Of a DNA stretch of 36,506 nucleotides, positions 1 through 36,506 are shown one piece after another. Position numbers and translations under genes: made by a program. Position 1 is the first letter of the stretch. Each line of letters opens with the position of its first letter. Source of the stretch: Propionibacteriales bacterium (GTDB taxonomy: Bacteria > Actinomycetota > Actinomycetes > Propionibacteriales > Nocardioidaceae); NCBI GenBank assembly GCA_009377795.1, contig WHTJ01000045.1, positions 1 through 36,506 of the forward strand, given 5' to 3'. Below the pieces are notes generated by a model. The model saw only the letters and a program-made list of their open reading frames with translations. It was not told the origin of the DNA and searched no databases.

Positions 1-72
1 CGACAACCTCACCAGCTCGACGCGCTGCTCGTCGGTGACCTCAAGTGCGGGTGCTGCTGCAGAAGTAGGCAC
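1..72 (-). CDS. Transposase N-terminus, probably IS630-type (partial, runs off left edge)
   Basis: On the minus strand a GTG codon at 72-70 opens a 24-codon frame that continues past the window edge. It includes VTDEQRVELVRLS, which resembles the first helix of the helix-turn-helix region at the start of IS630-type transposases. A G-rich stretch just upstream could serve as ribosome-binding site. Only the first residues are visible, so no catalytic DDE residue can be checked and the family is a guess from the opening motif. The 49 bases between this start and tctA would then hold the element's terminal repeat and its junction with chromosomal DNA. It could instead be another HTH protein. Confidence 0.35.
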   Translation of the reverse strand, partial: MPTSAAAPALEVTDEQRVELVRLS

Positions 73-121
73 ACCCCAAGTATACCTTGTTATTTCGCAG
101 ACAGACCACTAGGGACCACCT

Positions 122-1612
122 GTGGGATTTACGGATCTGCTCGTCGGGTTCTCCAACGTCCTGCAACCGTCCACGTTGCTGCTGGCGTTCCTCGGTTGCC
201 TGGCCGGAACGCTGGTGGGCATGTTGCCGGGCCTCGGTCCGGTGTCCGCGGTGGCGATCCTCTTCCCGCTGACGACGTACCTGGACCCGGCGACCGGGAT
301 CATCGTGTTGGCCGCGATCTACTACGGCGCGATGTACGGCGGCTCGACGAGCGCCATCCTGCTCAACATCCCCGGAGAGGTGTCGTCGGTCCCCGCGGCC
401 ATCGAGGGTTTCGCCCTCACGCGGAAGGGCCGGGGCGGTGCGGCGCTGGCGATGGCGGCAATCACGTCGTTCATGGCCGGCATCGTGGGGACGCTCGGCG
501 TCGTGATCATCGGTCCGTACCTGGCCGATCTCGCCCTGGAGTTCGGGCCACCCGAACGGCTTGGCCTGGTGCTGTTCAGCCTGACCGCGATCGCCGGTCT
601 CTCCGGTGGTTCGGTGCCCAAGGCGCTCGCCATGGGAGCCCTCGGGATGATCCTGGCGTCCATCGGCCTCGACCAGACGTCGGGCCAGCCCCGGCTCACC
701 TTCGGCTCGCTCACGTTGCTGCAGGGGCTGGACATCGTTCCGGTGATGATGGGGCTCTTCGGCCTTGCCGAGGTCATCCGGACACTCCGCACCGGAGCGC
801 CGACGCTGAGCAGCGGTCGTATCGGCCGGCTGATGCCCAACCGGGACGAGTTCACCCGCGGGAGCGCGGCGGGCGCTCGCGGTACGGCGCTGGGATTCTC
901 GCTCGGCGTGCTGCCCGGGATGCTGCCCTCCGTCACGGCGTTCCTCAACTACGCCTCCGAACGTCGCCGCGCCGAGCGAAGGGGACGCACCGACTTCGGA
1001 CGCGGGGCGATCGAGGGCGTCTCGGGCCCGGAGGCGACCAACAACGCCGCCGCCATGTCCGGCTTCATCCCGCTCTTCAGCCTCGGAATTCCCACCGGAC
1101 CGACCATGGCGCTGATCATGGCAGCACTGCTGGTTTACGGACTGGTCCCCGGACCGGAGCTGTTCACCACGGAGTCGTCGTTCACGGCGACCGTCATCGC
1201 CAGCTTCTTCGTGGCCAACATCATCCTGTTGTTCCTCAATCTCCCCCTGGTTCCCCTGTGGGCGAGGCTGGCCCAGGTGCCGTACGGGCTCTTGGCGCCG
1301 ATCATCATCTTCTGCTGCCTCACCGGTGCCTACCTCACCCGCAACAACTTCTTCGATGTCTGGGTGTGCCTGATCTTCGGCGTCGTGGGATGGGCGATGT
1401 CGACCTGGCGGCTACCGGTCGCACCACTGGTCATGGGATTCATCCTCGGGCCGATGCTGGAGATCGCGGCGCGGCAGTCCATCGCCATGTCCGGCACCTT
1501 CTTCCTCGAGCGGCCGGTGTTCATCCTGTTCGTGGTCGCAGCCATCACCTCGGTCGCCCTGTCGAGGCGGCTGCGACGTACGGACGCAGCCAGCGCGCAG
1601 GTGGACGCCTGA
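122..1612 (+). CDS. tctA: Tripartite tricarboxylate transporter large membrane subunit (TctA family)
   Basis: Large integral membrane subunit of a tripartite tricarboxylate transporter, which works with a small membrane subunit (TctB) and a secreted binding protein (TctC) to import citrate-like carboxylates. The 496-residue length matches the family (about 500). The N-terminal LAGTLVGMLPGLGPVSAVAILFPLT segment, the glycine-rich YYGAMYGGSTSAILLNIPGE motif near residues 70-90 and the central GPEATNNAAAMSGFIPLFSLGIPTGPTMA motif near residues 305-330 are TctA hallmarks. Roughly ten to twelve hydrophobic segments are seen. The start is GTG at 122 and has only a weak Shine-Dalgarno sequence. No tctB or tctC is present: the normal upstream position is occupied by the IS-like frame at the left edge, so the gene may have been cut off from its partners. 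It is convergent with the downstream oxidase gene. Confidence 0.92.
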   Translation: MGFTDLLVGFSNVLQPSTLLLAFLGCLAGTLVGMLPGLGPVSAVAILFPLTTYLDPATGIIVLAAIYYGAMYGGSTSAILLNIPGEVSSVPAAIEGFALTRKGRGGAALAMAAITSFMAGIVGTLGVVIIGPYLADLALEFGPPERLGLVLFSLTAIAGLSGGSVPKALAMGALGMILASIGLDQTSGQPRLTFGSLTLLQGLDIVPVMMGLFGLAEVIRTLRTGAPTLSSGRIGRLMPNRDEFTRGSAAGARGTALGFSLGVLPGMLPSVTAFLNYASERRRAERRGRTDFGRGAIEGVSGPEATNNAAAMSGFIPLFSLGIPTGPTMALIMAALLVYGLVPGPELFTTESSFTATVIASFFVANIILLFLNLPLVPLWARLAQVPYGLLAPIIIFCCLTGAYLTRNNFFDVWVCLIFGVVGWAMSTWRLPVAPLVMGFILGPMLEIAARQSIAMSGTFFLERPVFILFVVAAITSVALSRRLRRTDAASAQVDA

Positions 1613-1620
1613 GAGTCTCT

Positions 1621-1644
1621 GCGAGGCGGACCCCCACACCTCGC
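1621..1644. terminator. Candidate bidirectional hairpin terminator between convergent genes
   Basis: GCGAGG at 1621-1626 pairs with CCTCGC at 1639-1644 around a 12-base loop, in the 36-base gap between the convergent tctA and oxidase stop codons. There is no T tract, as is usual in GC-rich actinomycetes. The stem is short, so this is a modest call based mainly on position. Confidence 0.35.
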
Positions 1645-1648
1645 GGCG

Positions 1649-2821
1649 TCACTGCTCGCCGAGCCCCCGCGTCGGTGCCACGGTGACGGCCCCGTCCCAG
1701 TCGCGGAACCGGTCGGGCCGAAAGTCGGCCAGCAGGGAAGACTCTTCGTGGTCAAGAAGCTCGGCCGCCACCAACCGCCCGAGCAGCGGGCCCAACGTCA
1801 CACCACTGTGCGTGGCGACGACGTAGAGACCTTCGCCCTCGTCGGCGAAACCGGCAACAGTGTGCCCATCCGCCGGGAGCACCCGCTGTCCGACCCGGAT
1901 GGACTCGATCGTCGCCGAACGGCCCAACGTGAGGACCTCGCCAAGTCGCTCGCTCAAGATTGTCGACTCGGTCGACCCGGGCCCGGGTGGGCTCGCGGGA
2001 TCTGCCGCGGTGTCGAGGTCGAGGGCCTGCAGCACGAGGCGACCGCCGCCATCGGGACGGATGCTGATCCGTGGCGTGGTGAGGACGCGAGACATCCGCG
2101 AAAGAGAAGGCCCGGTGTATGCGAGGAACCCGACGGCCGGACCGCCGGCCTCCTCCGGATCCACAAGGGGGAGGTGTGCTCCGGCGGTGGCGACGAGGTC
2201 ATGTGTCCATCGGCCCACACAGCTCACCACACGGTCGAAGCGTTCCCGCTGCCCGTCCACGACGAGATCGACACCGTGCTTGTTCGGCTCGACGCTCCTG
2301 ACCCGCGCCGGATAACGCAGTTCGGCGCCCCGGTCACGCGCCTCACCGAGCAGCCTCGCCAGCAGCAGAGTGGGCAGGACGTAGCCCTCACCGACGAAGT
2401 ACGCGACGCGCTCCACGCTCGGCGGCACCCGGACGTCAGGCTCCAGCAGTCGTACGTCGTTGGGATCGAGCCAGCGACACGGATAGCCGTGGTGCTCGAG
2501 CCGCTTTACCCGCCGCTCAAGCACATCTCGCTCGGTCGCGCTCTCGGCCCACACCAGGTTGCCGGTCGCGAAGTGCCATCGCTGGGAGCCCTTCGCGGCC
2601 GCCGCGAACCGCTCGTGCTCCGCGCAGCCCGCGACGTTGAGCCGGTGGTAGGAATCCGGCCGTTTCTCGTGCGAGTTGATCCATGCGAAGGACGTGCCCG
2701 AAGTCCCGGCGCCCGGGTGATCCTGTTCGAACATCGTCACGTTCGCGCCGCGAAGCACGAGCTCACGAGCGACCGACGCACCGACGACGCCTGCGCCGAC
2801 AACAGCTACGCGCATGCCCAT
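1649..2821 (-). CDS. FAD-dependent oxidoreductase, DAO/glycine-oxidase family
   Basis: Flavin-dependent amine or D-amino-acid oxidase/dehydrogenase of the DAO superfamily, predicted cytoplasmic. The N-terminus carries the dinucleotide-binding fingerprint GAGVVGASVARELVLRGANVTMFEQ (GxGxxG followed by an acidic residue that binds the ribose), then GTSGTSFAWINS, as in DadA-like proteins. The C-terminus has the second FAD contact (AGFADEGEGLYVVATHSGVTLGPLLGRLVAAELL). About 390 residues is normal for the family. The exact substrate cannot be read from sequence. ATG at 2821-2819 overlaps the TGA of the upstream regulator in a TGATG arrangement, which implies translational coupling; a second ATG two codons further (2815) is the other plausible start. 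Pairing with a GntR/FCD regulator suggests that the regulator controls this oxidase. Confidence 0.85.
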   Translation of the reverse strand: MGMRVAVVGAGVVGASVARELVLRGANVTMFEQDHPGAGTSGTSFAWINSHEKRPDSYHRLNVAGCAEHERFAAAAKGSQRWHFATGNLVWAESATERDVLERRVKRLEHHGYPCRWLDPNDVRLLEPDVRVPPSVERVAYFVGEGYVLPTLLLARLLGEARDRGAELRYPARVRSVEPNKHGVDLVVDGQRERFDRVVSCVGRWTHDLVATAGAHLPLVDPEEAGGPAVGFLAYTGPSLSRMSRVLTTPRISIRPDGGGRLVLQALDLDTAADPASPPGPGSTESTILSERLGEVLTLGRSATIESIRVGQRVLPADGHTVAGFADEGEGLYVVATHSGVTLGPLLGRLVAAELLDHEESSLLADFRPDRFRDWDGAVTVAPTRGLGEQ

Positions 2822-3600
2822 CAATATCCGACGCTCCGCCGTCCCACATCCTTACCGTGGTCCCAGGTGCCGAGGTGCTCTTCTGACGGGGATCGTGCGT
2901 CAAGCAAGTCGGCAAGCCGCGCGCTTCGCGCGTTCCGCATATGAATCTGTGCATGGTTTTCTGCCGCGGCGGCGTCGCGGGCTCGAATGGCGGACAGGAC
3001 GGCGTCGTGCTCGGCGAGTATCTCCTTGGTCCTGCCCGGGCGGGCGAAGGTGGAGGTGGGCATCCGGCGCACCGCGTACTCGACTTGAGCGAGAAACCGG
3101 TCGAGGTAGACGTTGCCGGATGCTTCGCGCAGCCGTCGGTGCCATCGAAGGTTCAGATTCGCGAGTTCGGTGATGGCTCCAGCGGCGGCCGCTTGTTCCA
3201 TCTCGTCCCCAATTCGTTCGAGCTCCTCAATGAGGCGTACGTCATGGCGGGCGGTCGCGAGGCGTGCTGCGAGACCCTCAAGGTTCTCCCTGACCACGTA
3301 CAGCGCGATGATGTCCTCCATGGACAGGCGAGCAACGGTGGCGCCCTGATTTGTCGTCTTCCGAGCGAGTCCCTCTTCGACTAGCTGTGAGATGGCAGTG
3401 CGCACCGGTGTGCGACTCACTGACAAGATCGATGCGATGTCGTCCTCGCGCAGCCAGTCGTCCGGACGGAGCGCGCCGTCGAGGATTGCCTCTCGCAACG
3501 CCGTCGTGACCGCGGCTACCGCGCGCCCTCGACTGATCGGGTCACCGGTGTACGGGGCAAGCGCGGCGGCGAGACCGTTGTAAACGGTTTCATCGGACAT
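2821..3600 (-). CDS. GntR family transcriptional regulator (FCD domain, FadR subfamily)
   Basis: DNA-binding repressor/activator with an N-terminal winged helix-turn-helix (about residues 25-90; AILDGALRPDDWLREDDIASILSVSRTPVRTAISQLVEEGLA includes the GntR-typical SRTPVR element). A helical FCD ligand-binding domain follows (about residues 95-225), with the expected Asp/His ligands in LNLRWHRRLREASGN and AEHDAVLSAIRARDAAAAENHAQIHM. The 259-residue length is normal. FCD regulators usually bind small carboxylates or amino-acid-derived effectors. It is the first gene of a two-gene minus-strand operon with the FAD oxidase, whose ATG overlaps its stop. The 200-base gap to the divergent DUF6351 gene is where its operator should lie. 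Confidence 0.9.
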   Translation of the reverse strand: MSDETVYNGLAAALAPYTGDPISRGRAVAAVTTALREAILDGALRPDDWLREDDIASILSVSRTPVRTAISQLVEEGLARKTTNQGATVARLSMEDIIALYVVRENLEGLAARLATARHDVRLIEELERIGDEMEQAAAAGAITELANLNLRWHRRLREASGNVYLDRFLAQVEYAVRRMPTSTFARPGRTKEILAEHDAVLSAIRARDAAAAENHAQIHMRNARSARLADLLDARSPSEEHLGTWDHGKDVGRRSVGY

Positions 3601-3692
3601 ATCCCGAAGCGTAGACCGGAGCGCCGGGTGGTCGCCCGCGGCATTGGGTGCGAGCTGTTTTCGGATCAGGACATGTCAGACCGTGTGGCAGA

Positions 3693-3711
3693 CAGGCCTC
3701 CGCGAGGCCTG
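3693..3711. repeat. Perfect 8-bp inverted repeat (hairpin) in divergent intergenic region
   Basis: CAGGCCTC at 3693-3700 and GAGGCCTG at 3704-3711 form a perfect stem around the loop CGC, about 90 bases upstream of the DUF6351 gene and about 90 bases upstream of the divergent GntR gene. It could be an operator or a hairpin that insulates the two divergent transcripts. The sequence does not decide between these. Confidence 0.45.
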
Positions 3712-3741
3712 CGGCCTTTACAACGGGGGAAGAGTGTGTGG

Positions 3742-3758
3742 AAGATAGGATCCATCTT
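3742..3758. promoter_or_regulatory. Candidate operator palindrome between gntR-like and DUF6351 genes
   Basis: AAGATAGGATCCATCTT is close to a palindrome (AAGAT arms around a GGATCC core), 44 bases upstream of the DUF6351 start. It is immediately followed by a TTGCAT that could be a -35 element, with GGCTAT 18 bases further. Its size and position suit a GntR-family operator, but nothing in the sequence proves which regulator binds. Confidence 0.3.
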
Positions 3759-3801
3759 GCATCCAATACTCTTTGTGCAAGGCTATTGACTGGGGGTGGT
3801 T

Positions 3802-5694
3802 ATGGGTCACCGTCGCTCCACGTGGGTCGCCTCGATGGCCGCCTGCGCCGTTATCGCAGTTTCCGTTCCGACACAGACGTCCGCGGGCGCAGCGCCTGGA
3901 GACGTCGGCCCACCAGAGCGCGCCGGCGGAGGCCCGACCATCGAGACGGTCTCTGCCCGGTCCGACGCCGTCAGTGGCGGCGACGTCTTGGTCCGCGTCA
4001 CGGTCCCCGATCCGCCGGAGCGAGTGCAGGTACGACTGAACGACCGGGACGTCACCGACGCCTTCGCTCCCAGCAGGCAGGGATCGGGGGAGCTTCTCGG
4101 CCTGGTCTCAGGTCTCCGCATCGGCCCGAACCGCCTGACCGCGACGGTCGGCCGCGGCGGCTCCGTGGACAGCTCGACGACACTGGTCGCTCAAAACCAT
4201 CCCATCACGGGACCGATGTTCTCCGGACCGCACGAGCAGCCGTTCATCTGTGAGACCGAGCGCTTCCGCCTGACCACTGGCGAACTGCTGGGCCCGGCCC
4301 GCGATGAGCACTGCTCTGTGGATACCAGGATCGACTACGTCTATCGAAGCACCGACGGCACCATCAAGCCGTTCGATCTCGGCGGACCGCGCCCTGACGA
4401 CATTGCCCAGACGACGATCCCCTCTGGGCGAACTGTGCCGTTCATCGTGCGAGTCGAGACGGGGACGATCAACCGCGCCGTCTATGAAACCGCCGTGCTC
4501 CACGATCCTCGTGTCTCCGCTTCGCCCGACGTGAGGAGCCCTAGCAGTGGATGGAACGGCAGGCTGCTCTACACGTTTGGTGGAGGCTGCCCCAGCGGCT
4601 GGTACAAGCAGGGCGAGACGACGGGTGGCGTGGTTACCGGCGTAGGCGGGGACCTTGGTCTCGCCCGGGGTTACGGCGTTGCCTCGGCGACGCTCAATGT
4701 CTTCGGCAACAACTGCAACGACCTTCTGGCGGCAGAGACCATGTCGATGGTCAAGGAGCGGTTCATCGAGACGTACGGCCCTGTCGTGCACACGATCGGG
4801 ATGGGTTGCTCCGGTGGGTCGTATCAGGTGCTGCAGATCGGTGACAACTACCCGGGACTACTCGACGGCATCATTCCAGGCTGCAGTTTCCCCGACATGA
4901 TCGCCGCGATCGATGTGCATTCCCATGGTGCGCGGCTCCTCTACACCTACTTCACAGAGCGTTCCACGACTGAGTGGACCCGGGAACAAGAGCGCGCTGT
5001 CTCGGGCTTCGCAGATTGGAACACGCTGTTCGTGCAGGGCACGCGGCCTGACCGCATCAATCCGCAGGCGGTCTGCGACGCCGATATCCCGCCGGACCTG
5101 CTCTACAACCCGGACACCAACCCCGAGGGAGCCCGGTGCACCGTCTACGACCACACCATGAATGCCTACGGTGTCGATCCGGAGACGGGGTTCGCCCGGC
5201 GGCCGCTCGACAACGTCGGGGTTCAGTACGGGCTGAAGACACTCAACGATGGGGAGATCTCCACCGAGCAGTTTCTTGATCTCAACGAGAACATGGGCGG
5301 TGTCGACATCGACGGCAACCGCGTGCCGCAGCGCACGGTCGCCGACGAGATCGCGGTCCGCAACGCATACCAGACCGGGCGGCTCCTCAACGGCGGCGGT
5401 GGCCTTTCACGTACGCCGATCATCGAATATCGCGGATATGCGGACCGATTCCCCGGCGATCCCCATTTGTACTACCACAGCTTCTCGATCCGGGAGCGCC
5501 TGCGCGCCGCGAACGGGCACGTCGGCAACCACGTCATCCTCCTGGAGGACGGTGAGACATACGGACTCTATAGCGCGAGCAGTCCGGTCCTTCAGCAAGC
5601 GCTGAGTCAGATGGAACGTTGGCTCAACGCGGTCACTGCGGACCGTTCCCGCCAGGTCGCAGGCGGAGAAGGTCGTCCGAGCCAGGCTCCGTGA
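3802..5694 (+). CDS. DUF6351-family secreted hydrolase-like protein (main part, frame broken near 5640)
   Basis: A secreted protein that I recognise as the DUF6351 family, common in actinobacteria and of undetermined biochemical function. It begins with a signal peptide (MGHRRSTWVASMAACAVIAV, then a cleavage region near TSAGAA). It contains GMGCSGGSYQ, with Ser337 in a GxSxG-like nucleophile elbow of an alpha/beta hydrolase fold, as in tannase/feruloyl-esterase relatives. ATG 3802 follows a GGGGG stretch; GTG 3796 is an alternative. Family similarity is lost after MERWLNAVTAD near 5640. The remaining residues before the TGA at 5692-5694 look like random coding, while the expected C-terminus resumes in another frame (5642-6034). 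The gene is therefore frameshifted. It is divergent from the GntR operon and upstream of another secreted hydrolase. Confidence 0.8.
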   Translation: MGHRRSTWVASMAACAVIAVSVPTQTSAGAAPGDVGPPERAGGGPTIETVSARSDAVSGGDVLVRVTVPDPPERVQVRLNDRDVTDAFAPSRQGSGELLGLVSGLRIGPNRLTATVGRGGSVDSSTTLVAQNHPITGPMFSGPHEQPFICETERFRLTTGELLGPARDEHCSVDTRIDYVYRSTDGTIKPFDLGGPRPDDIAQTTIPSGRTVPFIVRVETGTINRAVYETAVLHDPRVSASPDVRSPSSGWNGRLLYTFGGGCPSGWYKQGETTGGVVTGVGGDLGLARGYGVASATLNVFGNNCNDLLAAETMSMVKERFIETYGPVVHTIGMGCSGGSYQVLQIGDNYPGLLDGIIPGCSFPDMIAAIDVHSHGARLLYTYFTERSTTEWTREQERAVSGFADWNTLFVQGTRPDRINPQAVCDADIPPDLLYNPDTNPEGARCTVYDHTMNAYGVDPETGFARRPLDNVGVQYGLKTLNDGEISTEQFLDLNENMGGVDIDGNRVPQRTVADEIAVRNAYQTGRLLNGGGGLSRTPIIEYRGYADRFPGDPHLYYHSFSIRERLRAANGHVGNHVILLEDGETYGLYSASSPVLQQALSQMERWLNAVTADRSRQVAGGEGRPSQAP

Positions 5695-6034
5695 CTTGGT
5701 GGACGCATGCTTCACCGACGACGGGACAAAGCTTGCCGAGGAGCTCTCGTTCGCAGGCTCCGGCCAATGCGGAGAACTCTTCCCCGCACAGTCCGCACCT
5801 CGCCTGGTCGCAGGGGCTCCGATCGCCCAGAACGCCATCAAGTGCTCACTCAAACCCGTCACTTCGGCGGACTGCAACGTCTCCTTCTCGGACGCGGAGT
5901 GGGAGCGGCTGAGGTCGATCTTCCCCGGAGGGGTGTGCGACTGGACCCGCCCGGGCGTCGGGCAACAGCCCCTCGCTGGGACGTGGATCTTCTTTGACGA
6001 GCCGGGCGAGTGGGCTGCGCATGACGCACCGTGA
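5642..6034 (+). pseudogene. DUF6351 C-terminal segment in a shifted reading frame
   Basis: The frame that begins around 5642 reads AEKVVRARLRDLVDACFTDD and continues to a Cys-containing tail (FPGGVCDWTRPGVGQQPLAGTW). This matches how DUF6351 proteins normally end. It has no start codon or ribosome-binding site of its own that would make a sensible protein. It lies one base out of phase with the upstream 630-residue frame, and the switch must occur between about 5620 and 5660. A single-base indel, a sequencing error or a rare programmed shift would all restore one protein of about 740 residues. The stop at 6032-6034 is 33 bases before the next gene. Confidence 0.7.
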
Positions 6035-6067
6035 GTGTCGCATTGTGGAAGAAGTTGGGAGTTGGAG

Positions 6068-7477
6068 ATGAAGACCTTTTCGAGACGACGTGTTCGTAGA
6101 GGTGTCTTGTTGACTGCCGTTGTCGCCACCGCCCTGCCGTTGGGCGCGCAACCGGCTACGGGCGTGCAGGCAACAAGTCCGGAGACCACACAGATGCAGG
6201 GCGTTTTCCCCGATGGCCAAGAGTGGCAGATCAGCGTGCCGGACAACTGGAACGGTGTTGTGATCAACGATCTCGATGCCGTTCCCCGCCTGGCGAGTGG
6301 ATCCCCGATCGCGGAGTACTTCCTGGAGAACGGGTACGCGTACACCGGGACGCGCCGCCACCCCGATCGTTCGTTCAACTGGGACCCACCGGCCGAGTCG
6401 AACAACATGGCTGCCGTCCTGGACATCTTCAGTGATGAGTTCGGTGAACCGGCCACGGCCATCCAATATGGCTGCTCCGGAGGTGGATCCGTAGGACTGA
6501 GTGTTGCTGAGGACCACCCGGACATCTTCGACGGCGTTATCTCGATGCACGCCTCGGATCCGATCACGCTGGCCAACATGCGCCTCGACTTGTCGGTCGC
6601 GCTGAAGGGTCTGCTCGACGAGGACGATGTCCTGCCGCTCATCATCGATGACGGCGAGCAGGCCGAGGCTTCGGAGATTTGGACGTCGGTCCTGGCGGAG
6701 GCCGCGCAGAGCGATCAGGGCCGGGCTCGGATGGCGCTTGCGCTGGTGATGGCTCAGTACCCGATCTGGGGCAGCGGCCCGAAGCCCGACTTCGCGGACA
6801 ACGAGGCAGTCCAACAGTCCGTCGTGGACGCGGCAGCCATCGCCGCGGTGCGGGCTGTCACGGGTCGGCCGATGTGGGATCAGCCTGCCGGCCTCATGTC
6901 GTGGAACGAGGGCGTGGACTATCGCAGGTTCTACAACCATGCCGACCCCTCACACCAGGAGATCGTGCGTGATTTGTATGCCGACGCGGGTCTGTCTCCT
7001 GCGCGTGCCATCCCAGCGGATCTCGAGCGGATCAATGCGCAGCCGCGGATCTCGGCCACATCGAGCGGAGTCGAGTACTTCAGGTCACGCATGCGCACGG
7101 GTGACGTGAAGATTCCGATGCTTCATGCCTCGACGATCGGCGACGCCTCGACGCCGCCGTCGGTGATGGCTCGCGACGCGGCCGCCGTGACCGCGAACGG
7201 GGCAAGTTCGCTCTATCGGCAGGCCTTCATCGAGGCACCGGGCCACTGTACGCACAACGTGGCGGAGGTCGCGGCGCTTCTTGACACCCTTGAAGAGCGA
7301 ATCGAAACGGGCACCTGGGGCGATACCAAGCCGGGAGCGCTCAATCAGTCGGCTGCAGAGAGTGGCCAGGGGATCGGCCGCTTCGTGCCGTCGGCATTTG
7401 CCACCGGCTGGAAGCTACCGACCACGCTCAACCGGGCCTTCCTTCCCGGTACCACGTGGCCGGGAGACGCAAGCTAG
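6068..7477 (+). CDS. Secreted alpha/beta hydrolase
   Basis: Exported hydrolase of 469 residues. ATG 6068 is chosen because it follows the purine-rich GGGAGTTGGAG and directly opens a signal peptide (KTFSRRRVRRGVLLTAVVATALPLG, cleavage near ATGVQA); upstream in-frame starts would hide it. The nucleophile elbow is YGCSGGGSVG with Ser137, and the catalytic His is probably in EAPGHCTHN near residue 395. The motif closely resembles the GCSGGS of the preceding DUF6351 protein, so the two tandem genes are probably distant relatives. The natural substrate is unknown; an ester is likely from the fold. A strong hairpin 12 bases after the stop ends the unit. Confidence 0.75.
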   Translation: MKTFSRRRVRRGVLLTAVVATALPLGAQPATGVQATSPETTQMQGVFPDGQEWQISVPDNWNGVVINDLDAVPRLASGSPIAEYFLENGYAYTGTRRHPDRSFNWDPPAESNNMAAVLDIFSDEFGEPATAIQYGCSGGGSVGLSVAEDHPDIFDGVISMHASDPITLANMRLDLSVALKGLLDEDDVLPLIIDDGEQAEASEIWTSVLAEAAQSDQGRARMALALVMAQYPIWGSGPKPDFADNEAVQQSVVDAAAIAAVRAVTGRPMWDQPAGLMSWNEGVDYRRFYNHADPSHQEIVRDLYADAGLSPARAIPADLERINAQPRISATSSGVEYFRSRMRTGDVKIPMLHASTIGDASTPPSVMARDAAAVTANGASSLYRQAFIEAPGHCTHNVAEVAALLDTLEERIETGTWGDTKPGALNQSAAESGQGIGRFVPSAFATGWKLPTTLNRAFLPGTTWPGDAS

Positions 7478-7488
7478 CTGGTGAGACG

Positions 7489-7523
7489 GATCGAGCCCCG
7501 AGGGCCCATCTCGGGGCTCGATC
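7489..7523 (+). terminator. Strong intrinsic-type hairpin terminator
   Basis: GATCGAGCCCCGAG at 7489-7502 and CTCGGGGCTCGATC at 7510-7523 form a perfect 14-bp stem with a seven-base loop, 12 bases after the hydrolase stop. There is no T run, as is common for actinomycete terminators. The remaining 220 bases before the carboxypeptidase gene show no further clear structure. Confidence 0.8.
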
Positions 7524-7743
7524 CCTGCCCGTGGTCGGGCCAGGTGTTCGACGAGCACTGCCGCAGCCCACGAGCGCTACCGCCAATCCGACCCCGACGG
7601 CTCACCACAGTCCACGCCCGAGCGTGTCCGCTGAACTACCGTCCGTACTCGACACCGCGGCGGAACCGGCGTAGCTTCCCATCTATCAGGGGCCGAATAT
7701 CTCCGCGGGGAGCTCGGGGACCGCGGACGAGGAGGGAAACGGG

Positions 7744-8949
7744 ATGTTTCAGTGGAGGAAGCGGTCGCGGGGAGCGGCCGCATCGAGGTGGTCGGCGGTT
7801 CTCGGAAGCCCGGAGCGGCGCGTCGCGCGCACCGGCTTGCTCGGCGCGTCGTTGGCGGCGCTTGCGATGCTGTTGGCGGCGTTGGCGCCGGCCGCGGAAG
7901 CGAAACCGAACAATGCGAACTGCCAGGGGTCGTTCGGGAACTCGATCTCCGGGTTCATGTCGCACGACGATCAGCGCCGGGCGGTCGCGCGGCTGGACCG
8001 AAGCCCGCACATCGAGACCGAGGTCGTCGGCCACTCGAACCAGGGCCGGGAGATCTGGACGGTGCGCGCCGGCGAGGGCTCGACGGTGATGTTCATCCAG
8101 GGCGGGATCCATGGGCTCGAGCAGCATGGCACCAAGGCGGTGCTCAACCTGATGCAGACGCTCGGGGACGACTCGGCGCGCTCGCGCGAGATCCGTGAGG
8201 CGCTGACAGTGGTCACGATCCCCGACATCAATCCCGACGGCTCTTCCGTTCCCCAGCGGCAGAACATGATGCCGTGGAGCGACGTCATGGAGATGCACCC
8301 GCAACTGCCCGACCAGCCGCGGGCCTGGTACTTCAGCAACTTCAGGCAGGGGTTCGACGTCAACCGTGACTTCAACGCGAACCTCGGCTATGAGCCCGAC
8401 CCCGCCGATCTCCCCGGCGACTCGGCGAGCTTCGGGTTCTACATCACGCCCGAGGCGCGGACATCGCGCGCCGTGTACGGGGCGCTCGAGTCGGAGTTCG
8501 GGCTGGTCGACGTCTTCATCGACCTGCACAACCAGGGGAGCTGTCACCAGGTGCCGGACGAGGAGCGGTTCTCGATGCTGTCGATCTCGGGGCGGTTCCT
8601 AGCCGACCCGACGGCGCACGGCGACTGGCCGCTGTTCGACGACGATGCGTCGCGACGGATCAATGTCGCCGCCTACGACGCTCTCCAGCGTGCGGGCTCC
8701 GGGTTCGGCGACATCACGCGCTACCCGCAGCCGCCGGGGCTCGACCTCCCCGGCACCGCGCTTGGCTCCTACGCCCTGCGCGGCAGCGCCGTGATGCTGT
8801 TCGAGACCAGCGAGGGTACGAACCAGAACGAGATGGGCTTCTCCGTGAAGCAGGTCGAGGTCGGTCTGACGGGGATCATCGACGCGATCACCGACGGCAC
8901 CCTCGACGACATCGACCCGGATCGATACGACGAAGTTCCAGCGCGGTAG
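7744..8949 (+). CDS. Secreted M14-family zinc carboxypeptidase
   Basis: Metallopeptidase of the M14 (carboxypeptidase A) family, secreted, 401 residues. An Arg-rich start and the hydrophobic stretch LLGASLAALAMLLAALAPAAEA form a signal peptide ending near residue 52. Zinc ligands are visible as the HxxE motif in GGIHGLEQHG (His123, Glu126) and the later His262 in FIDLHNQG. The substrate-binding Arg is in FDVNRDFN (Arg208), and the catalytic Glu is probably Glu354 in MLFETSE. All key residues are present, so it should be active on peptides or peptidoglycan-derived substrates. GAGGAGGG lies just upstream of ATG 7744. It stands alone behind a terminator and is convergent with the YCII gene. Confidence 0.9.
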   Translation: MFQWRKRSRGAAASRWSAVLGSPERRVARTGLLGASLAALAMLLAALAPAAEAKPNNANCQGSFGNSISGFMSHDDQRRAVARLDRSPHIETEVVGHSNQGREIWTVRAGEGSTVMFIQGGIHGLEQHGTKAVLNLMQTLGDDSARSREIREALTVVTIPDINPDGSSVPQRQNMMPWSDVMEMHPQLPDQPRAWYFSNFRQGFDVNRDFNANLGYEPDPADLPGDSASFGFYITPEARTSRAVYGALESEFGLVDVFIDLHNQGSCHQVPDEERFSMLSISGRFLADPTAHGDWPLFDDDASRRINVAAYDALQRAGSGFGDITRYPQPPGLDLPGTALGSYALRGSAVMLFETSEGTNQNEMGFSVKQVEVGLTGIIDAITDGTLDDIDPDRYDEVPAR

Positions 8950-8959
8950 CCCTCGACAG

Positions 8960-9265
8960 TCAAGCCCCTGATCCGGGGCCGACAGCCAGGCCGACGGGAC
9001 GAACGGTGAGCCCGTCGATCAGGTTGGCCTGCGCGTATGGGTCGTCGAGCAGCAGCCTACGCACGGCGTACGTGTCGGCCGCGCGCACGATCAGCACCGC
9101 GGTGTCGACGGGGTCCCTGGTCGCTCCGGCGAGCAGCACGTGCCCTGAGTCGGCGAGTTCGTGCAGCCAGGCAAGGTGCGCCTCGCGGTGCGGCGCACGT
9201 GACCTCTCCATGTCGGGTACGTAGTGGTAGAGGACCAGGAACGTCGAGGACTGCTCATCGGCCAT
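8960..9265 (-). CDS. YCII-like domain protein
   Basis: Small cytoplasmic protein of the YCII/YciI family (about 100 residues, ferredoxin-like fold). The conserved pattern is present: FLVLYHYVPD, then HREAHLAWLHELADSGHVLLAGA, then the DDPYAQANLIDG segment that carries the family Asp. His and Asp of these motifs are the proposed active-site pair, but the reaction is unknown for most members. ATG 9265 (MADEQ) gives the usual length; ATG 9277 is also in frame and neither has a clear Shine-Dalgarno sequence. It is convergent with the carboxypeptidase, with only 10 bases between the stops, and divergent from the molybdenum hydroxylase genes. Confidence 0.8.
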   Translation of the reverse strand: MADEQSSTFLVLYHYVPDMERSRAPHREAHLAWLHELADSGHVLLAGATRDPVDTAVLIVRAADTYAVRRLLLDDPYAQANLIDGLTVRPVGLAVGPGSGA

Positions 9266-9472
9266 GGGAAGGATCATGCCGTACTGCGGCTGCGACTGTC
9301 AGGTGCGGGAGGCGACAGATCCGGACAGGATTTTCGGCCACCGCGCCATCTCCTCGCGGCTCTCGTCCGTATAGCTGTCTGTGCAGGACTGATGACACGG
9401 GGTGCCGTGCCCTGGGCAGACTGCATGAACGGCGTCGGGGGATGTCGGGGTGTGCTCGGAAGGGAGTCGATC

Positions 9473-9994
9473 GTGCCGACACCATTGACCCGGACCCTGG
9501 TGGTCAACGGCGAAGACCGCACCGTGACGGTGGCTGACGACGGCGAGCAGCTGCTGTATGTCCTCAGGAATCAGCTTGACCAACGCGGCCCGAGGTTCGG
9601 CTGCGGCGTGGCGCAGTGCGGAGCTTGCACGGTGCTGGTCGACGGCGAGATCCGGCGCTCGTGCGTGACGCCTTTGCGTACGGTGCCGGAGGGGGCGAGC
9701 GTGGCCACCCTGGACGGGCTGGACGCGAACGGGGCGCATCCGCTGCAACGAGCGTTCATCGAGCAGCAGGCCGCGCAGTGCGCGTTCTGCGTGAACGGCA
9801 TCATCATGGGCGCCGCCGGCTGGCTGGAGCAGCGCAACGAGTCCGGCGAGACCGCGGCGCCGTCGGACGAGGAGATTGCCGCGTTCCTTTCCGGTGAAGT
9901 CGGGGAGTCGACCTTCAACTACCTGTGCCGGTGCGGTGCCCACGTGCGGATGATCCGAGCGATCCGCCAAGCTGCAGAGGAGCTGCTGTCATGA
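9473..9994 (+). CDS. (2Fe-2S)-binding small subunit of molybdenum hydroxylase
   Basis: Electron-transfer subunit (173 residues) of a xanthine-oxidase-family enzyme, carrying two 2Fe-2S clusters. The plant-ferredoxin-type cluster ligands are in GCGVAQCGACTVLVDGE plus the following SC (CVTPL). The second, helical cluster is bound by CAFC near residue 103 and the late CRCGAH. GTG 9473 is chosen because AAGGGAG lies seven bases upstream and the N-terminus (LTRTLVVNGEDRTVTV) then begins where the family begins. The stop overlaps the next ATG by four bases, so the two subunits are made in concert. No FAD subunit is encoded, as in isoquinoline 1-oxidoreductase (IorAB)-type enzymes. Confidence 0.92.
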   Translation: MPTPLTRTLVVNGEDRTVTVADDGEQLLYVLRNQLDQRGPRFGCGVAQCGACTVLVDGEIRRSCVTPLRTVPEGASVATLDGLDANGAHPLQRAFIEQQAAQCAFCVNGIIMGAAGWLEQRNESGETAAPSDEEIAAFLSGEVGESTFNYLCRCGAHVRMIRAIRQAAEELLS

Positions 9995-12324
9995 CCACCA
10001 ACGAACTGACCCGGCGCGGATTCCTGACCGGTGTCGGCTCTCTGGCTGTGGCGTTCACCCTCGGCCCCGCCGTGCTGGACCAGCAGGCGGCGCAGGCGGT
10101 CGCGGCCGGGCGGCGACCGGGGGTGCGGATCGACGAGACGCCGGCGGACGACTCCCTGGCGTGGCTCGTCCTGACTCCGGCCGGTGTCACGATCCACAGC
10201 GGGAAGGTCGAGCTGGGCACCGGCGTACAGACGGCCTTGACGCAGATCGTCGTGGAGGAGCTGCACCTGCCCACCGGGCGGGTCGGCTACGTACAGGGCG
10301 ACACGCAGGTGACGCCGGACCAGGGGACCACGGCGGGGAGCAAGACCATCCAGAACGGCGGCCCGGAGCTGCGGCGCGCCGCGGCGACCGCGTTCCAGGC
10401 GCTGCTCGACCTGGCCGCGGAGTGGTTCGGCGTCAGCCGGGACCGGCTCGTGGCCAGCGACGGTGTCATCTCGGTCGCGGGTACCCGGCGTCGCGTCACG
10501 TATGAGCAGCTGCTGGCGAACGCCGACCTCGTCCTGGTGGCCGACCGGGACGCGCCGCTGGCCTCACCGGACGACTACCGGATCGTCGGCCAGTCGGAAC
10601 CGCGGGTCGAGCTTCCGGACAAGGTGACTGCCCGCTTCCGGTACGTCCACGACGTCCGGGTGCCCGGCATGCTGCACGGTCGGGTGATCCGTCCGGCGGG
10701 ACGCAACGCCCGCTTCCAGGCGATCGACCCGGGCTCGCTGGACCGGGCGCGCGCCATCCCCGGGTTCGTCACCGTCGTGCAGCGGGACAACTTCGTCGGC
10801 GTCGTGGCGGATACCGAGTGGGCGGCGATCCAGGCGGCGAACCCGTCCACCGGTATCGAGGTGACCTGGGAGGACGGGCAGCCGCTGGTTGCGCAGGAGT
10901 CGCTGCCCGAGGCGCTGCGTGACCCGGCCAACCACTACCGGACGGTGGAGGTAGTCGGGGTCGGTGACGTCGACGAGGCCTTGCCGGCGGCGTCGATCCA
11001 GGTGGAGGCGAGCTACTTCACGCCGTTCCAGATGCACGCGGCGATGGGGCCGTCGTGCGCGGTCGCCGACGTCCGCAGCCAGCCGGACCGGGAGACGGGC
11101 GTCCGGGCCACGGTGTGGTCCAGCACGCAGAACGTCTACAACCTGCGCGACTCCGTGGCCAGCCTGCTCGGCCTGCCGTCCGGGTCGGTGCGCGTCATCT
11201 ACGAGGAGGGGGCCGGGTGCTATGGCCACAACGGCGCCGATGACGTCGCCGGCGACGCCGCGCTGCTGTCCGAGGCGGCCGGCAGGCCGGTTCGGGTGCA
11301 GTGGTCACGCCAGGACGAGCACGGCTGGGAGCCGCTCGGCCCGGCCATGGCCCACGACCTGCGCGGTGGTGTCACCAACGGTGAGGTCGTGGCCTGGGAA
11401 CACATCACGTCCACGCCCACCCACGTCAGCCGGCCCAACGCCAACCCCGGAACGCTGATCGCCGGGGCGCTGACCGGGACACTGCCGTCACCGCTGCCGA
11501 ACTCATCCGGCAACACCGGCACCCGCAACGGCCCGGTCAACTACACCTTCCCCAACCGACGGGTCATCGGGAAGCTCGTCCGCAGCTTCGAGACAACCGG
11601 CGAGACCTCGGGTACGCCAGCGGCGCCGTTGCGCTACCGGTTCATGCGGTCGACGGCGCTGCGGTCGCTCGGCGGGTTCTCCAACTCGTTCGCCAACGAG
11701 TCCTTCCTCGACGAGCTCGCCGCGGCCAGCGGAGCCGACCCGCTGGAACTGCGCCTCCGCTCGCTCGACGATCCCCGCGCGATCGCCGTCGTGGAGGCGC
11801 TCTCCGAAGTCTGGGCGGCCCGGCCGTCGGGTGGCGATGGCGCCGGCGCCGGGATCGCCTTCCAGCGCTACGAGGCCGAGTTCGCCTATGTCGCCGCGTA
11901 CGCCGAGGTGACCGTCGATGCCGACAGCGGCGCGATCCGCGTACCGCGCGTCGTTGTCGCCCATGACTGCGGGCTGATCATCAACCCGGACGGGCTGCGC
12001 AACCAGATCGAAGGCAACGTGATCCAGGGCATCGGCCGGACGCTGAAGGAGGAGGTCCATTTCGACGCGCGCGGTGTCACCAGCGTGGTGTGGGAGCAGA
12101 ACCAGTTCAACCCCACGCCGCAGTACCCGGTCCTGCGGTTCAGCGAGGTGCCGGACATCGAGATCACCCTCATCGACCGTCCCCACGAGCCAGCCTGGGG
12201 CTCCGGCGAACCCGCAATCGGCTGCGTCCCCGGCGCGATCGGCAACGCCGTCTTCGCCGCCACCGGTGTACGCATCCGCACCCTGCCGATGACCCCAGCC
12301 CGTGTCCTGGACGCCTTGGCCTAG
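9991..12324 (+). CDS. Molybdopterin-dependent oxidoreductase large subunit (IorB-like, Tat-exported)
   Basis: Large catalytic subunit (777 residues) that hydroxylates an aldehyde or N-heterocycle using molybdenum cytosine dinucleotide cofactor. A twin-arginine signal (TRRGFLTGVGSLAVAF) suggests export of the folded heterodimer. Conserved elements include GKVELGTGVQTALTQIVVEEL, the TTAGSKTIQNGG segment, MRSTALRSLGGFSN, and WGSGEPAIGCVPGAIGNAV, where Glu740 is the expected catalytic base next to molybdenum. Domain order and the lack of a FAD subunit match IorB-like enzymes, which usually pass electrons to membrane cytochromes. ATG 9991 overlaps the stop of the small subunit (ATGA). The substrate cannot be told from sequence. 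No cofactor-insertion chaperone (XdhC type) is next to it. Confidence 0.92.
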   Translation: MTTNELTRRGFLTGVGSLAVAFTLGPAVLDQQAAQAVAAGRRPGVRIDETPADDSLAWLVLTPAGVTIHSGKVELGTGVQTALTQIVVEELHLPTGRVGYVQGDTQVTPDQGTTAGSKTIQNGGPELRRAAATAFQALLDLAAEWFGVSRDRLVASDGVISVAGTRRRVTYEQLLANADLVLVADRDAPLASPDDYRIVGQSEPRVELPDKVTARFRYVHDVRVPGMLHGRVIRPAGRNARFQAIDPGSLDRARAIPGFVTVVQRDNFVGVVADTEWAAIQAANPSTGIEVTWEDGQPLVAQESLPEALRDPANHYRTVEVVGVGDVDEALPAASIQVEASYFTPFQMHAAMGPSCAVADVRSQPDRETGVRATVWSSTQNVYNLRDSVASLLGLPSGSVRVIYEEGAGCYGHNGADDVAGDAALLSEAAGRPVRVQWSRQDEHGWEPLGPAMAHDLRGGVTNGEVVAWEHITSTPTHVSRPNANPGTLIAGALTGTLPSPLPNSSGNTGTRNGPVNYTFPNRRVIGKLVRSFETTGETSGTPAAPLRYRFMRSTALRSLGGFSNSFANESFLDELAAASGADPLELRLRSLDDPRAIAVVEALSEVWAARPSGGDGAGAGIAFQRYEAEFAYVAAYAEVTVDADSGAIRVPRVVVAHDCGLIINPDGLRNQIEGNVIQGIGRTLKEEVHFDARGVTSVVWEQNQFNPTPQYPVLRFSEVPDIEITLIDRPHEPAWGSGEPAIGCVPGAIGNAVFAATGVRIRTLPMTPARVLDALA

Positions 12325-12468
12325 TCCCGCCGATGGGCCGACCGGGTTGAACGTGCCGTAACGCGAGGATGCCCTGACGGGCTTGGAGAATGGGACGTGT
12401 CTAGGCTCCATCTCCAGCCCGAAGGGGCATCCGTCCGGCGCGACTCTCGTACTGGAGCCTCGGCGGAT

Positions 12469-12478
12469 TGAAATTTCA
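12469..12478. promoter_or_regulatory. Perfect 10-bp palindrome upstream of ArsR operon
   Basis: TGAAATTTCA is a perfect palindrome and unusually AT-rich for this window, about 50 bases upstream of the ArsR-family start. A TAATAAT that could be a -10 element sits at 12515-12521, just ahead of GTG 12528, so the transcript may be nearly leaderless. Autoregulation by the ArsR protein is plausible but not shown. Confidence 0.35.
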
Positions 12479-12527
12479 CCGGGCAGAGCACCCCCACTAT
12501 TCCATAGGCTCGTGTAATAATGGTTTT

Positions 12528-12929
12528 GTGGGTGGAGCAGTGGTGCGTAGTGATGCGGGTGACAGCTCCCCGGCGAGGCAGGCGGGAAAGCCGGCCCTGG
12601 CCGAGCGACCGTTGGTGTCGCCGGAGCAGGCGTCGGACTTGGTGGGCCTGTTCAAGATGCTGGGCAACGACACTCGGTTGCGGTTGCTGCATGCGCTGCA
12701 CAGGGGTGGCCAGGTCTCGGTGGGAGAGCTGGCTGACCTGGTGGGGATGCGGCCGCAGGCGGTCTCCAACCAGCTGCAGCGCCTGGCGGACCGGGGCATG
12801 GTCGTTGCACACCGGGAGGGCAACCGGATCCTCTATGAGATTGCGGATCCGTGCGTTCCCAGCGTCTTGGACCTCGCGCTGTGTCTGATCGAGGAGACCG
12901 GGGCGGGGGGTGCCGATGCCAGGCGGTGA
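12528..12929 (+). CDS. ArsR/SmtB-family transcriptional regulator
   Basis: Winged-helix repressor of the ArsR/SmtB family, 133 residues from GTG 12528; GTG 12540 or 12543 are alternative starts behind GGTGGAG. The DNA-binding region is FKMLGNDTRLRLLHALHRGGQVSVGELADLVGMRPQAVSNQLQRLADRGMVVAHREGNRILYEI. Two cysteines in the last helix (DPCVPSVLDLALCLIEE) are where several metal-sensing members place ligands, so metal or thiol sensing is possible. No N-terminal cysteine motif is seen. It is the first gene of a four-gene operon and overlaps the hydrolase start by 14 bases. It most likely represses this operon in the absence of its inducer. Confidence 0.88.
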   Translation: MGGAVVRSDAGDSSPARQAGKPALAERPLVSPEQASDLVGLFKMLGNDTRLRLLHALHRGGQVSVGELADLVGMRPQAVSNQLQRLADRGMVVAHREGNRILYEIADPCVPSVLDLALCLIEETGAGGADARR

Positions 12930-13806
12930 GGCGCACCTCTTGGCCCGGCGATACGCCCAGGTCGGGCACAGCAGGATCGCGTTCTTGGATGCGGGTTCCG
13001 GGCCGGCTGTTCTGCTGTTGCACGGCTGTCCTTTCTCCTCCTTCCTCTGGCGAAAGATCATCGCCGAGCTCAGTCAGCATTTTCGTTGCCTGGCCCCGGA
13101 TCTGCTCGGCTTGGGCGACACCGAGACACCCGCCGACGCGGACCTGTCACTGCCCGCGCAAGCCGATGCCGTCCTCGGCCTGCTCGACCACCTGGGCTTA
13201 GAAGTTGTGGCGATGGTCGGTCACGACCACGGTGCCGCCACCGCACAGCTGATCGCCGCGCGGCATCCCGAACGGATCACCGCTTTGGTGTTGGCCGACG
13301 CCGAGGCGTACGACAACTGGCCATCGGCCGATGAGCTGCCTTTCGTACGCGCCACCCAGCTGCCGGTGCTCGGACGGCTCGTGCTGTGGGCATGGGCACG
13401 ACCGGTGTTGTTCAGGTGGGCGCTGGCCTCGGGCAAAGCGGTGCACAACCGGTCGGCACTCACCACTGAACTGGTCGACGGTCTGATCAGGGCCAACCTG
13501 GCCACCGCACACCGTCGCGCCAAGACCCAGCGTTTCCTGGCCGCGCAACTCGATGCCGCCAACCAGCGCCACACTCAAGACGCGATCGGCGCTCTCCAGC
13601 AGTTCACGACGCCGACCCTGATCGTGTGGGGCGGGCAAGACGTGCACTTCCCACCCACCTGGGCTGAGCGGCTACACCGCGACATCCCCGGCGCGAGCCA
13701 GATCGAGATCCTGCCAGACACGGGCCATCTACTGATGGAAGAACGACCGCATCGGGTCGCCGAGCTCCTGACCGCCTTCCTGACGGCGAACACGCCTACG
13801 GGGTGA
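12916..13806 (+). CDS. Alpha/beta hydrolase with Asp nucleophile (haloalkane dehalogenase/epoxide hydrolase-like)
   Basis: Cytoplasmic alpha/beta hydrolase of 296 residues. The oxyanion motif is LLLHGCPFSSFLWRKII. The nucleophile elbow reads VGHDHGAATAQ, with Asp instead of Ser, as in haloalkane dehalogenases and epoxide hydrolases (GHDWG type). The acid is probably in WGGQDVHFPP and the His in PDTGHLLMEERP. A helical cap lies between about residues 135 and 215. The start is ATG 12916, or GTG 12910. It begins inside the ArsR gene and its stop overlaps the next start (GTGA), so it belongs to the ArsR operon. The Trp halide-stabilising position of true dehalogenases is not evident next to the nucleophile, so the substrate class is open. 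Confidence 0.82.
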   Translation: MPGGEAHLLARRYAQVGHSRIAFLDAGSGPAVLLLHGCPFSSFLWRKIIAELSQHFRCLAPDLLGLGDTETPADADLSLPAQADAVLGLLDHLGLEVVAMVGHDHGAATAQLIAARHPERITALVLADAEAYDNWPSADELPFVRATQLPVLGRLVLWAWARPVLFRWALASGKAVHNRSALTTELVDGLIRANLATAHRRAKTQRFLAAQLDAANQRHTQDAIGALQQFTTPTLIVWGGQDVHFPPTWAERLHRDIPGASQIEILPDTGHLLMEERPHRVAELLTAFLTANTPTG

Positions 13807-14309
13807 CGACTGTGGTGCTCCAGGGCGTGATCGCCGTACACATCGCAGCCGGTCTGACCGCGGTGATCTCAGGCGCTGTAGCGATGTTCGCGCCGAAACG
13901 CCGCGGTCGCCACCCGCGTGCCGGGCACGTCTACCTCCTTGCCCAGGTCTCGGTCGCGGCCACAGCGGTCCTCATCGTCACGGCCCGCCCGCACACCGCC
14001 TACCTGTTGATCCTGGGCTCCGTGGCGGTCGCCACCGCATCGTGTGGCTATGCCGCCCGCCGCATCCGCTGGCGTGGTTGGTTGCGCTACCACATCTCTG
14101 GGATGGGCCTGTCCTACATCGCGCTACTGACCGCGTTCTACGTCGACAACGGCCCCCGACTCCCCGTCTGGAGCCTGCTCCCACCCATCACCTTCTGGTT
14201 CCTGCCCAGCGCCGTGGGCCTACCCCTGCTGATTCGTGCCCTGCTTCGGAACTGGATCGGTGTCGGCCACCGCAAGCCCGCCGCAATCCAACAGGGAAAG
14301 GGCTTATGA
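13803..14309 (+). CDS. DUF2306-like integral membrane protein
   Basis: Membrane protein of 168 residues with about four to five hydrophobic segments. The N-terminus, IAVHIAAGLTAVISGAVAMFAPKRRGRHPRAGHVYLLAQ, has the His-containing pattern (HxxAG then GRHxxxGxxY) that I associate with DUF2306 proteins. Their function is not established. Two conserved histidines facing the membrane suggest a redox or metal role, which is inference. GTG 13803 overlaps the hydrolase stop by four bases and its own stop overlaps the next ATG by four bases, so it is translated as part of the ArsR operon. Confidence 0.72.
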   Translation: MTTVVLQGVIAVHIAAGLTAVISGAVAMFAPKRRGRHPRAGHVYLLAQVSVAATAVLIVTARPHTAYLLILGSVAVATASCGYAARRIRWRGWLRYHISGMGLSYIALLTAFYVDNGPRLPVWSLLPPITFWFLPSAVGLPLLIRALLRNWIGVGHRKPAAIQQGKGL

Positions 14310-14854
14310 CGGCACGAGCCGTGACCCGCGCATTGGTGATCGCAGGAGCAGCAATAGGCGGACTAATGGGCAGCCTGCTCGACCGCTCGCTCGTCGCCAC
14401 ACCCGCCTGGAACGAGCTCGGCGCACAAGCCTGGGCCGCCTACAGCCGGCAAGCCGACCTGGGCAATGGCCAGATCCTCTACCCCGCAGCGTTCATCGGC
14501 TGGACGGCGCTCGCGGTGGCCGCCGCCGTCAGCGTCCGCTTCGACCACACCGCGCCCCGCTCCTTCGCATTACCCGTCTACGCCCAGGCCGCGTGCATGC
14601 TCGCCGCGATGGCGACCACTCTCAAGGCCGCACCGATCATGCTCGACGTCGCCGACATCCACAACACCACCGCGCTCCAACACGCCTTCGACCAATTCAC
14701 CCTCTGGGGCGTCTACATCCGCGGCGCCGCCCTCGGACTCGCCTTCCTGTCAGCGCTATGGGCCACAGCCACATCGTGCGCCGTTCGGCAGCGGGCGCTC
14801 CTTGACGTACAGGAGAAAGAAGCGTCATCGGGCCGAGCGAACCCGCTGTCTTAG
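14306..14854 (+). CDS. Four-helix membrane protein, DUF1772-like
   Basis: A 182-residue protein with four predicted transmembrane helices. The first is ALVIAGAAIGGLMGSLLDRSL; the others lie near residues 60-75, 90-105 and 135-155. Conserved-looking aromatic and polar residues (PAWNELGAQAWAAYSRQADLGNG) lie between helices 1 and 2. The overall plan resembles DUF1772/anthrone-oxygenase-like membrane proteins, but the match is by pattern only. ATG 14306 overlaps the preceding stop (ATGA); a longer in-frame reading starting upstream would overlap the previous gene and is rejected. It is the last gene of the ArsR operon. The 160 bases downstream to merA hold no clear feature. Confidence 0.65.
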   Translation: MTARAVTRALVIAGAAIGGLMGSLLDRSLVATPAWNELGAQAWAAYSRQADLGNGQILYPAAFIGWTALAVAAAVSVRFDHTAPRSFALPVYAQAACMLAAMATTLKAAPIMLDVADIHNTTALQHAFDQFTLWGVYIRGAALGLAFLSALWATATSCAVRQRALLDVQEKEASSGRANPLS

Positions 14855-15014
14855 GGTATTCAGAAACCTTGCGCCCGGTGGGCCCGAGTCTCTTGTTCAA
14901 CGTCTCGGCTAGGCGCGCGCGTCGATCCTGTTGGGAGCGGTGCGCCGCGGTTCTCAGACACGATGATGCGGCATTCCTGACCCGGCACGGTATCGCCGCA
15001 CGCAACAGCTGCCT

Positions 15015-16301
15015 CTAGGCCGCACAGCAGGACAGCATTGACACGTCGCGCGTGAAGGCTTGCGCGGCTAGCCGGAGCCCTTCGGACATGGTCAGGTACG
15101 GCGCCCAGGTGGCGGCCATCTGCTGGGTCGTCATGCCGGACTGGATGGCGTAGGTCCCGGCGAGAATCGCATCCTGGGCGCCGTCGCCGATCATGTGGAT
15201 GCCGCGGATCCGACCGGTGCGGCGCTCTGCGACGATCTTGACCACGCCGCGCGGGTCGCGGTTCACGATCGCGCGGGGCACGTGCTCCAGCGGCAACACT
15301 CGGCACTCGCAACGCAGGCCGGTCTCGACCGCCTCGGCGTCGGTGAGTCCGACCGAGGCGATCGCCGGTGACGTAAACGTCACCCGCGGCAGATGCTCGT
15401 ACTCCACTGCGCGTTCCGCCCGATCGAACGCGTTCTCCACGATCATCGCCCCGTGCGCGGCCGCGACGTACACGAGCTGCGGGTGCCCGGTGACGTCACC
15501 GGCGGCCCAGACTCGTGGGTTGGTGCTCCGCAAGTGGTCGTCGACCACGACCTGGCCACGGTCACCGACCTTGACCCCCACCGTGTCGAACGCAAGGCCC
15601 GCGGTCGCGGGGCGGCGTCCGGTGGCGACCAGCAGCTGGTCCGTACCCAGCACGACGTCCTCCCCGTCGGCCTCGACCGCGACGGAGTACGCCGGGCCGT
15701 TCCGTGCAATGTGCTTGACGGTTGCCGCGGTTACGACGCTGATGCCCTCGTCGGCGAACACACGCTCGATGGTCTGCGAGATCTCGGGTTCCTCGTACGG
15801 CGCCAGCCGATCGAGAACCTCGACCACCGTCACATCGACGCCGAGGCGTGCGAACAGCTGCGCAAGCTCCAGCCCGACGGCGTTGCCACCGACCACGAGC
15901 ATCGACGTCGGCAACTCCTCGAGCTCCTCGCCGGCGAACCGGGCGGACCGGTGAACGATCCTCCAGCCGTACTCGGCGGCCAGGTCGACGTACTTCTCCG
16001 CCCGCAGCATGTCGACCAGCTCGCGCTTCGCCCCGACCAGCGTCGGCAGATCGGCCGGTCGGGCCGATGTCCGGATGCCCGCGAATCTGTCGTCCAGCGC
16101 CATGTGCCGAGCCTCGGCAGCGGCGAGGAGCGCCTTACTCGGAACGCAACCGACGTTGACGCAGGTGCCGCCCACCGTGCCCTGTTCGATCATCACGACC
16201 GAGAGGTCGCGGCGGCGGGCGGCGATGGCGGCAGCGAAGGCGGCCCCGCCCGAGCCGACGATCGCCAGGTCGTACGTCTCGCCTCTTTCAGCGTGATTCA
16301 T
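15015..16301 (-). CDS. merA: Mercuric reductase with an apparent internal deletion
   Basis: Flavoprotein disulfide reductase that reduces Hg(II) to Hg(0) with NADPH. It has the FAD fingerprint GSGGAAFAAAIAARRRDLSVVMIE, the redox disulfide GGTCVNVGCVPSK (Cys47, Cys52), the NADPH domain VVGGNAVGLELAQLFARLGVDVTVVE, the GDV motif (WAAGDVTGHPQLVYVAA) and the C-terminal vicinal Cys425-Cys426 that marks MerA. There is no N-terminal NmerA domain. RIVHRSARFAGEELEELPTSMLVVGG runs straight from the end of the first FAD lobe into the ELPxSMLVVGG segment. The usual stretch of about 45 residues in between, with the ATGxxPxxPPIPG motif, is absent, which explains 428 rather than about 470 residues. The frame is open, but FAD binding may be damaged. 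It is transcribed from a MerR-type promoter that overlaps the end of merR. Confidence 0.9.
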   Translation of the reverse strand: MNHAERGETYDLAIVGSGGAAFAAAIAARRRDLSVVMIEQGTVGGTCVNVGCVPSKALLAAAEARHMALDDRFAGIRTSARPADLPTLVGAKRELVDMLRAEKYVDLAAEYGWRIVHRSARFAGEELEELPTSMLVVGGNAVGLELAQLFARLGVDVTVVEVLDRLAPYEEPEISQTIERVFADEGISVVTAATVKHIARNGPAYSVAVEADGEDVVLGTDQLLVATGRRPATAGLAFDTVGVKVGDRGQVVVDDHLRSTNPRVWAAGDVTGHPQLVYVAAAHGAMIVENAFDRAERAVEYEHLPRVTFTSPAIASVGLTDAEAVETGLRCECRVLPLEHVPRAIVNRDPRGVVKIVAERRTGRIRGIHMIGDGAQDAILAGTYAIQSGMTTQQMAATWAPYLTMSEGLRLAAQAFTRDVSMLSCCAA

Positions 16302-16307
16302 GCCGCC

Positions 16308-16339
16308 AGTGTCAACCCCGTACTACGCAGCAGGGTCAA
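16308..16339 (-). promoter_or_regulatory. MerR-type operator/promoter of merA
   Basis: On the minus strand TTGACC (16339-16334) and GACACT (16313-16308) are 20 bases apart. They enclose a GC-flanked dyad (CCCTG...CGGGG with GTAGTAC), the stretched spacing that MerR proteins untwist. GACACT is followed by GGCGGC and then the merA ATG, so the transcript should be almost leaderless. The -35 element overlaps the merR stop codon. Confidence 0.7.
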
Positions 16340-16743
16340 GTCGCGGCGCCCGACGTGAGACGGATGGTCTGCAGCAACGGACAATCCCGGTCGCTCCGCG
16401 GTAGTGCGCAGGTGCCGACCAGCTGCTGAAGCGCCCCTCGCATCTCCTGAAGGTCGGCGATCTTGGCTTCGAGATCGGCGAGCCGCTCCTCGGCAACTAC
16501 CCGTGCTGCATCGCAGTTGTCCGGGCCGCCGTCGGCCAGGTGAAGCAGATCCCCCACCTCGGTCAGGGTGAATCCCAGCTGTTGGGCTCGCTTGACGAAC
16601 CGCACCACGTCCACGGCGTCGACCGGGTACGCCCGATATCCCGACGAGGAGCGCGGCGGCCGTTCGAGCAGGCCCCGGCGTTCGTAGTACCGCAGGGTCT
16701 GGGGGTTCACGCCCGCCTGCATCGCCACCTCACTCGTCCGCAT
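16336..16743 (-). CDS. merR: Mercury-responsive MerR regulator
   Basis: MerR-family activator/repressor of 135 residues. The N-terminal winged helix is MRTSEVAMQAGVNPQTLRYYERRGLLERPPRSSSGYRAY, with the invariant LRYYERRGLL. A dimerising coiled coil follows at about residues 78-108. The three Hg(II) ligands of Tn501-type MerR are present with exact spacing: Cys77, Cys112 and Cys121 (35 and 9 residues apart, the last two in TCALPRSDRDCPLL). This supports a true mercury sensor rather than another MerR subtype. It should bind the several operator copies in this island, including its own. It lies upstream of merA in the same direction with a 34-base gap. Confidence 0.95.
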   Translation of the reverse strand: MRTSEVAMQAGVNPQTLRYYERRGLLERPPRSSSGYRAYPVDAVDVVRFVKRAQQLGFTLTEVGDLLHLADGGPDNCDAARVVAEERLADLEAKIADLQEMRGALQQLVGTCALPRSDRDCPLLQTIRLTSGAAT

Positions 16744-16749
16744 GCCTCC

Positions 16750-16780
16750 AGTGTCAACCCTGTACCAAGCTACAGAGCAA
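16750..16780 (-). promoter_or_regulatory. MerR-type operator/promoter of merR
   Basis: The minus strand has TTGCTC (16780-16775), a 19-base spacer with the dyad CTGTAGCTTGGTACAG, and GACACT (16755-16750). GGAGGC and the merR ATG follow directly, the same module as at merA. The -35 is weaker than in the other copies (TTGCTC against TTGACC), consistent with low autoregulated expression. Confidence 0.68.
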
Positions 16781-16786
16781 GCGCCC

Positions 16787-16817
16787 TTGACCCTGCACCT
16801 AGTACAGGGGCGACCAT
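16787..16817 (+). promoter_or_regulatory. MerR-type operator/promoter facing the CC membrane protein
   Basis: The plus strand has TTGACC (16787-16792), a 19-base spacer and GACCAT (16812-16817). The spacer region carries the nearly perfect dyad CCCTGCACCTAGTACAGGG. It lies back to back with the merR promoter, so one intergenic region fires both ways. No ATG follows directly; the next supported start is GTG 16882. Confidence 0.68.
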
Positions 16818-16881
16818 CGACAACATCGACGAGGCCCCACCCGCCCCGTCCCGAGGTCTGAGGTCACGAAGGAAGCAGCCC

Positions 16882-17226
16882 GTGGCGCCGAGCGAACGCG
16901 ACGACGGCAGCAGGGGCGGTGGGCTACGCGCGGGTGCCCTGTTCATCCTGCCGGTGCTCTGTTGCGCGCTTCCCCTCCTGATCGCCGCCGGTGCCTTCGG
17001 AGTGGCCGCCGGCTGGCTGCTGGGCAACCTCTGGATGATCGGCGCAGCGGTGCTGCTTGTCGTCGGCGTACTGCTGTGGCGTGGGCGGCGCCGGCCGGCG
17101 ACCAAGCCCCCGCGCATGCCCGGGAGCAACGGCCGATACGGCTCGTCCCGGCTTGACCCTGGACCCGGGTACAGGGCCGACGATGGAGGACAACAATCGT
17201 CATCACGGTGCGGAGGTGCGACATGA
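16882..17226 (+). CDS. Small CC-motif membrane protein, possible mercury transporter (MerT/MerC-like)
   Basis: A 114-residue protein with two membrane helices: GALFILPVLCCALPLLIAAGAFGVAAGWLLG and NLWMIGAAVLLVVGVLLW. The vicinal cysteine pair inside the first helix, next to prolines, is the hallmark of inner-membrane Hg(II) uptake proteins such as MerT and MerC. Together with its mer operator this suggests mercuric ion import, but the overall match is weak and no named family is certain. GTG 16882 follows AAGGAAG at a good distance. The polar tail after WRGRRR (about 50 residues) is low in complexity and overlaps the next mer operator, so the original stop may have been lost. The stop overlaps the following ATG (ATGA). 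Confidence 0.62.
   Translation: MAPSERDDGSRGGGLRAGALFILPVLCCALPLLIAAGAFGVAAGWLLGNLWMIGAAVLLVVGVLLWRGRRRPATKPPRMPGSNGRYGSSRLDPGPGYRADDGGQQSSSRCGGAT
17153..17184 (+). promoter_or_regulatory. MerR-type operator/promoter inside the 3' end of the CC membrane protein gene
   Basis: TTGACC (17153-17158), a 20-base spacer with a CCTGGACCCGGGTACAGG dyad, and GACGAT (17179-17184) followed by GGAGGA repeat the mer module on the plus strand. The ATG expected six bases after GACGAT is missing; the next start is ATG 17223. The site lies within coding sequence for the tail of the upstream protein. Confidence 0.62.
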
Positions 17227-17393
17227 CCGCGGTCCAGTCGGACCACCTTCTGGCATCCGACGCCGAGCGCGAACAAACGGTCGAACGCCTCGACACGGCG
17301 TTCACCGACGGCAGGCTCGGCGTCGAGGAGTTCGGCGAACGGGTCACTGCCGTCCTGACCCGCTGCCTGTGCTGCGGCCCGGCCGATACGTGA
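17223..17393 (+). CDS. Truncated DUF1707 (SHOCT-like) domain protein
   Basis: A 56-residue protein. LLASDAEREQTVERLDTAFTDGRLGVEEFGERVTAVLTR is a clear DUF1707 domain, a short actinobacterial module normally at the N-terminus of membrane or DNA-associated proteins of unknown function. The domain normally continues with an ART(R)GEL-type segment. Here it breaks after VLTR and ends in CLCCGPADT, so the gene looks truncated or fused to foreign sequence. The three clustered cysteines could be chance or a metal-binding tail. ATG 17223 follows CGGAGG and overlaps the preceding stop. It lies just downstream of a mer operator. Confidence 0.65.
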   Translation: MTAVQSDHLLASDAEREQTVERLDTAFTDGRLGVEEFGERVTAVLTRCLCCGPADT

Positions 17394-17429
17394 TCCAGCC
17401 CTGCTCGCTTCCCATCACGGATTGAAGCG

Positions 17430-18929
17430 CTAGCGGGTTAGGTGCGCGTCGAGCTTGCCCGACAGTTCAGTGGCGTGAGCGATGATGGGGCGGCCCCAGC
17501 CAACGAGGCCCTGCGGTACGTCGTTGTTGCTCCACACAGAGTTCGAACCGTAGAGAAACAGGGCGTCCCACTGCACGGGCAGCTTGCCGTACCCGTGCTC
17601 GGCGAACCACCGGCCGGTCACCCGGTCTTCGTCCCACATGTGGACGACGCGTGTGTCGTTGAGGATGCGGCCGTCCCACTCCGTGCGCTCGTCGCTGGGC
17701 AGCACGGGCAACCAGACCGCATACACCTGGACGTCGGCGTCTGGATGTCTCGCCAACTCGTCCTGCAGCCAATCGGCCCCTCGCAGGCAGGTCACGCAGG
17801 TGGGTGACAGCAGAGCGATGACGCGCGGCGTACCGGCCTTCTCGTCGAACAGCCGCTGCAGTTGTCCCAGGCCGGAGAGGTAGGACAGGGTGGCGGCGGG
17901 ACCGGCATTGCGCAACAGCTTCCGCTCCTCGGCCGTCGCCGGCCGAGCCGACAGGTCGTCGCCGGGCAGGCCAGACTTGGCCGTGCCGTCAGACGACGCA
18001 CTGGTGGGGCCGGATCCGGCCCCACCGACGCCGTACCCGATCAACCCAGCCATACCCGCGATCGCAAGGGCACCGGCGGCCAGCCTCAGTGTCCGGGCCC
18101 GGTGCCGCAGGCTGACGGTCACCGCGATCGCCAGAATCGCTGCAAGGGTGAGGAAAAGCGGCACGCCGCCGCCGCTTCGTGCGCTTAGCTCGATCCATGC
18201 GGCGAAGTCGGTGACAACTCCCACCAGCGGGTCGGACGCCGCCGCGGCGGGCGAGGCGAGTTCGGCGCGCAACGAGTAGTACGCGAGGTAGCCGCCCGCG
18301 ATGACGAGGAGTGCGCCGGTGATCCGGCCGACATACGGCAGCGCCCGCGCGGCCCATCGCCGGATGCCCTCGCTGGCGATGGCAGCGCAGACGGCCAGCA
18401 CCATCAGCACCGTGGCCAGGCCGGCGCCATAGGCGGTGAACACGACCAGGGTCGTGGCGAAGTCGCGACTTGCCGCCACGCCTACGAGGGCCAGAAACAC
18501 CGGAAGAGTGCAAGCCATGGGGGCGACCCCGTAGCCAACCCCGAACAGGACGTGGGTTAGCGCACGTCCCCGCACGTGAAAGGGGGCGATCGCGGCTCTC
18601 GGGAGCGAGATACGCCGGCCGGCCAAAGTGGCGAGCCCGACGACGAACAGAATTGCCCCGAACGCCAGGCCAACCCACGGGATCGCGTCGGAGATCACGG
18701 AAGCGCCGTAGCTCAGTGGAAGACCCACCATCGTGAAAACGCCGACAAACCCGAGGGCTACCAGCAACCCCGTAGCGAGCCCCCGCGTGACTCGACTCGG
18801 CACACCCGTCGGTGCCGCCGCATCACCAAGGTTGTACGCCAAGAACGCCGACAGCACCGCGAAGCCGCACGGGTTGAACGCGGCCAGTGTGCCGGCAACG
18901 AGCGCGACCGAGATCGGGACGGCATTCAT
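17430..18929 (-). CDS. CcdA/DsbD-type membrane protein fused to a thioredoxin-like domain
   Basis: A 499-residue fusion. The N-terminal part (about 1-220) is a CcdA/DsbD transmembrane electron conduit: it has FNPCGFAVLSAFLAYNL and GYGVAPMACTLPVFLALVG, each with one of the paired membrane cysteines, and six hydrophobic segments. Two more helices follow (about 255-315). The C-terminal part (about 330-499) has LLSPTCVTCLRGADWLQDELA with a CxxC pair (Cys378, Cys381) typical of thioredoxin-fold redoxins. The protein could pass electrons from cytoplasmic thiols to an outward-facing redoxin. Related genes sit in some actinobacterial mer clusters, where a role in mercury or thiol handling is suspected. 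ATG 18929 has no good Shine-Dalgarno sequence. It is downstream of the hydrolase fragment. Confidence 0.85.
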   Translation of the reverse strand: MNAVPISVALVAGTLAAFNPCGFAVLSAFLAYNLGDAAAPTGVPSRVTRGLATGLLVALGFVGVFTMVGLPLSYGASVISDAIPWVGLAFGAILFVVGLATLAGRRISLPRAAIAPFHVRGRALTHVLFGVGYGVAPMACTLPVFLALVGVAASRDFATTLVVFTAYGAGLATVLMVLAVCAAIASEGIRRWAARALPYVGRITGALLVIAGGYLAYYSLRAELASPAAAASDPLVGVVTDFAAWIELSARSGGGVPLFLTLAAILAIAVTVSLRHRARTLRLAAGALAIAGMAGLIGYGVGGAGSGPTSASSDGTAKSGLPGDDLSARPATAEERKLLRNAGPAATLSYLSGLGQLQRLFDEKAGTPRVIALLSPTCVTCLRGADWLQDELARHPDADVQVYAVWLPVLPSDERTEWDGRILNDTRVVHMWDEDRVTGRWFAEHGYGKLPVQWDALFLYGSNSVWSNNDVPQGLVGWGRPIIAHATELSGKLDAHLTR

Positions 18930-19206
18930 GACAGCGGAAGGCGCACTGTTGGGTTGCCTCCTTGGGGCCTGTCCATCCGGTTGAACGAACCAAGCCGCGA
19001 GTACGTTTCACCTCGGCAGATGCGGCGACTGGGATCCGGTGGTTGGCCCAAGCGGACATGGTGAACCCCTCAGGGGGTGCCGGCATGCCGTGGGCTGGTG
19101 CCGTCAGGGCGTGCGTGTCCGCGATGCCGTCGAGCGCGGCCCTCTGGGTGTCCCACAGGTCCGGACCCATCAACCAGCCGTGCAGGAAGACCACGTCCAC
19201 GGTCAC
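18823..19206 (-). pseudogene. Alpha/beta hydrolase N-terminal fragment in mer island
   Basis: From GTG 19206 (preceded by GAGGAG) the minus strand encodes VDVVFLHGWLMGPDLWDTQRAALDGIADTHALTAPAHGMPAPPEGFTMSAWA, the first strands and oxyanion motif (LHGW) of an alpha/beta hydrolase. After about 19050 the similarity stops. The open frame continues without recognisable content (RIPVAASAEVKRTRGLV and beyond) and runs into the antisense-free start of the CcdA-type gene, which is in another frame. The nucleophile elbow, Asp and His are all missing. The useful part is therefore about 19050-19206, a remnant. It lies downstream of a symmetrical mer operator. Confidence 0.6.
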
Positions 19207-19256
19207 GTCTCCTCGGTCCTCGTCCTATTGGCGTCGACCTGGCAGTGCCATCCCTC

Positions 19257-19290
19257 ATGGTTGACCCGGTAGCGAGGTACAAGGTCAACC
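19257..19290 (-). promoter_or_regulatory. Symmetrical MerR-type operator between hydrolase fragment and merB remnant
   Basis: GGTTGACC (19259-19266) and GGTCAACC (19283-19290) are perfect inverted repeats around a 16-base core with GGTAGCGAGGTAC. Read on the minus strand, TTGACC and AACCAT are 20 bases apart, which fits a promoter for the hydrolase remnant. On the plus strand no good -10 follows. CCCCC, seven T and GGGGG come directly after it (19289-19305). Confidence 0.6.
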
Positions 19291-19335
19291 CCCTTTTTTT
19301 GGGGGAGAGGCACTCGTCGAACGACCTGAAGGCCC

Positions 19336-19367
19336 TTGACCTTGTACCTCACTACGCGGCCGACGAT
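19336..19367 (+). promoter_or_regulatory. MerR-type operator/promoter of merB remnant
   Basis: TTGACC (19336-19341), a 20-base spacer with TTGTACCTCACTACGCGG, and GACGAT (19362-19367) are followed by GGAGGC and ATG 19374. This is the same promoter-to-start module as at merA and merR. GGAGG is only one base from the ATG, too close to act as a normal ribosome-binding site, so translation is probably leaderless. Confidence 0.7.
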
Positions 19368-19373
19368 GGAGGC

Positions 19374-19712
19374 ATGACCAGGCCGAGTATCAGCGACCTC
19401 AAGACCACGTGGAGTCAGCGCGACGACTCCACCAACAGCGTCAGCCGGGCCGGCATCGACCTGCTCGCGGACGGCAGGCCGGTCCCGGCGGTACGACTGG
19501 CTGAGGCCATCGGCGTGAGCCTCGATCAGGCAGCGAACTACATCGAGCGGGCGTACCGGGCTGGCGCCGAAGTCGAAGATGGTGCTGTCGTCGGGGCGGC
19601 TCTGACGCTACGCCCGACCGTGCACCGGTTCCTGGTCGACCATCCAGATGTCGCCATCGTCGACCTCGACGACGCGCGCGAGGTCGCTCGCGCCTACGTG
19701 CAGGAGGCTTGA
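19374..19712 (+). CDS. merB: Organomercurial lyase remnant with catalytic core missing
   Basis: A 112-residue open frame that looks like MerB with its middle removed. Residues 25-85 (GIDLLADGRPVPAVRLAEAIGVSLDQAANYIERAYRAGAEVEDGAVVGAALTLRPTVHRF) match the N-terminal winged-helix domain of alkylmercury lyase. LVDHPDVAIVDLDDAREVARAYVQEA then resembles the C-terminal end of actinobacterial MerB. The catalytic core of roughly 100 residues between them, with the Cys96/Asp99/Cys159 triad (E. coli numbering), is absent, so it cannot cleave C-Hg bonds. ATG 19374 is fixed by the promoter module. The assignment of the C-terminal piece rests on pattern memory and is less sure than that of the N-terminal piece. 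A small regulator derived from the winged helix is an alternative. Confidence 0.62.
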   Translation: MTRPSISDLKTTWSQRDDSTNSVSRAGIDLLADGRPVPAVRLAEAIGVSLDQAANYIERAYRAGAEVEDGAVVGAALTLRPTVHRFLVDHPDVAIVDLDDAREVARAYVQEA

Positions 19713-19886
19713 GGAACAGCCGCCGGAGCTGGTCGAGCGATCGAGCCGGACGAGGTGCGTGAGCCTGACCGCAATGCGCCCTGTTATCGACAGGTAGCCG
19801 AACGTAGTATTCGACTGTCGGGCTGGCAAACGATTGCAGTCCCCGGGGGCCCGGCCTCTCCATCATCATGCGCAAAGGGGTTGGTC

Positions 19887-21236
19887 ATGACCACGAGGAA
19901 GGTTTCACGCAGACAGTTCGTTGGCGGGGCCGCCGCCGTAGGTGCAGGTGCCGCGCTTTCCCCCACGTCTCCCGCCACAGCGGTGGCCGGTGCCGGCGAG
20001 GGCGGGGAAGCGTTCTCGGCGACCCGGACGACCGCGCACAACGTTCGTGCGGTGGGCTATTCGGATCTTGACGGCCGCGGTGGCGGCTTCAAGCTCGCGA
20101 TCCAGGAGGTGGCCGGCAGGTGGTACCTGTACATGGGCCACCTATGGCATCGCGGGTGGTCCATCCTCGACGTGACGGACCCGCGACAGCCCGAGGTGCT
20201 CAACTTCATCGAGGGGCCGGCGAACACCTGGACGATCCAGATGGACGTCGAGGACAACCTGATGATCACGTCGCTGGAGCAGATGCCAGCGAGCTGGGGC
20301 GGCGATCCGTCCGCGCCGTTCGACGAGGGCGTGCTGATCTGGGACCTCGCCGACGACCCGGTCCACCCCAGGTTGCTCGGTCACTTCCGCACCGAGGGAA
20401 GCGGCACCCACCGCAACGGCTACCCCGGCGGGCGCTACGTACACCTGGCCGCCGGGATGCCCGGCTTCAGCCGGAACATCTACGTGATCATCGACATCGA
20501 CGACCCGACGAACCCGGTGGAGGTCGGACGCTGGTGGGTTCCCGGCCAGCACGAGGCGGGCGGCGAGACGCCCGAGTCAGGCGTCTCCCTGCACGGGCCG
20601 CCGTTCGTCGTCGGCGATCTCGCCTATCTGCCGTACGGCGCGGCCGGACTCGTGATCGTGGACATCAGCGATGTCACCAGTCCGCAGTTCGTCGGGCAGC
20701 TCGACTTCTCCCCGCCGTTCAACCCGAACATCGGGGTGCACAGCGTCCTTCCACTCGTGGACCGCGGGATCGCGGTCGCCAACTCCGAGGCCATCGCCGT
20801 CCGTGGCATGGAGCCGTTGAACCACACGTCGACGGTCGACATCTCGGACCCGGCGAATCCGACGTTGCTGGCCACATTCCCCGTACCCGACCCGCCGCGC
20901 GGTGCGCCGTTCCCGACCTTCCACGACCGCGGCGGGCGGTTCGGTCCGCATAACACGAACATGCTGTACCACAGCCCGTTCACCGACCACTCCGATGACC
21001 GCATCTACCTGGCGTACTTCAACGCCGGTCTCCGGATCTACGACATCGGCGACCCGCGCACTACCCCCGAGGAGGTTGGGTACTTCATGCCGCCCGACCC
21101 GACGGAGCGGTTCGGGCCGCAGCCCCCGGATGCGCTCGTGCTGCAGGCCGAGGACGTGTTGGTGGACACCCGTGGGTACATCTACCTGTCGAACAAGAAC
21201 CAGGGGCTGTGGATCCTGCGCGAGACCGGCCGCTGA
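19887..21236 (+). CDS. Tat-exported LVIVD-repeat beta-propeller protein
   Basis: A 449-residue exported protein. ATG 19887 follows AAAGGGG and opens a twin-arginine signal (SRRQFVGGAAAVGAGAALS). The mature part is built of about six repeats with LVIVD-type cores, such as GWSILDVTDPRQPEVL, GVLIWDLADDPVHPRLLG, IYVIIDIDDPTNPVEVG, GLVIVDISDVTSPQFVG, TSTVDISDPANPTLLA and GLRIYDIGDPRTTPEEVG. They form a predicted propeller. Such proteins are found on the surface of many bacteria; their ligands and reactions are mostly unknown. It stands alone: the merB remnant ends 174 bases upstream with no clear signal in between, and it is convergent with a membrane protein gene. Confidence 0.85.
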   Translation: MTTRKVSRRQFVGGAAAVGAGAALSPTSPATAVAGAGEGGEAFSATRTTAHNVRAVGYSDLDGRGGGFKLAIQEVAGRWYLYMGHLWHRGWSILDVTDPRQPEVLNFIEGPANTWTIQMDVEDNLMITSLEQMPASWGGDPSAPFDEGVLIWDLADDPVHPRLLGHFRTEGSGTHRNGYPGGRYVHLAAGMPGFSRNIYVIIDIDDPTNPVEVGRWWVPGQHEAGGETPESGVSLHGPPFVVGDLAYLPYGAAGLVIVDISDVTSPQFVGQLDFSPPFNPNIGVHSVLPLVDRGIAVANSEAIAVRGMEPLNHTSTVDISDPANPTLLATFPVPDPPRGAPFPTFHDRGGRFGPHNTNMLYHSPFTDHSDDRIYLAYFNAGLRIYDIGDPRTTPEEVGYFMPPDPTERFGPQPPDALVLQAEDVLVDTRGYIYLSNKNQGLWILRETGR

Positions 21237-21271
21237 CCGTCATCAAGCGCCTCAGACACAGGCAGCGGAAG

Positions 21272-22213
21272 CTAACACGTCGGCCGCAAGCCGCGGGATG
21301 CGCTCGGGAGGAACTCGAGTCTCAGCGAGTCATTACGAGGGAGGATGATCGCGCTGCCGCTCGCTGGAGTCCATTGCTCGGGCAGCAGCACGTACTGATC
21401 GTCGGCGTGCAGCATCAGGACGAGCCCGTCGTACCGGAATGCGTAGCCGGACTCGGCGCCTTGACAGCGCACTTCCCGAACGCCCGGCGCGTCCATGTTG
21501 AGGCTCTGCTCACTGAAGACGATCGCCCGCGGGTAGTCGGGCAGGCCGCGCACGAATTCCTTTGCTCGTGACGTTCCCACCGCCGCCGAGTAGTCGTTCG
21601 CCGCCCAGAAGAGGCTCAATGCCACGAGCACGAATGCCGCCGCCCACTCGGTGAAGGGCAGCCGGTCGGGTTTCCGCGCCGACGAGGTGATCGCGTGAGT
21701 ACGGCGCCACAAGCGCACGGCGTACATCAAGAAGACGACTCCGAACCCCAGACACAGCGGCGCCACCGCCAACCCCTGATTGAACGGCGTGGACCACAGG
21801 ATCCGAGAGAGGCCGTTGGTCACCAGGACCAGCCCGGCCGTCGCGAAGGCGCGAACCGCCACCCGACCGAAACGAGCGCGGAGCCCGAGGTCGACGTGCG
21901 CCGGCAGCACGGCAGCCGTCCATATGACCAGTAGTGCGCCGACCGCCAGCACGATCAGCGGGACGAAGAGCCCATCCACGGCACGCATCAGATAGTCCTG
22001 GGTGGTGAGGCCCAACACCGTCGAGCTCACCCCGAAGTAGTCGAAGAACCAGTAGGCATGCGACCAGCCGAAGTAGAACAGCAATGCAGTGAGCAGTGTC
22101 GTCGGGGCGACGATCTCCGCCGCGAGTCTGGTCAGCCTGGGGAGCCCAGTCGAGCCCTCGGATTCAGCGGTCGCCGCGACCTTGTCAGGGGTTTTCGTCG
22201 GTGTTGCCGTCAT
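21272..22213 (-). CDS. Integral membrane protein of unknown function
   Basis: A 313-residue protein I do not recognise. Five hydrophobic segments are seen: near residues 32-50, 80-105, 120-140, 148-166 and 190-205. A soluble C-terminal domain of about 100 residues follows (RAKEFVRGLPDYPRAIVFSEQSLNMDAPGVREVRCQGAESGYAFRYDGLVLMLHADDQYVLLPEQW), likely outside the membrane. The start ATG 22213 lies 29 bases inside the upstream lipoprotein gene, so the two are very probably co-translated and may form a cell-envelope pair. No catalytic motif is evident. Confidence 0.7.
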   Translation of the reverse strand: MTATPTKTPDKVAATAESEGSTGLPRLTRLAAEIVAPTTLLTALLFYFGWSHAYWFFDYFGVSSTVLGLTTQDYLMRAVDGLFVPLIVLAVGALLVIWTAAVLPAHVDLGLRARFGRVAVRAFATAGLVLVTNGLSRILWSTPFNQGLAVAPLCLGFGVVFLMYAVRLWRRTHAITSSARKPDRLPFTEWAAAFVLVALSLFWAANDYSAAVGTSRAKEFVRGLPDYPRAIVFSEQSLNMDAPGVREVRCQGAESGYAFRYDGLVLMLHADDQYVLLPEQWTPASGSAIILPRNDSLRLEFLPSASRGLRPTC

Positions 22214-22793
22214 CCGCGAAGCCGCTCTCGTCCGTGGTGCCGTCCTCGATGGTCTCGTCTTCCGTGGTTCCCCCTTCGGTCGTGCCGTCCTCCTCCGTCG
22301 TGCCGTCCTCCTCCGTCGAGCCGTCTTCGGGCGGCTCTCCCTCAGCGCTGTCCTCGCATGGGGTCGTTCCGGCGACGATCACCAGCGTCGAACCACGTTC
22401 GACGCTGGTTCCTTGCGGCGGTTCGGTCCGCACGAATTGGCATGTCCTGAAACCCGGATCGGTGCTCTCGACCACCAGGGTCACGCACAGTTCGCCGTTG
22501 CCGCATTGCTCGCGGATACCGCTCTCGATCTCGGCCCGCACGACCGCGAGCGGTCTTCCCTGATCCTGCACGATGCTGGGGATGTTGATCGGCGCGCCGA
22601 CCGCGCCGCCACCATTGCCGGCACCGCCCCCCGCGCCGGAACCTCCAGACGAGGCACCGCCGGAGGAGCCCTCTGCCCCGCCCTGGTTAAATGGCGCACC
22701 CTTGGCACCGGTGGTGCCTTCGTCCGAGTCACTCCCACAGCCGAGCGCGACCAGCAGGGTCAGGAAGACCGCCGTAGTTCGCCATCTCTCCAT
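22185..22793 (-). CDS. PASTA-domain lipoprotein with acidic repeat tail
   Basis: A 202-residue predicted lipoprotein. The signal peptide ends in LLVALGC, a slightly atypical lipobox that would lipidate Cys19. A Gly/Ser-rich linker (about 30-65) leads to a PASTA-like domain (about 68-145; VESTDPGFRTCQFVRTEPPQGTSVERGSTLVIVAG) with four cysteines that may form disulfides. PASTA domains bind peptidoglycan-like ligands or act as spacers in penicillin-binding proteins and Ser/Thr kinases. The C-terminus is a strongly acidic tandem repeat of EEDGTT units (about 150-190). The 3' end overlaps the start of the membrane protein gene by 29 bases. No serine/threonine kinase is nearby. Confidence 0.75.
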   Translation of the reverse strand: MERWRTTAVFLTLLVALGCGSDSDEGTTGAKGAPFNQGGAEGSSGGASSGGSGAGGGAGNGGGAVGAPINIPSIVQDQGRPLAVVRAEIESGIREQCGNGELCVTLVVESTDPGFRTCQFVRTEPPQGTSVERGSTLVIVAGTTPCEDSAEGEPPEDGSTEEDGTTEEDGTTEGGTTEDETIEDGTTDESGFADDGNTDENP

Positions 22794-22955
22794 ACGTGTC
22801 CCCCAGGCCAGGTGCTGGCAGCCGCCGGCCCAGCCCTGTGCTCGAGCGATCTCAGCGGTTGTACACCACGCTACGTAGCGAAATCGGAGCGTGTCGATCC
22901 GGAGAATCCCGTAGTCACCCGGCTGGTGGCGGACGCAGCGGCACGGCGAGGTCGC

Positions 22956-23825
22956 TCAGGCTTGGGTGTCGCGGTGATGCACAACGGAGCTCTGGCCCGT
23001 CGTCCCGCGGTTCACGCCGACGAGACCGCGTATTCCCGGATTGCCGCCCAACGAGTCGTGCAGTCGCGGCCCCGCAGCACTGATACCTCCGTCGACCGTG
23101 ATGGTCTCTCCGGTGACCAGTCGTGCGGCGTCGCTTGCCAAGAAGGCGATCACCTCGGCCAAGTCCTTCGGCTTAGCTCGCTCGGGCCACGGTTGTACGT
23201 CTGCCAAGACCTTGTCGATATCTTCGGGCTGCCCGCCCAGCAACGGCGTAGGCACGACGCCCGGACATACCGTGTTGACGCGGATCAGTGAAGGGGCCAA
23301 CTCAACGGCGGCGGCTCGGCCAAGATTGATCACCGCGGCCTTGGCCGCTGAGTATGCCTGCGGGCCAGCACCTGCCGTGAAGCCGGCAATCGACGCGGTG
23401 TTGATGATGGATCCGCCCCCGGCCTGAGCCTTCATGGCTCGCGAGCCATGTTTGATGCCAAGGAAGGTTCCTCTCACGAGCACGGCGAACGTGTAATCCC
23501 AGTCGTCAACCTCGATCTCCGTGATTGGGCCGAATGCGCCGCCCACGCCGGCGTTGTTGACAACGCAGTCGATCCTGCCCGTCTGCTCAACGGTCGCGTT
23601 GACCGCCGCCTCGACATCCTCCTCACGGCTCACGTCGACCTGCACGAACTTCAATCTGTCCTTAGCGGGACTCTGCGCGTGGGAGTTCACGAGCTCCTGA
23701 CCGTTCTGGGCGTTCAAGTCTGCCGCCACGACATGGCATCCCAAGGTAAGGAAGTGCTCAACCGTCGAGCGACCAATTCCACTTGCTGCGCCCGTCACGA
23801 GGACGACCATGCGATCAAAGCTCAT
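22956..23825 (-). CDS. SDR-family NAD(P)-dependent oxidoreductase
   Basis: Classical short-chain dehydrogenase/reductase, 289 residues. It has the cofactor motif VTGAASGIGRS, an acidic residue at the end of beta-2 (AADLN) pointing to NAD(H), NNAGVGG, the active-site Ser in NTASIAG, Tyr/Lys in YSAAK, and the C-terminal TVDGG. About 40 residues after TVDGG exceed the usual length. ATG 23825 is chosen because MSFDRMVVLVTGAASGIG starts where the family starts; longer in-frame starts would add 60 unrelated residues and cross the promoter. It is divergent from the ABC-transporter operon, which also encodes an SDR, so it may act in the same pathway, but the shared intergenic region is nearly 500 bases. 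Confidence 0.88.
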   Translation of the reverse strand: MSFDRMVVLVTGAASGIGRSTVEHFLTLGCHVVAADLNAQNGQELVNSHAQSPAKDRLKFVQVDVSREEDVEAAVNATVEQTGRIDCVVNNAGVGGAFGPITEIEVDDWDYTFAVLVRGTFLGIKHGSRAMKAQAGGGSIINTASIAGFTAGAGPQAYSAAKAAVINLGRAAAVELAPSLIRVNTVCPGVVPTPLLGGQPEDIDKVLADVQPWPERAKPKDLAEVIAFLASDAARLVTGETITVDGGISAAGPRLHDSLGGNPGIRGLVGVNRGTTGQSSVVHHRDTQA

Positions 23826-23835
23826 AGCTAGCGTG

Positions 23836-23863
23836 TGTATACCAGTAGTCCGCGAATGAGCAA
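23836..23863 (-). promoter_or_regulatory. Candidate promoter of the SDR gene
   Basis: On the minus strand TTGCTC (23863-23858) and TATACA (23841-23836) are 16 bases apart, ending about 10 bases before ATG 23825. There is no Shine-Dalgarno sequence, so a leaderless or very short-leader transcript is likely. Confidence 0.45.
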
Positions 23864-24048
23864 CTGTCGAACCTTTATGCATTTGAAGGCGACTGGTTGC
23901 ACCGTGGTCGTCCTGCGGCGAGTAGGGGACCACGTGAGCCGTTGACAGACGCCAAATGTGGCCGCACCGGTCGCGCATTATGCCGAACCACGCTACGAAC
24001 TCAGGCCAGAGCAACCTGTTGACGTAGGGAGGGTCAAGGTCTATGGTT

Positions 24049-24101
24049 TCACTCGAAGTGAGGATGACTCACATACGTGAGGGACCCGCACGGGGTCCTT
24101 T
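24049..24101. promoter_or_regulatory. Cluster of GTGAG/CTCAC half-sites and a terminator-like hairpin
   Basis: This part of the intergenic region contains TCACT-CGA-AGTGA (24049-24061), GTGAG-GATGA-CTCAC (24058-24072) and CTCAC-ATAC-GTGAG (24068-24081), which overlap. They are followed at once by the hairpin GGACCC-GCACG-GGGTCC-TTT (24082-24101). The octamer TGACTCAC (24065-24072) recurs at 24237. This looks like an operator array joined to an attenuator or terminator ahead of the transporter operon. The 135 bases after it show nothing clear. Confidence 0.4.
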
Positions 24102-24236
24102 GAAGTGCAGGTAGTGCATGCCTCAATGCGCCCACACGATGAGTCGTAGTGGGAAAAGTGGCGGGTGATGAGCCACGACATGCCATCGGCAAGGCAATCG
24201 AGCAACTGCCGCTTGTAGTGGCGCGACGCGGCAAGC

Positions 24237-24265
24237 TGACTCACCTCGCTCGGGGAAGTGAGTCA
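24237..24265. promoter_or_regulatory. Perfect 8-bp inverted repeat, candidate operator of the ABC operon
   Basis: TGACTCAC (24237-24244) and GTGAGTCA (24258-24265) are perfect inverted repeats 13 bases apart, 43 bases before the first permease start. The same octamer occurs at 24065. Size and position suit a dimeric repressor such as the TetR protein encoded in this operon; that link is inference. Confidence 0.5.
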
Positions 24266-24307
24266 TGCTCTCCCAGCGCCAAATGACGACGACTGCGGGA
24301 GAGTGAT

Positions 24308-25324
24308 ATGGGAGCGGTTGCCACAGCACCGAGGACGGAATTCTCGCTGCGCCAACGGCTCGCACACGTGGAGCAGGGCCTCTTCGTTTTCGGGATGACT
24401 ATCGCCCTGTGCGTAGTCGGAGCACTGACGACTGACGGTTTTCTGAGTCTGAACAACCTGTCCAGCATTCTGCAGCTGTCCGTCACGTTCGGCATTCTGG
24501 GGATTGCCGCGGCCATCGTCATCCTGGGCAAGGGCCTCGACCTGTCGTTGGCCGCTGTGGCAATCGTGACGGCGCAGGTCACGCTTGAGCTGATGCGCCG
24601 CGACCTGTCCGAGGGGCGGGCCATCCTGCTGGTCGTGCTGTTCGCCCTTGTGATTGGGCTGGTCAATGGGTTTGTCGTCGCCTTCGTCGAGGTGCCGGCC
24701 CTGTTCACCACACTCGCAACGGGACAGCTCGTTCTCGGTGGAGTGCTCGTGCTCTTTCTCGAGGAGAACATCTACTCGCTGCCGGAAGGCTCGGCCATCG
24801 CTGTCCTGACTGACGGCTCGATCCTCGGTGTGCCTCGGGCAGTCCTCGTCGGTGCCCTGGTCTTCCTGCTCGGATGGTTGTTCATTTCCTACACGTCCGT
24901 TGGTCGCCTGATTCGAGCCATGGGGGACAACTTCGACACGGCGAGGGCCATGGGCGCACCGGTTCGCCCGCTGCAGGTGTTGACCTACGTTGTCGCCGCA
25001 CTCCTGGCGGCGTTCGCCGGCTACGTGATGATCTCCACCGAGAACAGCGTCGAAACGACCGGCACCGCCTTCGACCCTCTACTGTTCACCGCGGTCACGG
25101 TCGCGGTGATCGGCGGTGTCTCCCTGTCCGGCGGAAAGGGAACGCTCCTCGGCGTACTCGCGGGCACCCTTTTCGTCGGCGTACTGAACAACCTTCTCGT
25201 GCTCCACAGCTTCAGCACAGCCACGCAAGACATCGTCCGTGGGGCTCTGCTGCTTGCCGCCATCGCTCTCGATGCGTGGCTGCACCCAAGGGACGAGGAA
25301 ACCGCGAAGACCGATGAATTGTGA
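24308..25324 (+). CDS. ABC transporter permease, ribose/monosaccharide type (RbsC family)
   Basis: Inner-membrane permease (338 residues, about nine to ten helices) of a carbohydrate-type CUT2 importer. Family marks include ILGKGLDLSLAAVAIV, VNGFVVAFVEVPALFTTLATGQLVLGGVLVLF, the loop GRLIRAMGDNFDTARAMGAPVRPLQVLTYVVAALLAAFAGYV, and VIGGVSLSGGKGTLLGVLAG near the C-terminus. GGGAGAGTGAT precedes ATG 24308. It is the first gene of the nine-gene cluster. It should pair with the second, fused permease further down to form a heterodimeric channel, since one ATPase and one binding protein serve both. The 116-base gap to the binding protein gene may hold an extra regulatory or processing signal. Confidence 0.92.
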   Translation: MGAVATAPRTEFSLRQRLAHVEQGLFVFGMTIALCVVGALTTDGFLSLNNLSSILQLSVTFGILGIAAAIVILGKGLDLSLAAVAIVTAQVTLELMRRDLSEGRAILLVVLFALVIGLVNGFVVAFVEVPALFTTLATGQLVLGGVLVLFLEENIYSLPEGSAIAVLTDGSILGVPRAVLVGALVFLLGWLFISYTSVGRLIRAMGDNFDTARAMGAPVRPLQVLTYVVAALLAAFAGYVMISTENSVETTGTAFDPLLFTAVTVAVIGGVSLSGGKGTLLGVLAGTLFVGVLNNLLVLHSFSTATQDIVRGALLLAAIALDAWLHPRDEETAKTDEL

Positions 25325-25440
25325 TGTGAGCCCATGACAAGTGACCGTGCCACCGAGTTCCGCCGACGAACCCGGCGCTGGCAAGAGACAGCGAGAGACA
25401 TGCAAAGCGGAGAAAGGTCTACTTCGGAAGGCAGGAAACT

Positions 25441-26505
25441 ATGAAGACGAGAGTTGCGGCTCTTCTCGGGGCGTTCGCGATAGTTCTCGCCGGATGCACG
25501 GTTGATGGGGGGTCGTCGGACGACAGCAGTGCCGGCGGCGGCGAGGGAATGCCCGACACGATCACACCGATCAAGGCGCGCCAGGCGGTCTACGACACGA
25601 TGCAGGGCAAGAAAATCGCCTTCGTGCCCATCCTCTACAAGGGATACAACCTGACCACCGAGTGGGGCCACACGATGGAGCGTTCATTCGAGCGGATGGG
25701 CGCCGAGTTCAAGGTCTACGACTCCAACTTCGACACGGACCAGATGGTCAAGACCATCAACGATCTGATCGCGCGCGAGGCCGTCGACGTGCTCGTCCTG
25801 CACAACCCCGACGTCGGCGTCCTCACCCAGCAGATCGAGGACGCCGCCGACGCTGGGATCTACACGGTCGTGATCAACATGATCTCCAACGCGTCCGGTG
25901 ACATCTTCGTCGGCGCCGACGTCGTCGGGTCCGCCGAAGACGTTGCTGAGCGCGCGGTGACTGACTGCGAGTCCCGCGGCGCACCCAAGCAGGTCGCGGT
26001 CATCGACGGCCCCGGCAACGACGCGTTCTCATTGCAGTGGAATGCGGGCATCAGCAACACGTTCGAGGAGCATGGATACGAGGTCGTGCGGACCTCCCAC
26101 GCTCAGTGGCAGAACTCCTTGGCCAACAAGGCGGCGATGCAGATCCTCCAGCAACAGAAGGACAATATCTGCGCGTTCATGGTTACCTTCGACCTCAACG
26201 CGATCGCCGTCGGTGACGCCGTTCAGGACGCCGAGCGGCAGGGTCTGATCCAGGAAGGCTCGATCGGCGTCTACACCATGGCCGCGGGTGCGGAGACCTG
26301 CGCCGCGATGGATGCCGGGAAGGTCACTGCGACCGCGGCCTACGACGTCACCGGCATCGGGTCGTCGATCGTCGCCGGCACGCAGCAGTTGCTCGAGATG
26401 GGCAACGAACCCGGGTCAATGCACACGATCTCGTTGCTCCCACACGTCGTCGTGGACAAGACGACGATGAATGAGTACACGATCGCTTGCTACACGGGCA
26501 ACTGA
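25441..26505 (+). CDS. ABC transporter substrate-binding lipoprotein (periplasmic-binding-protein-like, sugar type)
   Basis: Extracellular binding protein of 354 residues anchored as a lipoprotein. The signal peptide ends in IVLAGC (lipobox LAGC, lipid on Cys20), followed by a Ser/Gly/Asp linker. The fold is that of ribose-type binding proteins (Peripla_BP_4): KKIAFVPILYKGYNLTTEWGHTMERSFERMGAEFKVYDSNFDTDQMVKTINDLIAREAVDVLVLHNPD, the IDGPGNDAFSLQWNAGISNTFEEHGYEVV lobe and the DAERQGLIQEGSIGVYTM hinge. Ribose-family proteins also bind non-sugar ligands, so the ligand is open. ATG 25441 follows AAGGCAGGAAAC. It lies between the two permease genes. Confidence 0.92.
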   Translation: MKTRVAALLGAFAIVLAGCTVDGGSSDDSSAGGGEGMPDTITPIKARQAVYDTMQGKKIAFVPILYKGYNLTTEWGHTMERSFERMGAEFKVYDSNFDTDQMVKTINDLIAREAVDVLVLHNPDVGVLTQQIEDAADAGIYTVVINMISNASGDIFVGADVVGSAEDVAERAVTDCESRGAPKQVAVIDGPGNDAFSLQWNAGISNTFEEHGYEVVRTSHAQWQNSLANKAAMQILQQQKDNICAFMVTFDLNAIAVGDAVQDAERQGLIQEGSIGVYTMAAGAETCAAMDAGKVTATAAYDVTGIGSSIVAGTQQLLEMGNEPGSMHTISLLPHVVVDKTTMNEYTIACYTGN

Positions 26506-26539
26506 CCGGTTGACCACGACAAGGTAGGTCGAGGTGAGG

Positions 26540-28705
26540 ATGTTCGGAATCGCGACGCGTGGGGTTGATGCCTTCCCTCTCACCGGGAGAGGATGGCGCG
26601 ACCGACTCACTCCACTTCAGGGTATTTCGGACGTGATCGGCAAGCGGTGGATGGAGGGCGCCGTCCCTCTCGTACTGGCCGCCGTGCTCACGACCGGGGT
26701 CGTGTTCATGACTCCGGTCGGTGCTACCGATGCCCCGCTGATCATGGATGAGGTCGCGGAGAAGAGCCTCCTCGCCATCGGCCTGACCTTGGTCATGGTC
26801 GCCGGCGGCATCGACCTGTCAATCGGGTCGATCGTCGGCTGCTCCTCACTGGCGGCCCTGACAGCCTTCCGCGTGTGGGGCTGGCCCATGGAGGTCGTCA
26901 TCCCGGCCGCAGTCATTCTTGGCGCGATGTTGGGCGCGATCAATGGCGTCCTCATCGCCAAGATGAAGATGCGGCCCTTCATCACGACGCTGGTCACCCT
27001 CGTCGCGTTCGGGGGTGCCGCGGAAGCCTTGCAGTCGAGGTACACCAACCAGCTCGCATTCCCTAAGTCCGACATCCTCTGGGATTTCTTAGGGGAGGGC
27101 GCCATCGCAGGCATTCCCACGGCCTGGGCGATCTTCGGGATCGTCCTGGTCGTAGCCCACATCGGCCTCACCCGGTCGCGCTGGGGCTGGTGGGTCACGG
27201 CCGTGGGCTCGGACCGCCGTTCTGCGCGGCGAAACGGCATCCCCGTGGACCGGGTGGTCTTCCTCACCTATGTGCTGTCAGGTGCACTGGCCGGCCTGGC
27301 CGGACTGCTTACCGCAGCCCGCCTGGGCCGCACCGACCCGGCTGTGGGCGAAGGGTGGGAGCTCATTGCGCTCACCGCGGTGGTGATTGGTGGTGTCAGT
27401 CTCAAGGGCGGACGCGGGTCTGTCGTCCGTGCGGTCGCCGGGATGGTCGTCGTCGCCGTTATCCTTCAGGCGAGCATCGCCTTCACCCTCGAGGCTGGGG
27501 GCTACACGGCCATCCTCGCACTCGTGTTGTTCTCGTTCGCGATTCTGGACCTGAAGTGGGGCAAGTACCGACTGCGGATCGCGGAGAAGCTCACCATCGA
27601 TCCTGGCAGGATCTCGGTCGGTCCACTCGTCGACGTCACCGAGCCCGGCACTGTCTGGAGCATCAACAGCAAGCTCACTGATGCGCCTCCGATCGGGCTC
27701 GGGACGATCGAGGGCGCGGAGGACTGCGCGCTGGACGACGAGGGCAACCTGTTCTGCGGCGATCGCCGTGGGTGGATCTGGCGCTTCTCCGGGCCAGACC
27801 ACACCAACGGTGAGGTATTCGCCAGAACCGGCGGCATGCCCCTGGGGCACGCCTGGGACCGTGACGGTGTCCTCATGGTGGCCGTCGGAGGCATGGGGGT
27901 CTACCGCGTCTTTCCGGACGGGGAGACCAAACTCGTCGCCAACCAAGTGCGGCGCAGCTTGACGTCCCTGCACGATGACTCGGCGCTCCGCTTCGCCGAT
28001 GACCTCGACACCGCGCCCGACGGCTCGATCTACGTGTCGGATTTTTCGACCCGTACCAACGCCGCCGAGTACATGGTCGAGTTGGTGGAGTACCGGCCCA
28101 ACGGACGCATCGTCCGTATCGACCCCGACGGCAGCACGGACGTCGTGGTGTCCAACTACGTCTTCCCCAACGGCATCTGCACGTCTCACGACGGCCAGTC
28201 GATCCTCATCGCGAGCACGGGTCTGTTTCGTGTCGACAGGCTGTGGATCTCCGGGTCTAAACAGGGACAGTTCGAGCCGGTCATGGAGAACCTGCCCGGA
28301 TATTGTGACAACATCAACCGGGCGTCGGACGGCAACTATTGGATGTCATTCATCGCGATGCGGACGCCGATGTCGGACCTGCTGATGAAGTACCCGGCGG
28401 TGCGGAGGCGGATGACCCGGGAAGTGCCGCAGGACAACTGGCTGGTTCCGCAGCTGAACGTCTCGTGTGTGCTCAAGTTCGACGACCAAGGGAACGTGCT
28501 CAAGGTGTTCTGGGACAAGAGCCTGGAGAACTATCCCATGGTGACGTCCATCAACGAGCACGCCGGACATCTATACCTGTGCGGGCTCTTGAACAACCGG
28601 GTTGGTCGGCTCCAGCTTGATCCCGAGGACGTGGGAGACATCGACCCCCGTCTCGTGCCCGGCACCACCGGACGGTCCCTCCCATTCTCGGAGGTGGCAC
28701 GTTGA
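26540..28705 (+). CDS. RbsC-type ABC permease fused to an SMP-30/strictosidine-synthase-like beta-propeller
   Basis: A 721-residue fusion. Residues about 35-345 are a ribose-type permease (LMVAGGIDLSIGSIVGCSSLAAL, INGVLIAKMKMRPFITTLVTLVAFGGAAEAL, AVGSDRRSARRNGIPVDRVVFLTYVLSGALAGLAGLL, VIGGVSLKGGRGSVVRAVAG). Residues about 370-710 are a six-bladed propeller of the SMP-30/gluconolactonase/strictosidine-synthase group. The usual metal and catalytic residues are in place: Glu394 (EGAEDCAL), Asn544 (FPNGICTS) and Asp590 (GYCDNINRASDG). In RbsC-type permeases the C-terminus is cytoplasmic, so the enzyme domain would sit at the channel exit. ATG 26540 has GAGG upstream; GTG 26534 is an alternative. 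The stop overlaps the next start (TTGA). No frameshift or stop separates the two halves, so the fusion is real in this sequence. Confidence 0.9.
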   Translation: MFGIATRGVDAFPLTGRGWRDRLTPLQGISDVIGKRWMEGAVPLVLAAVLTTGVVFMTPVGATDAPLIMDEVAEKSLLAIGLTLVMVAGGIDLSIGSIVGCSSLAALTAFRVWGWPMEVVIPAAVILGAMLGAINGVLIAKMKMRPFITTLVTLVAFGGAAEALQSRYTNQLAFPKSDILWDFLGEGAIAGIPTAWAIFGIVLVVAHIGLTRSRWGWWVTAVGSDRRSARRNGIPVDRVVFLTYVLSGALAGLAGLLTAARLGRTDPAVGEGWELIALTAVVIGGVSLKGGRGSVVRAVAGMVVVAVILQASIAFTLEAGGYTAILALVLFSFAILDLKWGKYRLRIAEKLTIDPGRISVGPLVDVTEPGTVWSINSKLTDAPPIGLGTIEGAEDCALDDEGNLFCGDRRGWIWRFSGPDHTNGEVFARTGGMPLGHAWDRDGVLMVAVGGMGVYRVFPDGETKLVANQVRRSLTSLHDDSALRFADDLDTAPDGSIYVSDFSTRTNAAEYMVELVEYRPNGRIVRIDPDGSTDVVVSNYVFPNGICTSHDGQSILIASTGLFRVDRLWISGSKQGQFEPVMENLPGYCDNINRASDGNYWMSFIAMRTPMSDLLMKYPAVRRRMTREVPQDNWLVPQLNVSCVLKFDDQGNVLKVFWDKSLENYPMVTSINEHAGHLYLCGLLNNRVGRLQLDPEDVGDIDPRLVPGTTGRSLPFSEVAR

Positions 28706-29781
28706 ACCGAACGCTCACCGCGATCAAGGAATGGATCAACCCCAACTGGGCGACCCATATGTCGATCCCCCCGATGGAGAGGGGGCTTCGGCCGAACAGT
28801 CGTCTGGACCACGCCCACGCGTTGCTCACGCCGGGAGACTATGAGCCCGAAGACCTCCTGGTGCTCGACTCCGGGGCGATCTGGTTCTCCAGCGGTACGG
28901 CGATCCAGGAGCTCAAGGACGGCAATGTGCGGACCGTCGCCGAGCTCGGCGGCCCCGTCGGAACACTCACCAAACTGAACTCCGACATTGTCGCCGCCGT
29001 GGAGGGCAGGGGTCTGGTGAGCGTCAGCGCCTCGGAGTCGGTCAGCCAGCTGTGTTCGGATACGTCGGTTGCCACCTGTGTCACGGATCTCACCGCCCTG
29101 CCGGACGGTTCCCTGCTGGCAAGCGTCGGGTCGACCGAGTACGGTATCGACGGCTGGGGGAGGGCGCTCGTTCATCACGACCGGTCGGGGCGTCTCGTCC
29201 AGGTGGACGGACAACACGCCCAGGTCAGGGCCGAGGGGCTGGGCTGGCCGGCAGGCATGGAAGCCGACCCGGACGGTGAGGTGCTGGTGTCGCTCAGTCT
29301 GGACCATCGCATCGAGCGCCGAGCGGCCGACTCCCTCGACGGTGCTGCGCGCCCGATGCTGACCAATCTCCCCCTTTACCCCGGGCGCATCTCTCTCGGG
29401 GACAACGGGTGGTGGGTGGCCGGCCCATACGTGCGCAACCGGATCACCGCCCTGCTGCTCGACGAGCCCGAGCTCCTCGGGGAGATGGTGGCCACGATCA
29501 ACCCGGACGAATGGTTCATCCCCCGTCTGCGCAGTGAGAATCCGTACACGGATCCGCTGCAGATGGGTCAGCTGCGCACCCTCGGTGTCGTCAAGCCGTG
29601 GGCTCCGCCTCGGTCGTACGGTGTCGCGTTTCGCATCGACCGCGGCAAGCGAATCAGCGAGAGCGTGCACTCGCGCGTCGACGGGAAATGCCACGGCATC
29701 ACGCGCGTCACAGCTCACGGGACGCAAGTGATCGCGGCTGCTCAGGGTTTTCGTTCCCTAGTAGAGATCGAGGAGGAATAG
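28702..29781 (+). CDS. Stand-alone strictosidine-synthase-like beta-propeller, probably non-catalytic
   Basis: A 359-residue soluble protein with no signal peptide, related to the propeller half of the upstream fusion. NSRLDHAHALLTPGDYEPEDLLVLDSGAIWFSSG matches the start of such propellers and keeps the first Glu (Glu50 in PED). The Asn position reads WPAGMEADPDG (Ala184) and the Asp position reads LYPGRISLGDNGWW (Gly228), where the fusion protein has FPNGI and CDNIN. Two of three metal ligands are therefore lost. It could be a regulatory or binding partner of the fused domain. The start is TTG 28702, with GGAGGTGG upstream, overlapping the previous stop. Four bases separate it from the ATPase gene. 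Confidence 0.78.
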   Translation: MNRTLTAIKEWINPNWATHMSIPPMERGLRPNSRLDHAHALLTPGDYEPEDLLVLDSGAIWFSSGTAIQELKDGNVRTVAELGGPVGTLTKLNSDIVAAVEGRGLVSVSASESVSQLCSDTSVATCVTDLTALPDGSLLASVGSTEYGIDGWGRALVHHDRSGRLVQVDGQHAQVRAEGLGWPAGMEADPDGEVLVSLSLDHRIERRAADSLDGAARPMLTNLPLYPGRISLGDNGWWVAGPYVRNRITALLLDEPELLGEMVATINPDEWFIPRLRSENPYTDPLQMGQLRTLGVVKPWAPPRSYGVAFRIDRGKRISESVHSRVDGKCHGITRVTAHGTQVIAAAQGFRSLVEIEEE

Positions 29782-29785
29782 GCTC

Positions 29786-31312
29786 GTGAGTCCTCTGGAG
29801 GCAGTGTCTCGGCAAGAGGGAGCGGAAGACCCGGTGGTGCGGCTGTCGGGCGTGAGCAAACGGTACGGGGGTGCCTACGCTCTCAACAGCGTCGACTTCG
29901 AGGTGTTCCCCGGCGAAATCCACGCGATACTCGGTGAGAACGGCGCCGGAAAGTCCACTCTCGTCAAGATCATCTCCGGCGCCACCCCGCACGACCAGGG
30001 CACCCTCTGGCTGAACGGCGAGGAGCGAGTCTTCTCCGCTCCGGCACAGGCCGCGGACGCGGGCGTCGAGATGGTGTATCAGGAGAGTTCGCTGGTCGAG
30101 TCGATGACCGTCGCACAGAACTTGTTCCTGGGGCGGGAGAAGGTGTTCAATCGCCTGTCGGGGCTCAACATCCTCGCCCGCGAGCTCCTTGAGTCCCACA
30201 ACTTCCACATCCGTCCGGAGCATGCCGTCTCCTCGCTCGGCGCCGCCCAGAAGCAGATGGTCGAGATCGCGCGCGCCGTCCATAGGAAGGCGAAACTCGT
30301 CATCCTCGACGAGCCGACGTCTGCGGTCACTCCGGAGGAGAGGCTGCAGCTGTTCATGTCGATGCAGCGCCTCAAGCGGGACGGTGTCGGTGTCATCTTC
30401 ATCTCGCACAACATCGAGGAGGCGCTCACCGAGGCCGACCGGATCACGGTTCTGCGCGACGGCGAGCTGCAGGGCACCCTCCTCAAGGAGGATTTCAGGC
30501 GAGACAAAGTCATCAGCATGATGGTCGGACGCGACGTCGAGTACGCCCGCCGCCCGGCGGGCCGGGAGGCCGACCCCGACCCTGTCCTCGAGGTGGAGGA
30601 CGTCACGCTGATTCCGTTGGTCCGTAACATGTCGTTCTCCGCCCACGCCGGGGAGATCGTCGGCATCGCAGGGCTCGTCGGTGCCGGGCGTAGCGAGGTC
30701 GCGATGATCATCGCCGGCATCACCAAGCGGCGACGGCTGCGTGGGGGCAAGGTCCGGTTCCGGGGCCGCGAGGTCCGCTACCGCACACCCCGTCAAGCCC
30801 GACGGGATGGCATCGTCTACATCACGGAGGACCGCAAGGTCTCGGGCTTCTTCAGTCACCTCACGATCTTCGAGAACATCTACCTCGGTCACCTGTGCGG
30901 GTCGAAGTGGCTTCCGCCCTTCTACTCGCCGCGTGAACGTAGGTCCATCGGACAGCGATTCGTCGATCGGTTCAGCGTGCGGTCACTGCAACCTCAGCTG
31001 GCGAACCTGGTCGAGATCAGCGGCGGCAACCAGCAGAAGGTCGTGCTGGCCAAAGGCCTCACGAGAAAACCGGTGGTGGCGATCATCGACGAGCCCACGC
31101 GGGGCGTGGACGTCGGCTCCATCGAGGAGATCCACGAAATGATCCGCGATCTTGCGGACGATGGTGTCGCCGTCGTTGTCATCTCCTCGTATCTTCCTGA
31201 GATCCGTGCCCTATCCGACCGCATTCTGGTGGCCAGACAGGGGCATGTGGTCGCCGAGTTCGACCCATTGGAGGCGGATGAGGAACGGTTGATGTTCGCC
31301 GCCGTCCACTGA
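29786..31312 (+). CDS. ABC transporter ATP-binding protein, double-domain sugar type (RbsA/MglA family)
   Basis: Cytoplasmic ATPase of 508 residues with two tandem nucleotide-binding domains, as in CUT2 importers. Domain 1 has Walker A GENGAGKST (Lys56), a degenerate signature SSLGAAQKQM and Walker B LVILDEPTSAVTPEE. Domain 2 has a degenerate Walker A GLVGAGRSEVA, a full signature ISGGNQQKV and Walker B VVAIIDEPTRGVDVG. This asymmetry is normal for the RbsA family, where domain 2's first motif is altered. GTG 29786 has GAGGAGG nine bases upstream. It powers the two permeases in the same operon. Confidence 0.95.
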   Translation: MSPLEAVSRQEGAEDPVVRLSGVSKRYGGAYALNSVDFEVFPGEIHAILGENGAGKSTLVKIISGATPHDQGTLWLNGEERVFSAPAQAADAGVEMVYQESSLVESMTVAQNLFLGREKVFNRLSGLNILARELLESHNFHIRPEHAVSSLGAAQKQMVEIARAVHRKAKLVILDEPTSAVTPEERLQLFMSMQRLKRDGVGVIFISHNIEEALTEADRITVLRDGELQGTLLKEDFRRDKVISMMVGRDVEYARRPAGREADPDPVLEVEDVTLIPLVRNMSFSAHAGEIVGIAGLVGAGRSEVAMIIAGITKRRRLRGGKVRFRGREVRYRTPRQARRDGIVYITEDRKVSGFFSHLTIFENIYLGHLCGSKWLPPFYSPRERRSIGQRFVDRFSVRSLQPQLANLVEISGGNQQKVVLAKGLTRKPVVAIIDEPTRGVDVGSIEEIHEMIRDLADDGVAVVVISSYLPEIRALSDRILVARQGHVVAEFDPLEADEERLMFAAVH

Positions 31313-31342
31313 TCCGTCCTAGTCACAACTCCTGGAGACCGA

Positions 31343-32068
31343 ATGGCAAGCTCGCCTCGCAAGGTCGAGATCATGACCGCCGCGCGGAATTTGCTGGCCG
31401 TGCATGGCTTCGCGGGCACGACGATGGCGGCCATCGCGGCCGAGGTCAGCGTCGTGGAAAGCGCCCTATACCGGCACTTCACCTCCAAAAACCATCTGTT
31501 TCGCGAGACGGTGAGCCATTTCTACGAGCCGGTCCTGAAGGACATCGAGAACGCCGCCGAAAACATCGGCGACCCGGTGGCGATCGTGCGCTACGTGATT
31601 CGGCGTCACGTCCGTTCTTACATCGAGATTCCGGAGCTGAACCGGCTGGTCGTCGTACAGGCACGGCAGTCCTCGGCCGAGGAGGAGATGGGTGTCGCCG
31701 ACCTGAACCGGCGCTACACGTCTGTGCTGACCAGAACCGTCGCCGCCGGCGTGGCCGACGGGTCGCTGCGCAGCGACCTTGACCCTCGCCTCGTCCGGGA
31801 CATGATCTTCGGCGCCATCGAGCATGTCTGGCTCCGGCACGAGGCTCACGGCGAACAGATGGACGTGGAAGCCGTATCCGACGACATCTACGCGTTGCTG
31901 GAGCCGGCGCTGCTTCCGCCGTCCGACCTCGTCGAGGAGCTGCGCGTCGAGGTGGACCGCCTAGGCCGTCTGCTGGAGGCGCTGGAGCGGAGGGGCCGCT
32001 CGGCGTCGAAGGCCAAGAAGGCGGCACACCCGAGCCGCGGTGCGCAAGCGGATGGAAGGAGACAGTAG
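31343..32068 (+). CDS. TetR-family transcriptional regulator
   Basis: A 241-residue repressor. The N-terminal helix-turn-helix is clear (PRKVEIMTAARNLLAVHGFAGTTMAAIAAEVSVVESALYRHFTSKNHLFRETVSHF). The remaining helices form a ligand-binding and dimerisation domain without a specific signature. The Lys/Ser/Arg-rich tail (about 215-241) is unusual in composition. ATG 31343 follows CTGGAG. It is encoded in the middle of the transporter/CoA-pathway cluster, two bases ahead of the ligase gene, so it probably regulates this operon in response to the imported compound or its CoA thioester. The TGACTCAC repeats upstream of the first gene are candidate targets. Confidence 0.9.
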   Translation: MASSPRKVEIMTAARNLLAVHGFAGTTMAAIAAEVSVVESALYRHFTSKNHLFRETVSHFYEPVLKDIENAAENIGDPVAIVRYVIRRHVRSYIEIPELNRLVVVQARQSSAEEEMGVADLNRRYTSVLTRTVAAGVADGSLRSDLDPRLVRDMIFGAIEHVWLRHEAHGEQMDVEAVSDDIYALLEPALLPPSDLVEELRVEVDRLGRLLEALERRGRSASKAKKAAHPSRGAQADGRRQ

Positions 32069-32070
32069 AG

Positions 32071-33675
32071 ATGAAGGACCTTGCCGCTAACGCTGCCGGG
32101 TCCACGCCCGCCGTGGATGTGTCGCAGCCCCGCTGGTCTTCCCTGAATCTTGCCTACCTTGCGGATCGTTCCGGCCTGGACCCGGACAAGACGGCGATCG
32201 TCCACGAAGGGCGGGCCCGAACCTACCGAGAGCTCAGGCAACGGCATCGCCGGATAGCCAACGGCCTGGTCGAACTGGGGGTCGAGCGGTTTGACCGGGT
32301 CGGCATCACCACCCGGAACCGCATGGAGTACTTCGAGACCGAGCTCGGTATCGCCGCCGCAGGCGGCATCATGGTTTCCCTCAGCTGGCGGCTGAGCGGC
32401 CCGGAGCGCGTGAACCTGCTCCGCCGGGCCCAGGTTCGCGTGGTTTTCACCGAGGAGCCTTACGTGCCGCAGATCCTCGAGGCACAGTCCGCGGGCGACC
32501 TTCCCGATCTGCAGGTCATCGTCTCGTTCGATCAGGCTCACGACGGCGTACGCAACTACGACGAGTTCTGCTCCTCGTCGAGCGAGGCCGACCCAGCCAT
32601 CGGGGCGCGGCTGGAGGACCCACACGAGATCATCTACACGTCCGGTACCACAGGACTCCCCAAAGGTGTGGTGTGGACGCACGGAACGGTGATGTGGAAC
32701 GCCATCGAGCAGGTCATGGACTATGCCTTGGGCTCGAATGACTCGACCTACGTCGCGCTTGACCTCAACTACATCGGCGGCCGCCACGACTTCACCTGGC
32801 CGATGCTCTATCAAGGAGCGACCGTCCACCTGCGGCGGTCGGGCGGGTTCGATGCGCGGGAGGCCGTCGAGTACGTCGCCGAAAACCGCATCACCCACGT
32901 GCTGTGGATGCCCACCATGATCTACGACATCCTCCGGGTTCCGGATGTGACCGAGTACGACACGAGCTCGCTGAAGATGATCATGTCCGGCGGAGCGCCG
33001 TTGTCCCAGGAGATCATCGCTCGGGCACAAAAGACGTTCCCAGGAACCGATTTCGTTCAGGTGTACGGGCTCACCGAAGGCGGGGGCACCGTCACATTCC
33101 TGCCACCGACGCATGCCGTGTCCAAGATCGGCTCGGCCGGCAAGGCCTCGATGCATAACGACATCCGGGTGGTCGACAGCAACGGGGTGACGTGCGCCCC
33201 GAACGACGCGGGGGAGATCATCATCAAGGGCCCTACCGTGACCCCCGGCTACTGGGACAACCCGGAGGCGACCGCGGAGTCCATCCGCGACGGTTGGCTG
33301 CACACCGGTGATCTGGGCTATATGGACGAAGAGGGGTTCCTGTATGTTTCCGGCCGCAAGAAGGACATGATCATCAGCGGCGGCATGAACATCTACCCGA
33401 GCGAGGTCGAGCACGTCCTGCGTGAGCACGAAGCCGTCCACGACGTGGCCGTGATCGGCGTCCCGGACGATAAGTGGGGGGAGAACGTCTGTGCCGTGAT
33501 CCAGCCCGCTCCCGGGGCGACTGTCGACCACGACGAGATCCTGGCCCTCTGCCGTGAGCGGCTGGCTGGCTTCAAGAAGCCCACCAGGATCGAGTTCGTC
33601 GATGAGCTTCCCAGGACGGTCTCGGGAAAGGTCCAGAAGTACGTCCTGAGGGAACGGATGACCGGCCGTAGCTGA
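32071..33675 (+). CDS. AMP-dependent acyl-CoA ligase/synthetase
   Basis: Adenylate-forming ligase (534 residues) that activates a carboxylic acid to its CoA thioester with ATP. Motifs in order: the P-loop YTSGTTGLPKGVVWTHG (about 189-206), VYGLTEGGGTV, GWLHTGDLGYMDEEGFLYVSGRKKDMIISGGMNIYPSEVE (hinge and A8 region) and the catalytic Lys in PRTVSGKVQKY. All are intact. Similarity is to fatty-acid/aryl-CoA ligases in general; the acid cannot be named. AAGGAGACAG gives a good ribosome-binding site for ATG 32071. It follows the TetR gene by two bases and precedes the SDR by 11. Confidence 0.93.
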   Translation: MKDLAANAAGSTPAVDVSQPRWSSLNLAYLADRSGLDPDKTAIVHEGRARTYRELRQRHRRIANGLVELGVERFDRVGITTRNRMEYFETELGIAAAGGIMVSLSWRLSGPERVNLLRRAQVRVVFTEEPYVPQILEAQSAGDLPDLQVIVSFDQAHDGVRNYDEFCSSSSEADPAIGARLEDPHEIIYTSGTTGLPKGVVWTHGTVMWNAIEQVMDYALGSNDSTYVALDLNYIGGRHDFTWPMLYQGATVHLRRSGGFDAREAVEYVAENRITHVLWMPTMIYDILRVPDVTEYDTSSLKMIMSGGAPLSQEIIARAQKTFPGTDFVQVYGLTEGGGTVTFLPPTHAVSKIGSAGKASMHNDIRVVDSNGVTCAPNDAGEIIIKGPTVTPGYWDNPEATAESIRDGWLHTGDLGYMDEEGFLYVSGRKKDMIISGGMNIYPSEVEHVLREHEAVHDVAVIGVPDDKWGENVCAVIQPAPGATVDHDEILALCRERLAGFKKPTRIEFVDELPRTVSGKVQKYVLRERMTGRS

Positions 33676-33686
33676 GAGGACGGTTC

Positions 33687-34448
33687 ATGTCGGGTTTGAC
33701 TGAGGGAAAGATCGGGGTGGTCACCGGCGCTGCGTCCGGCATCGGCCGAGCGGTAGCTCTCGCGTTCGCCCGCGAGGGTGGATCCCTGGTGATAGCGGAC
33801 CTGAACGAGCAGGGCTGCCGGACGACGGCGCAGACGATCGCGGACATGAGCGGCGAGGTGCACCCGGCGGTGTGCGACGTCACCGAGGCGAAGGACGTCC
33901 ATGCACTCGTGGCACAGGTCGTGGGTCTGTTCGGCGCTCTCGACTGTGCGTTCAACTGCGCGGGGGTCGAGGGGCCATTCGGCAAGACGGGTGTCTATGA
34001 GGAGGCGGCGTGGCGACACGTCATCGACGTCAACCTCACTGGTACGTGGCTCGCAATGCGTGCCGAGCTTGGCCAGATGGTCCAGCAGGAACGAGGCGCA
34101 ATAGTCAACATCGCCTCCGTTGCCGGGCTCAGGGCGTCCCACGGCATGCCGGCCTACACGGCGTCCAAGCACGGCGTCGTGGGCCTCACCAAGACAGCCG
34201 CGCTGGAGTACGCCAATACCGAGATCCGCGTCAACGCCGTATGCCCCGGAATCGTCGATACGCCGATGCTGGAACGAATAACCGAGGATCGCTCCCGCCT
34301 TTGGGACCGACTCATCGCGCGGACACCGTATGGCCGGCCAGCCCGGGCGGAGGAGATCGCCGAGGCGGCCGTGTGGCTCGGGTCAGACCGGTCGTCCTAC
34401 ATGACCGGCCACGCGATGCCGGTCGACGGGGGCTACGTGGCCATGTGA
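33687..34448 (+). CDS. SDR-family NAD(P)-dependent oxidoreductase
   Basis: Classical short-chain dehydrogenase (253 residues), probably oxidising a hydroxyl of the CoA-bound or free substrate. It has VTGAASGIGRA, an Asp after beta-2 (IADLNE) that favours NAD, NCAGVEG in place of NNAG, the active Ser in NIASVAG, YTASK and the end VDGGYVAM. This is the length and end point typical of the family. Its start ATG 33687 has GAGAGGACGG upstream. It sits between the acyl-CoA ligase and the CoA transferase, consistent with a hydroxyacyl or alcohol oxidation step. Confidence 0.92.
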   Translation: MSGLTEGKIGVVTGAASGIGRAVALAFAREGGSLVIADLNEQGCRTTAQTIADMSGEVHPAVCDVTEAKDVHALVAQVVGLFGALDCAFNCAGVEGPFGKTGVYEEAAWRHVIDVNLTGTWLAMRAELGQMVQQERGAIVNIASVAGLRASHGMPAYTASKHGVVGLTKTAALEYANTEIRVNAVCPGIVDTPMLERITEDRSRLWDRLIARTPYGRPARAEEIAEAAVWLGSDRSSYMTGHAMPVDGGYVAM

Positions 34449-34485
34449 GTGACCGTTGGCAGTGGATCGACGGAGAAGAGGAGCT

Positions 34486-35736
34486 ATGTCCCCCGACGGT
34501 TTGAAGCACATCTACGACGGCATCCGCGTGCTCGACTTCACCCAGGTACTGGCCGGGCCGACCGTGACCCGGCTGCTGGCCGAGATGGGCGCGGACGTCA
34601 TCAAGGTCGAGCTGCCCCCTGGCGGAGACCGGTCGCGAGCTCTCCCCTACCTACGGGACGGCCGGAGTGGCTACCACATCCAGCAGAACCGCGGGAAGCG
34701 GAGCCTTTGTGTCGACCTGCACTCGGCGAGAGGGATAGAGATCGTCTTCGACCTGCTACGGCATGTCGACATCGTCGTGGACAGCTTCAGCCCGGGAACC
34801 CTGGGCGCCCTCGGCCTGACATACGACGCCATGAAGGCGGTACGTCCTGGGCTTATCATGTGCTCCGTGTCCGCGTTCGGCCAGGACGGCGAACTCGCCG
34901 GGAAGCCGGGGTACGACCACATCGCGCAGGCGTACTCCGGCATCACGTCCATGATCGGTACGCCGGAGGCTGCGCCCAGCCTGACCAGCTTCGGGGTCGG
35001 CGACGTCACGACCGGGGTCTACGGGATGGCGGCCGTCGCATCGGCGTTGTTCCATCGCGAGCGGACCGGCGAGGGCCAGTGGGTCGAGGTATCCCTGCTC
35101 GACACATATTTCAACTCTCACGAGATCAACGTGCAGGCGTATAGCGGAAGCCGCGGCGACATCAAGCCCAGCCGTTCGGGATCGCACCACTACGCGATCT
35201 GTCCTTTCGGCGTCTACCGGACCAGCGACGGGTTCGTCTTCATCGCGGTTCCCTCCGAACACCAGTGGTCGTACCTGTGCCGGGCGATCGGCCGGGAGGA
35301 GCTGATCGAGGATCCCCGCTATAGCACGAACCGCGCACGGTCGGAGCGGGCGACGGAGGTCGTCGAGATCGTCGAGGGATGGCTGGCGACCCTGTCCGGG
35401 ACCGAGGAGGCGGTACGTGTGCTCGAGGCCGAGCGGGTTCCGGTCGCGCCAGTCCTGTCCGTGGAGCAGGCCATCCACCACCCGCATCTGCGGCAGCGGC
35501 GCACTGTCCGGTCAGTACGGGACCGGGTCTGGGGCACGATCGAGATCCCCGGCGTCCCTATGCGCTTCTCCGCCTGGCCCGACGAGCTTCCGCTCGAGGC
35601 TCCGTTCCTCGGTGAGCACAACGAGGAGATTCTGAGTGAGTACCTCGGCTACGATGCGCAGACCTGCGAGAGCCTGGCTAAGGGCGGCGTTCTGGCATCC
35701 GAGTCCCACAAGGGAAAAACGGGCAGCTCCGCGTAG
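34486..35736 (+). CDS. CaiB/BaiF-type (class III) CoA transferase
   Basis: Family III CoA transferase or acyl-CoA racemase, 416 residues. The N-terminus has the CoA-binding signature GIRVLDFTQVLAGPTVTRLLAEMGADVIKVELPPGGD. It continues with NRGKRSLCVDLHSARG, DSFSPGTLGALGL and KPGYDHIAQAYSGITSMIG, where the Asp is the likely acyl-anhydride-forming residue. The late part has AERVPVAPVLSVEQAIHHPHLRQR. ATG 34486 is chosen for the GAAGAGGAG just ahead. Members move CoA between carboxylic acids or epimerise alpha-methyl acyl-CoA. As the last gene of the cluster it would recycle CoA or prepare the acyl chain for beta-oxidation. Confidence 0.93.
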   Translation: MSPDGLKHIYDGIRVLDFTQVLAGPTVTRLLAEMGADVIKVELPPGGDRSRALPYLRDGRSGYHIQQNRGKRSLCVDLHSARGIEIVFDLLRHVDIVVDSFSPGTLGALGLTYDAMKAVRPGLIMCSVSAFGQDGELAGKPGYDHIAQAYSGITSMIGTPEAAPSLTSFGVGDVTTGVYGMAAVASALFHRERTGEGQWVEVSLLDTYFNSHEINVQAYSGSRGDIKPSRSGSHHYAICPFGVYRTSDGFVFIAVPSEHQWSYLCRAIGREELIEDPRYSTNRARSERATEVVEIVEGWLATLSGTEEAVRVLEAERVPVAPVLSVEQAIHHPHLRQRRTVRSVRDRVWGTIEIPGVPMRFSAWPDELPLEAPFLGEHNEEILSEYLGYDAQTCESLAKGGVLASESHKGKTGSSA

Positions 35737-35921
35737 CGTGATTCCGGCCGTGCTGATGGCCACTGCCAACGGACGTAGCGGAGTAGCGCGGGCATCGAGC
35801 TGTGCATACGGTGAGTAGTTCTTGAGACACTGGTTGCGATCAGGTGTGGTGTTTTGGTAAAACTGTTGCACCGTGTTGGGGTCCGCGGGGGATTCGGACT
35901 CAGCGCGGGGAGGCGTTGCGG

Positions 35922-36398
35922 ATGTCTGGTCAGCGTCGGTCTTCTTTCCTTTTCGGTGGTTTCTGTTTTCGTGTGGCCGCGATCGCGGCGGGTTTGGCGG
36001 TTGTCGCGAGCCTGCTTGCCGCGACCGGAGGTCGGGGCGCGGCTGAGACGGGTCGGTCGCCTGCGGCTGCGGTGGGTGCGGTTCCTTCCGGTCTGGCACG
36101 GGAGAACGCCGGTGAGGCGGAACCGGCGGTGACGCGGCCGGCGTCGCGGGTGCGTGAGCTGGTGTCGGAGCGGTCGGCGTATGCGAAGACGTTTGAGTTG
36201 TCGGATGGTCGCCGGGAGGTGGAGGTGTCGACGGGTCCGGTTCATTATCGGGAGGCTTCTGGCCGGTGGCGGGAGATCGACACCACGGTGGAGCCGACGG
36301 ATGTGCCGGGGTTCGGTTTCGGCGCTGTGAACGGTGGGTTCAGTGCTTTGTTCGGGGACCGCAGCGACCGGCTGATGCGGGTCGAGCTGGGGCAGTGA
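35922..36398 (+). pseudogene. DNRLRE/RHS-type secreted protein, N-terminal fragment cut by an insertion sequence
   Basis: A 158-residue fragment of what is normally a very large secreted protein. It has an Arg-containing signal peptide (SSFLFGGFCFRVAAIAAGLAVVASLLAAT), then SERSAYAKTFELSDGRREVEVSTGPVHYREASGRWREIDTTVE, the opening segment that I associate with actinobacterial DNRLRE-domain and YD-repeat wall proteins. It stops at TGA 36396-36398 right where the insertion sequence begins, so the body of the gene is interrupted. ATG 35922 has GGGGAGG upstream. The 185-base gap before it shows no clear promoter beyond a TTGAGA-like -35 near 35822. Confidence 0.7.
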
Positions 36399-36506
36399 GC
36401 TTCCCCCGCTTTCCCGGAGACTTTCGAACCGGGTTTGATCTTGTGTCAGACCGGAGAGGAAGTTTTCGTGGCAGCACCGAGGAAGTACCCCGATGAGCTG
36501 CGTGAG
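36396..36506 (+). mobile_element. Left end of an IS3-type insertion sequence (partial)
   Basis: From about 36396 the sequence changes from secreted-protein coding to TGAGCTTCCCCCGC and a short leader, then an IS3-type OrfA start. IS3-family ends typically begin with TGA and a GC-rich terminal repeat. The exact end and target duplication cannot be fixed without the right end, which lies outside the window. Confidence 0.6.
36468..36506 (+). CDS. IS3-family transposase OrfA, first 13 codons (partial)
   Basis: GTG 36468, with GGAGAGGAAG ideally spaced upstream, opens MAAPRKYPDELRE. This is the near-invariant start of IS3-family OrfA helix-turn-helix proteins in actinobacteria (PRKYPxELRERA). OrfA binds the terminal repeats and is normally joined to OrfB, the DDE transposase, by a programmed -1 frameshift. 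The rest lies outside the window. Confidence 0.75.
   Translation, partial: MAAPRKYPDELRE

Follow-up and report, generated by a model that had tools for sequence, protein, structure and literature searches.

RbsABC-type importers (CUT2) combine BPD_transp_2 permeases with a Peripla_BP_4 binding protein and a double-domain ATPase of the RbsA/XylG type, and ABC importers are, to our knowledge, generally regarded as moving their cargo unaltered. The N6P superfamily of β-propellers contains SMP-30/gluconolactonase, DFPase, Drp35, PON1 and the RPA3624 lactonase, which have in common the fold and metal ligands of the E/N/N/D type. For the strictosidine-synthase-like (SSL) proteins, one study gives a metal-ligand criterion for a true strictosidine synthase and holds those that keep four ligands likelier to be hydrolases (PMC4215206). 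Rice TGW6 (PDB 8kg3) hydrolyzes IAA-glucose; its site has one acidic residue, and no Ca2+ was reported in the crystal (PMC10958001). From Deinococcus, another report describes a Cu/Zn-SOD fused to an SGL-type calcium-binding β-propeller lactonase (PMC12362111).

The window, i.e. the entire stretch of 36,506 nucleotides that was analyzed, harbors at 24308–31312 genes which, judged from their predicted products (binding protein, permeases and double ATPase in one operon), are those of a CUT2/RbsABC importer (Table 1). In contrast to RbsABC-type systems, two different permeases are present, one of which bears a C-terminal propeller, and a stand-alone second propeller is added. With the N6P enzymes named above the fused propeller shares fold and ligand type, but it is attached to a transporter, has a degenerate partner and falls by Pfam into the SSL subgroup. 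TGW6 is its best solved relative in sequence and fold; unlike TGW6, which has no permease fusion, it is acidic at E396, at D592 and mostly at D489. The Deinococcus protein is likewise a natural lactonase fusion, with a superoxide dismutase and not a transporter as partner. Permease and propeller are known components, and the novelty lies in their conserved union with a degenerate partner, which was found described nowhere in the literature searched; a published description of the permease-propeller fusion itself was not found in this search either, most subscription journals being outside its scope.

Table 1. Features of the window. Residues are numbered from the GTG start at 26534; Glu394, Asn544 and Asp590 of the ATG count correspond to E396, N546 and D592.
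Feature	Positions	Strand	Remarks
Partner RbsC-type permease, unfused, 338 aa	24308–25324	+	PF02653, 99.1 bits
Periplasmic-type substrate-binding protein, 354 aa	25441–26505	+	PF13407 Peripla_BP_4, 105.8 bits; lipoprotein-like N-terminus by eye
Permease-propeller fusion	26534–28705	+	GTG start, 723 aa; ATG at 26540, 721 aa; stop at 28705
Halves of the fusion			Permease ~residues 40–340, SSL/SMP-30-type propeller ~372–700; based on Pfam
Codon of E396, first metal ligand (predicted)	27719–27721	+	E in 44/44 fused rows and 22/22 stand-alone relatives
Codons of D489-D490, second ligand position (predicted) and adjacent Asp	27998–28003	+	489: D 32, N 12 of 44; 490: D in 44/44
Codon of N546, metal ligand (predicted)	28169–28171	+	N in 43/44
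Codons of D592-N593, metal ligand pair (predicted)	28307–28312	+	Each 44/44
Second, stand-alone SSL-type propeller without metal site, 359 aa	28702–29781	+	Start overlaps fusion stop by 4 nt
RbsA/XylG-type double ATP-binding protein, 508 aa	29786–31312	+	ABC_tran, two stretches, 172.9 bits
TetR-family regulator, possible module regulator	31343–32068	+	PF00440, PF08359; FadR model 72.8 bits, below cut-off of 200
Acyl-CoA ligase (AMP-binding), candidate downstream enzyme	32071–33675	+	PF00501, 275.7 bits
Short-chain dehydrogenase, candidate downstream enzyme	33687–34448	+	PF13561, 222.5 bits
Class III CoA-transferase, candidate downstream enzyme	34456–35736	+	PF02515, 392.3 bits

The original prediction had joined an RbsC-type permease and a propeller in a single open frame, which was confirmed by Pfam and by fused homologues elsewhere; the second propeller gene and the conserved five-gene module were absent from it. 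In the permease half, BPD_transp_2 (PF02653) matched residues 79–335 with 129.1 bits at a curated cut-off of 26.8. SSL_N (33.3 bits, residues 375–418), SGL (39.4 bits, 422–605) and Str_synth (54.3 bits, 489–574) exceeded their curated cut-offs in the propeller half, and all four profiles were matched in 34/34 aligned fusion members (E≤0.001). By its Str_synth and SSL_N profiles the fused propeller is assigned to the SSL subgroup of the N6P propellers. For the ATPase, the xylG, araG and rbsA models all remained below their cut-offs and the NCBIfam models of sugar systems that were listed lay far below theirs.

The architecture of permease and SGL/Str_synth domains in one chain, which the original prediction proposed to search for as a check, recurs in plasmid as well as genome loci. 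The fusion matched 15 plasmid records with at least 80% query coverage and about 36–44% identity, nine of these rows being joined from two pieces, and in all eight records read with annotation it is one annotated gene. Including the window, these eight plasmids and 35 genome loci, at least 44 fused loci were obtained from Proteobacteria and Actinomycetota. The plasmids, from Celeribacter, Sulfitobacter, Rhizobium, Shinella (two), Paraburkholderia, Pantoea and Salipiger, have the identical gene order; Amycolatopsis, a Mycobacteriaceae assembly, Bradyrhizobium, Mesorhizobium, Variovorax and Yersinia proxima are among the genome-contig sources. This order (permease, binding protein, permease-propeller, second propeller, double ATPase) is constant in 39/39 loci with all genes in view, each beginning with the unfused permease, and the remaining five of the 44 (L050, L052, L058, L061, L065) are truncated at contig ends. 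Of the 43 loci in which the second propeller is visible, 34 show a 4-nt overlap between the end of the fusion and the beginning of this gene, a count affected by our own rule for setting start codons.

Since the genome-contig scan retained the best 80 of at least 577 relatives (35 of these 80 carried both halves in one frame), its loci are selected for similarity to the fusion, and a search seeded with the second propeller was used as a check. Each of the 26 loci fetched in this way (L127–L152) has a fused frame directly upstream, judged from the visible ~1.5 kb with ~110–135 permease residues, and an ATPase downstream; L127–L129 are re-finds by construction, four of the loci lie in the genome of L059 and L074, and one search supplied 4 of 37 places. 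At E≤1e-45 and with a Mesorhizobium genome as centre, the second propeller occurred in 24/151 genomes of that family and in 11/398 of that phylum, the centre genome with its five copies being counted both times. It was found in 4/341 genomes of the window's family, the window's own genome counted, and among 396 genomes of its phylum the own genome alone reached this level. With the second-propeller alignment A4, 16 of these 396 genomes gave matches at E≤1e-10, the own genome at 7.5e-110 and the best of the other 15 at 1.0e-30, a value in the range of the fused propeller itself; these 15 are taken to be stand-alone SSLs. Three genomes of the same family contain the entire module, with 55–68% identity in the fused propeller vs 41–59% in its permease. 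In the Mesorhizobium genome (L059, L074; L130, L144, L149, L152), five second propellers were observed, each adjoining a match to the fused propeller. The five copies suggest several solutes.

The residues Glu394, Asn544 and Asp590, which had been proposed to occupy metal-ligand positions, all fall on ligand columns of the alignment. Judged by alignment, not by coordinates, the fused propeller carries the four-ligand set of the metal-dependent N6P hydrolases, namely E396, D/N489, N546 and D592-N593. A later set of 32 rows, which overlaps the first and counts three places twice, keeps E396, D490, N546, D592 and N593 throughout. Stand-alone bacterial relatives have E396, N489, N546, D592 and N593 in 22/22 cases, whereas position 490 is N in 20 and Q in two of them; this set of 22 resulted from 23 rows regarded earlier as unfused, after removal of L070, a fusion cut by the contig start. 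Because D is invariant at 490 in the 44 fused rows vs N or Q in these relatives, this extra acid beside the second ligand marks the fused group. Apart from D490, the residues R411, R474, D482, R521, N595, R624, W636, N642 and N687 are near-invariant in the fused group and rare or absent in the 23 rows including L070. A true strictosidine synthase, metal-independent and with the ligands lost, was considered and rejected, as the ligands are kept in 44/44 or 43/44 rows. The alignments comprised 34 of the 44 fused rows (A3) and 31 of the 43 second propellers (A4), the plasmid loci as well as some near-duplicates and cut rows having been excluded. In A3 the window's copy deviates near the site motifs with C591 instead of Pro (32/34) and Y667 instead of His (30/34); Phe, Tyr or Leu is found at 667 in stand-alone relatives.

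The structure comparison (VIA) of the fused propeller gave TGW6 with Z 35.4, 2.5 Å and 26% identity over 280 residues, followed by strictosidine synthases (Z 32.6–35.2), DFPase (~31), RPA3624 lactonase (30.4–31.0), Drp35 (~29) and PON1 (~28.5). As the rows within Z 1 of TGW6 are strictosidine synthases, both tie as the nearest solved fold. With the whole fusion as query, VIA and, among the rows shown, Foldseek likewise matched propellers. The site of TGW6, with its single acid and no Ca2+ described in the crystal, means that kinship with this enzyme is no proof of metal-dependent catalysis. From the designation "lactonase-like" in the original prediction the metal ligands were retained and the label was broadened to lactone or ester hydrolase, since the domain is of the SSL type and an ester hydrolase matches it best in structure.

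In the window's second propeller, the six ligand columns read E, T, D, A, G and R. Among 27 aligned second propellers, 396 is D (22), E (4) or N (1), 489 is T and 490 is A in 22/27 each, 546 is mixed (N in four), 592 is G, A or S, and 593 is R in 26 and K in one. With the same picture in 31 rows, the second propeller is, as read from the alignment, one that has lost its metal site and the four-ligand set. It has conserved residues of its own (S324, R325, G328 and H331 in 31/31), and its AF2 model (pLDDT 88.5, pTM 0.87) found strictosidine synthases as top Foldseek matches.

Within the module the degree of conservation is uneven. Mean pairwise identities over 27 loci, thinned from 37 after seven of the 44 had been excluded as cut at one end, were 60.9% for the ATPase, 58.9% for the fused propeller, 47.3% for the unfused and 46.6% for the fused permease, and 39.7% for the binding protein and 37.9% for the second propeller as the two most divergent components. 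The distances of the components correlate across loci (Spearman 0.53–0.90). From these values the chemistry end of the module looks constant and the recognition end variable. A FastTree analysis of 27 fused, 27 second and 22 stand-alone propellers separated three exact groups with local supports of 0.994, 1.0 and 0.986, which fits a single origin of the fusion and a single acquisition of its partner, given a small stand-alone sample.

Taken from the fusion, the five-gene module, the ligand conservation, the ligand loss in the second propeller and the cytoplasmic charge pattern described below, we favor with moderate confidence an importer with a putative metal-dependent lactone/ester hydrolase at its exit and a pseudo-enzyme as partner. 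In this CUT2/RbsABC-like ABC importer, the second permease subunit would bear an SSL/SMP-30/PON-type propeller hydrolase, probably with Ca2+, on its cytoplasmic end. The second propeller, a degenerate copy whose translation usually overlaps that of the fusion, would probably pair with or cap the fused one. A solute containing a lactone or ester would be captured by the binding protein and imported by the ATPase with both permeases. Where it leaves the channel, the fused propeller may open the lactone or ester, so that the product is trapped as free (hydroxy)acid and uptake is drawn forward. Enzymes of adjacent genes (acyl-CoA ligase, CoA-transferase, dehydrogenases) could process the acid further. 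A wider proposal, which we put forward tentatively and with less than even confidence, is a class of ABC importers performing chemistry on their cargo: a covalent lactone/ester hydrolase would open and trap the solute leaving the channel as hydrolytic counterpart of group translocation, with the constant pseudo-enzyme propeller assisting it allosterically or structurally and with many solutes served by change of the binding protein. Against a hydrolase speak C591 and Y667 of the window, which depart from the family near the site motifs, and identical conservation would be expected if the site merely binds a ligand or metal for regulation.

Such a regulatory role, in which the fused propeller, on binding Ca2+ or a product in the cytoplasm, gates the transporter by trans-inhibition while the second propeller relays to the ATPase and the solute undergoes no chemistry, is unlikely in our view, although it deserves consideration. 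Despite the loss of its site, the second propeller persists in all 39 complete loci, so the propellers matter beyond catalysis, and the near-invariant residues specific to the fused group could form an interface. This contrasts with the full ligand set of catalytic type, which is common to stand-alone SSLs, and with the conservation of the fused propeller, nearly that of the ATPase. Further, the trans-inhibited ABC importers known to us use other, smaller domains.

A scaffold, in which the propellers pass the unaltered solute on to further enzymes or do no more than bind it inside and the metal site is a binding site, appears improbable. The lack of ligands in the second propeller and the diversity of the genes around the constant module would agree with it, but it offers no need for metal ligands kept in 44/44 or 43/44 rows. 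As to this diversity, the neighbor clusters of the 44 loci comprise short-chain dehydrogenases (13), AhpD/carboxymuconolactone decarboxylase-like proteins (11), acyl-CoA ligases (9), class III CoA-transferases (8), aldehyde dehydrogenases (7) and TRAP permeases (7). No cluster reaches a third of the loci, the most frequent (14/44) being other ABC ATPases. The clusters were formed by single linkage from mechanically called ORFs of unthinned loci and labeled by plasmid annotation, Pfam or one representative; among 20 flanking ORFs scanned, three had no Pfam match.

For the hydrolase reading preferred above, the neighbors give hints on the substrate. Acyl-CoA ligases adjoin the module in L037, L039, L049 and L050 (by Pfam), L030 (by annotation) and L158, a genome of the window's family whose ligase was recognized by its 54% identity to that of the window. 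In Shinella sp. HZN7 (L036), the module permease begins on the very base with which a degradative HMG-CoA reductase gene ends (10520–11845; TIGR00532, 434 bits, cut-off 260), which makes this locus a candidate operon for uptake of mevalonate or mevalonolactone; mevalonolactone would fit. In L044 an HMGL-like lyase overlaps the ATPase stop, and an enoyl-CoA hydratase is also among the neighbors. Both the reductase of L036 and the lyase of L044 fit free acids or CoA esters. Other loci have a thiolase (L049) or zinc alcohol dehydrogenases (L045, L063) nearby, and sugar-phosphate genes (Pantoea), a histidinol dehydrogenase (L064) and an aminotransferase (L051) do not suggest lactones. Overall, the predicted neighbors support free acids as frequent products rather than any single substrate.

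A gene fusion of another kind was observed directly before the module of L050, where one frame of 768 aa (5485–7791) unites TetR_N, a TetR C-terminal domain and an AMP-binding acyl-CoA ligase. Its counterparts in the window, TetR and ligase, are separate adjacent genes.

The preferred reading places the hydrolase in the cytoplasm, as had the original prediction. The AF2 model of the fusion (pLDDT 84.3, pTM 0.65) shows the last membrane helix continuous from 321 to 354 into the linker; its placing of the propeller relative to the channel is untrustworthy. As neither permease has sequence relatives in the PDB (no hit for either at E≤1), the topology was deduced from the charge pattern and from RbsC, both ends of which are cytoplasmic. 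Loops were cut by us from the AF2 helices and their mean Lys+Arg/Asp+Glu contents taken over 33–34 rows. The loops of inside type gave 5.3/3.1 (N-terminus), 1.9/0 (TM4-5), 5.7/0.2 (TM6-7) and 1.0/0 (TM8-9), in comparison to a mere 0.06–0.33 Lys+Arg in the five loops of the opposite side. The tail after TM10, with 5.4 Lys+Arg and 1.1 Asp+Glu (34 rows), resembles the N-terminus and the TM6-7 loop. By this pattern of Lys/Arg-rich loops and tail, a cytoplasmic position of the fused propeller is supported. The opposite arrangement, an external C-terminus with the propeller as periplasmic or extracellular enzyme or receptor, would be in line with the action outside the cytosol of several relatives from animals and plants (PON, strictosidine synthase) and with the TM2-3 loop (0/1.0), inside in the simple model and the sole misfit to the inside-positive pattern, having no Lys or Arg and one acid; the Lys/Arg-rich tail makes it very improbable.

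In the gene tree Actinomycetota and Proteobacteria are interleaved, L065 grouping with Comamonadaceae and Bradyrhizobium with a support of 100/100, and this mixing suggests horizontal transfer of the module, apparently between phyla. The window's own position is unsure because its end branch is long (2.66 changes per column). This branch and the two odd residues at conserved places are what could be cited for a decaying fusion in this single genome or for a sequencing or assembly chimera, a negligible prospect given intact ligands and fused homologues in plasmids and genomes (at least 44 loci, besides the three same-family genomes), in which the ~35–44% identity of relatives runs through the junction.

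In database annotation both propeller genes carry generic labels that mislead and are corrected here. On the eight plasmids the fusion is named "SMP-30/gluconolactonase/LRE family protein" in seven cases and "ABC transporter permease" in one, and the second propeller "hypothetical protein" in six and "strictosidine synthase" in two. A conserved module with a hydrolase-type domain on the permease and a degenerate partner would directly exemplify a union of transport with catalysis, and with it the question whether uptake is driven by hydrolytic trapping becomes open to experiment.

Elsewhere in the window, two subunits of a xanthine-dehydrogenase-like oxidoreductase are located at 9224–12324: a small one of the 2Fe-2S type, judged by eye, and a large one of the molybdenum type, for which the listed NCBIfam models score far below cut-off. 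Long ORFs with no Pfam match at E≤1e-5 are located at 6035–7474 (+), 16540–17223 (+), 17433–18929 (−) and 19077–19709 (+), two of them close to a MerA-type mercury(II) reductase on the reverse strand (15015–16301; TIGR02053, 498 bits in two stretches, above cut-off). Residues 126–427 of this reductase correspond to model positions 162–464, and about 36 residues of the N-terminal FAD part are apparently absent in frame. At 3796–5694 a large tannase-like protein of unknown function is encoded (DUF6351, 676 bits).
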